DNA from: Comamonadaceae bacterium
GTDB taxonomy: Bacteria > Pseudomonadota > Gammaproteobacteria > Burkholderiales > Burkholderiaceae_C
Reading direction: 5' to 3'
Length of the DNA: 55,333 nt
NCBI GenBank assembly: GCA_947447355.1
Contig: CANFJF010000018.1
Location: 1-55,333, forward strand
Shown here: piece after piece, positions 1 to 55,333 of the stretch
Numbering within the stretch: position 1 is the stretch's first letter
Layout of the letters: each line of letters opens with the position of its first letter
Notes under the pieces: generated by a model
Database searches by the model: none
Seen by the model: only the letters and a program-made list of their open reading frames with translations
Told to the model about the DNA's origin: nothing
Program-made: the position numbers and the translations under genes

Positions 1-99
1 CCAACTTGAGTTGACGGCACTTGACTTCGCGCAACGTGCCAGTCGGCCTGACGCTATTGAACTTCTGACACCCAAAGTTAAAGCGTCAAAGCCGACGGG

Positions 100-298
100 T
101 CAATGGTGATCAGTCATCTTGAAGAGCAGGCGCAACACGTTCTCATTGATATCCACTTCCGCCGGTTGCTTGATGGCGCATGCAATCTCCTTCGCCACCT
201 CGCCACCGTGTCGACTGGAATTCCGACTTCATACTTAATGCCCACGGCTTTGGCACCGATATAACTATGACTTTGCCTTTGATGGTGCTGCTCCACAT
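100..298 (-). pseudogene. Short-chain dehydrogenase remnant (both ends kept, middle lost)
   Basis: Read on the minus strand, ATG at 298 opens MWSSTIKGKVIVI, which resembles the first beta strand of an SDR just before the TGxxxGxG motif. That motif and the rest of the Rossmann core are missing. A second frame gives GIKYEVGIPVDTVA and a third gives VAKEIACAIKQPAEVDINE, ending at TGA 102-100. These match the usual SDR C-terminus (P-D-VA-AI--A---P-VDINEI-RP). About 180 residues are absent and two frameshifts are needed, so this is not a functional gene. A GTGGA about 9 bases before the ATG and an AT-rich upstream stretch suggest it once had its own promoter. Family assignment is by motif only. 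Confidence 0.6.
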
Positions 299-463
299 AT
301 ACTAAATTCCACGATGTATATTATGTTAAGTTATGTACGAGGTTAGCTGAGCACCGGAATAAAAACGATCGCTATGCTGAAATATCAAGGACCATCAATG
401 ATGGCGGGGGTTTCCGAATATGAAACGATACCGCCGAAAGAACTTGAACAACAGGCCAAAACA

Positions 464-575
464 CCGTCGCTGCGAGCGAAGCGGCAGTCCATTGAGCCGT
501 CTTGGAGAGCGGAGCGCTGCCATAAATCGTGGCACTAGGCGGTGATGGACTGCCACGCTTCGCTCGCAGAGACGG
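464..575. repeat. Inverted repeat of the GCGAGCGAAGCG family
   Basis: Left arm 464-492 and right arm 545-575 are near-perfect reverse complements around the core CTGCGAGCGAAGCG-GGCAGTCCAT, with one mismatch and a 2-base indel. The spacer is about 52 bases. Each arm matches the first 35 bases or so of the 86-bp unit repeated in tandem at 30476-30722, so both loci belong to one dispersed family. No transposase is present. The element lies between the SDR remnant and the 3' end of the phosphotransferase gene, where the mRNA could fold into a long hairpin. Confidence 0.8.
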
Positions 576-584
576 AAATACAAA

Positions 585-1652
585 TCAGCGGGCCCTGATG
601 ATCTCGACCTGCCCCCACGCAATATCAGCTACGCGCCTATAGCGATCGCCCATAGCGACTGCATCAGCACTGGAGGCCGTACCACGTTTGACGCGGCCTC
701 GGATGCCATGAAGAATCGCCGCGAAGCGAAACATGTTGAAGGCAATGTAGAAGTCGAGGTCTGGCATCGCAGCACGACCTGTACGGCGGCAATAAGAAGC
801 AACGTAAGCGGCTTCATCAGGCAGACCTTGCGCGATGAGATTCAAACCGTGAATACCGCCCAAAATATCGGGGGGCATACGGTACATCATGGCGTTGTAG
901 GCAAAGTCAGCCAATGGGTGACCGAGCGTCGACAATTCCCAGTCGAGCACAGCCAAGACCCGCGGTTCGGTCGGATGGAAAATCATGTTGTCGGCCCGAA
1001 AATCACCGTGGGTGATAGCGGTTTCGTCATCCATTGGAATGTGTGCAGGAAGCCATTCAACCAGTTTGTCCATGGCCGGATGACGACCTGCGAGCTCATC
1101 CTGGACATACTGTTGCGACCATCGGGCAATCTGCCTTGAGACATAACCGCCGCTACGGCCAAAGTCAGCGAGCCCTATGGATTCAGCGGAAATGCTGTGT
1201 AAAGTAGCCAAAGTTGCATTCATCGCATCCAGATAATCAGCCCGTTGTGCACGAGGGACATCGGTAAAACTGGCATCCCAAAAAATACGCCCTTCAACCA
1301 TGTCCATGACAAAGAACCAACTACCAATGACAGAGTCATCAAGACAAAGCCCATGAATCTTAGGAACCGGGAATCCAACGGTTCCGAGAGCAGCCATCAC
1401 CCTCGCCTCCCGCTCAACAGCATGAGCGCCTTTTAGCAGCACACCCGGTGGTTTTTTTCGCAAAACGTAAGAACGCAACGGTGTACGAAGCCGGTAGGTC
1501 GGGTTAGATTGCCCCCCCTTGAACTGGTCCACCACCAGCGGCCCCTGAAAACCGGCTACGTTTTCCTGCATCCACCCTGTTAACGCGCGCTCGTCAATGC
1601 GGTGTAAATCGCGGACCGGTATGGTGCCACCAAAACCATCAACCTCCTTCAT
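585..1652 (-). CDS. APH-fold phosphotransferase (kinase), LvaA/ACAD10-11 kinase-like
   Basis: A 355-residue protein of the aminoglycoside phosphotransferase/choline kinase fold. The ATP-lysine region reads YVLRKKPPG (about residues 63-71), the catalytic loop is HGDFRADN (catalytic Asp about 217) and the metal-binding motif is DWE (about 237). The start is ATG 1652 because it overlaps the stop of the preceding acyl-CoA dehydrogenase as ATGA, which implies translational coupling. Bacterial relatives next to acyl-CoA dehydrogenases are often annotated as aminoglycoside phosphotransferases. In levulinate catabolism (LvaA), and in mammalian ACAD10/11, such kinases phosphorylate the 4-hydroxyl of 4-hydroxyacyl-CoA. 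That role is inferred here from context; antibiotic resistance is unlikely. Confidence 0.85.
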   Translation of the reverse strand: MKEVDGFGGTIPVRDLHRIDERALTGWMQENVAGFQGPLVVDQFKGGQSNPTYRLRTPLRSYVLRKKPPGVLLKGAHAVEREARVMAALGTVGFPVPKIHGLCLDDSVIGSWFFVMDMVEGRIFWDASFTDVPRAQRADYLDAMNATLATLHSISAESIGLADFGRSGGYVSRQIARWSQQYVQDELAGRHPAMDKLVEWLPAHIPMDDETAITHGDFRADNMIFHPTEPRVLAVLDWELSTLGHPLADFAYNAMMYRMPPDILGGIHGLNLIAQGLPDEAAYVASYCRRTGRAAMPDLDFYIAFNMFRFAAILHGIRGRVKRGTASSADAVAMGDRYRRVADIAWGQVEIIRAR

Positions 1653-2839
1653 GCGGTCTTCTTGGGCAATGCATCGCGCTTGATTTTCTTCGCAATAGAC
1701 CATTTATGAACTTCTGTTGGGCCGTCGTAAATTCGAAAAGCGCGAACTTCGCGAAAAACTTGCTCAACAATAGTGTCTCGCAAAACCCCGCTGCCACCCA
1801 TGACCTGAACGCAACGGTCTGCCACCCGAAACAGGGCATCAGACACAGCCACCTTCGCCATAGAGCTTTCGGTGGTGGCTTGAGAGCCAGCATCCAAGAC
1901 ACCGGCGCACCAATCAATCATCAAGGCCGACTGCTGCAAATCAATCAAGTTGTCAGCGAGCATGAAGCCCACGCCTTCGTGGTCCACCAGTAATTTACCA
2001 AAGGCCTTGCGAGTGGTTGCGTATTGCACGGCAATTTCATGCGCACGTGTGGTTGCACCATGCCAGCGCATGCAATGCGACAAACGTGCCGGCGAAAGGC
2101 GTATCTGGGCGTAGCGAAAACCTTCGTTGACAGCACCCAAAACTTGACTTTCTGGCACCCGAAGTTGGTCGAAAAGAACTTGTGCATGGCCACCCGGCAT
2201 GGAACTGTCCATCGTGTCGAGTACACGCTCAATGCGTACGGCCGGGTGCGGCAAGTCAAACAAAAACATCGTGGCCTGGGCCTGTGCACCGCTACCGGTA
2301 CGCGCCATGACAATGCCGACGGATGCGCCCTTGGTTCCAGTGATGAACATCTTGCGGCCGTTGATCACCCAGTCGTTCCCGTCTTGTAACGCCGTTGTTT
2401 GCAGCATGGAGGGATCAGACCCTGCACCGCCTTCAGAGGCTGGCTCTGTCATGAAAAATGCGGAGCGAGCCTCACCACGAATCAGCGGCTCGAGAAAATG
2501 CGCTTTCTGCGCGTCAGTGGCGATCTTGCCCAACAAAAACATATTGCCCTCATCCGGGGCCATGGTGTTGACCGCCACCGGACCTAGTGGCGACAGACCC
2601 GAGCGCTTCAGAACGGCTGCCGTTTCTAGCTGACTGAGGTGCTCGCCATCGGGCAGGATGTGCGGCGTCATCAAGCCGGCTGCGCGAGCTTTGGCGCGCA
2701 TTTCTGCCACTAAATCTTCTGTGGGGCCATGTGCCGTGCAACGGGCATCACGCTCATAAGGGATGACTGATTCGCGAACAAAAGCTTCAACTCGATCCGC
2801 CAAAATTCGGCTACGTTCTGAAGGGCTGGGCGTGTGCAT
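1649..2839 (-). CDS. Acyl-CoA dehydrogenase, ACAD10/11-like
   Basis: A flavoprotein of about 396 residues with the acyl-CoA dehydrogenase layout: an N-terminal helical domain, a middle beta domain with FFMTEP and the GSDPS flavin/substrate segment, and a C-terminal helical domain with the AFGKLLVDHEGV and QVMGGSG segments. Near the C-terminus it reads YDGPTEVHK. Many family members have a catalytic Glu in YEGT; here the aligned residue is Asp, as in the ACAD11-type DGP-EVH signature. The start is ATG 2839, preceded by AAGGACA. It lies 52 bases after the SDR gene and overlaps the kinase by 4 bases. The likely substrate is a medium or long branched or hydroxylated acyl-CoA, which is inference. 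Confidence 0.88.
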   Translation of the reverse strand: MHTPSPSERSRILADRVEAFVRESVIPYERDARCTAHGPTEDLVAEMRAKARAAGLMTPHILPDGEHLSQLETAAVLKRSGLSPLGPVAVNTMAPDEGNMFLLGKIATDAQKAHFLEPLIRGEARSAFFMTEPASEGGAGSDPSMLQTTALQDGNDWVINGRKMFITGTKGASVGIVMARTGSGAQAQATMFLFDLPHPAVRIERVLDTMDSSMPGGHAQVLFDQLRVPESQVLGAVNEGFRYAQIRLSPARLSHCMRWHGATTRAHEIAVQYATTRKAFGKLLVDHEGVGFMLADNLIDLQQSALMIDWCAGVLDAGSQATTESSMAKVAVSDALFRVADRCVQVMGGSGVLRDTIVEQVFREVRAFRIYDGPTEVHKWSIAKKIKRDALPKKTA

Positions 2840-2891
2840 GGAGTGTCCTTGTGTAGAAAATGAATGAATTTTGAAGGGTGAATAAAGCCGC

Positions 2892-3647
2892 TTAAAGGCC
2901 GCTGACAAGATGTCCGCCATCAACCGCTAAGACTGAACCCGTCATGTAGCGGGAGGCATCCGAAGCCAACAAAAGCATCGGCCCATCAAGGTCTGATAAC
3001 TGACCCAGTCGACGTTGCGGTATCCGCTTGATCAAGGCTTTGCCGGCGTCCGTGCCCCAAAAGTCTTGATTGAGTTCGGTCTCGACGTAGCCGGGTGCAA
3101 TGGCATTGACGCGAATGCCGTAACGCGCCCATTCAAGAGCCAATGTTTTGGTGAGTTGAATCACACCAGCCTTGGACACCGCATATGAAACCACTCCACC
3201 CGCTTGCCGAAGACCCAAAATTGACGCCACATTGACGATGCAACCATGGCCCCGATCACGCATGCCTGCCGCCAAGGTCTGCGCCATAAAAAACATGGCT
3301 TTGAGGTTGGTGTCCAGAACCGTGTCCCAGTCAACTTCGCTGTGCGATAAAGCAGCATGCTCCCGGACAATGCCTGCATTGTTGATCAGAATATCCACCG
3401 GACCAGCAGCAGCGACAAGGTCCGCACGGGATGCACTGTTGGTGACATCGAGGGCGATAGTCTTCACGTCGTGTCCAAAAGACCGAATAGTTTCAGCCAC
3501 CGCATTGAGTGCCTCTAGACGTCTAGCGACCAAGACCACTTTGGCACCATGGCTGGCCAATAGTTGTGCAAAATGTGCCCCCAAACCGCTGGAAGCACCA
3601 GTGATCAGCGCACACTTTCCAAGCAGTTGAGTCGAACCGGAAATCAT
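2892..3647 (-). CDS. SDR-family oxidoreductase
   Basis: A 251-residue classical short-chain dehydrogenase. TGASSGLG (residues 17-24) binds the dinucleotide, NNAG follows the fourth strand, and the catalytic residues are Ser in VASILG and YAVSK. The C-terminal SRYMTGSVLAVDGGHL is typical of FabG-like enzymes. AAGGATCAAC precedes ATG 3647, a good ribosome site. It is the first gene of an operon with the acyl-CoA dehydrogenase and kinase, and divergent from a GntR regulator. It probably oxidises or reduces a hydroxy/keto acyl intermediate of that pathway. The substrate cannot be read from the sequence. Confidence 0.88.
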   Translation of the reverse strand: MISGSTQLLGKCALITGASSGLGAHFAQLLASHGAKVVLVARRLEALNAVAETIRSFGHDVKTIALDVTNSASRADLVAAAGPVDILINNAGIVREHAALSHSEVDWDTVLDTNLKAMFFMAQTLAAGMRDRGHGCIVNVASILGLRQAGGVVSYAVSKAGVIQLTKTLALEWARYGIRVNAIAPGYVETELNQDFWGTDAGKALIKRIPQRRLGQLSDLDGPMLLLASDASRYMTGSVLAVDGGHLVSGL

Positions 3648-3680
3648 GTTGATCCTTGATAATCAGTTTGCATAAAAAAT

Positions 3681-3693
3681 ATTGTAGGACAAT
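3681..3693. promoter_or_regulatory. Putative GntR operator over the SDR-operon promoter
   Basis: ATTGT-AGG-ACAAT is a perfect 5-3-5 inverted repeat in the 56-base space between the divergent SDR operon and GntR gene. The minus strand of 3681-3686 reads TACAAT, a good -10 element for the SDR operon. FCD-type GntR proteins commonly bind short TTGT-N3-ACAA-like palindromes, so this is the natural candidate for repression of the operon and possibly autoregulation. Confidence 0.6.
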
Positions 3694-3703
3694 TTAATCA
3701 ACA

Positions 3704-4465
3704 ATGACAGCGCCTTATGGGCTGACAATATGCATGATGAAGACTGCCGTCACATCTCTCAAAGCAAACGCCAAACCAGTGCGTGAAATTATTCAAGACG
3801 TTAGCGATTTGGGGCGAGATGCCATGAGCGCGTCCGACATCGTTTTTTTTGGCATCGTCAACGGCCTGGAAATACAGAAGTTTGTTCCGGCGCAGCGCTT
3901 AGTAGAAAGCGATCTGGCGGAACAGTTTGCTGTCGGCCGCAACTCGGTGCGTGAAGCGCTGCAACGCTTAGCCGCTGAAGGCATTGTGGAGCTGCATCGG
4001 CACAAAGGCGCGGCGATTCGCACACTGTCACTGCAAGAAACGCTTGACGTCCTGGACGTGGCTGAACGCATGACGGGTTTGTTGGCGCGTTCAGCAGCTC
4101 GTGGTGCAGCGAACTCCGGACTTAAACCGATCTTGAAAGAGAGTCTGAAGACCTTGAAGTTTGCGGATGCTGGAAATGATGCCGCAGCCTTCACCAGCGC
4201 GCGCCGCCGTTTCTATCGCTGCTTACTGGACATGGGCGGGAACCTTGAACTGAAACGCTTATTTCCGACGATTCAAATGCCGATCGTCTATGCGCAGCAC
4301 CGGCTGCCAGCTCTGCAAAAGCTGCGTCTGCGCGACTATCGGCAAATCGCTGCGGCGGTCCGTGCAGGGCATGAAGACGAAGCCGATGCAGCCGGTTCAG
4401 CACACGTGCAACACGTCAGGCACGAGATAGCTTCACAGGCCACCGGCATCGATACAGCCTTTTAA
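3704..4465 (+). CDS. GntR-family regulator, FadR/FCD subfamily
   Basis: Up to 253 residues. The winged helix-turn-helix (FVPAQRLVESDLAEQF then GRNSVREALQRLAAEGIVEL) lies at about residues 58-105 and is followed by an all-helical FCD ligand-binding domain. The reading frame opens at ATG 3704, only 10 bases from the putative operator. ATG 3824 (after GGGGCGAGATGCC) is a plausible shorter start, and the N-terminal 40 residues look poorly conserved. It is divergent from the SDR/acyl-CoA dehydrogenase/kinase operon, whose pathway intermediate is the likely ligand. Its stop is 4 bases from the end of the convergent universal stress gene. Confidence 0.87.
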   Translation: MTAPYGLTICMMKTAVTSLKANAKPVREIIQDVSDLGRDAMSASDIVFFGIVNGLEIQKFVPAQRLVESDLAEQFAVGRNSVREALQRLAAEGIVELHRHKGAAIRTLSLQETLDVLDVAERMTGLLARSAARGAANSGLKPILKESLKTLKFADAGNDAAAFTSARRRFYRCLLDMGGNLELKRLFPTIQMPIVYAQHRLPALQKLRLRDYRQIAAAVRAGHEDEADAAGSAHVQHVRHEIASQATGIDTAF

Positions 4466-4469
4466 CGTC

Positions 4470-4937
4470 TCAAGCTGGCGACTCATCCTTGCCGCGGACG
4501 ACAAGAACGGGCACGGGTGCGTGGCGAATAATCTGTTCAGCATCGCTGCCGAGCAGCACCCGCTTAACGCCGCGTCGTCCATGCGAGCCGAGCACGATCA
4601 AATCAGCATGGCTTGTGCGGGCGTGATCGGCCACATGTTCGAAAACACGGCCTGGGCCTTCCGCGATCAACACGCATTCGACCTGCAGGCCGTGAGCCAG
4701 CACCTTCTCGCCTTCTTTCGCCAGCAAATTTTCGCCGGCGGAGCGCATCATAGGAACCAACTGCTGAACATAGTAGGTCGCGGACTCGAAACCAGAGACA
4801 TGACTGAGATCATCCATCACATGCAGCAGGCTGATTTTGGCGCCACTGAAAACAGCCAGTCGAATCGCTTCGTCAAGTGCTTTGTCAGATGTTGGACTGC
4901 CATCAATCGGTACAAGAATATGACGAAAACGAGTCAT
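4470..4937 (-). CDS. Universal stress protein, UspA family
   Basis: A 155-residue single Usp domain. It begins RHILVPIDGSPTSDKAL and ends with the ATP-binding signature G-2x-G-9x-G-S (GSHGRRGVKRVLLGSDAEQI, about 128-147). Its C-terminal half closely resembles the Usp at 8859-9323, so the two are probably duplicates. ATG 4937 overlaps the stop of the upstream Pat-like acyltransferase (ATGA), so they are translated together. Family members bind ATP and support survival in growth arrest or low oxygen. The exact role here is unknown. Confidence 0.92.
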   Translation of the reverse strand: MTRFRHILVPIDGSPTSDKALDEAIRLAVFSGAKISLLHVMDDLSHVSGFESATYYVQQLVPMMRSAGENLLAKEGEKVLAHGLQVECVLIAEGPGRVFEHVADHARTSHADLIVLGSHGRRGVKRVLLGSDAEQIIRHAPVPVLVVRGKDESPA

Positions 4938-7636
4938 GTAACGTCCAAAGTTGGTGGATTAAGAACAAGCCGCATCGACAGAATGCCGGGCGAATTACCG
5001 GGAGTGACAGAAAAGCCAACGTGACGGGCTAGTGACGCAACATTCAAATTTTCTGGCAAACATTGACCCACCACTTCTACAGTGCCGCGCGCGCGCAAAT
5101 AGCGCAGGAGCTTGTCCAGCAACAAACGGCCGAGGCCCCTGCCCTGCCAACGTGTGGCCACTTGAATCGCAAACTCAGCTTGAAAATTATCGGGATCACA
5201 AACGGCACGCACTTCGCCCAACATGGCGTCTTCACCCTGGTGTGTCTTTCCCATAGCGATGAACGTCATCTCTCGGTCGTAATCGATCTGGCTGTAGCGC
5301 GTCAACTCCGAATGCGGAACTTCGCGCCTAGCCATGAAAAAACGCAAACGCATATCGGCGGGTGTGGCATCAGCGTAAAAATGCTGGAGTCGACCACCAT
5401 CCTCAGGCCGTATCGGGCGTAACAAAACTTCTCTTTCAGCCAAGTTGACACGCTCTTCCAGCGCAGCAGGGTAAGGCCGAATTGCCAAGTGTGACCCATC
5501 GTGCGCAGTGCTTGCTTTGATCCGCACTCGCGAATCCACAGACAACACGCCATCTGCGTCGATCAGCAAGGGGTTGATGTCGAGTTCGGCCACTTGCGCC
5601 AGATCGCAGGCCAACAAGGACACCTTCAACAAGGTATCGAGCAAGGCGGTTTGGTTGGCGGCTGGTTTGCCGCGGTAACCGCCGAGCAGCTTGGCCAGTT
5701 GACTGCGCTGCACCAGATCGTTGGCGAGGCTGGTATTGAGCGGCGGCAAGGCCACTGCATGGTTAGTATGCAATTCAACGGCCGTGCCGCCCTCGCCCAA
5801 TAGCAACACCGGACCAAATAGCGGGTCGGTGTTGATGCCCACAATCAGTTCATGCGCGCCTGGCCGTTGCGCCATCGCCTGCACCGTGAAACCTTGGTGC
5901 ACTGCATCGGATCGTAGCTTATTGACTTGCGCTTTCATGACCTCAGCCGCTGCACGCACTTCGGCCGCAGACGCCAAACCAAGTGCCACACCACCAACGT
6001 CTGACTTGTGGATGATTTGCGATGAGATGAACTTCAGTGCCACCGGGTAACCCATCGAATCTGCCGCCAACACAGCTGCATCGGCATCTGCCGTTTTGCG
6101 TGTGTTCACCACAGGAATACCGTAGGCCGCTAACAAGGCTTGCGAATCTGCGTCGCCTAACCATTCACGGCCGTCTTGCAAGGCTTGCTGAATCAAACGT
6201 TGAGCAGCTGAACGGTCAGGTAAAAGGTCGGGTACGGACGCGGTGGTGAGTTGCTGCAGCGCCAACTGATTCCGGCTGAAGTTGACCAATTGCAGCCAAG
6301 CGGCAGTGGCGCGTTCAGGAGTGTTGTAGTTAGCAATGCCGGCAGCCCCTGTCGCCTGCCTCGCAGCCGCCACCACCGCGCCACCGAGCCAGCAGGCCAA
6401 CACCGCTTTGCTCGCAGATTGCATCAGTGGTAAGCAGGCTGATGCAATCTGTGTGGCCGAGACGATCGCGGTCGGCGCATGCATAAAAAGCACACCATCG
6501 ACTTCCGGCGCAGCCACTAACACCCGCAGTGCTGCTTGGTAGCGGCTTACCGGCGCGTCTCCAATGATGTCTACCGGATTCCCCTTCGACCAAGTTGCGG
6601 GCAGACACTCGTCTAAAGCGGCCAGCGTGGCAGGGCTCAACTCAGCCAGGGTGCCGCCGCCCAGCGACAGGGAGTCGGCCGCCAGCACACCTGCACCGCC
6701 GCCATTGGTCACCACGGCCAACCGCTCACCCTTCAGTGGCCAAGTGTGTTGCATGTTGGACAGTGTTTCTGCTGCGTCAAACAAAGCTTCTAGCGTGTCT
6801 ACGCGCAACATGCCGGCACGCTGTACAGCCGCATCAAAAACAACGTCAGATCCAGCCAGTGCACCGGTGTGGGATGCCGCAGCCTTCGCACCCGCTGGCG
6901 CTCGACCCGCCTTGACCAAAATGACTGGTTTGTTGCGGGCAGCTGCACGCGCTGCCGACATGAACTTGCGCGCTGTTTTGACCGACTCAACGTACATCAA
7001 TATTGCCCGTGTGTTCGGGTCACTGCCGAGGTAATCCAGCATGTCGCCAAAGTCCACGTCAGCGCTGTCGCCTAAAGAGACAAAGTGCGAAAAACCGATG
7101 CCAAGGCTGTTCGCCCAATCCAGCATGGCAGTGGCCAGCGCGCCAGACTGCGTGACAAATGCGAGTTGACCTGGCAATGCATTGCCAGGCGAAAAACTCG
7201 CATTCAACAATGCGCCAGGAACCAGTGCGCCAATGCAGTTTGGCCCCAAAACGCGCAGCAAATGCGGCCGAGCTGAATCCAACATGGCTTGTTCATGGGT
7301 GATGCCGCTGGCCGCCATGGCTTTCAGTCCTGCACTCAACACAATGGCTGCGCGCGTGCCCTTGCGCCCCAGCGCCGACAGCAGTTCTGGGACGCTGACG
7401 GCGGGTGTGCATATAACCGCCAAGTCCGGCGCGAAAGGCAGAGCCTCCACATCAGCCCAAGCGGGTTCACCATCAACCTGCGCATGCTTGGCATTGACAG
7501 CCCAGATAGGGCCCTTGAATCCACCCAACTTGAGGTTGTGCAAGACCACCGAGCCCAAACTGCCCTCGCGGTCAGAGGCACCGATAAGAGCGACTGAATT
7601 TGGCTGAAACATGGCTTCAAGGTGGCGTACGGTCAT
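4934..7636 (-). CDS. Pat-like protein: ADP-forming acyl-CoA synthetase plus GNAT acetyltransferase
   Basis: 900 residues with the Pat/PatZ domain order: CoA-binding Rossmann domain (SVALIGAS, about 14-21), succinyl-CoA-ligase-like domains, an ATP-grasp domain (YPVALKFISSQIIHKSDVGG) and a C-terminal GNAT domain (about 735-890) with RWQGRGLGRLLL as the acetyl-CoA loop. SHTGALAG places a His at residue 256, where ADP-forming acetyl-CoA synthetases carry their phosphohistidine. The ligase half may therefore be active, which is inference. Relatives acetylate and inactivate AMP-forming acetyl-CoA synthetase. The coupled Usp gene and nearby stress genes suggest control of carbon flow under stress. 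It is divergent from the DksA/TraR-like gene. Confidence 0.9.
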   Translation of the reverse strand: MTVRHLEAMFQPNSVALIGASDREGSLGSVVLHNLKLGGFKGPIWAVNAKHAQVDGEPAWADVEALPFAPDLAVICTPAVSVPELLSALGRKGTRAAIVLSAGLKAMAASGITHEQAMLDSARPHLLRVLGPNCIGALVPGALLNASFSPGNALPGQLAFVTQSGALATAMLDWANSLGIGFSHFVSLGDSADVDFGDMLDYLGSDPNTRAILMYVESVKTARKFMSAARAAARNKPVILVKAGRAPAGAKAAASHTGALAGSDVVFDAAVQRAGMLRVDTLEALFDAAETLSNMQHTWPLKGERLAVVTNGGGAGVLAADSLSLGGGTLAELSPATLAALDECLPATWSKGNPVDIIGDAPVSRYQAALRVLVAAPEVDGVLFMHAPTAIVSATQIASACLPLMQSASKAVLACWLGGAVVAAARQATGAAGIANYNTPERATAAWLQLVNFSRNQLALQQLTTASVPDLLPDRSAAQRLIQQALQDGREWLGDADSQALLAAYGIPVVNTRKTADADAAVLAADSMGYPVALKFISSQIIHKSDVGGVALGLASAAEVRAAAEVMKAQVNKLRSDAVHQGFTVQAMAQRPGAHELIVGINTDPLFGPVLLLGEGGTAVELHTNHAVALPPLNTSLANDLVQRSQLAKLLGGYRGKPAANQTALLDTLLKVSLLACDLAQVAELDINPLLIDADGVLSVDSRVRIKASTAHDGSHLAIRPYPAALEERVNLAEREVLLRPIRPEDGGRLQHFYADATPADMRLRFFMARREVPHSELTRYSQIDYDREMTFIAMGKTHQGEDAMLGEVRAVCDPDNFQAEFAIQVATRWQGRGLGRLLLDKLLRYLRARGTVEVVGQCLPENLNVASLARHVGFSVTPGNSPGILSMRLVLNPPTLDVT

Positions 7637-7700
7637 GGCGTGGCTGTGCTTTGTTCAGCGTGTGATGTTAGTCAGCTTAGCGCGATGGCGTCGCCAGAGT

Positions 7701-7714
7701 TTGCGCCAGATCAA
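7701..7714. promoter_or_regulatory. Weak FNR-like site between the pat-like and dksA-like genes
   Basis: TTGCG-CCAG-ATCAA matches 8 of the 10 defined positions of TTGAT-N4-ATCAA. It lies about 75 bases before the start of the DksA/TraR-like gene. The spacing to an A-rich -10-like stretch near 7737-7742 is compatible with class II activation, but that -10 is poor. It is noted because a perfect site occurs about 1.1 kb downstream. Confidence 0.3.
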
Positions 7715-7782
7715 TATCTAAATGCATCGCTTGCTCAAAAATGAAAAGGAAGTTTGATCAGCACAACCAGGGGGATTTCAAT

Positions 7783-8172
7783 ATGGACACCTATGACATC
7801 AAAAATGCATCGCATATTGCTCAGTTGCTGAGCCAGCGAGAGCAGGAAATACGGACTGAATTACGTGCTCTGGACAACATCCCTAGCGCTGTTGACGGTA
7901 TGGCGGGGCACGAGGTTCTAGACTTCAAAGACGTTGCCGTTGAGGAAACATTGGCTCGACTTGACCGCGCCAATGCGTACCGACTGGCGTCTGAGTTGTC
8001 TCAGGTGATGAGCGCCCAACGCCGGATGGCTGAGCATCACTATGGCAACTGTTTGGATTGTGGTGATCTTATCGATATGCGCCGATTGCTGGCCCTGCCC
8101 GCTTCGTCTTATTGCGCGGCATGCCAGACGATGCATGAACACGAAAAATTCCCACGCCATCAAGCGCTATGA
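7783..8172 (+). CDS. TraR/DksA-family zinc-finger protein
   Basis: 129 residues. A helical N-terminal part is followed by a four-cysteine zinc finger (C90-x2-C93 and C111-x2-C114) typical of the DksA/TraR C-terminus. The start chosen is ATG 7783 because AGGGGG lies about 8 bases upstream. An in-frame ATG at 7741 lacks this. DksA binds the RNA polymerase secondary channel and works with ppGpp. This protein is shorter and lacks a clear DxxDxA coiled-coil tip, so it may act differently. Its place beside hsp20 and usp genes fits a stress role. Confidence 0.85.
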   Translation: MDTYDIKNASHIAQLLSQREQEIRTELRALDNIPSAVDGMAGHEVLDFKDVAVEETLARLDRANAYRLASELSQVMSAQRRMAEHHYGNCLDCGDLIDMRRLLALPASSYCAACQTMHEHEKFPRHQAL

Positions 8173-8310
8173 ATGGCGTCGTGAGGGGGTATTGGATTGC
8201 CTTTGCTTGAGATCATTCGGTCTTAAATCATCCCTGCAAGGGCATTCACGTTGTGGAGGCTTTTGCATTTAACGCGCAATGAACCAACCCCACCCCTCTG
8301 GAGAATAGAC

Positions 8311-8739
8311 ATGAGCAACCTACGCGTCACTGACCCTACTTTTGGCGACTCTATGGAGTCAGCCTTCCGCCGCTTTCTGGCCCCCGTCTCTTTTGACGCT
8401 GACATGCCCGAACTGCAAATGAAGCTAGACGTCTCTGAAAAAGAAAATGTTTACGAGATCAAGGCTGACCTGCCGGGCGTGAAAAAAGAAGATATCAGCA
8501 TCCGTATTGATGGCAACGTTGTTCAGATTGACGCCGAAATTAAACGCGACAAAGAAACCCGTGGTAACGGCCATAAAGTGCTGCGCAGTGAACGTTATCG
8601 AGGCAGTATTTCACGCAGCTTCAGCTTGGCGCAAGACGTTGATGAAGCCAAGTCACAAGCCCGCTATGCCGATGGGGTACTGACACTTGAACTCCCTAAA
8701 AAAACAACCACGACGGCCAAAAAAATACAGGTTCAGTAG
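8311..8739 (+). CDS. Small heat-shock protein Hsp20 (alpha-crystallin family)
   Basis: 142 residues with an alpha-crystallin domain from about 33 to 135: KLDVSEKENVYEIKADLPGV at its start, then SERYRGSISRSFSLAQDVD, and the LTLELPKK strand near the end. ATG 8311 follows CTGGAGAATAGAC, while an upstream in-frame ATG (8251) has no ribosome site. Members are ATP-independent holdases that keep unfolding proteins soluble. It is followed by a 9-bp-stem hairpin and then the FNR-type usp promoter, so it appears to be the end of its own short transcript. Confidence 0.93.
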   Translation: MSNLRVTDPTFGDSMESAFRRFLAPVSFDADMPELQMKLDVSEKENVYEIKADLPGVKKEDISIRIDGNVVQIDAEIKRDKETRGNGHKVLRSERYRGSISRSFSLAQDVDEAKSQARYADGVLTLELPKKTTTTAKKIQVQ

Positions 8740-8744
8740 TGAGT

Positions 8745-8768
8745 ACAAATCCGTTCATTCGGATTTGT
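8745..8768 (+). terminator. Hairpin after hsp20
   Basis: ACAAATCCG (8745-8753), loop TTCATT, CGGATTTGT (8760-8768): a perfect 9-bp stem starting 5 bases after the hsp20 stop. No good U-tract follows, so it may be a weak terminator or a 3'-end stabiliser. It separates hsp20 from the next promoter. Confidence 0.5.
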
Positions 8769-8792
8769 CCTACATAAATTCAAGACGCCTTG

Positions 8793-8834
8793 TTGATACA
8801 GATCAAGGCGGTCTGCCTCGACGCCGTTGATAAT
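8793..8834 (+). promoter_or_regulatory. FNR/ANR-type class II promoter of the usp pair
   Basis: TTGAT-ACAG-ATCAA (8793-8806) is a perfect match to the FNR consensus. GATAAT at 8829-8834 is a strong -10 that predicts a start near 8841. This puts the box centre at about -41.5, the class II activating position. The first usp gene starts at 8859 after AAGGAG. The geometry strongly suggests oxygen-limited activation by an FNR-like regulator. Confidence 0.8.
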
Positions 8835-8858
8835 GAAAACTAATAAGAAGGAGCTAAT

Positions 8859-9323
8859 ATGTACCTACGAATTCTGGTCCCGGTTGATGGGAGCGAGACT
8901 GCAACCAAGGCCATGATTGCCGCGCTACAGCTGGCCCGCGACTCGGGTGGGCAAGTTCATCTTGTGCACGTTGTGGAAGGCATGACACCGCTGGCTGCAG
9001 ATCCGTATGGTGCCTACTCAGGCGAAGTGATTGAAATCATGCGCCAAAGCGGCAGCAAAATTCTGGAAGACGCCTTGCAGGTTGCCAAGGCTGCGGGGGT
9101 CCCCGCCGACACGGAACTGTTTGATAACTTTGGGGAACGGCTCGCCGAGGTGGTGGCAGATGCGGCCACGCGTTTCAAGGCCGATTTGATTGTGGTGGGG
9201 ACGCATGGTCGTCGCGGTTTAGGCCGGATGATGCTGGGCAGCGGTGCTGAGCAAATTATTCGTCTTGCACCGGTACCGGTTTTGGTGATTCGTCACAGCG
9301 AGAAAAAAGAAGCTTCAGAGTGA
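8859..9323 (+). CDS. Universal stress protein, UspA family
   Basis: A 154-residue single Usp domain starting YLRILVPVDGSETATKA, with the ATP-binding signature GTHGRRGLGRMMLGSGAEQI (about 126-145). AAGGAG precedes ATG 8859. Transcription is predicted from the FNR-type promoter 18 bases upstream, and a second usp gene follows after 32 bases, so the two form an operon. It closely resembles the Usp at 4470-4937. ANR-controlled Usp proteins in Pseudomonas support anaerobic survival, and a similar role is inferred here. Confidence 0.93.
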   Translation: MYLRILVPVDGSETATKAMIAALQLARDSGGQVHLVHVVEGMTPLAADPYGAYSGEVIEIMRQSGSKILEDALQVAKAAGVPADTELFDNFGERLAEVVADAATRFKADLIVVGTHGRRGLGRMMLGSGAEQIIRLAPVPVLVIRHSEKKEASE

Positions 9324-9355
9324 CAACTGCTTTTTGAATAACAAGGAAGATAAAA

Positions 9356-9778
9356 ATGAAAATTCTTTTCCCGGCTGATGGCAGCGAATTCACCAAAAAG
9401 GCCCTCGCCTTTCTCGTCACACATGAGACCCTGTGCGGCCCTGAAGACGAGTTGGTCGTGCTCAATGTACAGCCGCCCATTCCGCATCGTGTTCAGCGCA
9501 TGGTTGGCGCAACCACAGTTCGTGACTATCACAACGATGAAGCCACCAAAGTCCTCAAGTCTATTGAGCGATTTTTGACCAAACACAAATTGCATTTCCG
9601 CGCGAGTTGGGTGGCCGGCTCTGCAGCGACTGAGATCCTCAAGGCCGCGACCAAGGAAAAAGCGCACATGATTGTCATGGGTACTCATGGGCATGGATTG
9701 ATCGGCCGGGCTGTCATGGGCAGCGTCGCCCAACGCGTATTGGCTGAAGCCAATATTCCGGTCTTGCTGGTGAAGTAA
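9356..9778 (+). CDS. Universal stress protein, UspA family (second of pair)
   Basis: A 140-residue Usp domain: MKILFPADGSEFTKKAL at the start and GTHGHGLIGRAVMGS (about 112-126) as the nucleotide-binding signature. It is more diverged than the other two Usp proteins here. AAGGAAG lies about 7 bases before ATG 9356. It lies 32 bases after the previous usp with no terminator between, so it should share the FNR-type promoter. Its stop faces the convergent ElaB/YqjD-like gene. Confidence 0.92.
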   Translation: MKILFPADGSEFTKKALAFLVTHETLCGPEDELVVLNVQPPIPHRVQRMVGATTVRDYHNDEATKVLKSIERFLTKHKLHFRASWVAGSAATEILKAATKEKAHMIVMGTHGHGLIGRAVMGSVAQRVLAEANIPVLLVK

Positions 9779-9800
9779 ACACGCCAAGAGATGCGCCGCC

Positions 9801-10115
9801 CTACCCGCGGCGTTCAAGCAATGGACTGAGCATCTTTTTAAGGCTGTGCTCAAGTACCAATGCCAGCAAAGCCCCCACACCCGCAGCCATTGCTGAAGCC
9901 TTCATCGGTTCCCGCAATACAAAGTGCGTGAGCTGATCTTCTACACGCTGGTAGAAGCGACCAGCATCGCGTTGAAAAGGCGGCGCAGTATGGCGCACCT
10001 CATCTTTTGCTGCCTCGACGGCAGACTGCAAAACTTCTTCATTCAACGGTCTGTGACTGACTTTGCCATGATGTGAACCATTCGATTGATGCATGCCGTG
10101 TGGATCTGGACTCAT
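9801..10115 (-). CDS. ElaB/YqjD-like (DUF883-type) membrane-anchored protein
   Basis: 104 residues. A charged, Gln/Glu-rich helical N-terminal part is followed by a C-terminal membrane helix (AAGVGALLALVLEHSL) and a basic tail, the arrangement of ElaB/YqjD proteins. E. coli relatives sit in the inner membrane and bind ribosomes in stationary phase. The start is ATG 10115, with AGAGGG about 6 bases upstream. The frame stays open further upstream, but that sequence looks non-coding. Assignment is by architecture rather than a strong motif. Confidence 0.7.
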   Translation of the reverse strand: MSPDPHGMHQSNGSHHGKVSHRPLNEEVLQSAVEAAKDEVRHTAPPFQRDAGRFYQRVEDQLTHFVLREPMKASAMAAGVGALLALVLEHSLKKMLSPLLERRG

Positions 10116-10355
10116 GATGTTGCCCTCTGAATTGTGTAAAAAAAAGAAGTTAATCTTCGAAGCGAATCTTCCTTGTGAGCTATGAATCCAAGACAGGGTC
10201 GGATCTGTCCCACGTTCAGCGACGACTTCACTGACACCGTTTGGTGTTGACCAACTCTCTGTGCGCATCAAAGCATCGCCTATCGTGAAGCTTGGGTTGC
10301 TAGGGTTCTATTGTTTGGATCCCTGAAGCTCAGTCCATGATCAACAGGAATCCAG

Positions 10356-12503
10356 ATGCCTCCACTTCAGCGTAAAACCAGCGATAAAAATTCATCTCCA
10401 GCAAACGCTCAGTTAGACACGATCAACACACTGACAACCCAACAGGGCGTGCCGATTCCGGACAATCACAACTCACTGAAAGGCGGACAGTGCGGCCCAA
10501 CGCTGATGGAGGACTTTATCCTTCGCGACAAACTCACACACTTTGACCACGAGCGAATTCCAGAGCGCGTGGTCCACGCACGGGGTGCAGCGGCGCATGG
10601 TTTTTTCAAGCTCTACAAACCGTTGTCACAGTACACCAGTGCAGTTTTTCTGCAAGATCCAACGATAGAGACGCCGGTATTCGTCCGCTTTTCAACGGCG
10701 ATTGGTTCGCGTGGCTCGGCCGATACGGTGCGCGATGTGCGCGGCTTTGCCGTCAAGTTTTACACGCAACAAGGCAATTACGATCTTGTCGGCAACAACA
10801 TGCCTGTGTACTTCGTACAAGACGCCATCAAGTTCCCGGACTTGGTGCATGCGCTCAAGCCAGAGCCGGTCCAAGAACTGCCACAGGCCTCATCGGCACA
10901 CGACACTTTTTGGGACTTTGTCTCGCTGATGCCTGAGTCCACCCACATGTTGATGTGGCTGATGTCCGACAGAGCCATTCCGCGCAGCTACCGAATGATG
11001 GAAGGATTTGGCGTGCACACCTTTCGGTTGGTCAATCCGCACGGCCAGTCTTGCTATGTGAAGTTCCACTGGAAACCCAAACTCGGCCTGCACAGCATGG
11101 CGTGGGACGAAGCACAAAAAGTGGCTGGTCAAGACCCGGATTTTCATCGGCGCGACCTTTGGGATGCCATTGAGTGCGGCCATTTTCCAGAATGGGAGTT
11201 GGGCGTGCAGCTGATAGACACGGGCAAAGAGGCAGCGCTGGGTATCGATTTGCTGGACGCGACCAAACTGGTTCCAGAAGAACTGGTGCCTATTTTGCCG
11301 ATCGGGCGAATGGTTCTGAATCGAAACCCAGACAATTTTTTCACTGAAACTGAGCAGGTTGCCTTCAACCCCGGTCATTTAGTACCTGGCATCGATTTCT
11401 CAAATGATCCGCTGTTGCAGGGCCGTTTATTTTCATACGCTGACAGTCAGCTGTCGCGCTTGGGCGGCCCAAATGCGCATGCATTGCCCATCAATCAGGC
11501 TGTTTGTCCTGTGCACCATTTTCAGCGGGACGGCATGCATCAGGCAAAACGTCATGCAGGGCGTGTGGCTTACGAACCGAACATGCTCGCCACCGGTGCT
11601 GAGTTTCGGTTAGATGGCGTAACGCAAGGTTTTCAATCTTCCCCAGACATGCTGGAGTCAGTCAAATTACGCCAGAAAAGCACTTCATTTGAGGATCATT
11701 TTTCGCAGGCGACGTTGTTCTGGAACAGTCAGAGCCAAGCCGAAAAAGACCATATTGTTGCGGCTTTCCGCTTTGATCTGTCGAACGTTGAAACCATGGA
11801 AATACGTCAGCGCATGGTGGACAACCTAGCGCATGTCGACATGAAACTGGCCAGCCGCGTCGCAACTCAACTTGGCATTGATCTACCCAACCCTGCCTCA
11901 GCAGCTGGACGGCTAGGTTATCGACAGCACAAGGCAGAGAGCCGCCTCCAAGATGCGCCGTCGTTGAGCATGGTCGGTCGCTATAAGCCTGACATCAGCA
12001 CTCGCAAAGTAGCGGTGCTGGTCGCAGGTGGTATGGACATGATCTCAGTCAGGCGCGTCATGCAGGAGCTGAGCGATGAGGGCTTGCAATGCAAAGTGGT
12101 TGCGCCGCATCTTGGACACATTGGCACCGCCAGCGGACGCACGTTGACAGTGGATTTCACCTTCAGCAACACATCGTCGGTGATGTTTGACGCAGTGCTG
12201 ATTCCTGGTGGCATCGCCAGTACCGACGAATTGTGTCGGAATGGATCTGCTGTTCACTTTGCGCTTGAAGCCTACAAACACTGCAAACCTATCTGCGCCA
12301 TCAATGAAGGTGTGCGTTTGCTCAGCAGCTTGGGCTTCAGCCTGAGCCAGCATAAAAACACTGCGCTGACGGTACCGACGCCCGGCGTGGTGATCGCCGA
12401 CAGCCAGCAAGCCATTGAGGGGCAGATCAGTCAGGAGTTCATGGCTGCGATGCGCCAGCACCGGCACTGGGACCGCGTCAATCTGGATTCAGTGCCGGCT
12501 TGA
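10356..12503 (+). CDS. katE: Large-subunit catalase HPII with C-terminal DJ-1/PfpI-like domain
   Basis: 715 residues, the length of clade 2 large catalases. The N-terminal extension is followed by RVVHARG with catalytic His 74, the RFSTAIGSRGSADTVRD active-site strand, and SYADSQLSRLG carrying the proximal haem Tyr. From about residue 540 a flavodoxin-like domain follows (VAVLVAGGMDMISV, then VLIPGG), as in E. coli KatE. It breaks down hydrogen peroxide to water and oxygen in the cytoplasm. CAGGAATCCAG precedes ATG 10356. It closes the stress-gene block. Confidence 0.96.
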   Translation: MPPLQRKTSDKNSSPANAQLDTINTLTTQQGVPIPDNHNSLKGGQCGPTLMEDFILRDKLTHFDHERIPERVVHARGAAAHGFFKLYKPLSQYTSAVFLQDPTIETPVFVRFSTAIGSRGSADTVRDVRGFAVKFYTQQGNYDLVGNNMPVYFVQDAIKFPDLVHALKPEPVQELPQASSAHDTFWDFVSLMPESTHMLMWLMSDRAIPRSYRMMEGFGVHTFRLVNPHGQSCYVKFHWKPKLGLHSMAWDEAQKVAGQDPDFHRRDLWDAIECGHFPEWELGVQLIDTGKEAALGIDLLDATKLVPEELVPILPIGRMVLNRNPDNFFTETEQVAFNPGHLVPGIDFSNDPLLQGRLFSYADSQLSRLGGPNAHALPINQAVCPVHHFQRDGMHQAKRHAGRVAYEPNMLATGAEFRLDGVTQGFQSSPDMLESVKLRQKSTSFEDHFSQATLFWNSQSQAEKDHIVAAFRFDLSNVETMEIRQRMVDNLAHVDMKLASRVATQLGIDLPNPASAAGRLGYRQHKAESRLQDAPSLSMVGRYKPDISTRKVAVLVAGGMDMISVRRVMQELSDEGLQCKVVAPHLGHIGTASGRTLTVDFTFSNTSSVMFDAVLIPGGIASTDELCRNGSAVHFALEAYKHCKPICAINEGVRLLSSLGFSLSQHKNTALTVPTPGVVIADSQQAIEGQISQEFMAAMRQHRHWDRVNLDSVPA

Positions 12504-12522
12504 CGGTCGGTTAAGGCACTGT

Positions 12523-13479
12523 TCAGTGTGCGTGTCCCCACAGCAAAAAAGCGTCGCGACCCTCAGCCACCAAGCTCACGGGGGCACCTACTGGCAGAAG
12601 CACTTTGGTCGGCACGTGGCCAAACGGCAAGCTCGTCAAGACGCGTGCTTTGACTTGCGACTGCAGCCATTGGACGACGGTTGCCAGCTTGAAGCCTTTG
12701 TCATGCGGTACCAATTTGAAGTGAGTGAACTGGCCAAAAATAATGACTTTTTGTTGAGCCAACACGCCCGCATGCAACAACTGCGTGAGCATGCGCTCGA
12801 TGCGGTAAGGGTGCTCATGCACATCTTCCAAAAACAAAATTCCGCCCTTGATTTGCGGTAGAAAGGGCGTGCCCACCAGCGACGACAAAACCGACAAATT
12901 GCCGCCCCACAGCACGGCATTGTTGATTTTAAAATCAGTCGGTTTCGCGTTCGCTGAAGGCGCCGCTGATATTGCCGCAGCCGTTGCTATAGGTTTGGGC
13001 AACTGCCAACCAGCGCCCTCACCTTGCTCACTGACCAAGTCGTCAAAGCACGCTTCCATGATGTCGTCAGGCGTGCCGTCGATCCCAAAGTCTTCACCGA
13101 GCGCCGGACCTGCCCAACTGATGGCACCGGTCTTAGCCAGCAAGGCCGATTGAAACGCGGTGAAATCACTCAGGCCAACAAACTGCGTTCCCTTGGTGAC
13201 CGCCTTTGCCACCGCCTTGTAGTTGATGCGGGGCAAGATACGCGTCAAACCATAGCCACCACGCGAAATCAGCGCAATGTCTGCGCCACTGGCAGCAGCC
13301 CGGTGAATGGCCGCCAGGCGAGTTTCGTCATCGCCGGCAAAGCGTTGATGGCTGGCCAGAGCGGACTCGTCTACTTCAACCTCATGACCCAAGGTTTTCA
13401 AGCGGGCGATGCCGCGTTTGAAGCTGGCCTTGTCGCGCACAGCGCTAGAGGGGGAATAGATGTAGATATGTTTTTTCAC
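12523..13479 (-). CDS. LD-carboxypeptidase, peptidase family S66 (LdcA-like)
   Basis: About 318 residues. The S66 nucleophile motif is VGLSDFT, the Glu of the triad lies in ILFLEDVHEHPYRIERML, and the C-terminal PFGHVPTKVLLPVG supplies the His. RGGYGLTRILP is the other conserved family block. These cytoplasmic enzymes remove the terminal D-Ala from murein tetrapeptides during cell-wall recycling. GTG 13479 is chosen because the conserved HIYIYSPSSAV begins directly after it. Longer in-frame starts would run into tadA. There is no strong Shine-Dalgarno sequence. It lies downstream of the tadA fusion in the same direction. Confidence 0.85.
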   Translation of the reverse strand: MKKHIYIYSPSSAVRDKASFKRGIARLKTLGHEVEVDESALASHQRFAGDDETRLAAIHRAAASGADIALISRGGYGLTRILPRINYKAVAKAVTKGTQFVGLSDFTAFQSALLAKTGAISWAGPALGEDFGIDGTPDDIMEACFDDLVSEQGEGAGWQLPKPIATAAAISAAPSANAKPTDFKINNAVLWGGNLSVLSSLVGTPFLPQIKGGILFLEDVHEHPYRIERMLTQLLHAGVLAQQKVIIFGQFTHFKLVPHDKGFKLATVVQWLQSQVKARVLTSLPFGHVPTKVLLPVGAPVSLVAEGRDAFLLWGHAH

Positions 13480-13534
13480 GAGGACAATTATCCCATTCGC
13501 TGCTTGACGAAATGTCCAGAGTAGAGCGCAGCGA

Positions 13535-14824
13535 TTAGCGGACGCAGAAGAACCGAACCGCCTCGGCGGCAATGTCTTCGTCTTGATTTGACTGAATAAT
13601 TTTGTTCCGCAAGTGTTGTATCAGCGGTACTCCAAACACCGGCGCTGTGTCACCAAACGGCAACATGGTTTGCCCAGTCCATTGATCGGACCAAAATTCT
13701 TGCATCTGCCGGTCGAACGCCGTGCCATCATTGTTCGGGTTTTTAGTCGCCATGAGCGAAAAAGCCCGCAGTGCGGCCCGGTGCCCGCGGTCAACAAATG
13801 GCGCGTTGTAAGCGGGGCAATCTTTTTCACCGGGAGCCAACAAAGGGTTCACCTTCAGCAAGCCGCTATAACGATGCGGCGCAGCCATCGGCAGGGTGAG
13901 ACCCAGCGAGTCGCCGACTTCCATCACCAGCACCACATTCGTCAATTCAAGCTGTTCAACCAGTTCGAGCAGCGTCTGACGATGGAAACTGAAATGATGA
14001 AAACTGTCTTTTTTCGGCTTGTCGCTTTTGCCAAAGCCAATCAAGTCAGGGACGACCACACGATGGCCTGCGGCGAGAAAAACCGGCATCATCTTGCGGT
14101 AGAGATAGCCCCAGCTCTGGTTGCCGTGGAGGCAAAGAAAAGTCAGCACCGGCACCCTGCTTTCTCCGGCATGCTGGTCCAAATAATGCATCCGCAGACC
14201 CGACAACGATGGCAAGTCGCTGATGTAATTTGGCCGCCACGGGAAGCTCAGCAAGCCCTCAAATGCAGCATCTGGCGTGCGCAACGCGAAGTCTTGCAAT
14301 GGATGGTTGAGACGTGCTTCTTCTCTAAGCATTGCGCGCCTAGCGCTAAAAAATGTCTGCAGTAGCGCAGCACTTTCTTCGGCCATGACACCACCCTGAA
14401 TGGCAGTCTGGTGATTGATCCGCTCTTCTGTGAAGAGGTTGAGAACAGAACCCGCTGCACCCGTCTTGGGCTCTGTCGCACCAAACACCACTCTTTTGAG
14501 CCGGGACTGCAGCATCGCGCCACTGCACATGGCACAAGGCTCAAGCGTGACAAACAGCTCGCATTCATCCAGTCGGTAATTGCCCAGCGCCTTGGCAGCA
14601 GCACGCAAGGCGACTATTTCGGCATGGGCCGTCGGGTCATGCGCCTCAATCGGTGAGTTGCGTCCTGTTGCAATGATCTGCCCGTCTTTCACCACCACCG
14701 CACCAACGGGGACCTCGCCTGCGGCCATGGCTGCACGCGCCTCAGACAAAGCGGCATGCATCATCTCGTTGTCATGCGGGTTCGTCGCAGGCATCATGAG
14801 CTGGGCTTGAGGCGAATCATCCAT
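13535..14824 (-). CDS. tadA: tRNA adenosine(34) deaminase TadA fused to a degenerate alpha/beta hydrolase
   Basis: 429 residues, while TadA alone is about 160. Residues 20-165 are a complete deaminase: HAE (67-69) and PCAMC (96-100) hold the zinc and catalytic Glu for A34-to-inosine editing of tRNA-Arg. Residues 195-429 resemble a haloalkane-dehalogenase-type hydrolase (LHGNQSWGYLYRKM, then VVPDLIGFGKSDKP). The nucleophile elbow, usually QDWG, reads MEVG (301-304), and the C-terminus lacks the catalytic-His segment. The hydrolase half is probably inactive. An alternative start, ATG 14797, overlaps the upstream paiB-like stop as ATGA. Confidence 0.88.
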   Translation of the reverse strand: MDDSPQAQLMMPATNPHDNEMMHAALSEARAAMAAGEVPVGAVVVKDGQIIATGRNSPIEAHDPTAHAEIVALRAAAKALGNYRLDECELFVTLEPCAMCSGAMLQSRLKRVVFGATEPKTGAAGSVLNLFTEERINHQTAIQGGVMAEESAALLQTFFSARRAMLREEARLNHPLQDFALRTPDAAFEGLLSFPWRPNYISDLPSLSGLRMHYLDQHAGESRVPVLTFLCLHGNQSWGYLYRKMMPVFLAAGHRVVVPDLIGFGKSDKPKKDSFHHFSFHRQTLLELVEQLELTNVVLVMEVGDSLGLTLPMAAPHRYSGLLKVNPLLAPGEKDCPAYNAPFVDRGHRAALRAFSLMATKNPNNDGTAFDRQMQEFWSDQWTGQTMLPFGDTAPVFGVPLIQHLRNKIIQSNQDEDIAAEAVRFFCVR

Positions 14825-15426
14825 TCGGCTAAAGCCCGCTGCCGGTCACTGCCAGACTCGTACATGCGCAAGGTCGCGTCATGCGCTTCGGGGCGGTGTT
14901 GGTTGAGCTTGAGCTTGCATTCATACGCCGTGACACGCAGTTCAAAACCAACAATACCGGCCAACATCTTGCGCTGGTAGTCAGTGCCCAAAGAACGCCA
15001 TTGCGCCGCATAAGACGGTTCATGGTCGCCAATGAGTTTTTTAAGCAAGGCGTCTTTGGCTTCCGGTTCGTCAATCAAAACGGCCTCAACGGTGCAGTGC
15101 ACGGCTAAATAATTCCAGGTCGGCACGCGGACCAAGTCCGGATAAACCTGCGGCGACAAATACGCATGGGGTCCGAGAAAAGTCACCACCGATTGAGGCC
15201 TGGCCTGCAGGTATCGCCAATGTGGATTACTGCGCGCGACGTGCCCTAGCAGAACAGGGTTAGTACGGTCCAGAGCGTCCGCTTTGTCTTGCAATAGCAA
15301 TGGCAAGTGCGAGACAAAAGGCAAGCCCGCGTCGTCAGTGCTGATGAGGCTGGCAAATGGGTCAGCCTGAATCAACCGAACAGCGTGTTCAGTCCAGTCA
15401 CCCCTGAAATAGGTTGGTAAGTACAT
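14794..15426 (-). CDS. FMN-binding protein, PaiB family
   Basis: About 210 residues. The split-barrel flavin-binding fold shows in the N-terminal MYLPTYFRGDW and SLISTDDAGLPFVSHLPLLL, followed by GPHAYLSPQVY and VPTWNYLAVH, all conserved in the PaiB family. Family members are annotated as FMN-binding negative transcriptional regulators after Bacillus subtilis PaiB, but most are uncharacterised. ATG 15426 is preferred over an in-frame TTG at 15438. It overlaps tadA at its 3' end and follows the FrnE-like gene by 20 bases, so these genes are likely cotranscribed. Confidence 0.85.
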   Translation of the reverse strand: MYLPTYFRGDWTEHAVRLIQADPFASLISTDDAGLPFVSHLPLLLQDKADALDRTNPVLLGHVARSNPHWRYLQARPQSVVTFLGPHAYLSPQVYPDLVRVPTWNYLAVHCTVEAVLIDEPEAKDALLKKLIGDHEPSYAAQWRSLGTDYQRKMLAGIVGFELRVTAYECKLKLNQHRPEAHDATLRMYESGSDRQRALAEWMIRLKPSS

Positions 15427-15446
15427 GTCAGGCGCCAACCAGCTGA

Positions 15447-16118
15447 CTAGCCTTCGGCTTCAGCGATCTGCCGCAAGGCCTGTTCAAAAACTTCAACAGG
15501 CTGGCCCCCGGAGATCAAATGCTTGTCGTTGATGATGATCGCCGGTACTGAATGAATCCCTTGGGATTGGTAAAACTGTTCGCGTTCCCGGACTTCGGTT
15601 GCGTACTCATCTGAGCCCAGAATATCAGCCGCACGAACCGGATCCAAACCCACGTCGGCGACAAGCTTCATCAACACACCTTGCGAAGCGGGGCTTTCAC
15701 CATCGGTGAAATATGTTTTGAAAAGCCCTTCTTTCAAGGCCCTTTGTTGACTCTCACCTTGTGTTTCAGCCCAATGCAACAAGCGATGCGCGTCAAAGGT
15801 GTTGTAAATTCGGCTGCGGCCGCCCCCAGCGGCATTGCTCCCGCTGAACGTGAAGCCCAGCGCCGCACCCCGTTGACGAATAGCCTCGCGGTTGCCTTCA
15901 GCTTGTTCAGCAGAAATGCCATATTTCTCAGTGATGTGTTCTGTGATGTCTTGGCCATCGGCCGCCATGGTCGGGTTCAATTCAAATGGCTGAAAGTGAA
16001 GGTCTGCCGTGATATCGGGGCTGACCCGAGCCAGGGCTCGGTCAAGGGCTTTGAGACCGATCACGCACCATGGACATGACACGTCCGAGACAAAATCAAT
16101 TTTGAGCGTTGTGGCCAT
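15447..16118 (-). CDS. DsbA-family oxidoreductase, FrnE-like
   Basis: 223 residues without a signal peptide. A thioredoxin fold with the redox motif CPWC at residues 15-18 is followed by an inserted helical domain and the cis-Pro segment VHSVPAIIIND-like (IHSVPAIIINDKHL). This is the FrnE/2-hydroxychromene-2-carboxylate-isomerase branch of DsbA-like proteins, cytoplasmic thiol oxidoreductases or isomerases. ATG 16118 follows an AAGGATAAAAA stretch. It is the first gene of the frnE/paiB/tadA/ldcA run. Confidence 0.88.
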   Translation of the reverse strand: MATTLKIDFVSDVSCPWCVIGLKALDRALARVSPDITADLHFQPFELNPTMAADGQDITEHITEKYGISAEQAEGNREAIRQRGAALGFTFSGSNAAGGGRSRIYNTFDAHRLLHWAETQGESQQRALKEGLFKTYFTDGESPASQGVLMKLVADVGLDPVRAADILGSDEYATEVREREQFYQSQGIHSVPAIIINDKHLISGGQPVEVFEQALRQIAEAEG

Positions 16119-16176
16119 TTTTTATCCTTGAAATATTGATTGCATCCATTTGGCCACGCCATGTCTGTGCAAGGCG

Positions 16177-16263
16177 TCACCAGAAAGTCACGCCCAATGG
16201 AATCAGTTCATCGTGGAAATCATAGCTGGGGTCATGAAACACGTACGGTCTGCCATGTTTTTA
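16177..16263 (-). pseudogene. C-terminal remnant of a peptidase M20 (amidohydrolase) gene
   Basis: On the minus strand, about 26 codons ending at TGA 16179-16177 read GRPYVFHDPSYDFHDELI followed by PLGVTFW. This resembles the HNP-YDFND-LPLGA-YWV tail of hippurate-hydrolase-type M20 amidohydrolases. Nothing upstream in any frame continues it, because the frame meets a stop and then the isochorismatase gene. It is therefore the tail of a gene whose body was deleted, directly after the isochorismatase gene. The family call rests on this short motif only. Confidence 0.5.
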
Positions 16264-16282
16264 CACTTGTAGCGAGAGAAAC

Positions 16283-16915
16283 TCAGCGATGAGCTTTTCC
16301 TAGAGTCAAGTTTTGTAAGAATTCATCACGCGTCATGACGTCAGCGTACTTTTGCTTGATGTCGAATAAATTAGCGTCATGCGGCTCAAGGGCCCGGTCG
16401 CCCACACAATCGCTGATCACCACTGTCAAAAAGTTGTGCTGCATGGAATCCACCACGCTGGCGCGCACACAACCGCTGGTGGTGCAACCCACAATCACCG
16501 CAGTGTCGACACCGTGCAAATGCAACCAACCCGCCAAGCCGGTATTGAAAAACGCTGACGCGGTTTGTTTGCGGACGATGTATTCGCCAGCCAAAGGCGT
16601 GAGCTGCGGAACGATCTGCGAACTGTGGGCTGTTTCGGTGAGCGCTTGCAGCGCCTTGACACGCCGCGTAAAGACGTTGTAGTTGGCGCCATCGTCATCA
16701 AAAACGACCCGCGTGTGTGCGATCGGCAACTGGAGCTGGCGAAACGAGGCCAGCAATGGAACTGTCGCTTCAACCGCCGCTTCAATGTGCGGTCCGCCAA
16801 ACTGGTCGATGTCCACAAAGCCATTGACAAAGTCCACCAGAATCAACCCGCAACGCCGGCCTATGCCTGAAGTGCCGCCCAGTCCTTGGTGTTGATAAAT
16901 TTCATCTCGGTTCAT
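16283..16915 (-). CDS. Isochorismatase-fold amidohydrolase, maleamate/N-carbamoylsarcosine amidase-like
   Basis: 210 residues. The cysteine-hydrolase triad is visible: Asp in LILVDFVNGF, Lys in VRKQTASAFF and Cys in GCTTSGCVRAS. The N-terminal QHQGLGGTSGIGRR resembles maleamate amidohydrolase (NicF) and N-carbamoylsarcosine amidase rather than nicotinamidase. Such enzymes release ammonia from an amide late in N-heterocycle or creatinine breakdown. AAGGACATTGCG precedes ATG 16915. It lies between a deleted FAD monooxygenase and an M20 remnant, so it may be the last intact gene of a dying catabolic operon. Confidence 0.85.
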   Translation of the reverse strand: MNRDEIYQHQGLGGTSGIGRRCGLILVDFVNGFVDIDQFGGPHIEAAVEATVPLLASFRQLQLPIAHTRVVFDDDGANYNVFTRRVKALQALTETAHSSQIVPQLTPLAGEYIVRKQTASAFFNTGLAGWLHLHGVDTAVIVGCTTSGCVRASVVDSMQHNFLTVVISDCVGDRALEPHDANLFDIKQKYADVMTRDEFLQNLTLGKAHR

Positions 16916-17019
16916 CGCAATGTCCTTGGAATTTAGGGAGGCTCGGTTTCAATGTCACTGGGTCTGTTAAAAATTCAACAAAGCCTCAGCCAACGTGACG
17001 CAGGACAGGGCATGGCGAA

Positions 17020-17320
17020 TCATGCAATTGACTCGTCCTGCATCTTCTTGTGCAGCACCGGGTCGCGCTCTTCGATTTCTTTTTTGTTGCGTGCGATGCT
17101 GGCGTTGATGTATTCAATAGCGATGGTTCTGCGCTGGCGTTCGTAGCGATCAAGGATGTCCTCACGCGCTTGGCCACGATCAGATTGCTCCGCTTCCACT
17201 GCTCGCACTGCAGTCGAAACGGGTGGCCGGTGTCACCCTGATACCGGCCTCGGCCAGTACCAAGGCACCGACCAAGCCGACGGGCCCGGCCCCTGCAATC
17301 ATCATGTGCGCTTGTTTCAA
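17020..17320 (-). pseudogene. FAD-dependent monooxygenase with internal deletion
   Basis: The N-terminal part reads MMIAGAGPVGLVGALVLAEAG (from ATG 17305, or a TTG about 15 bases earlier), the dinucleotide-binding GxGxxG motif of aromatic FAD hydroxylases. Shortly after, in another frame, ILDRYERQRRTIAIEYINAS and HKKMQDE match the C-terminal helices of the same family (DLL--YE-ERRPVA). About 300 middle residues, including the DG and GD motifs, are gone and the frame shifts at the join near 17205-17240. The end is also cut by a stop after QDESIA. It lies upstream of the isochorismatase gene in the same direction and probably hydroxylated the ring of the lost pathway's substrate. Confidence 0.75.
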
Positions 17321-17385
17321 TTCCGACGCCTTGAGACCTTGACACTTTGAATTGGGTTCACATGAAGCAGATTTCAAGTTGAGAA

Positions 17386-17530
17386 TGTACACAAGATTTT
17401 ATTTCTACGGCATGGATGCATCATAAATATTTGAGAATTTCTATAAAAAACACGATTAAATCGCCTTAATCATGACATTTGCTCTAAACTTAAAAACTGA
17501 TCAATCATAAAAATAAATATTTGTACACAA
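17386..17530. promoter_or_regulatory. Two TGTACACAA boxes flanking an AT-rich promoter region
   Basis: TGTACACAA occurs at 17386-17394 and, as TTGTACACAA, at 17521-17530, in direct orientation 136 bases apart. The DNA between is very AT-rich and holds the divergent promoters of the monooxygenase remnant operon and the GntR gene. GntR proteins of the FCD class often bind TTGTnnACAA-like sites, so these are candidate operators. Confidence 0.45.
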
Positions 17531-17558
17531 TAAAGCTGCAAGTTGCCGCGCTACTAGC

Positions 17559-18236
17559 ATGACTCGCGCCAGCGATATCGCTTACAAAGCTATTCGAGGT
17601 CTCATTTTGGATGGGCTTTATGTCCCGGGGCAGCGAATGATCGAAGACGAGTTGGCACAACGCGTCGGCGTGTCAAGAACCTCTGTACGCGACAGTTTGC
17701 GACGTTTGGTCAATGAAGGTTTGGTGCGTACCGAGCCTCATCGGGGCACTTTCGTTGCGGACTTGTCTACGGCAGAAATCGACGAAATATTTCAGCTTCG
17801 CGCGATCCTGGAAGGTCATGCCGCCGCACAAGCTGCCTTGAATGCGAAGCCTGAAGACCTTGACGAACTCGAACGAATCGCAGCAGATATTGAGGCCCTG
17901 CTCGATCGGGACGACCACACCCCCGAGGAGTTGTTTGCCCGTTTTCAGTCCAGCAACAACGAGTTTCATGGGGTTATCTTGCGTGCCAGTGGCTCTCAAC
18001 GCCTGCAGGCACTCGCCAAGCCCTTGATCGAACTGCCTTTGGTGCTCATGAAAAATCAGAATTGGCCGGGAGAAGTGTCAGTGCGCCGTTCGAACCAGCA
18101 GCACATGGAGATCATTCAGTCCTTGCGCGCACGTGATCCCCTGCTAGGTAAACTTCGAACCCAGTCACACATCATGTCAACGCGACCACGCGCCATGGTT
18201 GAAGAGTCACTCCATGGGTTGAACCTTTTGTCATGA
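17559..18236 (+). CDS. GntR-family regulator, FCD subfamily
   Basis: 225 residues. The winged helix-turn-helix is clear: AYKAIRGLILDGLYVPGQRM, then DELAQRVGVSRTSVRDSLRRL (about residues 30-50) and the wing VRTEPHRGTFV. A helical FCD domain follows with the EIFQLRAILEGHAAA entry and a later N-E-FH metal/ligand motif (SSNNEFHGVI). It is divergent from the monooxygenase remnant/isochorismatase operon and convergent with the metallo-hydrolase gene. It probably controlled the catabolic genes here. The ligand is unknown. Confidence 0.9.
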   Translation: MTRASDIAYKAIRGLILDGLYVPGQRMIEDELAQRVGVSRTSVRDSLRRLVNEGLVRTEPHRGTFVADLSTAEIDEIFQLRAILEGHAAAQAALNAKPEDLDELERIAADIEALLDRDDHTPEELFARFQSSNNEFHGVILRASGSQRLQALAKPLIELPLVLMKNQNWPGEVSVRRSNQQHMEIIQSLRARDPLLGKLRTQSHIMSTRPRAMVEESLHGLNLLS

Positions 18237-18293
18237 TGAGGCACAAGATCTTCGTCATGAACAGTGGCATGCCCCTAGGGCAACTCCCCTCGC

Positions 18294-19184
18294 CTAGGAC
18301 GTCAGGCCTTGAAATCTGAATTGATCTTTGTGGCTGACAATGCGCCCGGCCACCGGACTGGGGAAGTGTGCGGCGAACAGCAAACTCGACGTGTCGGCCA
18401 AGCTGTGCACCATGGCTTTGCGCGATGCCTCAGAGGCTTGTGCATCGTGACAAAAATGAGACGGCCAGCTCAGATTGATCAGTTGGGCCGGCGTGTGAAG
18501 AATGTCGCCACTGAAGACGCCGTGCGCTCCTTGGCTGTGCGCATGCAAGATGCAATTGCCCGGCGTATGACCGCGTGCGGCCTGCAAGTACACGCCCTCT
18601 TCAAACTCAAAATCGTCCGCCACCATCACCGCCTGTCCCGCATCGACCACCGGCAAAATGCTGTCAGCAAACGAGCCGTGGTTGGGCACCGGTTGGTTCG
18701 TGGCAATGGCCGACCGGTGTGCATGCTCCCAGTGGCTGTACTCGGTTTGGGAAAACACATACTTGGCCTTGGCAAAGGTGGGAACCCATTGCTGATTGAC
18801 CAGTTGAGTGTTCCAGCCCACGTGGTCGGCGTGCAGATGTGTGCAGCAGACAAAATCAATCTCATCGGGGTGAACGCCAATCCGTGCCATGGCCTGCAGG
18901 TAGTCGTAGTTCTGCAGATGCCAGCTGGGTCGATTCGGCCTGGGTTTGTCGTTGCCCACGCAGGTGTCGATCAAGATGGTGTGCCGGCGGGTCCTGAGCA
19001 CATAGCTGTGGAACGACATCATGGCGTTGTTGGCGCCATCCACAAACAGCGGCTTGAGCCAGTCGGCATTGGCATCAATGTCGTCTTTGGTGATTTGCGG
19101 AATGATCCATTGCAGGGCTGCAAAAGCGCCTTCAGACTCAACGATACGGTCAATGCTGAACTCGCCCAAAATATGTTTTTTCAT
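18294..19184 (-). CDS. Metallo-beta-lactamase-fold hydrolase
   Basis: About 296 residues. The metal-binding THLHADH motif follows the DFVCC strand, with further ligands likely at H in ARGHTPGNCILH, D in FSGDILHTP and H in AAHFPSP. The start is ATG 19184 because AGGACAGTCAAC precedes it and the conserved domain begins soon after. Upstream in-frame codons look random. Relatives include lactonases and other ester hydrolases of secondary metabolism and catabolism. It is divergent from the polysaccharide-deacetylase-fold gene, which suggests a shared pathway. No signal peptide is seen. Confidence 0.86.
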   Translation of the reverse strand: MKKHILGEFSIDRIVESEGAFAALQWIIPQITKDDIDANADWLKPLFVDGANNAMMSFHSYVLRTRRHTILIDTCVGNDKPRPNRPSWHLQNYDYLQAMARIGVHPDEIDFVCCTHLHADHVGWNTQLVNQQWVPTFAKAKYVFSQTEYSHWEHAHRSAIATNQPVPNHGSFADSILPVVDAGQAVMVADDFEFEEGVYLQAARGHTPGNCILHAHSQGAHGVFSGDILHTPAQLINLSWPSHFCHDAQASEASRKAMVHSLADTSSLLFAAHFPSPVAGRIVSHKDQFRFQGLTS

Positions 19185-19283
19185 GTTGACTGTCCTATTA
19201 GTAATGTTGTCATACGCACTGTTCCCGTCCTCGCTGGGCTCATGCACAGCTTCTTTTTATAACTTTCACTCAGGAGTTTTACC

Positions 19284-20186
19284 TTGCATTATTCATGGTC
19301 GCCCATCATCAATCGCAAACCTTTGCGCTTCCCTAACGGAAAAAAACTGGCACTCATCGTGACCATGAACTGCGAGTATTGGGACCTGACCAAAGACACC
19401 ACCGAGCCCTATTACGCAGGGGGCCCTCCGATGTTGCCGGACTCCCTGCCGGGCAACGTGGCGGACTTCCCTAATTTCACTTGGCGTGAATATGGCCAGC
19501 GTGTTGGCGTCTGGCGAATGTTCAAGTTGTTTGATGAGATGGGGGCACCGTTCTCCATCACCATCAACGCCAAGACAGCCCTTGAGCGCCCTGAAATCAT
19601 CGCCTACGCCAACGAGCGGAAATGGGAAATCGTGGCTCACAACTACGAGCAGGGCGAGCTGTTGACGCGCCACACATTCGACATTGAAAAGGAAAGGGAA
19701 CTGATTGCGGCCACCCTGGCGGTCTATGAAAAAACCGTTGGACGCAAAGCCAAGGGGTGGTTGTCTTCGTCCTTGCGCGGCACACCCAACACGCCTGATT
19801 TGGTGGCTGAACAAGGTCTTCAATTTTTCTGCGACTACATGAACGACGATCAGCCCTACCTGATCCAGACACCGTCCGGTCCGATTGTCAACGTGCCGTA
19901 CAGCATCGAGATCAACGACTTCACCTTCTTTCACCGTCGTGCCATGTCGACCTGGGATGCTGCTCGCATGCTCAAGGACCAGTTTGATGAGCTGTACAAA
20001 GAAGGCGCCGAAAGCGGCCGACTCATGAACATCGGCCTGCATCCGCATGTCTCCGGCTACGCTCACCGCATGCCTTGTTTCCGAGAGTTCCTGGCGCATG
20101 CGAAAGGTCACCCTGACGTGTGGTGGACAACGCGAGAAGAATTGTCGTCTTGGTATCTTGAAAACCACGCCGGCCATATCAGTTAA
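19284..20186 (+). CDS. Polysaccharide-deacetylase-fold hydrolase, PuuE/allantoinase-like
   Basis: 300 residues without a signal peptide. The start is TTG 19284, preceded by CAGGAG at good spacing; no ATG fits. Conserved segments are ALIVTMNCEYWDL (position of the usual metal-binding Asp motif), TALERPEI, WEIVAHNYEQGE, and GLHPHVSGYAHRMPCF with the HPH motif. This resembles cytoplasmic PuuE-type amidohydrolases that open cyclic amides rather than sugar deacetylases. Its neighbours (isochorismatase-fold amidase, metallo-hydrolase, ABC importer) suggest catabolism of a nitrogenous ring compound, which is inference. Confidence 0.82.
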   Translation: MHYSWSPIINRKPLRFPNGKKLALIVTMNCEYWDLTKDTTEPYYAGGPPMLPDSLPGNVADFPNFTWREYGQRVGVWRMFKLFDEMGAPFSITINAKTALERPEIIAYANERKWEIVAHNYEQGELLTRHTFDIEKERELIAATLAVYEKTVGRKAKGWLSSSLRGTPNTPDLVAEQGLQFFCDYMNDDQPYLIQTPSGPIVNVPYSIEINDFTFFHRRAMSTWDAARMLKDQFDELYKEGAESGRLMNIGLHPHVSGYAHRMPCFREFLAHAKGHPDVWWTTREELSSWYLENHAGHIS

Positions 20187-20275
20187 TCAGGCAATAGCAC
20201 CCACCAGTCAGTTCAAACGATTGACTCGTCTGAATTGACTGCCAACTCTCAGCCATGAGGGTTGCCAGTCGAGAG

Positions 20276-20308
20276 AAAAATAAACGGAGCTTAGCTCCGT
20301 TTATTTTT
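20276..20308. terminator. Bidirectional intrinsic terminator
   Basis: AAAAATAAACGGAGCT, a single T, then AGCTCCGTTTATTTTT: a perfect 16-bp stem with A and T tracts on both sides. It lies between the converging polysaccharide-deacetylase-fold gene and the livK-like end of the ABC transporter operon, and should stop transcription from both directions. Confidence 0.92.
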
Positions 20309-20316
20309 TATTGGGC

Positions 20317-21489
20317 TTACTTGCAAACGTCTGGTGCGTGCGAGTCAAGTAAAGTACGCTGCCCGTTTTTAAGGCGAATGATAAAAGCCGGCAGTTCTGC
20401 GTCATGATCTTGACTGAAGCAGATTTTGCCGTTGACGCCATTGATGTTGGTGGCCATCAGGTTGTCGCGAATCGCGGTTCTTTCAGCTTTAACCTTGGCC
20501 GCATCGCCGGTCACATTGGCCCGTCGCATGGAGTCAGCGTAGACATAAACAATGTCATAGGCCGATGCATCTACGTGGTGAGCCCCTGATTTGTTGACGC
20601 CCCGTTTCTTAGCCTCATCCAAAAATTTCTTCTCGAATTGGCGGGTCCGATCATTGGCGTCCCACCAGTACCAGGACACAAAAGTGGCACCTTCACCGTC
20701 TGCACCCAAGACCTTTCCAATGTCTGGGTCGGCGAAAATTTGCCCGCCAATCAAGGTGCTGGTGTGGCCTTGGCGACGCAGCTCCTTCATCACTTTGGCA
20801 GTGCCCTCAGGCAGACCGGCGAATGCAAAAACGCCAGGAGAAATACCCTTGAGCTTGGTGATATGAGGTGACAAGTCAGTCGCGTTAGTCGGGAAGCCCT
20901 CTGCCGGAATGACCATCTTCCAACCATTGGCTTCTAGCAAATTGGGCATCCAGCTCGCCAGTGATTTACCAACGAACTCATCGCTGGGGTACATCACGGC
21001 AGCAGTCTTGTTGGTGACGCCGCCCTTGCTGGCCATTGTCTTGAGCAGACGCCCGAACTGCTTGCCTTCATCTTCCGTGACACGGAAGGCCCATTTGCGG
21101 TCTTTGGTCAAACCTGGGGCCGTGGCCGAGTTGGACATTTGCACGATTTCAAGGCGCTCGCCGGCAGCAAAGCCGACTTGTGCTTCCTGGCTGGAGAAAG
21201 GACCAATGACGCCGAGAGCCTTGGTATCTTCAACAAATTTTTGCACAGCGACCTGTGCATTTTTACCCTCTCCGCCCGTATCGAACTTTTCTATTCGGAG
21301 CTTCTTTCCATTGATGCCGCCCGCGGCATTGATTTCAGCCACGGCAATATCGACTGAGATTTCGGTACCCACACCGACACCGGCATAGCGTCCTGTTTTG
21401 GCATGGGACAAACCGAGAACCAGTTCCTGAGACATGGCAGGAAGAGCCACAGCGGCAGCCAAGTAACCCAGCAAGAAGCGCATCTTCAT
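20317..21489 (-). CDS. Branched-chain amino acid-type ABC transporter, periplasmic binding protein
   Basis: 390 residues. A signal peptide (MKMRFLLGYLAAAVALPAMS) is followed by a type I periplasmic-binding fold: LVLGLSHAKTGRYAGVG at the start, AVAEINAAGGINGKKL, and GPFSSQEAQVG where LivK-like proteins bind the ligand carboxyl group. AAGGGG lies 7 bases before ATG 21489. It is the last gene of the five-gene liv-type operon. Relatives take amino acids, amides, urea or aromatic acids. The nearby catabolic genes make a nitrogenous aromatic or amide plausible. Confidence 0.9.
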   Translation of the reverse strand: MKMRFLLGYLAAAVALPAMSQELVLGLSHAKTGRYAGVGVGTEISVDIAVAEINAAGGINGKKLRIEKFDTGGEGKNAQVAVQKFVEDTKALGVIGPFSSQEAQVGFAAGERLEIVQMSNSATAPGLTKDRKWAFRVTEDEGKQFGRLLKTMASKGGVTNKTAAVMYPSDEFVGKSLASWMPNLLEANGWKMVIPAEGFPTNATDLSPHITKLKGISPGVFAFAGLPEGTAKVMKELRRQGHTSTLIGGQIFADPDIGKVLGADGEGATFVSWYWWDANDRTRQFEKKFLDEAKKRGVNKSGAHHVDASAYDIVYVYADSMRRANVTGDAAKVKAERTAIRDNLMATNINGVNGKICFSQDHDAELPAFIIRLKNGQRTLLDSHAPDVCK

Positions 21490-21504
21490 TGAAAACCCCT
21501 TTGT

Positions 21505-22206
21505 TTAAGTACCCAAATATGCAGCCGCCATGCGAGGGTCTGAGGCCAACTCGCTGGTGCTACCTTCCAAAACCAACCGCCCTAACTCAAGTACATAGGC
21601 CCTGTGGGCGGTAGCCAAAGCCATGTGTGTGTTTTGCTCGATCAGCAGGATGGAGAGACCATCGCGGTTCAGATCGGTGATCAGCTTGAACAAGGTCTGA
21701 ACCAACAAGGGACTCAGTCCCAAAGACGGTTCGTCAAGCATCATCAGGGCAGGCTTGCTCAGCAAAGCCCGACCGATTGCCAGCATTTGCTGCTCTCCGC
21801 CTGACAGCACTGACGCGAGCATGTCGCGGCGCTTGGCGAGATTAGGAAAGCGGTCGTAAATCGCATCGATTTCCCGCTCAGGGTTGTCGTTCCGCGTGTA
21901 GGCCCCCATCAGCAAATTGTCGTGCACCGTGAGGCTAACAAAGATTTGCCGACCTTCAGGCACCAGTACCAAACCTTGACCCACACGCCACGCAGCACTT
22001 TGCCGGTTAACCGACTTGCCTTTGAAAAAAACTTCACCGCGGGATGGCTTGACGACACCTTGCAGGGCCTTGAGCAAGGATGTTTTCCCCGCACCATTGG
22101 CCCCAAGCACAGTCACGATTTCGCCTTCGGCGATGTGCATGGACATATCTTTAACGGCCTCAGTAGGACCGTAAGTCACCTGCAGTCCGCGTGCTTCAAG
22201 CAGCAT
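21505..22206 (-). CDS. ABC transporter ATPase, LivF type
   Basis: 233 residues. Walker A GANGAGKTS (about 34-42), Q-loop, signature LSGGEQQMLAIGRAL and Walker B LMMLDEPSLGLSP. The short form without the extra C-terminal element, and the VLELGRLVLEGS tail, mark it as LivF-type. It overlaps the livG-like gene by 11 bases and precedes the binding-protein gene by 15, so all are one operon. It powers import with the LivG-like ATPase. Confidence 0.93.
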   Translation of the reverse strand: MLLEARGLQVTYGPTEAVKDMSMHIAEGEIVTVLGANGAGKTSLLKALQGVVKPSRGEVFFKGKSVNRQSAAWRVGQGLVLVPEGRQIFVSLTVHDNLLMGAYTRNDNPEREIDAIYDRFPNLAKRRDMLASVLSGGEQQMLAIGRALLSKPALMMLDEPSLGLSPLLVQTLFKLITDLNRDGLSILLIEQNTHMALATAHRAYVLELGRLVLEGSTSELASDPRMAAAYLGT

Positions 22207-22957
22207 GAGCTGCTCCTGGCAGGGGGGCGGGTGTGCCCAAATAGGCTTCCATCACGCCAGGGTCTCTGTGAACCTCATCAGGTGTTCCCTCAAAGATCTT
22301 CCGTCCAAAATTGAGCACGACCACGTGATCGCAAAGGTTGCGCACAAAAGGCATGTCGTGTTCGACCACCAACAAAGTGATGCCAGTGCTTGAAAGTCGC
22401 TCCAGCAGCAACCGGAGTTCAATAGTCTCAGCGCTGTTGAGACCCGCAGCGGGCTCATCGAGCAGCAAGATGCTGGGTCGGGCCATGATGGCACGCACCA
22501 CCTCAATTCGTTTTTGAATGCCATAAGGCAAGTCAGCGACGACCTGACCAGGATACGTTCCCAAGCCGGCATCGGCCAGAGCCGCGCGGGCATTTTCAGA
22601 CGCCTTGGCGCCTCGGGCCAATGCAAACGGGGAACTGTAATGGTGCTCGCCCAACATCACATTTTCAATGGTCGACAAATGGGGCATCAGCCGAATATTT
22701 TGAAATGAACGTGCCACCCCTTGCGCCACGCGCTTGGCAACAGACATCCGCGTGATGTCTTGGCCGAGGGCCACGATGCGTCCAGTGTCAATCGGGTAGA
22801 CGCCTGAAATCAAATTAAAAATCGTCGACTTCCCAGCACCGTTAGGGCCAATCAGTGCAGTGCGACTGGCACGCTTGACATCGAAGCTGACGTCATCGAT
22901 GACCTTCAGGCCACCAAAGGATTTACTGACCCCGTTCAGCTGCAACACTGTGCTCAT
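22196..22957 (-). CDS. ABC transporter ATPase, LivG type
   Basis: 253 residues. Walker A GPNGAGKST, VARSFQNIRLMPHLSTIENV (Q-loop region typical of LivG), an atypical signature segment (VADLPYGIQKRIEVVRAI, where LSYG or LSGG is usual) and Walker B ILLLDEPAAGLN. The ATG overlaps the end of the livM-like gene by 4 bases. It pairs with the LivF-like ATPase on the cytoplasmic face of the importer. Confidence 0.93.
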   Translation of the reverse strand: MSTVLQLNGVSKSFGGLKVIDDVSFDVKRASRTALIGPNGAGKSTIFNLISGVYPIDTGRIVALGQDITRMSVAKRVAQGVARSFQNIRLMPHLSTIENVMLGEHHYSSPFALARGAKASENARAALADAGLGTYPGQVVADLPYGIQKRIEVVRAIMARPSILLLDEPAAGLNSAETIELRLLLERLSSTGITLLVVEHDMPFVRNLCDHVVVLNFGRKIFEGTPDEVHRDPGVMEAYLGTPAPLPGAAHAA

Positions 22958-23829
22958 AATCCTGCCTTCTGGCTAGTCGCTACGCGAAAGCGTTCCAGCA
23001 TGGTGCGCGTGATCACACCTTGAGGCCGCCACATCATCATCAGCACCACGGCCATGCCGAAAACCATGTAACGCCCTCCTTCCAGAAATTTAAGCGCCGG
23101 GCTCACTGCTGCCAGATTACGCAAGGCTTCCGGCACCAGAGTGAAAAAGGCAGCCCCAAAAATGGGGCCCCAAACCGTTTGCGTGCCGCCCATCAGCACA
23201 TACAGCAGCACATAAATACTGAACAGGACACCCGTGGATTGCACGTCGATGAAGTTGAACTGGTGAACCAGCAAAGCGCCACCCATGCCGCCAATGGCAC
23301 CACCGATGGTCAACGCCGTGACCTGGGTTGCGCGCAAGTTGACTCCGAACAGGTGGGCGACGTTTTCATCGTCATGGATGGCCCGCACCGACAAGCCAAA
23401 GCGGGTCGACATCAGCCAGCCGACAAAAACAATCACAGCCAGCGCCACCGGCAACACTGTTTGCAGGCCGGCATAGGCCATCACCGACAAACCTGCCGCA
23501 CCACCCAAGGCCGGAATATTCAGCAGTACGCCGGCCACTACTTCGGCAAATGCAAAAGTGGCTAGAACCATGTAAACGCCGCGCGTCCGCAAAATGGGCC
23601 AGGAAATCAAAAAAGCGACGACACCCGCCAAGGCAGACCCGAATATGATCGCCAACCAAAGCGGGAGGTCAAACTGCGATGTCAAGGCACCGGCGGTGTA
23701 GCCGCCAACAAGCACAAAACCCGCCGCACCCAGATTCAACAGACCAGCAGATGCAGGAATAAAAACAGAATAGGCAACCACAACATTGATGGCAAACATG
23801 GCCAGCAGACCACTGAAATATCCAGACAT
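22954..23829 (-). CDS. ABC transporter permease, LivM type
   Basis: 291 residues with about eight hydrophobic helices. The segment LNLGAAGFVLVGGYTAGAL and the cytoplasmic coupling loop around IHDDENVAHLFGVNLRATQV are characteristic of LivM. Its start codon shares its first base with the last base of the livH-like stop (position 23829), and it overlaps the livG-like gene by 4 bases, so translation is tightly coupled. It forms half of the membrane channel. Confidence 0.92.
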   Translation of the reverse strand: MSGYFSGLLAMFAINVVVAYSVFIPASAGLLNLGAAGFVLVGGYTAGALTSQFDLPLWLAIIFGSALAGVVAFLISWPILRTRGVYMVLATFAFAEVVAGVLLNIPALGGAAGLSVMAYAGLQTVLPVALAVIVFVGWLMSTRFGLSVRAIHDDENVAHLFGVNLRATQVTALTIGGAIGGMGGALLVHQFNFIDVQSTGVLFSIYVLLYVLMGGTQTVWGPIFGAAFFTLVPEALRNLAAVSPALKFLEGGRYMVFGMAVVLMMMWRPQGVITRTMLERFRVATSQKAGL

Positions 23830-24743
23830 CAGAATTTACCTTTGCCAATCTGGGTATGACCAAACAGACCCGATGGCCGAATGATCAACACGATCAAAAG
23901 TAATCCCCAAACTGGTATTTTTTCTATTTCAGCGCCAAACGTACTGATGGCCAAAACTTTAACCAATCCCACCAATAACCCACCCGCAATGGCCCCCCAA
24001 ATATTCCCGAGCCCACCGAGCACCATGGCTGCAATAGCATCTGTGGCAATCGCGTCTCCCATAAAAGGCGTGACAGTTCCATAACTGGCGGCGTACAAAA
24101 TGCCGGCCAAGCCTGACAGTACGCCGGCAATCACAAAAACCACCGGCACAACATGTTGCACCTCGACACCCATCAAGGTGGATGCATTCGGGTTTTCGGC
24201 AATGGCACGCAATGCTCGCCCAACCTTGGTGCGAACAAGCAGTAGATTGAGCATGGCGACCAGGATGATGGCGAGCACCAAACTGATCAGGTGCGGAATG
24301 CCAACAATTAACTCTCCGAACCGCAAATTAGTGTCCTTGAAAGGGAGCTCAAAACGCTGCGGGTCACTGCCCCAGATCGACGAAGCCAAATGCTCGAAGA
24401 AAATAAGAAAACCCAAAGAGCTCACCAAGGGCAAGGCGTGCTCGGTCGCATCTCCAAAACGGGCCTTCATGTAGCGGTAGGTAAAACGCTCGATCAGCAG
24501 CGATGCCAGCACCGCAAAGCCAATGCCCACGGTGGCAGCCCATGCCCAATGCCAACCCCAGCCCAACAGGTTAGAGCCCGATGAAGACAAAGCCCACGTC
24601 ACCATACCGGCGATCATGAAGAGCGCAGGAATAGTGAAATTGAGAAAATTCAACATACCGATGGTGAGGGTGAAAGCCACCGCCACAAAAGCCAGTATGC
24701 CGCCTAACATCAGGCCGTTAATGATTTGCTGTATGAATTGCAC
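23829..24743 (-). CDS. ABC transporter permease, LivH type
   Basis: 304 residues, strongly hydrophobic, beginning MQFIQQIINGLMLGGILAFV and carrying the LivH coupling loop GRALRAIAENPNASTLMGV. VLGGLGNIWGAIAGGLLVGL near the end is conserved in the family. It is the first gene of the operon, so the promoter lies in the 200-base space up to 24944, which contains a 12-bp palindrome. It forms the second half of the permease. Confidence 0.92.
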   Translation of the reverse strand: MQFIQQIINGLMLGGILAFVAVAFTLTIGMLNFLNFTIPALFMIAGMVTWALSSSGSNLLGWGWHWAWAATVGIGFAVLASLLIERFTYRYMKARFGDATEHALPLVSSLGFLIFFEHLASSIWGSDPQRFELPFKDTNLRFGELIVGIPHLISLVLAIILVAMLNLLLVRTKVGRALRAIAENPNASTLMGVEVQHVVPVVFVIAGVLSGLAGILYAASYGTVTPFMGDAIATDAIAAMVLGGLGNIWGAIAGGLLVGLVKVLAISTFGAEIEKIPVWGLLLIVLIIRPSGLFGHTQIGKGKF

Positions 24744-24857
24744 GTTAAATGTGATTTGTTGTTAATTTCAATTTTTACTCAAAAAGTATGTGACTCACAT
24801 TGGTGCTTACACCGAGTGCAATTTCAGTGCCAGAAAATTTTTGCTACCCATGATTTT

Positions 24858-24874
24858 TTGACAATGACGTCATT
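24858..24874. promoter_or_regulatory. TTGACA overlapping a perfect 12-bp palindrome, divergent intergenic region
   Basis: AATGACGTCATT (24863-24874) is a perfect palindrome in the 201-base space between the divergent livH-like and SDR genes. It overlaps by one base a consensus -35 TTGACA (24858-24863) that points towards the SDR gene. The matching -10 is poor, which would suit an activator or repressor binding at the palindrome. The rest of 24744-24944 is AT-rich and holds no gene that I can see. Confidence 0.4.
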
Positions 24875-24944
24875 CGCATTTGCTCAGAGTGCCGCCTGCT
24901 TCTGGTATCTTTCGCCAAACACTTGAATGACTGGAGTACGTTGA

Positions 24945-25721
24945 ATGAATCCTTTGCACGATGGCGATCCGAGTAGCCCAGCACCCTTGAAACTTGTTCT
25001 GGCCGGAGGCTGCGGGGGTATCGGACGGGCCGTCGCACTGGAGGCGCAGCGGTTAGGGATGGACGTTGTCATACTTGATCTGCCAGCGTCAATTGAACGG
25101 CACCATGTGGCGGGACTACCGCATTTCGCATTGGATGCGAAAGACCCTGACTCAGTCGAACGCGCCATGGCAGAAGCCGCGAAACAACTTGGGGGCATCG
25201 ATGCCTGCGTCAACCTCATTGGTTTCATGGCCGCGCCGCAGAGCTTGGCAAGTACCTCAATCGGGACATGGCAAGACGTGATTCACGGCAACCTGGATGC
25301 CGCTTTTTATCTGTCACGCTCTGCCCTGCCCTACCTGCATCAGTCGGGTCGCGCATGTTTGGTGCACATTGCCTCGGGGCTGGGCGCATGGGCGCGTCCT
25401 AATTTTGGTGCCTATGGCCCTGCGAAGGCTGGCATCATGCTACTGACTCGCCAGTTGGCGCTTGAAAATGCCCCCACCGTGAGGGTCAACGCTGTTGCCC
25501 CAGGCGCAGTTGATACCGCCTTTTTGCGCGGCGGAACCGGCCGGTCCGATGAGCAGGCAGTTCCCAGCTTGGACCCCAGTAGTTACGGTCAATTCGTCCC
25601 GCTTGGACGCATCGCAGAATCCAAAGACATCGTAGGTCCTGTGATGTTCCTACTGTCTGATGCAGCCTCTTACATGACGGGGCAAACGCTGCATGTCAAC
25701 GGCGGCACCTACATGCCATAA
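24945..25721 (+). CDS. SDR-family oxidoreductase
   Basis: 258 residues. The nucleotide-binding motif is AGGCGGIGRA, an unusual form of TGxxxGIG. The catalytic residues are Ser in HIASGLG and YGPAKAG, and the tail SYMTGQTLHVNGG is typical. NLIGF replaces the usual NNAG. CTGGAG lies about 9 bases before ATG 24945. It is divergent from the ABC transporter operon and convergent with the Bug-type binding protein. It could act on an alcohol or ketone of the same catabolic region. The substrate is unknown. Confidence 0.87.
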   Translation: MNPLHDGDPSSPAPLKLVLAGGCGGIGRAVALEAQRLGMDVVILDLPASIERHHVAGLPHFALDAKDPDSVERAMAEAAKQLGGIDACVNLIGFMAAPQSLASTSIGTWQDVIHGNLDAAFYLSRSALPYLHQSGRACLVHIASGLGAWARPNFGAYGPAKAGIMLLTRQLALENAPTVRVNAVAPGAVDTAFLRGGTGRSDEQAVPSLDPSSYGQFVPLGRIAESKDIVGPVMFLLSDAASYMTGQTLHVNGGTYMP

Positions 25722-25757
25722 AGGGTCGACGTCTGTTTTGCTGGCCTAGGAAGACGG

Positions 25758-26723
25758 TCACTCAACGCGAATGTTGCCGACCTTGATGACGGGTGACCAG
25801 ACCCGGATCTCTTTTTGGATGAATTCCACAAACTTGTCTGAACCAAGCACCATAGGGGACAAGCCAACGACCGGATCTGACAGGCGTGCCTGCATGTCAG
25901 GCGTATTCAGAATGGCGAGCAGCTCTTTTTCCAACATTGAAGTGATCGCCCGTGGCGTTTGCGCAGGCGCAGAAATGCCCAACCACGAAACGGCCTGCAC
26001 ACCAGGGGCAATTTCGTCCAGGGTGGGCACATCGGGGAATGCCGCAACGCGCTTGTCGCTGGTCACGGCCAGTACCCTGACCTTGCCAGCCTTGACCAGG
26101 GCAGTTGCACTGGCCGTTAGAACCATGTCCAAACGCCCCCCCAGCAGATCGGAAATGGCTGGCGCGGGGCCCTTGTAGGGGATGTGGGTCATATCCAGGC
26201 CCAGCGTTTGCTTGAGCAACTCAGCAGCCAGAAACCCTGACGTTCCCACACCGGCGGAAGCGTAATTGACTGTTCCAGGCTTAGCCTTGACCATGGCCAA
26301 GAGATCCCGCATCGTTTTGGCCGGATGGTCGGTTTTGACAATCACATACTGCGGATAAACGCCGACGAGTGCAATGTGATGAAAGTCCTTGAGCGGGTCG
26401 TAAGGAATCTTGGCGTACATCAACGGCCCAGGAGCAATCGATGAGTTGAAAGTTGCCGCTAAGGTGTAGCCATCAGGTGCCGCTTTGGCCACCAGATCCG
26501 CACCGAGGGTTGATCCGGCGCCCGGGCGATTTTCGATCAGCACGGGCTGCTTGAGTGCATTGCCAAGACGTTCTGCGATGGTTCGCAGGGCCACTTCAGC
26601 ATTCGTACCAGGTGCAAAAGGCATCACCAGTTTGATCGGCTGCGAGGGGTAGGTTTGGCTCAATGCGGCAAAGCCGGACAAAGCGCAAACGGTCAAGATC
26701 AAAGCGTTCCGAAGCAGCCGCAT
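25758..26723 (-). CDS. Bug-family periplasmic binding protein (tripartite tricarboxylate-type)
   Basis: About 321 residues. A signal peptide (MRLLRNALILTVCALSGFAA) is followed by the Bug hallmark YPSQPIKLVMPFAPGTNAE, then ENRPGAGSTLG and VNYASAGVGTSGFLAAEL. The start is ATG 26723 with GGAGAATCTTC upstream. Such proteins capture carboxylates in the periplasm and occur in very large numbers in Comamonadaceae, usually without adjacent membrane genes, as here. The ligand cannot be read. Confidence 0.9.
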   Translation of the reverse strand: MRLLRNALILTVCALSGFAALSQTYPSQPIKLVMPFAPGTNAEVALRTIAERLGNALKQPVLIENRPGAGSTLGADLVAKAAPDGYTLAATFNSSIAPGPLMYAKIPYDPLKDFHHIALVGVYPQYVIVKTDHPAKTMRDLLAMVKAKPGTVNYASAGVGTSGFLAAELLKQTLGLDMTHIPYKGPAPAISDLLGGRLDMVLTASATALVKAGKVRVLAVTSDKRVAAFPDVPTLDEIAPGVQAVSWLGISAPAQTPRAITSMLEKELLAILNTPDMQARLSDPVVGLSPMVLGSDKFVEFIQKEIRVWSPVIKVGNIRVE

Positions 26724-26840
26724 GAAGATTCTCCACTTTTTTAAAAGATGAAGTCTATCGTAAAGAACGTCAGTCCAAAGTCGCCGAACTTGCAAAATAA
26801 AGGACTCTGAAAGGTAGGCTGCTCAGCCCACTTGGAATTT

Positions 26841-28460
26841 TTATTCCCACTCAATCGTCGCTGGCGGTTTGCTGCTGACGTCGTAGGTCACGCGGTTGAT
26901 GCCGCGCACTTCATTGATGATGCGACCTGAGACTTTCTTGAGCAACGCGTAGGGCAACTCAGCCCAGTCGGCGGTCATGAAGTCACTGGTTTGAACGGCG
27001 CGCAGGGCAACCACGTATTCGTAAGTGCGACCATCGCCCATGACACCGACGCTCTTGACCGGCAAAAAAACGGTGAAGGCTTGGCTGGTGAGTTCGTACC
27101 AATTTTTGCCGCTGTCAGCGTCTTTGAAGTTGCGCAACTCTTCAATGAAGATGGCATCTGCACGGCGCAGCAGGTCAGCAAATTCTTGTTTGACTTCACC
27201 CAAAATTCGCACACCAAGACCGGGTCCTGGAAATGGATGACGGTAAACCATGTCATGCGGCAGGCCCAAGGCGACGCCGAGTTCGCGCACTTCGTCTTTG
27301 AACAATTCGCGCAATGGCTCCAGCAGTTTCAAGCCCAGTTGCTCCGGCAAGCCACCCACGTTGTGGTGGCTTTTGATGGTCATCGCCTTTTTATTTTTAG
27401 CGCCACCGGACTCAATCACGTCAGGGTAAATTGTGCCTTGCGCCAGCCACTTGGCACCCTTGGAGGATGCGTCAGCAGCTTTGAGCTTGGCGGCCTCTGC
27501 CTTGAAGACTTCAACAAATTCACGACCGATGATCTTGCGTTTGGCTTCAGGCTCACTGACCCCCGCCAGGTGACCGAGAAACTGAGCTGCTGCATCAACC
27601 CGGATGACCTTGGCGTGCAACTTGCCAACGAACATGTCCATGACCATGTCGCCTTCGTTCAGGCGCAACAAGCCGTGGTCCACAAAGACGCAGGTCAGCT
27701 GGTCGCCAATAGCGCGGTGGATCAGCGCTGCGGCCACCGACGAATCGACACCGCCGGACAGACCGAGGATGACTTCTTCGTCGCCCACTTGCTCGCGAAT
27801 TTTGGCAACCGCTTCTCCGATGTAATCGCCCATGACCCAGTCGGGACGCGTGCCGCAGATGTCAAGCACGAAGCGGTTCAATAGGGCTTGGCCTTGCACG
27901 GTGTGCGTGACTTCAGGGTGAAATTGAACGGCGTAGTATTTGCGGTCTTCGTCGGCCATACCGGCGATTGGGCAAGACTCGGTCGAGGCCATGAGCTTGA
28001 AGCCGGGCGGCATTTCGGTGACTTTGTCGCCATGGCTCATCCAGACCTTGAGCATGCCGTGGCCGTCAGGTGTGGTGAAGTCCGCGATGTCTTTGAGCAG
28101 CGATGTATGGCCGCGAGCGCGCACTTCAGCGTAGCCAAACTCGCGTGTGGTTCCGCCTTCGACTTTGCCGCCGAGCTGCTGCGCCATGGTCTGCATGCCG
28201 TAGCAAATTCCCAGCACCGGAATACCCAACTCAAAAACAGCTTGTGGTGCCCTGTCAGTCGATTCTTCGTACACGCTGGCATGGCTGCCCGACAAAATAA
28301 CGCCCTTGAGGTTGCCGTCTTTGGCGTACTCACGAATCCACTCATCGGTCACATCGCAAGGATGGACTTCGCAAAAAACATGTGCCTCACGAACACGGCG
28401 GGCAATGAGTTGAGTGACTTGCGAGCCGAAGTCGAGAATGAGGATTTTTTGGTGAAGCAT
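26841..28460 (-). CDS. guaA: GMP synthase (glutamine-hydrolysing)
   Basis: 539 residues. The class I glutamine amidotransferase domain carries the nucleophile Cys in GICYGMQ (about 83-89) and the FHPEVTHT His/Glu pair. The ATP pyrophosphatase domain has the PP-loop [11 protein letters not shown] (about 235). The C-terminal dimerisation domain ends [16 protein letters not shown], a typical GuaA end. It converts XMP to GMP in the cytoplasm. It lies downstream of guaB, which is the usual order. Confidence 0.97.
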
Positions 28461-28489
28461 GAATCGGATCAGGTTCGACAGATGGCGTA

Positions 28490-28575
28490 AGCGAGGGGGA
28501 TTTTCCGACGGGCCGCCCCTAGGAAAATGAGCCCCCTCGGGGGGCAGCGTAGTACACGCAGTGACAAGCGTGGGG
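28490..28575. repeat. GC-rich intergenic repeat between guaB and guaA
   Basis: The 123-base guaB-guaA spacer contains AGCCCCCTCGGGGGGCAGCG, a strong palindrome, flanked by ACACGCAGTGACAAGCGTGGGG and a GGGCCGCCCCTAGG block. This pattern looks like the GC-rich extragenic repeats common in Comamonadaceae genomes. A related arrangement occurs at 44510-44590 in yejE. It would form stable hairpins in the guaB-guaA mRNA. Confidence 0.6.
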
Positions 28576-28583
28576 GCTAATAA

Positions 28584-30053
28584 TTACTCAGCTCGATAGT
28601 TCGGCGCTTCTTTGGTGATCTGCACGTCATGCACATGGCTTTCCCGGATGCCTGCGGAGGTGATCTCGACAAACTCCGCCTTGTTCTGCATGTCTTCAAT
28701 CGTGGCGCAACCGCAGTAACCCATGCTGGCACGCAAACCGCCGGCCATTTGGTAGACGATGGACACCATGGAGCCTTTGTAAGGCACACGACCTTCAATG
28801 CCTTCTGGCACCAGCTTGTCCGCGTTCGGGTTGCCCGTCGTGGCTTCTTGAAAGTAACGATCAGCGCTGCCCTGCTGCATGGCGCCAATGCTGCCCATGC
28901 CACGGTAGCTTTTGTAGCTGCGGCCTTGGAACAAAATAACTTCACCAGGCGCCTCTTCAGTGCCTGCAAACATGCCCCCCATCATCACGGTACCGGCACC
29001 TGCTGCAATGGCTTTAGCGATGTCGCCGCTGTAGCGAATCCCGCCGTCACCAATCAAAGGAACGCCGGTACCGCGCAAGGCCGTGGCCACGCTGTCGATG
29101 GCCATGATTTGTGGCACACCCACACCCGCCACAATGCGGGTGGTGCAGATGCTGCCAGGGCCGATGCCGACTTTGACAGCATCAGCACCGGCTTCGACCA
29201 GAGCCAGCGCGGCAGCGCCGGTGGCAATATTGCCGCCAATCACGTCGATGTCAGGATAGTTCTTTTTGACCCAACGCACGCGCTCGATCACGCCGTGACT
29301 GTGGCCGTGCGCGGTGTCAACCACGATGGCGTCAACACCAGCCCGGACCAGCGCTTCTACGCGTTCTTCTGTGCCTTCGCCAACGCCGACAGCAGCGCCT
29401 ACGCGCAAGCGTCCCGCAGCGTCACGTGCAGCGTTTGGGAAGTTGGTTTGCTTGGTGATATCTTTGACGGTGATCAAGCCTTTGAGTTCGAAGTCGTCGT
29501 TGACCACCAGCAAGCGCTCCAGCTTGTACTTGTTGAGCAAGGCCTTGGCCTCGGCCGGCGAGGTGCCTTCTTTGACCGTGATCAGCTTTTCACGCGGCGT
29601 CATGATCTGATGCGCCTTGACGTCGTAACGGGTTTCAAAACGCAGGTCACGGCTGGTGACAATGCCGATAACTTTACCGCCGTCGCAAACCGGAAAGCCA
29701 GAGATACCCAGTTGTTCTGACAACTCCAGCACCTGCAGCACCGTGTGTTCAGGGGTGATGACGACAGGGTCACGCACCACGCCGGACTCGTATCGTTTGA
29801 CCTTGGCCACATGCGCGGCTTGCTCTTGCGGTGTCAGGTTTTTGTGAACAATGCCAATGCCCCCCTCTTGAGCGATGGCAATAGCTAATCGTGCCTCTGT
29901 GACCGTGTCCATGGCGGCCGAAACCAAGGGCAGGTTCAAGCGGATGTTGCGAGAAAACTGAGTGGAAAGTGAGGTGTCCTTGGGCAGGACTTGGGAGTAC
30001 GCAGGGACCAACAGAACGTCGTCGAAGGTCAGCGCTTTGCCGAGTAGGCGCAT
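28584..30053 (-). CDS. guaB: IMP dehydrogenase
   Basis: 489 residues. A TIM barrel is interrupted by two CBS domains (about 95-205; [18 protein letters not shown] is the first). The catalytic Cys lies in GPGSICTTR (about 305), followed by the [10 protein letters not shown] phosphate site and the flap with MGSIGAM. It oxidises IMP to XMP with NAD+, the committed step to GMP. rnfH lies just upstream and guaA downstream. This smpB/ratA/rnfH/guaB/guaA order recurs in betaproteobacteria. Confidence 0.97.
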
Positions 30054-30116
30054 AGGGAAAGCTCCAAAAACGCGATTGTACCCGTGCTAACAGCGGGTTT
30101 TGCGCTCGCAGCGTTC

Positions 30117-30458
30117 TCAGTAGCCGGATTTTCCGCCTATGCGTTTTTTTGAGAATAGCCCGGCACGTTTAACGCCTTGACCCTTGAATCGCTCGCGCCG
30201 TGCGACCTTGGGGTCAACCCGCAGCGGGCGATAAATCTCGACCCGGTCTTTGTCGCTGAGTACTTGATCGGCACTGCAACTACGGCCCCAGATGCCTAGG
30301 CATAAATCACCTCTCGCAAGCAGTTCCGGGATATCAGAAAACGCTGTCTGAATGCTTGACTGTTCTAGCGCCAGTTGCACGGTGCTGCCTTCAGTCAACT
30401 CAAGAAACCACTCTTGCGCCAAGCGTTGACTCGGCGCGTAGGTCACGGTGATTTTCAT
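30117..30458 (-). CDS. rnfH: RnfH family ubiquitin-like protein (UPF0125, RatB-like)
   Basis: 113 residues. MKITVTYAPSQRLAQEW at the start, LEQSSIQTAF and the LSDKDRVEIYRPLRVDPKVARRER segment are the family's conserved parts. It has a beta-grasp (ubiquitin-like) fold of unknown biochemical role. The start is ATG 30458; the frame runs on upstream through the 86-bp repeats, but those codons are repeat DNA. ratA normally lies immediately upstream, and here the tandem repeats separate the two. Confidence 0.9.
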   Translation of the reverse strand: MKITVTYAPSQRLAQEWFLELTEGSTVQLALEQSSIQTAFSDIPELLARGDLCLGIWGRSCSADQVLSDKDRVEIYRPLRVDPKVARRERFKGQGVKRAGLFSKKRIGGKSGY

Positions 30459-30475
30459 GGCGAGAAAAAATAACC

Positions 30476-30722
30476 CGTCACTGCGAGCGAAGCGCGGCAG
30501 TCCATCACCGTGCACCGCCGAAATGGATGGGCGCGCTGCGCTCGCCATGACAGTGAGGGCGCGTCACTGCGAGCGAAGCACGGCAGTTCATCACCGTGCA
30601 CCGCCGAAATGGATGGGCGCGCTGCGCTCGCCATGACAGTGAGGACACGTCACTGCGAGCGAAGCGCGGCAGTCCATCACCGTGCACCGCCGAGATGAAT
30701 GGCCGCGCTGCTCGCCATGATG
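30476..30722. repeat. Three tandem 86-bp repeats
   Basis: Units begin at 30476, 30562 and 30648, each starting CGTCACTGCGAGCGAAGC and ending near CGCTCGCCATGACAGTGAGG. Units 1 and 2 are almost identical; unit 3 has a degenerate end from about 30700. Each unit has imperfect internal dyads. The same core occurs as an inverted pair at 464-575. The array sits between ratA and rnfH, which are normally adjacent, so it was inserted or amplified within a conserved operon. The remainder of the 30459-30780 gap holds no other gene that I see. Confidence 0.93.
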
Positions 30723-30780
30723 GGTGAGTTTTGTATTCGCGAGTTGGGTAAAACATATAGTCATGAAAAAGAGTTGCGAC

Positions 30781-31224
30781 TCAAGACTCACCGTAGACCT
30801 GCGTTGCGCGCTTGACGAAGGCTTCGACCATGCTGCCGGCTATCTTGTCAAAGACCGGCCCTACCAGCGCAGCCAGTGCACGGTTGGCAAAGCTGTAGCG
30901 CAGCATGAAGTCCACCTTGCACGCCCTTTGACCTTCGCCCAGAGGCGTGAAGGTCCAAAGTCCATCAAGATTTGAAAACGGGCCGTCGACCAATTCCATC
31001 GCGACTTCGCGATCGGCTACATGGCGGTTGCGGGTGGTGAAAGCCTGCTTGATCCCGGCAAAAGAAATACCCACTTTGGCCGTCATTCCTGCGTTGTCTT
31101 CAGCCAGCACGCTGGCTTGGTCGCACCACGGCAAAAACGCCGGATAGTCGGCGACGTCGGTGACGAGCGCAAACATTTCTTCGGCGCTGTACCAGAGGAG
31201 GACGGACTTGTGAACGGTTTTCAT
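30781..31224 (-). CDS. ratA: RatA/Coq10-type START-domain protein
   Basis: 147 residues. [21 protein letters not shown] opens the SRPBCC fold, then [34 protein letters not shown], and an amphipathic C-terminal helix ([16 protein letters not shown]). E. coli RatA was described as blocking 70S assembly, while Coq10 relatives bind ubiquinone, so the function is unsettled. The start is ATG 31224, where the conserved sequence begins. It is divergent from smpB with a 55-base gap holding both promoters. Confidence 0.9.
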
Positions 31225-31279
31225 ACAATGCAGTTGCGTTGGCAATTGTATTAGCCGCCCGCGCCCTCACCTCTCAGTC

Positions 31280-31834
31280 ATGGCCACCAAAGAAGCAAGC
31301 TCCTCCAAAAAATCCGCAGCGGCCTCTTCAGGCAAGCCAGCCAAGCCCGCAGCCAATCTGTCGCCCAAAGCGGCAGCCGCTGCTATTCGCATTGCCGACA
31401 ACAAAAAAGCGACTTACAACTACCACATTGAAGAACGCTTTGAAGCCGGCATGGTGCTGGAAGGCTGGGAAGTCAAATCAGTCCGCGAGGGCAAAGTGCA
31501 GTTAACAGACGGCTACGTGGTCATCCGCAACGGCGAGCTCTTCATCATCGGCTGCCAGATCAACCCGCTGGGCACTGCGTCAACGCATGTTCAACCAGAC
31601 TCCATCCGCACCAAGAAGCTCTTGATGCACAAGGATGAAATTAAGCGCTTGCTGGCCAAGGTCGAACAAAAAGGCTTCACGTTGGTGCCGCTGAACATGC
31701 ACTGGAAATCAGGTCGCGTGAAGTGCGAAATCGGCTTGGCCAAAGGCAAAGCCGAGCACGACAAGCGCGACACCATCAAGGACCGCGAAGGCAAGCGTGA
31801 AGTTGAGCGCGTGATGAAGTCACGCGGTCGCTAA
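31280..31834 (+). CDS. smpB: SsrA-binding protein SmpB
   Basis: 184 residues. An Ala/Lys/Ser-rich N-terminal extension of about 35 residues precedes the core: [34 protein letters not shown] and [11 protein letters not shown]. The basic C-terminal tail ([20 protein letters not shown]) enters the ribosomal decoding centre. It brings tmRNA to stalled ribosomes in trans-translation. Its stop is 3 bases from the end of the convergent enoyl-CoA hydratase-family gene. Confidence 0.96.
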
Positions 31835-31837
31835 GCT

Positions 31838-32986
31838 TTAAAGTGCCTTCAGCGGATGCGTTTCAGCCGTCCAAGGGCTGACGAAAAATGCATCCGCCAT
31901 ACCCGGCTTCACATCTTCAATGCGCGCGGGATTCCATTTGGGCGTGTAGTCTTTGTCGATCACTAAGGCGCGAATGCCTTCCATGACTTCGCTGGCGGTG
32001 CCCGGTCGGTCATAAAAACAGTGGTGAACCATATCGCGCTCCATGCGCAGGTCATCGGCCAAGGTCATCTGCCGGGCACGGCGAATCTGCTCCAAGGTCA
32101 CATGCAACATCAGCGGTGAACGCTTGCGCAAGGCAGTTGCGGTTTTCTGCGCCCAGCGGTCGTCCTTGGCATTCTCCAGCGCGTCGACCATGTGCTTGAC
32201 ACGCAAGAGCGAAAAGAAACTGTCAATGTGGCTGTCTGGCTGAATCAATGTGGCATCCGGCTGCCCTACTTCGCTGGCCAACCAGCTCTTGGCTTCAAAG
32301 ATGCTGGCGAACGCTTGCGCACCCAATGCAGTCCAAACAGCGGGCATTCGAACAGCATCCATCTTCACATCGGCCAGTCCGTATTGCAGGGCTTCGTCCG
32401 CACCGATCACTTCCCCCAAAAGGGCCAGATACTCACCTACATGGCCGGGACATCGGCTCAAAAAGTAGCCACCGCCCACATCAGGGAATAGGCCGATATT
32501 CGTCTCAGGCATGGCCATGCGTGTGTGCTCGGTGACGATGCGCAAACTCGCGCCCTGGCTGATGCCCATGCCGCCCCCCATGACCACGCCATCCATGAAC
32601 GCGACAAACGGTTTCGGGTACTGATGGATCAAGTGATTGAGCCTGTATTCTTCGGTGAAAAAATCATCGAGTGACGTGTCGTTGGCCAGGATAGCTTGGT
32701 GAAAATAGCGGATATCACCCCCCGCGCAGAATCCACCGAACAGAGCTTCAGTGGAGCCCGGTCGCCCCACTTTGTTGCTGCCACGAATAGCGACCACCAT
32801 CACGGCTGGGTCGTGTTGCAAATCTGTCAGTGCTGTCGTCAGATCGCGCACCATGGACAGCGATAAAGCATTCAACGCCTTCGGCCGGTTCAGCGTGATG
32901 AAGCCAGCGTTGCCGCGACGTTCAACCAAGACATGACTGACAGCTTCGGACGGCTGCATATTGACTTCAGAGGCGGTGCTGTTCAT
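31838..32986 (-). CDS. Enoyl-CoA hydratase/isomerase family, 3-hydroxyisobutyryl-CoA hydrolase-like
   Basis: About 382 residues, longer than a simple crotonase. The crotonase core shows RPKALNALSLSMV, the oxyanion-hole segment GGFCAGGDIRYF, GVVMGGGMGISQGAS, and the catalytic-region PETNIGLFPDVGGGYFLSR. The extended C-terminal half (SPLMLHVTLEQIRRA) and this length match 3-hydroxyisobutyryl-CoA hydrolases of valine breakdown. ATG 32986 is preferred. ATG 32959 also fits, and neither has a strong Shine-Dalgarno sequence. It is convergent with smpB. Confidence 0.88.
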   Translation of the reverse strand: MNSTASEVNMQPSEAVSHVLVERRGNAGFITLNRPKALNALSLSMVRDLTTALTDLQHDPAVMVVAIRGSNKVGRPGSTEALFGGFCAGGDIRYFHQAILANDTSLDDFFTEEYRLNHLIHQYPKPFVAFMDGVVMGGGMGISQGASLRIVTEHTRMAMPETNIGLFPDVGGGYFLSRCPGHVGEYLALLGEVIGADEALQYGLADVKMDAVRMPAVWTALGAQAFASIFEAKSWLASEVGQPDATLIQPDSHIDSFFSLLRVKHMVDALENAKDDRWAQKTATALRKRSPLMLHVTLEQIRRARQMTLADDLRMERDMVHHCFYDRPGTASEVMEGIRALVIDKDYTPKWNPARIEDVKPGMADAFFVSPWTAETHPLKAL

Positions 32987-33087
32987 GAATTTCTTTTTTA
33001 TTGCTAGGGAGTTTCGGCAGAAATTAAAACGCACCGCAAGACCGTGAAGATCGCGCAGTGCGTTGAAAGCCTGAAGGCTTATGAAAA

Positions 33088-34911
33088 TTAACGGCTAAAG
33101 CGTTTGCGATCGCTTTCAGTCAGGTGACGCTTGCGCAGTCGAATCGACTTCGGTGTGATTTCAACCAGCTCGTCGTCCTCAATGAACTCAACACCGTACT
33201 CCAAGGTGCACTCAATCGGTGGCGTGATCTTGATCGCATCTTCTTTGCCGGACACACGGAAGTTGGTCAGCTGCTTGGTACGCGTGGCGTTGACCACCAG
33301 ATCGTTGTCACGGCTGTGGATACCGACAATCATGCCCTCATATACAGGGTCGTTCGCCTTGACGAACATGCGACCACGGTCGTCCAGCTTACCCAGGGCA
33401 TAGGTGAAAATTTCACCCGCATCCATAGAGATCAGCACGCCATTTTTACGGCCACCGATGTCACCTTTGTGTGGCTCGTAGCAGTCGAAAATATTGGCAA
33501 TCAGGCCAGATCCGCGCGTCAAGTTCAAGAATTCATTGGTAAAACCAATCAGACCACGCGCTGGAATACGGTATTCCAAACGAACGCGGCCACGGCCGTC
33601 TGATTCCATGTTGACCAAGTCACCCTTGCGTTCGCCAAGGGCTTGCATCACACCACCTTGGTGGGTCTCTTCGATGTCAGCAGTGACCAGCTCGATAGGC
33701 TCCCACTTCTCGCCGTTGACTTCTTTGATCACGACGCGCGGCTTGGATACAGCCATCTCAAAGCCTTCGCGGCGCATGTTTTCCAACAAAATGGTCAAGT
33801 GCAATTCGCCGCGACCCATCACTTCGAAGATACCTTCTTCGTCGGTTTCTTTAACCCGCAATGCGACGTTGTGTTGCAGTTCTTTTTGCAGGCGGTCCCA
33901 GATCTGGCGGCTGGTGACGTACTTGCCTTCACGACCGGCCAATGGGCTGGTGTTCACGCAGAAGTTCATGGTCAACGTTGGCTCGTCAACCTTCAACATA
34001 GGCAATGGTGTTGGCGTCACAGGATCAGTGATGGTCACACCAATGCCGATGTCGTTGATACCGTTGATCAAGACGATTTCACCTGGACCCGCTTCGTCAG
34101 TTTGAACGCGCTCCAAGCCTTGGAACGTCAGCACTTGGTTGATACGGCCTTTAATGGCTTTGCCGTCCGGGCCTTCCATGACAACGACGTCCATCATCGG
34201 CTTGATCGTGCCCTGCTTGATACGGCCTACACCAATACGACCGACGAATGTCGAGAAATCAAGTGCGGAAATTTGCAGCTGCAGTGGAGCAGCTGGGTCG
34301 CCAGATTGCGCTGGCACGTGCTTCAGCACGGTGTCGAACAGAGCCGACATGTCTGGGCCCCACTGCTCACCGGGTGCGCCCTCTTCCATCGACGACCAGC
34401 CGTTGATGCCGGAGGCGTAGACGACTGGGAAATCCAGTTGTTCGTCAGTCGCACCGAGTTTGTCGAACAAGTCGAATGCTGCGTTGACGACGAAATCAGG
34501 ACGTGCGCCTGGCTTGTCCACTTTGTTCACCACCAAGATCGGCTTGAGGCCAAGAGCCAAAGCTTTTTTAGTCACGAAACGCGTTTGCGGCATGGGGCCT
34601 TCTTGCGCATCGATCAGCAACACAACGCCGTCAACCATCGACAAAGCGCGTTCAACCTCGCCACCGAAGTCAGCGTGGCCTGGGGTGTCGACGATGTTGA
34701 TGTGTGTTCCCTTCCAGGTCACGGCGCAGTTTTTGGCCAAGATCGTGATGCCACGTTCTTTTTCAATGGCGTTGTTGTCCATCACGGTGTCGACGACTTT
34801 TTCATGGTCGGCGAAGGTGCCTGACTGACGCAGCAACTGGTCAACCATGGTGGTCTTACCATGGTCAACGTGGGCGATGATGGCGATGTTACGGATCTGT
34901 TTATGACTCAT
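33088..34911 (-). CDS. typA: Translational GTPase TypA/BipA
   Basis: 607 residues. The GTPase domain carries AHVDHGKTTMVDQLL (G1, about 13-27), RGITI (G2), DTPGHADFGGEV (G3) and NKVDKP (G4). EF-G-like domains and the BipA-specific C-terminal domain follow. It acts on the ribosome in large-subunit assembly and in cold or stress adaptation. It lies 53 bases downstream of truB in the same direction, so it may end the rimP-nusA-infB-rbfA-truB transcript. Confidence 0.97.
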   Translation of the reverse strand: MSHKQIRNIAIIAHVDHGKTTMVDQLLRQSGTFADHEKVVDTVMDNNAIEKERGITILAKNCAVTWKGTHINIVDTPGHADFGGEVERALSMVDGVVLLIDAQEGPMPQTRFVTKKALALGLKPILVVNKVDKPGARPDFVVNAAFDLFDKLGATDEQLDFPVVYASGINGWSSMEEGAPGEQWGPDMSALFDTVLKHVPAQSGDPAAPLQLQISALDFSTFVGRIGVGRIKQGTIKPMMDVVVMEGPDGKAIKGRINQVLTFQGLERVQTDEAGPGEIVLINGINDIGIGVTITDPVTPTPLPMLKVDEPTLTMNFCVNTSPLAGREGKYVTSRQIWDRLQKELQHNVALRVKETDEEGIFEVMGRGELHLTILLENMRREGFEMAVSKPRVVIKEVNGEKWEPIELVTADIEETHQGGVMQALGERKGDLVNMESDGRGRVRLEYRIPARGLIGFTNEFLNLTRGSGLIANIFDCYEPHKGDIGGRKNGVLISMDAGEIFTYALGKLDDRGRMFVKANDPVYEGMIVGIHSRDNDLVVNATRTKQLTNFRVSGKEDAIKITPPIECTLEYGVEFIEDDELVEITPKSIRLRKRHLTESDRKRFSR

Positions 34912-34964
34912 GGTGGGCTTTCTAAAACTTCAAAAACTTTTTGCCTGGACGGTCTGTTAAGACA

Positions 34965-36017
34965 TCAAGGCAAGGCTGGGGGCTCATCGGAATGAAGCGC
35001 CGGACCAGCCGATGCTGAGGTTGCGATGCCAACGGCGGCGCTCTTCAGCATGTCCTGTACTTCAATGGGGCTGAGCAAACGCTCAGGAATCAACTCGTTG
35101 GCGGTCACGTGGGCCGTGCCTAAAAATGCGTGTGGATCGTTACCAAAAACCTGTACCAAGGGCTCGTTCTCAGAAATCTCTGGACCCCAATGGCCCGCTT
35201 CGCCACGGCGACGCAGACCACTTAAAAATCGGCCGGCGTTAGCTGCATCGAGACAAACCGACGGGGCCGCTGACACGAGTGACTGCGGCGGCAACAGCCA
35301 AGCATCTCGCTCGGCTTCGTTCATGGCTTCAAGCGCGCTCAAGCTGATGCACTGGCTGGCCACGTAGCCGCCGGTTTCAATGCGACGCAAAAATCCGAGG
35401 TGCGCACCGCAACCAATGGCTTCACCAATGTCTTCACCGAGGGTACGGATGTAGGTGCCCTTGCTACAGCGCACGATGATGCGAATGGCGGCCGCTGCTC
35501 GGTCATCATGGGCGACCGTCATCTGCATCTCGTGGACAACGATATGTCTTGGCACACGCTCGACGACTTTGCCGGCGCGGGCGTATTCGTACAGCGCCTT
35601 GCCGTCTTTTTTTAACGCTGAATACATGGGGGGAATTTGGGCCTGCGCACCGCTGAACTGTGCAGTCAACTTCGACAGCAACTTAGCCGAGATCTCAGGC
35701 ACGTCACGGGTTTCAATGACCTCACCCTCGGCATCTGCGGTTGTGGTTTTTTGGCCCAGCAGCAAGACCGCTTCGTAGGTCTTGTCGGCCTCTAACTGCA
35801 TCTGGCTGAACTTGGTGGCTGCACCAAAGCACAACGGCAAAACGCCTGTCGCCAGCGGATCGAGCGTGCCAGTGTGGCCGGCTTTTTCGGCGCGCATCAA
35901 CCACTTGGCCTTTTGCAAGGCCTGATTACTCGACAGGCCTATCGGCTTGTCGAGCAGCAGCACGCCATGCACGGGACGTCGCTGTATTTTCTGGCGGGGA
36001 CTGGAAGTTTGCGTCAT
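34965..36017 (-). CDS. truB: tRNA pseudouridine(55) synthase TruB
   Basis: 350 residues, slightly longer than usual because of a C-terminal Ala/Ser/Pro-rich tail. GVLLLDKPIGLSSNQALQ is the N-terminal signature, GHTGTLDPLATGVLPLC carries the catalytic Asp (about 57), and KGTYIRTLGEDIG is the conserved core helix. A PUA-like domain lies near the end. It makes pseudouridine 55 in the T-loop of tRNAs. ATG 36017 lacks a clear Shine-Dalgarno sequence; a short repeat separates it from rbfA. Confidence 0.95.
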   Translation of the reverse strand: MTQTSSPRQKIQRRPVHGVLLLDKPIGLSSNQALQKAKWLMRAEKAGHTGTLDPLATGVLPLCFGAATKFSQMQLEADKTYEAVLLLGQKTTTADAEGEVIETRDVPEISAKLLSKLTAQFSGAQAQIPPMYSALKKDGKALYEYARAGKVVERVPRHIVVHEMQMTVAHDDRAAAAIRIIVRCSKGTYIRTLGEDIGEAIGCGAHLGFLRRIETGGYVASQCISLSALEAMNEAERDAWLLPPQSLVSAAPSVCLDAANAGRFLSGLRRRGEAGHWGPEISENEPLVQVFGNDPHAFLGTAHVTANELIPERLLSPIEVQDMLKSAAVGIATSASAGPALHSDEPPALP

Positions 36018-36019
36018 AT

Positions 36020-36098
36020 TTGTCGACAGGCTCGGCGAGCAGATTTGTCTGTTCGCTGGCTAGCACCGTTAACCCTGAACCTGTCAAAGGGCAACGGC
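36020..36098. repeat. Inverted-arm repeat between rbfA and truB
   Basis: GTCGACAGGCTCGGCG (36022-36037) and CCCTGAACCTGTCAAAGGG (36073-36091) have partly complementary arms (GACAGG-TC and GA-CCTGTC). They resemble the TTCGACAAGCTCAGG-type extragenic repeats of many proteobacteria. It fills most of the 87-base rbfA-truB gap, just before the truB start, and could affect truB translation or mRNA ends. Confidence 0.5.
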
Positions 36099-36104
36099 GC
36101 TGTA

Positions 36105-36473
36105 TCAGTCGTCTTGAGCGCGGGAGGAAACAGCCTTGGCTATCAAGGCGTTCATGTCGGAGGCACGTTCAGTCGTGCGGTCAAACAAAAAATGCAAGGT
36201 TGGCACAGTGTGAATCATCAGTTTCTTGAACAAACCATTGCGCAGAAAACCTGCCGCTTGGTTCAAGGCTTCTTCACACTCTTTCGGGTCACCGACCAAG
36301 ACACTGAAAAATACTTTGGCATGTGCGTAGTCGGGGGTGACTTCGACGGACTGCACCGTGACCATGCCCACCCGCGGGTCTTTCAACTCGCGCGCGATCA
36401 GCGCCGTCAGATCACGCTGGATCTGGTCGGCGACGCGAAAACCGCGGTTAGGGGTGGATGATTTCTTACGCAT
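36105..36473 (-). CDS. rbfA: Ribosome-binding factor A
   Basis: 122 residues. The KH-like fold is recognisable from [24 protein letters not shown] at the start, [15 protein letters not shown] in the middle and [22 protein letters not shown] near the end. It assists 30S maturation at the 16S 5' helix, especially in the cold. It lies between infB and truB. The region before ATG 36473 is A/U-rich without a good Shine-Dalgarno sequence and is preceded by a hairpin. Confidence 0.95.
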
Positions 36474-36504
36474 TTAAAAAATAAAATATTACCGGGAGGT
36501 GGTG

Positions 36505-36540
36505 ACGGTCTCGTGACAGCTCATGTTGTCGCGAGACCGT
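36505..36540 (-). other. Long hairpin in the infB-rbfA spacer
   Basis: ACGGTCTCG (36505-36513) pairs with CGAGACCGT (36532-36540), and GACA (36515-36518) with TGTC (36527-36530) after a 1-base internal mismatch on each side. In the transcript this forms a 13-bp stem between infB and rbfA. An A/U-rich stretch follows about 20 bases later, so it is not a canonical terminator. It may be a processing or pausing site that lowers rbfA expression relative to infB. Confidence 0.6.
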
Positions 36541-36554
36541 TGGCCGCTCATGCT

Positions 36555-39476
36555 TTAGGCTTCGAGCGTCCGGGCGACTTCCCTGATTTCGAAGAACTCA
36601 AGCATATCGCCAACCTGAATGTCGTTGTAGCCCTTGACGTTCAAGCCGCATTCAAAGCCTTCTTTGACTTCGCGTGCATCGTCTTTGAAACGCTTGAGCG
36701 AGTCGAGTTCACCCGTGAAGATGACCACGTTTTCGCGCAAGAGTCGAAGACGCGCGTTGCGGCGAACCACACCGGCCGTGACCATACAACCGGCGATAGA
36801 GCCGATCTTGCTGACCTTGAAGACTTGACGAATCTCGGCATTACCGATGACTTCTTCTTTCTTGTCGGGTGTCAGCATGCCCGACATCGCGGCGCGCAGT
36901 TCGTCAACAGCGTCATAAATGATGTTGTAGTAACGAATTTCAATGCCGTTGTTCTCGGCTTGTTTGCGGGCCTGTGCGTCGGCACGGGTATTGAAACCAA
37001 TCAGCACAGCTTTAGACGCAATTGCGAGGTTGACGTCCGACTCTGAGATACCGCCGACAGCGGAGTACACGAGCTGAACCTTGACCTCGTCGGTCGACAA
37101 CTTGAGCAGCGACTGAGCCAAGGCTTCTTGCGAACCTTGCACGTCGGCTTTGATGATGATCGGCAGCATCTTGACTTCGCCAGCATTGATGTCGGAGAAC
37201 ATGTTCTCCAGCTTCGACGCCTGTTGCTTGGCCAGTTTGGTGTTGCGGAACTTGCCGGCACGGTAAGTCGCGATCTCGCGGGCACGACGCTCGTCGGTCA
37301 TCACCATGAATTCGTCGCCAGCTTGCGGTACTTCTGTCAGACCTTGAATCTCGACTGGAATCGAAGGACCCGCGGTCTTGATCGTCTTGCCATTTTCGTC
37401 CAGCATGGCGCGCACACGACCAAAGGTCGAACCGGCCAGCACCACATCGCCAGCTTTCAGAGTACCGGACTGAACCAGTACGGTGGCGACCGGGCCGCGG
37501 CCCTTGTCGAGGCGCGCTTCAATGACAAGGCCCTTGGCCAAAGCTTCAACCGGCGCGCGCAATTCAAGCACCTCAGCCTGCAGCAGCACTTGTTCCAGCA
37601 GATCGTCAACACCGGCACCCGTGTGGGCTGAAACGCCGACAAAAGGCACGTCGCCACCGAACTCTTCGGGAATGACTTCTTCAGTGACCAACTCACCTTT
37701 GACGCGGTCAAGGTTGATGCCTGGCTTGTCAATCTTGTTGATCGCCACAACGATTGGAACGCCAGCCGCTTTCGCGTGCTTGATGGCTTCGCGGGTTTGC
37801 GGCATCACGCCGTCATCCGCCGCCACCACCAGAATCACGATGTCAGTGGCTTGGGCGCCGCGGGCACGCATGGCCGTGAAGGCCTCGTGACCAGGCGTGT
37901 CCAAGAACGACACCATGCCGCGTGGGGTTTCCACGTGGTAGGCACCAATGTGCTGAGTGATGCCGCCAGCTTCGCCGGAAGCGACTTTGGCTTTGCGAAT
38001 GTAATCGAGCAGTGAGGTTTTACCGTGGTCAACGTGACCCATGACGGTGACCACCGGTGCGCGCGGCAACGACTCAGCTTGTTGGCCTTGCACGTCTTCG
38101 TCGGTGAACGCTTCTGGATCATCCAGCGCAGCCATGACGGCTTTGTGGCCCATTTCTTCCACCACGATCATGGCGGTGTCTTGGTCCAGCGGCTGGTTGA
38201 TGGTGACCATCTGACCGAGCTTCATCAGGTGTTTGATGACCTCAGACGATTTGACGCTCATCTTGTGAGCGAGTTCGCCCACAGTGATGGTCTCAGGCAC
38301 ATGAACTTCAATAACCTTGAATTCCGACGGGGCGACAAAAGTGGACTCAGGACGCGCATCGCGGTCTGATGAGCGACGGCCACGCGGGCCACCACGGAAA
38401 TTGCCTCGGCCTGGTGCAGTTGGTGCACCACGGGTTTTGAGCTCTGTCTTTTTCTTAGCGTCGTCTTTCCAAGTCGAAGACAAATTCTCCGACTTGACTT
38501 CTTTCTTTCCTGCAGCACCAGCCACTCCGGCAGCCGCAGGGGCGCCGGGTTTGACTGTGCCAGGCACTACCGCAGGCTTGTGTAAGGTTCCTTTTGCCGC
38601 GACTTTAGGATCGACGTGTGGCACCAGTACGCGCTTAGGCGCGTTCATCATGGCGCGAATACCAGCCGCTTCAGCTTCGGCCTTTTTGCGACGATCCTGG
38701 AAATCTTGTACCTTGGCGGCATCCGCTTGGAACTCTGCTGTGGCCTTGGCTTTGACAGCTGCCTGCGCAGCACTGACTTCAGCAGCCTTTGCCGCTTGAA
38801 CAGCAGCAGCGGCGTCGCTTGCGGCGGCGGCGGCAAGTGCCGCCGCTGCGTTCACAACACTCTGATCAGGAAACACACGTGAACCTACGACAGGTTTAAC
38901 CGCCGTAGATTTTTCGATTTTCTTGGCTTCAGCCAATTTCACAGCCTCAGCGGCAGCAGCAGCTTGAGCGCTCAGCTCCGCAGCAATGCGTTCTTGTTCA
39001 CGAGCCGCCTCTTGCGCATCGCGCTGTCGGCATTTTTCAGCGAACTCTTCTTCTTCACGGCGCAGCAACTCAGCATGTTGCCTGGCTTCTTCCTCACGAC
39101 GTAGCAATTCTGAGTTATCGACGACCGGTTCTGGCGCAACAACAACTTCTTCAGCGGCCATATCAGAGCCGTCTTCACGCTTAACAAAAGTGCGTTTCTT
39201 GCGAACTTCCACTTGAATCGTGCGGGCACGACCAGTCGAGTCGGCTTGCTTGATCTCGGTAGTCGATTTTTTGACTAAAGTTATCTTTTTGCGCTCGGCA
39301 GTGGCGGTGCCATGGCTGGCCTGCAAATAGCTCAAGAGCTTTTGCTTGTCAGCCTCGGACAAACGATCGCCGGCTTCTGCCTTGGCGACGCCGGCGCTGG
39401 TCAATTGCTCGATCAGTGTTGCGGTGGGTTTATTCAGTTCAGCTGCGAATTCAGCGACGGTAGTGGTACTGGACAT
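36555..39476 (-). CDS. infB: Translation initiation factor IF-2
   Basis: 973 residues. The N-terminal IF2-N module ([17 protein letters not shown]) leads into a long charged, Ala/Glu/Lys-rich coiled region (about 100-330), then a second IF2-N domain ([20 protein letters not shown]). The G domain has [16 protein letters not shown] (about 475), DTPGHEAF and NKIDKP. C-terminal domains bind initiator tRNA. The long repetitive N-terminus is usual in betaproteobacteria. It lies 27 bases after nusA. Confidence 0.97.
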
Positions 39477-39503
39477 AATTGGGTTTCCGTGCGGCCTCCA
39501 TGA

Positions 39504-41006
39504 TCATTGCTCTTGAGCAGCAGAAGTGTCATTGGAAAACCAATGGGCACGTGCGGTCATGATCAGGGCTGTGGCTTCGTCCGCAGACTGGCCAGTGATA
39601 TCTGTAAGTTCGTCAACGGCCAGGTCGGCCAGATCGTCGCGGGTGTGAATACCCGACTCGCCCAACTTGGCGATCAGCTCAGGTGTCAGACCCTCGACGT
39701 CACGCAGATTTTGCGAGACGGCTTCAGCATCTTCTTCCTTGGCGATTTCCATCGTCAGCAAGGCGTCTTTGGCGCGCGTACGCAGTTCATTGACGGTGTC
39801 TTCATCGAAAGATTCGATCTCCAGCATTTCCTGGATCGGCACATAGGCCACTTCTTCGAGGCTGGTGAAGCCTTCGGAGATGAGGATGTCGGCGATCTCT
39901 TCGTCCACATCGAGCTTGTCCATGAACAGTTTGCGGCTGCTGTCGGTTTCTGTGGCCTGCTTTTCAGCAGACTCGTCAGCCGTCATGATGTTGATTTTCC
40001 AGCCGGTTAGCTCAGCGGCAAGGCGAACGTTTTGTCCGCCACGGCCAATCGAGATCGCCAGATTTTCTTCGTCGACCACCACATCCATGGCGTGACGTTC
40101 CTCGTCGACTACGATGGAGGAAACATTGGCCGGTGCCAATGCACCGATGACGAATTGCGCCGGGTCTTCACTCCACAGCACGATGTCTACACGTTCACCA
40201 GCGAGTTCGTTGGTGACACCGTTGACACGGGTGCCGCGAACGCCAACGCAAGTACCGATCGGGTCAACGCGCTTGTCGTGCGAGAGAACGGCAATCTTGG
40301 CGCGGGAACCAGGGTCACGGGCACAGGATTTGATCTCCAGCAAGCCTTGTTCGATCTCAGGCACTTCTTGACGGAACAGCTCGATCATGTACTCAGGCGA
40401 CGTGCGCGAGAGAATGATGGGCGCACCGCGCAAAGTGGTGTCGACTTCCATGATCATGGCGCGCACACGGTCACCAGAACGAAGGTTTTCCTTCGGGATC
40501 ATGTCGCTGCGACGCAGACGGCCTTCAACACGACCGGACTCGACGATGATGTCGCCCTTGTCCATGCGCTTGACGGTGCCAACGAAAATTTTCTCGCCGC
40601 GCGACATGAAGTCGTTCAGCAACATTTCACGCTCAGCATCGCGAATTTTTTGCAAGATAACTTGCTTAGCAGCTTGAGCGCCAATGCGACCGATCGGCAG
40701 GCTTTCAACTGGTTTTTCGATGTAGTCGCCTTCTTCGATGTCCGCGATCTCATCGCGTGCATCGCTGACCAGCTCTTCACCCTCAGGGTTTTGCAGGCCA
40801 GCTTCGTCAGGCACCACCAGCCAACGGCGGAAGGTTTCGTAAACGCCGCTGTCGCGGTCCACGGCGACGCGGATGTCCACGCCTTCGGGATAGACCTTCT
40901 TGGTAGCCGAGGCGAGCGCGAGCTCGACGGCACCAAAAACGACGTCACGTTCCACATTTTTCTCACGCGATATGGCATCAACCAACATCAACAGTTCGCG
41001 ATTCAT
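39504..41006 (-). CDS. nusA: Transcription termination/antitermination factor NusA
   Basis: 500 residues. [19 protein letters not shown] opens the RNA polymerase-binding domain. It is followed by an S1 domain (about 135-200, [14 protein letters not shown]), two KH domains ([16 protein letters not shown] is the first) and two acidic C-terminal helix-hairpin-helix repeats ([32 protein letters not shown]). It binds RNA polymerase and nut-like RNA to set pausing and termination. It lies between rimP (23-base gap) and infB. Confidence 0.97.
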
Positions 41007-41029
41007 TTCACAAGCCTGCCTTTCTCTTA

Positions 41030-41635
41030 TTACTCAATCTGTTTATCTACAGGTGGAACGCTTTTGGGTCGGCGTCCCTTGAAGTCAACCACGGGCGCCA
41101 AACGCGCCTGGGCGATCTCGTCAAGTGTGAAGCCCAGCGCCTGCAAAGGTGCGGGAATTCTGTGCTTGCTCACTTTTTGACCAGGCTTCACGTCGGGCTC
41201 TTCCGCCCAGACGATCTGCCAGCCGGTAGCTACACGCTCCAGCGTGCCGCGAAATTTTTTGCGATTGGCCGAAACCAACGTGCCCGCACTGGCGGCAACA
41301 CCAATCGGCGCTTTCAGGGTGATGTCAATCAAGTCACCAGTGAAACGTACAAAATCTTGTTCAGTGCGCAGCGGCCTGTCGATTCCGGGCGAGCTGACCT
41401 CAAGCCGGGAATACTCTGTGCCTTCAACTTCCAGCACAAACTGCAGCTGGCGAGTGACTTTTTCACAATCTTCTGCGTTGATGTGCTGCTCTTCACCTGG
41501 GGCCGTGCCGGCTAAATAAGGCATGTCAATCGTCACGCGCAGCAATCCGCCCGTCGTGCGCTCGATGTCAACCAGCTCGTACCCAAGCCCGGTAACAGTC
41601 TGACTAATCGTGCCGTGTAAATCTTGTAAAGCCAT
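41030..41635 (-). CDS. rimP: Ribosome maturation factor RimP
   Basis: 201 residues. [22 protein letters not shown] in the N-terminal domain, then [18 protein letters not shown], the family's best conserved segment (about 80-97), and a C-terminal SH3-like domain. The C-terminal tail of about 40 residues is longer than in E. coli. It is needed for 30S assembly. It is the first gene of the rimP-nusA-infB-rbfA-truB operon, with a good promoter about 90 bases upstream. Confidence 0.95.
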
Positions 41636-41723
41636 TCAGTCTCTAAAACTCATCCACAGTGTAAAAACAAACGCCCAAAAAAAATGGACGGTGAAAACCC
41701 GCCCATTTGGTCGTGAAGCAAGT

Positions 41724-41752
41724 ATTCTAGCCTTAGATGCAACGCTCTGCAA
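41724..41752 (-). promoter_or_regulatory. Sigma-70 promoter of the rimP-nusA-infB operon
   Basis: On the minus strand, TTGCAG (41752-41747), a 17-base spacer and TAGAAT (41729-41724) form a near-consensus promoter. The predicted start is near 41717, leaving a leader of about 80 bases before rimP. No other good match was seen in the 153-base gap to yejF. Confidence 0.7.
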
Positions 41753-41788
41753 ACAAAACGCATGCCAAACGCCCAGCTTTTTGATGAA

Positions 41789-43450
41789 TTAAGACATTTG
41801 CGTCACCAGTAACCGCGTGTAGGGATGTTGCGGCGACAACAACACCTGATCGACCGAGCCATACTCAAGCACCTCGCCGGCTTGCATCACTAGGACGTCG
41901 TGCGCCATGGCGCGAATCACATCGACATCATGGGTGATGAGTAAATAACTCAGGCCCCGCTCCCGTTGCAAGCGTTGAAGCAGCTCCAGCACCTGTTTTT
42001 GAACAGTGACGTCCAGCGCGCTGGTGGGCTCATCCAGCACCAACACGTCGGGCTCGACCATCAGCGCCCGGGCAATCGCTACACGCTGGCGCTGCCCCCC
42101 CGAAAACTCATGCGGATAACGTTGTAACAAGCGTGGAAACTGCTCCTCCGTCATGCCAACGTCGGCCAACGCATTGACCACCCGCGGGTAGCGCTGTTCA
42201 ACGCTTAGCTCAGGCTGATGCACGCGCAGGCCTTCGCCGACTATTTCTTCAATAGTCATGCGCGGTGACAGCGACGAGAACGGGTCTTGAAAAACCACCT
42301 GCACCGCCCGTCGTATAACCTTGTTATTGGCGGCGTCGCGACCCCAGGTTTTACCGGCCAACTGCAGATCCCCCTGACTCGGATGCAAGTCCAAAACGGC
42401 CAACGCCAAGGTGGACTTACCAGACCCCGACTCGCCAATGATGCCCAGTGTTCGGCCTTTTTCGAGGCTGAAACTAGCGGATTGAACGGCTACAAATTCG
42501 CCTTTTTTGAACCACCCACGAAAGCCCGCGATGGGCACCGGGTAGCTGACGCGCAAGTTTTGGCTCTGTATCACGGGTACGGACGAGGCGCTTGAAAAAG
42601 CCTCGGTCACATTCCGCACCGGCCGGCTGTCCATCAATTTGCGGGTGTACGGGTGTTGTGGGTTGGCAAAAACATCAGCCACAAGGCCTTGCTCGACGAT
42701 CAAGCCGTTTTCCATCACCCCGATGCGGTCTGCAAACCGACGCACTAGGTTCAGGTCGTGCGTGATGAGCAACACGGCCATGCCGTTTTTCTTTTGCAAA
42801 GCCGACAACAAGTCGAGAATTTGACCGCGCAAGCTGACATCCAGCGCCGTCGTCGGCTCGTCAGCCAGCAACAGCCGCGGCTGACAAGCCAGCGCCATCG
42901 CGATCATGGCGCGCTGCCGTTGCCCGCCAGAGAGCTGGTGCGGAAAAGAATGCGAACGACGCTCTGGCTCAGGAACACCGGTGTCGGCCAACAACGCCAC
43001 CGCCGCTTGATGGGCTGCTGCCTGACTCAGCCCCTCTTTGAGTTGCAACACCTCCGCGATCTGATTGCCGACACTGAAAAGAGGATTCAGGGCCGTCATC
43101 GGTTCTTGAAAAATCATCGCGATGTCACGGCCGCGAACAGCCCGCAGGTCGCGCTCGGAGAGCGCCAGCAGGTCTGGCTGAGCATCAGCTTGAACGCTGT
43201 TAGAACCACTGACCCTGTTGGCGCTTTTAAAGCTGTCTTGAAAGCCCCGAAAAACCGCCCGCCCCGAGGTATTCGCACCCTGCACCAAACCCAACAAACT
43301 CAAGGCCGTGACCGTTTTGCCAGAACCAGACTCACCTACCAAGGCCAGCTTTTCGCCGGCAGCGATCGAAAAGTCGATGCCACGCACCACTTCTTTGCCA
43401 GCAAAAGACACGCGCAGTCCCTGCACATCCAATAAATTCGGCGCGCTCAT
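41789..43450 (-). CDS. yejF: Peptide ABC transporter ATPase, YejF (two ATPase domains)
   Basis: 553 residues with two ATPase domains. Each has a Walker A (GESGSGKTVTAL; GESGSGKSTLAL), a signature (LSGGQRQRAMIAMAL; FSGGQRQRVAIARAL) and a Walker B (LLLADEPTTALD; VLVLDEPTSALD). This is the YejF arrangement. The true start is ATG 43450, overlapping yejE as ATGA; longer frames upstream are not conserved. It energises the YejAB(E)F importer for oligopeptides such as microcin C-type compounds. It is last in yejA-yejB-yejE-yejF order. Confidence 0.95.
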   Translation of the reverse strand: MSAPNLLDVQGLRVSFAGKEVVRGIDFSIAAGEKLALVGESGSGKTVTALSLLGLVQGANTSGRAVFRGFQDSFKSANRVSGSNSVQADAQPDLLALSERDLRAVRGRDIAMIFQEPMTALNPLFSVGNQIAEVLQLKEGLSQAAAHQAAVALLADTGVPEPERRSHSFPHQLSGGQRQRAMIAMALACQPRLLLADEPTTALDVSLRGQILDLLSALQKKNGMAVLLITHDLNLVRRFADRIGVMENGLIVEQGLVADVFANPQHPYTRKLMDSRPVRNVTEAFSSASSVPVIQSQNLRVSYPVPIAGFRGWFKKGEFVAVQSASFSLEKGRTLGIIGESGSGKSTLALAVLDLHPSQGDLQLAGKTWGRDAANNKVIRRAVQVVFQDPFSSLSPRMTIEEIVGEGLRVHQPELSVEQRYPRVVNALADVGMTEEQFPRLLQRYPHEFSGGQRQRVAIARALMVEPDVLVLDEPTSALDVTVQKQVLELLQRLQRERGLSYLLITHDVDVIRAMAHDVLVMQAGEVLEYGSVDQVLLSPQHPYTRLLVTQMS

Positions 43451-44592
43451 CGGTCTGCCTTTCGAGGGTCTAGCGCATCGCGCAGGGCGTCGCCCATGAA
43501 GGTCAGCAAGAGTAGCGTCGTCACCAGAACGGTGAAAGTTGACAGCGAAATCCACCACGCGTCGATGTTGTTTTTGCCCTGCGACAGCAGCTCGCCCAAG
43601 GAGGGTGTGCCCGGTGGCACGCCCAATCCCAAAAAGTCCAAAGAGGTCAGGGCCAAAATAGCGGCACTCATGCGAAACGGCAGAAAAGTCACCACCGGCG
43701 TCATGCTGTTGGGCAGCACATGGCGGATGATGATTTGCCAAGGGCTCAAGCCCATGGCGCGCGCGGCACGAACATAGTCCAGCTGTCGGTTACGAAGAAA
43801 TTCGGCGCGCACGTAATCCGACAATCCGAGCCAGCCGAACAGACTGAGCAGCACCAGCAGCAAAGCGATGCTGGGCGCAAACACGGCGCTGAAAATAATC
43901 AGCAAATACAGCTCAGGCATAGAACCCCAGACCTCCATGAAACGCTGAAAAGCCAAGTCCACCTTGCCACCAAAATAGCCTTGTAGCGCGCCCGACAACA
44001 CGCCCAAGACAACGCCAGTAAAGGTCAAGGCCAAGGCAAACAGCACGCTGACCCGAAAGCCATAAATCAGTTGCGCCAGAAGATCGCGGCCGCGGTCGTC
44101 AGTACCCAGCCAGTTATCTCGCGTCGGTCGCGACGGATTCGGCTCCTTGGCGAAATAATTCAGGGTCTTGGGGCCGTAAGGATTAGGCGCGTAAATCACC
44201 CAATTACCAGCCGTCGTCAACTTGTTTTGGATGAACGGATCAAGGTAGTCCGTGGCTGTTTCAAAATCACCGCCGAAGGTTTTTTCCGGGTAGACGGTAA
44301 CGATCGGAAAGTAATAATTACCGTTGTACTTCAACAGCAATGGCCGGTCATTCGAAACCACTTCGGCTAGCAAGCTGAGCAACACCAACGCGCAAAAAAA
44401 CACCAAGCTGATGAAGCCGAGGCGGTTCCGGCGAAAGCGCTGCCAAGCCCGCCGCGATGGCGACACTGACAACGACAGTGCCGCCCTTTCTTCCCGAGTG
44501 CCGGCGCGGATCGGGCCCTGCCCGTCCGCAGCGGGCGCCCCCCCGGGGGTGAGGTGGCCAGAGGCCGCATCGTGGGGGTTATTCGAATTTGA
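43447..44592 (-). CDS. yejE: Peptide ABC transporter permease, YejE
   Basis: 381 residues from GTG 44592, which has GGGTGGATCC before it and overlaps yejB by 14 bases. The conserved protein starts near SPSRRAWQRFRRNRLGFISL; the preceding 43 or so residues (Pro/Gly/Ala-rich) are extra compared with E. coli YejE and coincide with GC-rich repeat-like DNA. YejE landmarks are GTDDRGRDLLAQLIYGFRVS, the EAA-type loop YVRAARAMGLSPWQIIIRHVLPN and LDFLGLGVPPGTPSLGELL. It forms the inner-membrane channel with YejB. Confidence 0.93.
   Translation of the reverse strand, partial: SNSNNPHDAASGHLTPGGAPAADGQGPIRAGTREERAALSLSVSPSRRAWQRFRRNRLGFISLVFFCALVLLSLLAEVVSNDRPLLLKYNGNYYFPIVTVYPEKTFGGDFETATDYLDPFIQNKLTTAGNWVIYAPNPYGPKTLNYFAKEPNPSRPTRDNWLGTDDRGRDLLAQLIYGFRVSVLFALALTFTGVVLGVLSGALQGYFGGKVDLAFQRFMEVWGSMPELYLLIIFSAVFAPSIALLLVLLSLFGWLGLSDYVRAEFLRNRQLDYVRAARAMGLSPWQIIIRHVLPNSMTPVVTFLPFRMSAAILALTSLDFLGLGVPPGTPSLGELLSQGKNNIDAWWISLSTFTVLVTTLLLLTFMGDALRDALDPRKADR
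44510..44590. repeat. GC-rich repeat-like segment inside the yejE N-terminal codons
   Basis: This stretch holds GCGGGCGCCCCCCCGGGGG, the complementary pair GCCCGTCCGCAGCGGGC, and CATCGTGGGGG at its edge. The arrangement resembles the intergenic repeat at 28490-28575 (palindromic CCCC/GGGG core, GTGGGGG edge, GGGCCGCC-type flank). It encodes most of the N-terminal extension of YejE. Identity with that repeat is by eye and not exact. Confidence 0.4.
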
Positions 44593-45613
44593 CACGCGGA
44601 TCCACCCAGACATAACAAAGGTCACTCACCAGCTTGGTCACCAAGCCAATCAGCGTGAAGAAATAAAGCGTGCCCAATACCACCGGGTAATCGCGCCGAA
44701 TCACACTTTCATAACTCAGCAGGCCCAAGCCATCGAGCGAAAAAAGCGTTTCAATCAGCAGCGAACCGGTGAAAAAAGCCCCCACAAAGGCCGCCGGAAA
44801 GCCAGTGATGATCGGAATCAGCGCATTTCGAAAAACGTGTTTGTAAAGTACTTGCCGCTCGGCCAGACCTTTGGCTCGCGCCGTGATGACATATTGCTTG
44901 CGGATCTCTTCTAGAAAAGCGTTTTTGGTCAAAATGGCGGTGACTGCGAAGCTGCCCAAGACCATCGCTGTGACAGGCAATGCAATGTGCCACAGATAGT
45001 CCACCACGCGAGCAACCCAAGTCATCTCGTCCCAGTTGCTGGAGGTCAAACCACGCAGTGGAAACCACTGCAGTTGACCACCAAAAACCACCAGTAAAAC
45101 GACGCCCAGCACGAAGCCAGGAATCGCATAACCAACGAGCACCAGCAAGGTCGTGATGAGGTCAAACCTTGACCCCGCACGAACCGCCTTGGCAACACCC
45201 AGCGGCACAGCCACCAGATAGCTGATGAGGAAGGTCCACAAACCAAGGCTGATGGAGACCGGCAGCTTTTCAATGATCAGCTGAGACACGTCTTTGTTCT
45301 GAAAAAAACTCTTCCCCAAGTCAAAACGAGCGAACTGACCGAGCATTTGAAAGAAGCGTTTATGGGCTGGCTTGTCAAAGCCATACAACGCTTTGATCTG
45401 CTCAATGCGCTTCGGGTCAACGCCCTGCGCACCCCGATAACTGAAGCCGCCGCCTTCGGCACCGCCGCCACTGCTCGCACCCGCTTTGGCTTCGGCCAGA
45501 TACTGCTCGACTGGACCACCGGGCACAAACTGCACCACGGCGAAGGTGATGATCAAAACACCGAGCAAGGTCGGCACCATGAGAAGCAAGCGTTTAAATA
45601 TGTAAGCCAGCAT
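44579..45613 (-). CDS. yejB: Peptide ABC transporter permease, YejB
   Basis: 344 residues. [20 protein letters not shown] is the first membrane helix, FVPGGPVEQYLAE the conserved DppB-type motif, and ITARAKGLAERQVLYKHVFRNALIPI the EAA coupling loop. The start is ATG 45613, overlapping the yejA stop as TGATG, with GGTGG upstream. A Gly/Ser/Ala-rich insertion (GASSGGGAEGGG) follows the first periplasmic segment, as in other YejB proteins. Confidence 0.95.
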   Translation of the reverse strand: MLAYIFKRLLLMVPTLLGVLIITFAVVQFVPGGPVEQYLAEAKAGASSGGGAEGGGFSYRGAQGVDPKRIEQIKALYGFDKPAHKRFFQMLGQFARFDLGKSFFQNKDVSQLIIEKLPVSISLGLWTFLISYLVAVPLGVAKAVRAGSRFDLITTLLVLVGYAIPGFVLGVVLLVVFGGQLQWFPLRGLTSSNWDEMTWVARVVDYLWHIALPVTAMVLGSFAVTAILTKNAFLEEIRKQYVITARAKGLAERQVLYKHVFRNALIPIITGFPAAFVGAFFTGSLLIETLFSLDGLGLLSYESVIRRDYPVVLGTLYFFTLIGLVTKLVSDLCYVWVDPRVKFE

Positions 45614-47430
45614 CAGCGCGCCCACCAAGTAAAAACCGCCCAGCCTTCGCCAGTCGAGTAATCGGGGGTCAGCGCGGGACGAGCCAAACGCCGGTCATTG
45701 AAAGCCATGCGGTGCGTCGATGCCGTCCACTGCGGAATAAGGTAATGACTGTGGCTGATGACGCGGTCTAGCGCACGGCAAGCGGGCAGCAATTCAGCCT
45801 TGGTTTTAGCGCTGGTCATGCGCGCAATGATCGCATCAACCGGGGGACTACTGACACCGGCCATGTTCCCTGAATCTTCAGTGACAGCGGCTTGGCTGCC
45901 GAACATGTTGGCGTACTCTTGCCCCGGGTTGTGGGTACCACCGTAGGCCAGCGACACGATGTCGAACTCGAACTTGCTGAGCCGCTGTTGATACAGCGCG
46001 AAATCGACAGTCCTGTAGTTGAGCTGGACACCGAGTTTTTCAAGGTTACGCGCCCAAGGTGCGACCACCCTTGCGCCGCCTTCGTTGCTGTCGAGGTATT
46101 CGACCACCATCGCTTCGCCACTGCTGTTGCGCAACACACCGGCTTGGATATTCCAACCAGCTTCAGCCAAAAGGTCACGAGCGCGACGCAGGTTATCTCG
46201 CAAAGTGCGGTCCCTATCCGTACGCGGTGGTGCAAACATCGGGCCCAGTACGGCCGCAGGAATCTGCTGACGCCATGGCGACAAAATGGCCAACTCTTGC
46301 GTGCTGGGTAGGTCGGTCGCTTGGCAATCTGTGTTGCCAAACAAACCGACTACCCGCTGATACGCGTTGTAAAACATCTGCCGGTTCATCCATTCGTAAT
46401 CAATCGCCAGGCCCAAGGCTTCGCGGACCCGGACATCTTTAAACTTGTCACGCCGAACATTGATGACATAGCTTTGAAAACCGGAAGGCAAACGGTGCTT
46501 GAACTCACCCTTCACCAGTTCGCCAGAGTCAAAGCGTTTGCCGTTGACGCGGCGTGCCCAGTCCCCCGCTGAAAAGAAGCGCATGAGGTCAAACTCACCG
46601 GCCTTGAGGGCTTCCAGTTTCGCCGTGTTGTCTTTGTAAATTTTGACGGTGATGCGGTCAAAGTTGACCATGCCACGGCGCACATTCAGGTCTTTGGCCC
46701 AGTAGTTCGAGTCACGCACATAGGTGATGTCTTTGCCAAAGCGCACCGGCCCAATTTGGTAGGGGCCACTGCCGATGGGAATGTCCATCACGACAGCGTC
46801 AAAGCGTTTTGGCTGGCCACGTTCCACACCCCAACTGCGACTGAAAACCGGCAGGCCGCCAACCGTCAGTGGGAGTTCCCGGTTTGGTTTTTTGAAGCGG
46901 TAGCGCAAGCGGCGTTCGCTCAACACGTCCAGGCCGGCCACGTCCTCCAGCAGCGACTTGTAAGCCGGCGAGGTGTAAGGGCCCATGAGCACGTCAAAAC
47001 TGTGCTTCACGTCGGCGGCCAGCACCGGCTCGCCATTGTGAAATCGGGCTTCTCGGCGCAGTGTGAAGGTGGCACTCAAACCATCCGGCGCAACGGTCAC
47101 GTCTTCAGCCAACAAACCGTAACCGGCCGCGGTTTCGTCCAGTGAACCGGCCAGTAAGCTGTCAAACATCAGGTCGGCCAAGTAGGCTGGGGCACTGCCC
47201 TTGATGGTGAAGGGGTTGTATTTGTCAAAGGTAGAAGTACGCAGATTGCTCACCAAACGCAGCTCGCCGCCCTTGGGCGCGGCCGGATTGACATAGTCAA
47301 AATGGCTGAAACTAGCGGAGTATTTGAGATCTCCCCAAAGGGCGTAGCCATAGCCTGACCAAGCTGGCGCACTGACGCCAAGGCCCAAAGCCACACACAG
47401 AAAAACAGCAAAAACACGCAAAATCCGCAT
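45613..47430 (-). CDS. yejA: Peptide ABC transporter periplasmic binding protein, YejA
   Basis: 605 residues. A signal peptide ([19 protein letters not shown] to about SAPAWS) precedes a family 5 solute-binding protein: [47 protein letters not shown], and [27 protein letters not shown]. This is the YejA subgroup. It collects peptides in the periplasm for the YejBEF permease. It is the first gene of the operon and divergent from fabI across a 77-base gap. Confidence 0.95.
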
Positions 47431-47507
47431 GCGACAATTCTGCCTTAACTATCCATCCCGTTCTAGGCGAGCAGCGACGGTTAACAAACTTTGATAGGAA
47501 TAAGAAC

Positions 47508-48305
47508 ATGGGATTTCTGACTGGCAAAAAACTGCTGATCACCGGCGTACTGTCAAACCGCTCGATTGCTTACGGCATCGCCAAGGCCTGCCACGCGCAG
47601 GGTGCCGAGCTGGCGTTCAGCTATGTCGGTGAGCGTTTCAAAGGCCGCATCACCGAATTTGCAGCTGACTTCAATTCCACCCTAATCTTCGATTGCGACG
47701 TTGGCGACGACGCGCAAATCAACCAGTTGTTCACCGACTTGTCTGCCCACTGGCCGACCTTTGACGGCTTTGTTCATTCGATTGGCTACGCCCCACGCGA
47801 ATCGATTGCCGGTGACTTTCTGGAAGGTTTGTCGCGCGAAGGCTTCAAGGTTGCGCACGACATCAGCGCCTACAGCTTTCCGGCCATGGCCAAAGCCGCC
47901 CTGCCCTACCTGAACAAAAAATCGGCCTTGCTGACGCTGACGTATCTGGGTGCGCTGCGGGTGCTGCCGAACTACAACACGATGGGCTTGGCCAAGGCCA
48001 GCCTAGAGGCCTCGGTGCGCTACATGGCCGAGTCCATGGGCCCCAAGGGCATGCGCGTCAACGGCATCAGCGCCGGACCGATCAAGACGCTGGCGGCCAG
48101 CGGCATTGCCGGTTTCAGCAAAATTTTGGGCGCAGTGGCTGCGGCCTCGCCGATTCGCCGTAACGTGACGATTGACGAAGTCGGCAACGTTGCGGCCTTC
48201 CTGATGAGCGATTTAGCCAGTGGCGTGACCGCTGAAATCACTTACGTTGATGGCGGTTTCAGCCATGTTGTCGGCGGCATCGTAGAACCGGCCGAAGCCA
48301 GCTGA
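47508..48305 (+). CDS. fabI: Enoyl-ACP reductase (NADH), FabI
   Basis: 265 residues. [15 protein letters not shown] is the FabI-type nucleotide-binding motif. Catalytic Tyr146, Tyr156 and Lys163 fall at the same numbers as in E. coli FabI ([19 protein letters not shown]). [10 protein letters not shown] is the substrate-binding loop. It performs the last reduction in each cycle of fatty-acid elongation. ATG 47508 follows TAGGAATAAGAAC. The ligase gene starts 6 bases after its stop, so the two are probably cotranscribed. Confidence 0.97.
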
Positions 48306-48311
48306 CCGTGC

Positions 48312-49247
48312 ATGCATAAGCCTCTCGCCGCCATCGCTCGCCTTGTCAAGGCGGGTGTGGCTTGGCTGAAGTTGATTCCACTCGGGCTGGCTTTAGCCCT
48401 CCTGCTATCGCCGTCTTTGCCACTTTCTGCGGCCGAGAACAATCCGCCGTTGATGCTGGCCAAGGTGTATCACCCGGGCATTGACCTGCAAGACTATTGG
48501 GTCAGCGAAAAGTACGATGGCATGCGCGGCTACTGGGATGGCCAAAAACTCCTGACACGCGGCGGTGAACCCATCTTTGCACCCGTGTGGTTTACCGCAG
48601 GTTGGCCGGATGAGGCCATGGACGGTGAACTCTGGGCGGGTCGTGGGCAATTTCAGTTAGCGGTTTCAACCGTGCGCAAAATCACGCCAGACGACGATGC
48701 CTGGCGCGGCATTCGCTTCATGGTCTTTGATTTACCAGCCCATAGGGGTACGTTCACGCAGCGCATACCGGCGCTCAACAGTCTTGTACAAAAGATCAAC
48801 CAGCCATGGGTGCAGGCCGTTCCTCAATGGAAAGTCGTCAGCCATCTGGCACTGAGCAAAATGCTGACCCAGCACGTGAAGGCCAAAGGCGAAGGCCTGA
48901 TGCTGCACCGTGGTGCTTCGCTTTATTCAGGAGGCCGCAGCGACGACTTGCTGAAAGTTAAAACCCACGAGGACGCCGAAGCGCGGGTGGTTGAACACCT
49001 GCCCGGAAAAGGCAAATATACCGGCGCGCTAGGGGCCTTGCTGGTAGAGATGCCTGCGCTGCCGGGGCAGAAACCCATCCGCTTCAAAATCGGCACCGGC
49101 CTGAGCGACGCAGAACGCAAAGCCCCGCCACCTATTGGCGCAACGGTGACCTACCGTTACAGGGGCTTCAACGACAGCGGCATTCCACGTTTTGCCAGCT
49201 TCATGCGCATTCGCACTGACGCAGAAGCCGACACCCCCACGAAATAA
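48312..49247 (+). CDS. ligE: ATP-dependent DNA ligase, Lig E type, with signal peptide
   Basis: 311 residues. An N-terminal hydrophobic segment (LIPLGLALALLLSPSLPLSA) ending near AENN looks like a signal peptide. The nucleotidyltransferase motif I is EKYDGMRGYW with adenylated Lys about 67. Motif III-like FMVFDLP, motif IV EGLMLHRG and motif V LLKVK follow. A short OB domain comes last (RFKIGTGLSDAER). There is no DNA-binding domain, as in minimal Lig E enzymes, which act in the periplasm and may relate to DNA uptake or biofilm DNA. It follows fabI by 6 bases. Confidence 0.9.
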   Translation: MHKPLAAIARLVKAGVAWLKLIPLGLALALLLSPSLPLSAAENNPPLMLAKVYHPGIDLQDYWVSEKYDGMRGYWDGQKLLTRGGEPIFAPVWFTAGWPDEAMDGELWAGRGQFQLAVSTVRKITPDDDAWRGIRFMVFDLPAHRGTFTQRIPALNSLVQKINQPWVQAVPQWKVVSHLALSKMLTQHVKAKGEGLMLHRGASLYSGGRSDDLLKVKTHEDAEARVVEHLPGKGKYTGALGALLVEMPALPGQKPIRFKIGTGLSDAERKAPPPIGATVTYRYRGFNDSGIPRFASFMRIRTDAEADTPTK

Positions 49248-49248
49248 A

Positions 49249-51537
49249 TCAGCGCTTCACGCAGTCCGCGTAATATCGCTTCTTGCCTTTGGCGTCTTCT
49301 TGCTCAACCAAACCGTGAATGTCAGTTTCAAAGCCTGGGCACTGGCTGTTGAACTCACGCGCAAACTTCAGGTAATCAACAATCTTTTTGTTGAACACTT
49401 CACCCGGAATCAACAACGGAATACCAGGCGGATATGGCGTCACCAGCCCGACCGTGATGCGGCCTTCTAAGTGATCGATCTCCACCCGCTCGGTCGTGCG
49501 GTGCGCAATGTGCGCATACGCATCGCTCGGCTTCATGGCCGGCGTCAGGTCGCTCAGGTAAACCTCGGTGGTCAAACGCGCGATGTCGTACTTGGCGTAC
49601 TGCGCGTGAATGTGCTGACACAAATCAGTCAGGCCCATGCGTTCGTACTTCGGGTACTTCTGACAAAACTCAGGCAAGACGCGCCACATCGGTTGATTCT
49701 TGTCGTAGTCATCCTTGAACTGCTGCAGCGCTGTCAGCAGCGTGTTCCAGCGGCCTTTGGTGATGCCGATGGTGAACATGATGAAGAAGCTGTAAAGACC
49801 CGTTTTTTCAACGATCACGCCATGTTCTGCCAAAAACTTGGTGACGATGCTGGCTGGAATACCGGTCTTGGCGAACTTGCCATTCAGGTCCATGCCGGGC
49901 GTGACGATGGTCGACTTGATCGGGTCCAACATGTTGAAGCCGGTTGCCATCTGGCCAAAGCCGTGCCAGTTGTTGGCACCGTTTTTAGCCGTCTTGGCAC
50001 TGCGTGACTCGCCTTTGATGATCCAGTCCTTGGCCTCACCAATGCCTTCTTCCACCAGCTTGTCCGGGCCCCATACTTTGAACCACCAGTCTGTACCGTA
50101 TTCTTCGTCAATCTTGCGCATGGCACGGCGAAAGTCCAGCGCCTCGGCAATGCTTTCTTCAACCAAAGCGGTTCCGCCGGGCGGTTCCATCATGGCTGCG
50201 GCTACGTCGCAACTGGCGATGATGCTGTATTGCGGCGAGGTCGAAGTGTGCATCAGGTAAGCCTCATTGAAGAGGTGCCTGTCGAGCTTGGTCTTTTGGG
50301 AGTCCTGCACCAACACGTGGCTGGCCTGGCTGATACCGGCCAGCAGTTTGTGAATCGACTGCGTTGAATACACCACCGCCTCTTTCGGGCGAATGCGATT
50401 TTTCCCCATGGCGTGGTAAGTGCCATAAAAGGGATGGAAAGCCGCATGCGGTAACCACGCTTCGTCAAAATGCAAGTTGTCGATATAGCCGTCCAGCATG
50501 CCCTTGATGGTCTCTGTGTTGTACAAAACGCCGTCATAAGTTGATTGCGTCAGCGTCAACACGCGCGGCTTGACTTTGCTCGCGTCAACGCCTTTGAGCA
50601 GCGGATTCACCGCAATCTTGGCACGAATCGCATCGGGCTCAAATTCGCTTTGCGGAATCGGGCCGATGATGCCGAAGTGATTTCGCGTTGGCTTCAAAAA
50701 CACCGGGATCGCGCCAGTCATGATGATGGCGTGCAGGATGGACTTGTGGCAGTTGCGGTCGACCACGACCACGTCGCCCGGCGCCACCGTGTGATGCCAA
50801 ACAATCTTGTTGCTGGTGGAGGTGCCGTTGGTCACAAAAAAGCAGTGATCAGCGTTGAAAATGCGCGCCGCATTGCGCTCGCTGGCGCCGATCGCCCCAT
50901 CATGGTCTAGCAACTGACCGAGCTCTTCAACCGCGTTGCAAACGTCGGCGCGCAACATGTTTTCACCGAAAAACTGGTGGAACATCTGCCCCACCGGGCT
51001 CTTCAAAAATGCCACGCCACCCGAGTGACCCGGGCAATGCCACGAATATGAACCGTCTTCTGCATAGTCGAGCAAAGCCTTGAAGAAGGGCGGCTGCACA
51101 CCCTCTAAATAGCTCTTGGCCTCACGAATGATGTGGCGCGCCACAAACTCAGGCGTGTCTTCAAACATGTGAATGAAGCCGTGAAGTTCGCGCAAGATGT
51201 CGTTCGGAATATGACGCGAGGTTTTGGTCTCGCCATACACATAGATCGGCACATCCAAATTTTTGCGGCGCACTTCAGCGATGAAGTGTCGCAAGTTAAG
51301 CACTGCCGGATCAAGATCGGGCCCGGGCGTGAACTCTTCGTCGTCAATTGACAAAATAAAAGCGCTGGCGCGGCTTTGCTGCTGCGCAAACTGCGACAAG
51401 TCACCATAACTTGTGACCCCCAAAACTTCAAAGCCTTCGGTTTCAATGGCTTGCGCCAGTGCGCGAATCCCCAGACCAGAGGTATTTTCAGAGCGGAAGT
51501 CTTCGTCAATGATGACGATGGGGAAGCGAAATTTCAT
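49249..51537 (-). CDS. Orn/Lys/Arg decarboxylase, PLP-dependent (class III)
   Basis: 762 residues. The N-terminal wing domain resembles a response-regulator receiver (FRFPIVIIDEDF to LSIDDEEF). The PLP core follows (SWHCPGHSGGVAFLKSP; HFDEAWLPHAAFHPFYG; STQSIHKLLAGISQASH with the PLP Lys about 395), then a C-terminal domain (GLVTPYPPGIPLLIPGE). It decarboxylates a basic amino acid to a polyamine or diamine, for acid resistance or polyamine supply. Whether arginine, lysine or ornithine is used cannot be read. ATG 51537 is chosen; a TTG at 51594 is less likely. Confidence 0.93.
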   Translation of the reverse strand: MKFRFPIVIIDEDFRSENTSGLGIRALAQAIETEGFEVLGVTSYGDLSQFAQQQSRASAFILSIDDEEFTPGPDLDPAVLNLRHFIAEVRRKNLDVPIYVYGETKTSRHIPNDILRELHGFIHMFEDTPEFVARHIIREAKSYLEGVQPPFFKALLDYAEDGSYSWHCPGHSGGVAFLKSPVGQMFHQFFGENMLRADVCNAVEELGQLLDHDGAIGASERNAARIFNADHCFFVTNGTSTSNKIVWHHTVAPGDVVVVDRNCHKSILHAIIMTGAIPVFLKPTRNHFGIIGPIPQSEFEPDAIRAKIAVNPLLKGVDASKVKPRVLTLTQSTYDGVLYNTETIKGMLDGYIDNLHFDEAWLPHAAFHPFYGTYHAMGKNRIRPKEAVVYSTQSIHKLLAGISQASHVLVQDSQKTKLDRHLFNEAYLMHTSTSPQYSIIASCDVAAAMMEPPGGTALVEESIAEALDFRRAMRKIDEEYGTDWWFKVWGPDKLVEEGIGEAKDWIIKGESRSAKTAKNGANNWHGFGQMATGFNMLDPIKSTIVTPGMDLNGKFAKTGIPASIVTKFLAEHGVIVEKTGLYSFFIMFTIGITKGRWNTLLTALQQFKDDYDKNQPMWRVLPEFCQKYPKYERMGLTDLCQHIHAQYAKYDIARLTTEVYLSDLTPAMKPSDAYAHIAHRTTERVEIDHLEGRITVGLVTPYPPGIPLLIPGEVFNKKIVDYLKFAREFNSQCPGFETDIHGLVEQEDAKGKKRYYADCVKR

Positions 51538-51676
51538 GGTGTGCGCGGGGCTGTAAGCCTGATTCGGGAATTGCAGTAACGGGTAAAAGGGCAAAGTGTA
51601 CGGAATTAATGCCCTGCCCTTTCGCCCATCTTCTCTTTTGCTTCAAAATAAGACTCAACTTAACAGGAGATAAGCC

Positions 51677-52111
51677 ATGACAGAAGCAACCATTTGGTGG
51701 CTACTTGCGGGCGGTGCAGTGGTCGCGGAACTGCTCACGGGTACTTTTTTCCTGCTCATGATCAGTATCGCGCTGGTCGCCGGTGCTTTAGCCGCCCATG
51801 CAGGTGCCGACGCTATTGTTCAATTGGTGCTCGCTTCAGTCCTTGGTGGCGGCTCAGTGGTGGCCTGCTACTTCGTCAAAAAAAGCCGCAAAGCGGCACT
51901 TCCTGAAGACAGCAACCAGTCCTTCAACCTCGACATTGGTGAAACCGTGATGGTCGACGGTTGGAACCCTGACGGTACGGCAAATGTCCGGTATCGCGGC
52001 GCCAATTGGACGGTTATTCGTCGCCCCGGCGAAGCAGCGGCCATCGGCGCTCATCGGGTTGCAGAGGTCATCGGTACGCGTTTACGCGTCGAAAAGATCC
52101 CTTCAAACTGA
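51677..52111 (+). CDS. NfeD-family membrane protein
   Basis: 144 residues. Two or three N-terminal membrane helices (AGGAVVAELLTGTFFLLMIS; AAHAGADAIVQLVLASVLGG) are followed by a soluble OB-fold domain (about 75-140) with GETVMVDGWNPDGTANVRYRG-like sequence (GETVMVDGW, ANVRYRGANWTV). CAGGAGATAAGCC precedes ATG 51677. NfeD proteins pair with SPFH/stomatin proteins, and one follows here by 77 bases, so they probably form a membrane microdomain complex. Confidence 0.92.
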   Translation: MTEATIWWLLAGGAVVAELLTGTFFLLMISIALVAGALAAHAGADAIVQLVLASVLGGGSVVACYFVKKSRKAALPEDSNQSFNLDIGETVMVDGWNPDGTANVRYRGANWTVIRRPGEAAAIGAHRVAEVIGTRLRVEKIPSN

Positions 52112-52188
52112 TATATGTTGAACTTAGATGTAATTTGAGTATCAGACAAACCCATTTCACCTCGCTATAGAACACACAGAAAGACTCC

Positions 52189-53115
52189 ATGGAAATTGCA
52201 ATTGTCATCTTGGTCATCGCCCTGATATTCATCACCCGATCCATCAAAGTGGTGCCCCAGCAGAATTCTTGGGTCGTTGAACGGCTCGGTAAATTCCAGC
52301 AAGCCCTCACCCCCGGGTTGAACTTTCTGGTGCCCTTCATTGACCGCGTGGCTTACAAGCACAGCCTGAAAGAAATTCCGCTGGATGTGCCTAGCCAGAT
52401 TTGCATCACTAAAGACAATACGCAACTTCAAGTTGACGGGATTTTGTACTTTCAAGTGACTGATCCGATCCGTGCCAGCTATGGCTCGTCCAACTACATC
52501 ATGGCTGTCACCCAACTGGCACAGACCTCGCTGCGCAGCGTCATCGGCAAGTTGGAACTGGACAAGACTTTTGAAGAACGCAACATCATCAATGCTCAAA
52601 TTGTTGCCGCCATTGATGAAGCCGCTTTGAACTGGGGCGTGAAGGTTCTGCGCTACGAAATCAAGGACTTGACGCCACCGAAAGAAATCTTGCTGGCCAT
52701 GCAGTCGCAAATCACTGCTGAGCGTGAAAAGCGCGCCCTGATCGCTGCCTCTGAAGGTCGTCGCCAAGAGCAAATCAACATCGCTACCGGCGAACGCGAA
52801 GCCTTCATTGCCCGCTCCGAAGGCGCAAAACTCGCCGCCATTAATAATGCACAAGGCGAAGCCGGTGCTATTACCGCCGTCGCGGATGCCACTGCGCTAG
52901 CCATTGAGCGCGTCGCCGCTGCCATTCGCCAGCCAGGCGGCGAAATGGCGGTGCAACTGAAGGTCGCTGAAAAAGCGGTTGAGGCCTACGCCAAAGTCGC
53001 CAGCCAAGCCAAAACTACGCTGATTGTCCCAAGCAATATGACTGAAGTGTCCAGCCTCATCACCTCCGCCATGACCGTGCTGCAAGTTAACAAGGCCCCG
53101 ACCCTCACACCATGA
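52189..53115 (+). CDS. SPFH/stomatin-family membrane protein (paraslipin, QmcA-like)
   Basis: 308 residues. One N-terminal membrane helix (IAIVILVIALIFITRSI) leads into the SPFH domain (VVPQQNSWVVERLGKFQ; PGLNFLVPFIDRVAYKHSLKE) and a coiled coil rich in Glu/Arg/Ala (AEREKRALIAASEGRRQEQI). It sits in the inner membrane and likely forms large ring-like assemblies with the NfeD partner encoded upstream. In relatives it regulates FtsH-type proteolysis. It overlaps the DUF2237 gene by 4 bases. Confidence 0.94.
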   Translation: MEIAIVILVIALIFITRSIKVVPQQNSWVVERLGKFQQALTPGLNFLVPFIDRVAYKHSLKEIPLDVPSQICITKDNTQLQVDGILYFQVTDPIRASYGSSNYIMAVTQLAQTSLRSVIGKLELDKTFEERNIINAQIVAAIDEAALNWGVKVLRYEIKDLTPPKEILLAMQSQITAEREKRALIAASEGRRQEQINIATGEREAFIARSEGAKLAAINNAQGEAGAITAVADATALAIERVAAAIRQPGGEMAVQLKVAEKAVEAYAKVASQAKTTLIVPSNMTEVSSLITSAMTVLQVNKAPTLTP

Positions 53116-53486
53116 TTACCCTGAACGTGTTGGGTACGCCGTTGGTGCCCTGCTCTTACGATCCTTTGACTGGCTATTTCCGAGATGGCTGCTGCGAGAC
53201 CGATGAAACAGATGCAGGTTCACACCTCGTCTGCGCTCGAATGACACAAGCCTTTCTGGATTTTTCAGTCACACGTGGCAACGACTTGGTGACACCCAAG
53301 CCGCAGTGGCGCTTTGCTGGCCTAAAAGCCGGCGACCGTTGGTGCCTCTGCATCAACCGTTGGAAAGAAGCCTTGGCTGCTGGCGTTGCGCCGCCGGTCA
53401 TCTTGGAATGCACGCATGCCTACGCCACCAAGGTGGTGAGCCTGCAAGAGCTTGAAAGCCACGCCTTTCGAGGTGAACTTCAATAG
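53112..53486 (+). CDS. DUF2237 family protein
   Basis: 124 residues. Conserved segments of DUF2237 are present: NVLGTPLVPCSYDPLTGYFRDG at the start, HLVCARMTQAFLDFS, GNDLVTP, GLKAGDRWCLCINRWKEA, and APPVILECTH near the end, with several conserved Cys residues. The molecular function is unknown. ATG 53112 overlaps the SPFH stop (ATGA), so translation is coupled to the membrane protein. Confidence 0.9.
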   Translation: MITLNVLGTPLVPCSYDPLTGYFRDGCCETDETDAGSHLVCARMTQAFLDFSVTRGNDLVTPKPQWRFAGLKAGDRWCLCINRWKEALAAGVAPPVILECTHAYATKVVSLQELESHAFRGELQ

Positions 53487-53514
53487 TTGGGTTCGGGGCC
53501 ATCAACATTCATCT

Positions 53515-53539
53515 GCAGTGGCTATTCCACTGCTAGAAT
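53515..53539 (+). promoter_or_regulatory. tRNA-Ser promoter with extended -10 and adjoining dyad
   Basis: TGCTAGAAT at 53531-53539 is an extended -10 (TGn plus TAGAAT), about 12 bases before the tRNA. No good -35 is present. Instead GCAGTGG-CTATT-CCACTGC (53515-53533), a perfect 7-bp dyad, sits directly against the -10. Confidence 0.55.
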
Positions 53540-53551
53540 GTGAGGCTTCGC

Positions 53552-53641
53552 GGAAGGGTGGATGAGCGGTTTAAGTCATACGCCTGGAAAGCGTACGTGG
53601 GGTTATACCCACCGCGGGTTCGAATCCCGCCTCTTCCGCCA
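53552..53641 (+). tRNA. tRNA-Ser, anticodon GGA
   Basis: 90 bases including an encoded CCA. The acceptor stem GGAAGGG pairs with CTCTTCC, the anticodon loop is CTGGAAA with anticodon GGA, there is a long variable arm (GTGGGGTTATACCCAC), and the T arm is GCGGGTTCGAATCCCGC. The long variable arm and GGA anticodon identify serine (UCC/UCU codons). The DNA after it is unlike the housekeeping DNA before it. Confidence 0.97.
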
Positions 53642-53651
53642 GTGTATTAAG

Positions 53652-53686
53652 ACCCTTGTAAGTCATTGATTTACAAGGGTTTTTTA
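53652..53686 (+). terminator. Rho-independent terminator after tRNA-Ser
   Basis: ACCCTTGTAA (53652-53661), a 9-base loop and TTACAAGGGT (53671-53680) form a perfect 10-bp stem followed by a run of six Ts. It lies 10 bases past the tRNA CCA end. Confidence 0.93.
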
Positions 53687-54097
53687 CTTTCAAGGTTTTG
53701 AGTTTCACCATTTTGTATTCACCCCGTCCTAAGCTGCGCCACAGTGACACTCAAAGTGACATCGAAGGTAGACCCCGTGCTGGGCATTCTCAAACAGCCA
53801 TTTCTGGCGAATTAATTCAAAACCACCCCCTGCACGCCTGCCGCGCTGGTGTCATGCCCCGTCTTTAGACTGAAGCTGTCGATCGTGGGGTGAGGTATAG
53901 AGCATCTGCGGACCTTACAGATTGGTAAGTTTTGCACTTCACATTTAAATCCGCCCTTTCTTTCTCTGGCAAAGGTGGCATCACTTCGTACTTTTTTATG
54001 CCAAAATTACGCGGGCAAAACTGAGCCAATTCTCCTAGGTTCGATCAGTTGCAGTGTGGATCGGATGATGCTCCTCGTCGTAAAAAGGTTAATATTA
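53687..54097. other. Intergenic region with no recognised gene; possible mobile-element remnant
   Basis: About 410 bases after the tRNA terminator. 53740-53765 holds two AGTGACA direct copies. A minus-strand frame from about 53835 to 53735 gives about 30 open codons (GGFELIRQKWLFENAQHG and on), which I do not recognise. AT content rises from about 53920. No integrase, terminal repeats or duplicated tRNA 3' end is visible in the window. Confidence 0.35.
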
Positions 54098-54880
54098 ATG
54101 CCGGCATGGATATATAGAAGATCAAACATTGAGATACTTCTCATATTTGTAATACTCTTTTTGATCCTGATGGATTTTTTGCCGCGGGCCATCAGGCTAC
54201 TCCCCATGATGGCGCCATCAGAGGAAAGTACTCACCTTGGATACAGTCTCTTCAGCCCACTGGCTGGCTGTAGCGGTCTGTTAATCGGTTTCCTGCTAAA
54301 TCAAGCCCAAACAAATCTCAGGGAAATAAAATCTATTGTGTCGGCTGAGGCTGGCAGGATAAATAACCTTGATCGCTTGTTAACTCGTTACGGGGATATA
54401 GGAACCCTTGAGATTCGCGATGAAATTTTTTCATATATAGACTCCATCATTGAAGAGGAGTGGAATATTATTGGAAATGGTCAGGGAAGCCACAGGACTC
54501 ACATGCTTTGGCGAAACATATCCAAAAAAATCATGAAGCTTGACCCCCAAACCAATCGGCAGACCGCTATTTATGCAGACATCATAAAAAAATCTGAAGA
54601 AGTTGCTGAAAGTCGAGAAATGAGGATTGAGCGTGCTACGGACAAATTACCCCAGCTTTTCTGGGTTGTGATTGGTCTGTGTATCATGGCGCTGACTGCC
54701 GTAAATACCTTATTCTTACCATTGGATTCATACACACTGGGATTGAAAATACTACCCATATTATTTGGTGCACTGATTTCACTATTGGTGATAACGGACC
54801 AACCCTTCAGGGGACAAACTTCTATTCAACCCGATGCGCTCCGTAAAATTTTGATATCTATCAAATCACGGGTTGAGTAA
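54098..54880 (+). CDS. DUF4239-like membrane protein
   Basis: About 260 residues from ATG 54098, which has AAAGG about 10 bases upstream. Earlier in-frame starts at 53975 and 54065 have poorer sites. There are two N-terminal hydrophobic segments (IEILLIFVILFLILMDFL; GCSGLLIGFLLNQAQ), a charged helical middle (about 100-190), two more membrane helices, and the tail ITDQPFRGQTSIQPDALRKIL. The D-PF-G---I-P motif and the layout fit the DUF4239 (bestrophin-like) family. Function is unknown. The gene is markedly AT-rich with many ATA and AAA codons, unlike the genes before the tRNA, which suggests transfer. Confidence 0.7.
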   Translation: MPAWIYRRSNIEILLIFVILFLILMDFLPRAIRLLPMMAPSEESTHLGYSLFSPLAGCSGLLIGFLLNQAQTNLREIKSIVSAEAGRINNLDRLLTRYGDIGTLEIRDEIFSYIDSIIEEEWNIIGNGQGSHRTHMLWRNISKKIMKLDPQTNRQTAIYADIIKKSEEVAESREMRIERATDKLPQLFWVVIGLCIMALTAVNTLFLPLDSYTLGLKILPILFGALISLLVITDQPFRGQTSIQPDALRKILISIKSRVE

Positions 54881-54938
54881 CGTGTATTTTGCTTACCTGT
54901 CCGACCTTTCCCAAGAAAAAATATCACTTGGCGGATGT

Positions 54939-55136
54939 TTAAATTTTCGCAGTGAGAACGTAAATGACCAATACGACAAGAGCGCGATACAGGCTCAAAT
55001 TCAAGCCATAAGCGGTGCGACTGGCCAAGAGTAGCCAATGCATTGCAGCGGCAGCCCATGCCGTGGAGTGATAGATCAGACGCTGTTCAACTGGGCCAAA
55101 GCGCCGTGCGAAGTCAAACTCAAGGGGGTAGGTCAC
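54939..55136 (-). CDS. Unrecognised small putative membrane protein or gene remnant
   Basis: 65 codons from GTG 55136 (AAGGGGGTAGG is on the other strand, and no Shine-Dalgarno sequence supports this start) to TAA 54939. The sequence has two hydrophobic stretches (TAWAAAAMHWLLLAS; LYRALVVLVIYVLTA) and codon use that is more GC-rich than the surroundings. I do not recognise a family. It could be a remnant of a larger membrane protein or a chance frame. Confidence 0.25.
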   Translation of the reverse strand: MTYPLEFDFARRFGPVEQRLIYHSTAWAAAAMHWLLLASRTAYGLNLSLYRALVVLVIYVLTAKI

Positions 55137-55211
55137 ATGATTTCAAGCTCTAATTATCCAGAACAGGTCTGACAAGCAACTTAAATTTTTTGCTCAATCG
55201 ATTTATTTTGC

Positions 55212-55234
55212 TTTTAGTGATTTAATCACTAAAA
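55212..55234. promoter_or_regulatory. Perfect 11-bp dyad upstream of the last gene
   Basis: TTTTAGTGATT, a single T, then AATCACTAAAA: a perfect 11-1-11 palindrome in very AT-rich DNA, 70 bases before the ATG at 55305. It could be an operator of a regulator belonging to the AT-rich region, or a terminator hairpin. The T tract after it is weak. The rest of 54881-55304 shows no other convincing feature. Confidence 0.45.
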
Positions 55235-55304
55235 TCATTAATTTCAAATTTTGTAAAGAATTACTTATTTTTTTGTGAACCAAATCATAGAAGGATGTTG
55301 AGTC

Positions 55305-55333
55305 ATGAAGAAGGGCTATTTCTCAAGGCATCA
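55305..55333 (+). CDS. Start of a gene cut by the window edge
   Basis: ATG 55305 is preceded by AGAAGGATGTTGAGTC, a good ribosome site, and opens MKKGYFSRH before the window ends. The basic start could lead into a signal peptide or a cytoplasmic protein. Nine codons are too few to assign a family. Confidence 0.45.

Follow-up and report, generated by a model that had tools for sequence, protein, structure and literature searches.

We predict, with a probability of about 0.7, that a three-gene operon of a Comamonadaceae-like bacterium, made up of SDR, acyl-CoA dehydrogenase (ACAD) homologue and APH-fold kinase genes, uses phosphorylation and phosphate elimination to make a normal beta-oxidation intermediate from 4-oxo- or 4-hydroxyacyl-CoA. 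The window analysed here is the entire contig C18 (55,333 bases), position 1 being a contig end. The three genes form a single operon on the minus strand, with a GntR/FCD gene divergent from it (Table 1), and the gene set, its position and its ATGA overlap were all as described in the initial annotation. The YDGPTEVH ending with Asp reported for the ACAD homologue is present (C-terminal end ...RIYDGPTEVHK, with the Asp in the catalytic column), as are the motifs HGDFRADN and DWE (LDWELS) in the translated kinase, for which the Pfam match is APH at 171 bits.

Table 1 Features of the operon and its surroundings in the window
Feature	Position	Strand	Details
SDR, 251 aa	2892-3647	minus	Ser-Tyr-Lys triad; Pfam adh_short/adh_short_C2
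ACAD homologue, 396 aa	1649-2839, ATG 2837-2839	minus	Pfam Acyl-CoA_dh domains; R247, H255, R258 (HCMR), D372
APH-fold kinase, 355 aa, LvaA/ACAD10-11-kinase-like	585-1652	minus	D217 (HGDFRADN), N222, R173, R81
ATGA shared by ACAD stop and kinase start	1649-1652	minus	
GntR/FCD regulator gene, 253 aa	3704-4465	plus	Pfam GntR and FCD; predicted local regulator
Palindrome ATTGTAGGACAAT	3681-3693	no strand	predicted operator for the divergently encoded GntR protein
Second-SDR remnant and its 3' flank	10-298	minus	most of gene missing, frame change

The proposed route would start with NADPH-dependent reduction of a 4-oxoacyl-CoA by the SDR. The kinase would then transfer phosphate onto the 4-hydroxyl of the acyl-CoA, and elimination of that phosphate by the ACAD homologue, using FAD with no net oxidation, would leave a 2-enoyl-CoA. 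Such a use of FAD is described for ACAD10/11 in passages of a recent paper (PMC12440821). For its acyl-CoA, the operon would depend on a ligase or CoA-transferase whose gene lies elsewhere in the host genome. We infer the reactions, their direction and the 4-position, and likewise 4-hydroxyacyl-CoA as the substrate. The use of NADPH is predicted, the SDR having VARR after beta-2, and its role is probably like that of LvaD; SDR family membership says little about substrate. Counting against this route are relatives without an adjacent close kinase, the long branch of the ACAD homologue, the lack of a ligase in the operon and the occurrence of the Asp in three other host ACADs.

Residues R626, H634, R637 (HCMR motif) and D753 of mouse ACAD11 have been published as important for phosphate elimination, and in the alignment the window ACAD homologue retains all four as well as R631. 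The relatives compared here are the best 80 of 571, all at least 72% identical, and the four residues were retained in every one of these 80. HCMR was found in all of these 80, in 120/120 database proteins and in 6/6 plasmid copies. HCMR is itself contained in one of the six peptides with which the relatives were retrieved, a possible retrieval bias, and this peptide occurs in 15 of the best 80 and is the sole one of the six in three of them; the proteins found without it agree (120/120, 6/6 and a further 5/5). A proline (human Pro463), said in passages of PMC11342911 to widen the ACAD10/11 pocket, is kept in 80/80 of the best 80 of 571, human Pro463 being taken as mouse column 462. The top matches in a fold search were 4hr3 and ACAD11 (2wbi and 8v3u).

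In ACAD11 numbering, the catalytic D220 and N225 and the CoA-side R176 are kept in the window kinase, in a second host kinase on contig C9, and in 39/39 kinase matches (E 1e-20) within the loci of the best 80 of 571 relatives. The Arg adjoining the alpha-C Glu is also kept, the published R86 having no match by number. Because both proteins keep the tested ACAD11 active-site residues, the operon likely channels 4-hydroxy or 4-oxo acids into fat oxidation, and the resemblance to ACAD10/11 phosphate-eliminating chemistry proposed in the initial annotation is borne out at every one of these positions (R626/H634/R637/D753 and D220/N225/R176). The likeness extends across a difference in architecture, kinase and ACAD domains being in one chain in mammalian ACAD11/ACAD10 and in two separate proteins in the window.

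Databases name members of the ACAD family crotonobetainyl-CoA dehydrogenase, caffeyl-CoA reductase or benzylsuccinyl-CoA dehydrogenase, and many members have no close kinase adjacent, which would suit an ordinary acyl-CoA dehydrogenase beside a kinase serving another step. We consider this very improbable: the window protein falls below the cut-off of all 19 NCBIfam models listed, its clade groups with the ACAD10/11 type in the tree, and just one of the 17 other host ACADs examined has the full R626-H634-R637-D753 set. The Asp is not special by itself, being found in the catalytic column of three of the 16 that lack the full set. The kinase, for its part, has an APH fold and relatives named aminoglycoside phosphotransferase in databases, and could be read as a resistance enzyme standing next to catabolic genes by chance. 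This we regard as negligible, given that it lies below the cut-off of all five NCBIfam antibiotic-kinase models listed, and widely so (best 36 vs 205 bits), that its best solved relatives are 3dxp (nearest by sequence, 391 bits) and then ACAD11, and that it is linked to the SDR and ACAD genes across relatives.

The window ACAD homologue stands beside the ACAD10/11 type rather than within it. The protein is ~33% identical to ACAD11, compared with 48-58% for the ACAD10/11-type bacterial proteins (n = 8 examined). It is not inside the ACAD10/11 clade in a tree without LvaC; its own clade is separate with support of 100/100 and is sister to the ACAD10/11 type at 100/99, a relation resting on comparison with the ACADs of one genome only. 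LvaC is linked to the window ACAD here solely through its 56-62% identity to ACAD11/ACAD10, as given in passages of PMC11342911. The kinase likewise forms a clade of its own, and 20 of 23 kinases at a similar distance (50-54%) from other genomes belong to a different clade. That other clade is assumed to hold 3dxp, which is absent from the tree; 3dxp (Reut_A1007, a putative phosphotransferase of Ralstonia eutropha (Cupriavidus) JMP134) is 50% identical to the window kinase in the fold alignment. Judged by sequence, then, the enzyme lineage appears clearly separate from the proven ACAD10/11 type, and the earlier description of a distinct route agrees with both trees. Among the papers listed in searches of the open-licence literature, none was recognised as describing the window ACAD clade.

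A long branch leads to the window ACAD clade, whose substrate may therefore differ. The same kinase and phosphate elimination could act on a different substrate class, with the hydroxyl placed elsewhere than on C4 of a simple acid (for example in a branched, tertiary or ring-bearing hydroxyacyl-CoA), an alternative we consider unlikely. Apart from the branch that separates the clade from the ACAD10/11 type, it draws on mixed neighbourhoods in some relatives (P450, TauD, 2-oxoacid dehydrogenase, BKACE and HMG-CoA-lyase-like genes) and on a known APH-type kinase that acts on a tertiary steroid alcohol, the 25-hydroxy steroid kinase (25-HSK) of Sterolibacterium (9fsg, 9ft5), which is among the nearest kinase folds. 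However, all ACAD11 residues holding the 4-phospho group are retained in the window ACAD, and 25-HSK is only ~20% identical to the window kinase (fold alignment). 25-HSK acts on a steroid, not a CoA ester. According to passages of the 2021 paper on 25-HSK (PMC8449060), the kinase sets up an ATP-dependent dehydration of an alcohol; the lyase is there called unidentified, with no candidate gene near the kinase.

The combination of SDR, ACAD and kinase genes is found again in both beta- and alphaproteobacteria. Neighbour counts were made by tblastn, and gene calls in relatives with a codon-usage caller. An SDR of at least 50% identity was found in 31 of the best 80 of 571 relatives, 29 of which also carry a kinase of at least 55%. 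Of the same best 80, 43 have no kinase of at least 55% at a distance of 2.5 kb or less from the ACAD gene, a fraction of 37/74 once the count is limited to loci flanked by >1.1 kb of DNA on both sides. A search of 25 genomes without an adjacent close kinase showed that five carry a kinase of at least 60% elsewhere, the best kinase in the remaining 20 being at 50-55%. Among the best 80 of 571, neighbours include a 3-oxoacid CoA-transferase (5/80, plus one remnant), PntAB transhydrogenase (7/80) and, in one Variovorax (1/80), a PhaE/PhaC-like PHA synthase flanked by ligase-SDR on one side and ACAD-kinase on the other; these three fit hydroxyacyl-CoA chemistry. In some relatives a ligase or CoA-transferase is close to the locus.

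To our knowledge, the use of phosphorylation and subsequent phosphate elimination in fatty-acid oxidation was recognised only recently and has been proven in few enzymes. We tentatively suggest, as a joint proposal with somewhat less than even chances, that the window ACAD represents a second great phosphate-eliminating branch beside ACAD10/11/LvaC, extending across beta- and alphaproteobacteria and carrying names like crotonobetainyl-CoA dehydrogenase. This branch would have a kinase clade, an NADPH reductase and a GntR switch of its own and would act on a class of 4-oxo or 4-hydroxy acids for which such degradation is not yet known, some lone members borrowing a kinase encoded elsewhere. If true, this would account for a set of doubtfully named acyl-CoA dehydrogenases as members of a separate, widespread bacterial clade that shares the active site. 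The clade would also offer a compact two-enzyme test system for an unusual redox-neutral flavin reaction and would provide parts for turning levulinate, gamma-lactones or 4-hydroxy acids into common CoA esters or into PHA monomers.

The Pseudomonas lva operon has the same enzyme types (LvaD SDR, LvaC ACAD, LvaA kinase), matched here by type only. Its gene order differs from the SDR-ACAD-kinase order of the window, and its regulator is the sigma-54-type LvaR rather than a GntR/FCD protein. Whereas lvaB lies between kinase and ACAD in the lva operon, the window operon is without it and has no room for it there because the two genes overlap by ATGA. The lva cluster also has the CoA ligase lvaE; the window operon contains neither lvaE nor any other CoA ligase or beta-oxidation gene. 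By Pfam, none of the six genes at 585-7636 encodes an AMP-ligase, and the absence of lvaE and lvaB neighbours noted initially holds. A search of the host genome for DUF6285, a tentative marker of LvaB, gave no match. Passages of PMC6692424 state that LvaD uses NADH or NADPH and that no lvaB was found in the lva region of P. citronellolis. Beyond the regulator, an ADP-forming acyl-CoA synthetase is encoded at 4934-7636; it was rejected as a 4-hydroxybutyrate-CoA ligase because it scores 460 bits vs a cut-off of 1300 and because, even with looser cut-offs, only 3 of the best 80 of 571 relatives, all close kin, have such a synthetase gene 2.5 kb or less from the ACAD gene.

The palindrome ATTGT-N3-ACAAT recurs in the promoters of relatives, its core being exact in 11/21 regions vs 0.07 expected. 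It is probably the operator of the GntR protein, which would control the operon; together, the divergent GntR/FCD gene and the conserved operator-like site support the earlier view that the operon has its own GntR regulator. The palindrome occurs once in the host genome, with no further operator copies there to mark a regulon. A second kinase-ACAD pair, of ACAD10/11 type, is encoded elsewhere in the host on contig C9, and the window set is thus an additional system. The host has three more APH genes, on C5, C111 and C92.

A decayed SDR downstream of the kinase had been suggested to be a lost fourth member, and comparison with relatives confirmed it as the remnant of a second SDR that is still intact in four close relatives (L027-L030). 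Positions 10-251 share ~70% DNA identity (E 1e-32) with the 3' end and following stretch of the second SDR of L027, which lies at 10521-11267, downstream of the kinase. Positions 261-290 match the first bases of that gene weakly (E 0.03) and 306-337 match the DNA upstream of it (97%, E 7e-10), and the two protein pieces of the remnant are in different frames.

All three genes of the initial annotation, encoding an SDR, an acyl-CoA dehydrogenase homologue (ACAD) and an APH-fold kinase, are present on one strand at 585-3647, in a window that makes up all of contig C18 of a 3.95 Mb draft genome (93.8% complete). The chemistry proposed there, in which the kinase would phosphorylate a 4-hydroxyacyl-CoA and the ACAD would then remove the phosphate, is the best-supported reading of the operon, and its substrate, reaction direction and regulation are predictions from sequence. 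The set differs in gene content from the Pseudomonas levulinate (lva) operon and is thus not an lva operon. The GntR/FCD and SDR starts are 56 bases apart. The GntR/FCD gene is followed by one for a universal stress protein and one for an ADP-forming acyl-CoA synthetase with a fused GNAT domain. The interval 4470-9323 holds this fusion, two universal stress proteins (the second named by eye) and DksA/TraR-type-like and Hsp20-like proteins (both by eye); the synthetase and stress gene remain beside the operon in three close relatives.

Features of the operon and its flanks in the window
Feature	Position	Strand	Remark
Second-SDR 3' end and flank	10-251		retained remnant
Second-SDR first bases	261-290		weak match, E 0.03
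Piece upstream of second SDR	306-337		97%
Inverted arms of short repeat	464-483/556-575		20 bases each
APH-fold kinase	585-1652	-	start inside ACAD stop, ATGA overlap 1649-1652
ACAD	1649-2839	-	52 bases after SDR
SDR	2892-3647	-	first gene of operon
Palindrome ATTGTAGGACAAT	3681-3693		in SDR/GntR gap, spotted by eye
GntR/FCD gene	3704-4465	+	divergent from SDR

A mouse ACAD11 study (PMC12440821) models helix residues R626, H634 and R637 (HCMR motif) as holding the 4-phosphate, gives D753 as the catalytic base, and reports replacement of R626, H634 or R637 by Ala or Leu as the changes most disruptive to ACAD-domain activity. These columns correspond to R247, H255, R258 (SHCMR) and D372 in the window ACAD. 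The four-residue signature is common to 80/80 genome_contigs relatives (the best 80 of 571, 72-95% identical), which were retrieved with six search peptides, one containing HCMR (65/80 without that peptide), and also occurs in 120/120 best database proteins and 6/6 plasmid copies (tblastn). It is likewise present in 30/30 ACAD10/11-type loci (25 of 229 genomes of the class), including one on host contig C9, and in seven ACAD10/11-type proteins from plasmid records. For the host, 30 non-window matches gave 19 loci, two of which were dropped (a locus with an internal stop codon and a two-match protein); among the 17 remaining ACADs all four residues were found only in that on C9, and Asp occupies the catalytic column without the full signature in three others. 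Human ACAD11 Pro463, said in PMC11342911 to open the pocket, is kept in 80/80 relatives, taking it as mouse column 462 by an inferred one-residue offset.

In a tree of 56 ACADs (the window, 30 of the 80 relatives, nine ACAD10/11-type and 16 other host ACADs; LvaC absent), the window family groups as a single clade (100/100), whose sister is the ACAD10/11 type (100/99), and the remaining host ACADs fall outside both; the tree is midpoint-rooted, and long branches, flagged by the tool as meeting, separate the two families. As a clade of its own, the system stands next to the proven enzymes and not within the ACAD10/11 clade. The window ACAD is approximately 33% identical to ACAD11, whereas eight ACAD10/11-type bacterial proteins are 48-58% identical. 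Structure models built on family alignments (mean pLDDT 87 and 82) gave 4hr3, 2wbi and 8v3u as best fold matches for the ACAD and 3dxp for the kinase.

Kinase queries (585-1646 or 588-1646) were two residues short at the start; 3dxp was also the top sequence match, followed by ACAD11. Window residues D217, N222 and R173 correspond to ACAD11 D220, N225 and R176, and these residues are shared by the C9 kinase and by 39/39 kinase matches (E 1e-20) across the 80 loci. The Arg beside the alpha-C Glu is also kept (R86 in the numbering of the paper, counted as 84 in ACAD11). In a tree of 59 kinases, built without 3dxp, the window kinases group in a 28-member clade (100/99). Of 23 kinases of 50-54% identity from other genomes, 20 make up a second clade (98/93), one falls on the window side and two are placed elsewhere. 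An antibiotic-kinase identity is very unlikely, all five listed NCBIfam models scoring far under their cut-offs. At relatives L067 and L070 (approximately 6930-8000) a kinase of 43-44% lies directly upstream of a window-type ACAD, which in L070 is flanked by two different kinases.

Within 2.5 kb of the ACAD on the same strand, 37/80 relatives carry a kinase of at least 55%, 31/80 an SDR of at least 50% and 29/80 both; GntR of at least 45% occurs on either strand in 20/80. The kinase lies within 100 bases after the ACAD in 33 loci and lies ahead of it in three. Kinase-ACAD coupling is not strict among the 80 relatives: a kinase of at least 55% is absent nearby in 43/80, and in 37/74 when >1.1 kb is required on each side. 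All 26 genomes searched for a kinase elsewhere (25 with a lone-ACAD locus, plus that of Variovorax L062) hold one of at least 50%; among the 25, five have a kinase of at least 60% and 20 nothing above 55%. Since the lone ACADs retain the full signature, they may rely on a kinase from another locus, or on another substrate supply.

Complete 3-oxoacid CoA-transferase pairs occur in 5/80 loci (same strand, within 5 kb), in L103 and L104 between SDR and ACAD, and on the same terms PntAB is found in 7/80, AMP-ligase in 7/80 (three without a close kinase) and thiolase in 4/80. L062 has the order AMP-ligase, SDR, PhaE-like, PhaC-like, ACAD, kinase; the PhaE-like and PhaC-like genes within this set suggest that an intermediate of the pathway is a hydroxyacyl-CoA also available for polymerisation. 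The Ser-Tyr-Lys residues and an Arg pair after beta-2 are present in all 31 SDRs of at least 50%, and NADPH use is predicted from the conserved Arg pair. Among plasmids, an annotated Paraburkholderia fungorum replicon carries the bare GntR|SDR-ACAD-kinase unit, that of Pseudosulfitobacter ligase-ACAD-SDR-ACAD-kinase-thiolase, and that of V. paradoxus an SDR and unannotated ACAD followed by kinase-thiolase-PntAB; the ACAD stands alone on plasmids of Variovorax PBL-E5 and another Comamonadaceae. The second host kinase-ACAD pair, of ACAD10/11 type (locus L107, taken from C9:32000-50000; approximately 7845-15094 of that locus), is surrounded by AMP-ligase, thiolase-like, GntR and enoyl-CoA hydratase genes (all four named by eye).

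The palindrome core was searched for in the gap between regulator and first gene at 21 loci, namely the window, L114 and 19 relatives from the set of 80. TTGT-N3-ACAA is exact in 11/21 gaps and absent in exact form from 10/21, and with at most one mismatch it occurs in 16/21 (0.07 and 1.44 expected, respectively, from dinucleotide shuffles). Leaving out the window, where the motif was chosen, 10/20 are exact, four in its closest kin and six more distant, including alphaproteobacteria. The 13-mer (at most one mismatch) occurs once in the host genome, at its window position. The GntR protein is predicted to act locally on a single target, this site being the candidate operator.

The closest ACAD relatives with a named record, among the best 80 of 571, are Comamonadaceae MAGs (95%). 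An order-level survey of 200 genomes found six (own included) with an ACAD relative at E 1e-130 or better, two at ≥70% (own included) and four close to 56%, which belong to a single genus; the signature is kept in all five relatives outside the host genome. L189-L192, a subclade of 53-56% identical ACADs from one genus of the order, carry the full signature, with no kinase match within approximately 1.5 kb of the ACAD.

The decayed SDR downstream was suspected of being a lost fourth member, and the remnant indeed matches a second SDR, 36-38% identical to that of the operon, intact downstream of the kinase in relatives L027-L030; the window copy has a frame change and lacks most of the gene. 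An intact second SDR was not found in L031, which shares parts of the remnant. L083 has a CoA-transferase remnant between SDR and ACAD, an 89-aa piece of subunit A (7726-7995), making it a sixth locus with such genes; it may be another instance of decay in these operons. The stretch separating the SDR remnant from the kinase includes one copy of a short repeat with inverted arms, matched at least 145 times in the host genome (40/119 candidate stretches scored). Matches listed for the repeat (window 440-590) often lie in tandem and close to the ends of contigs.
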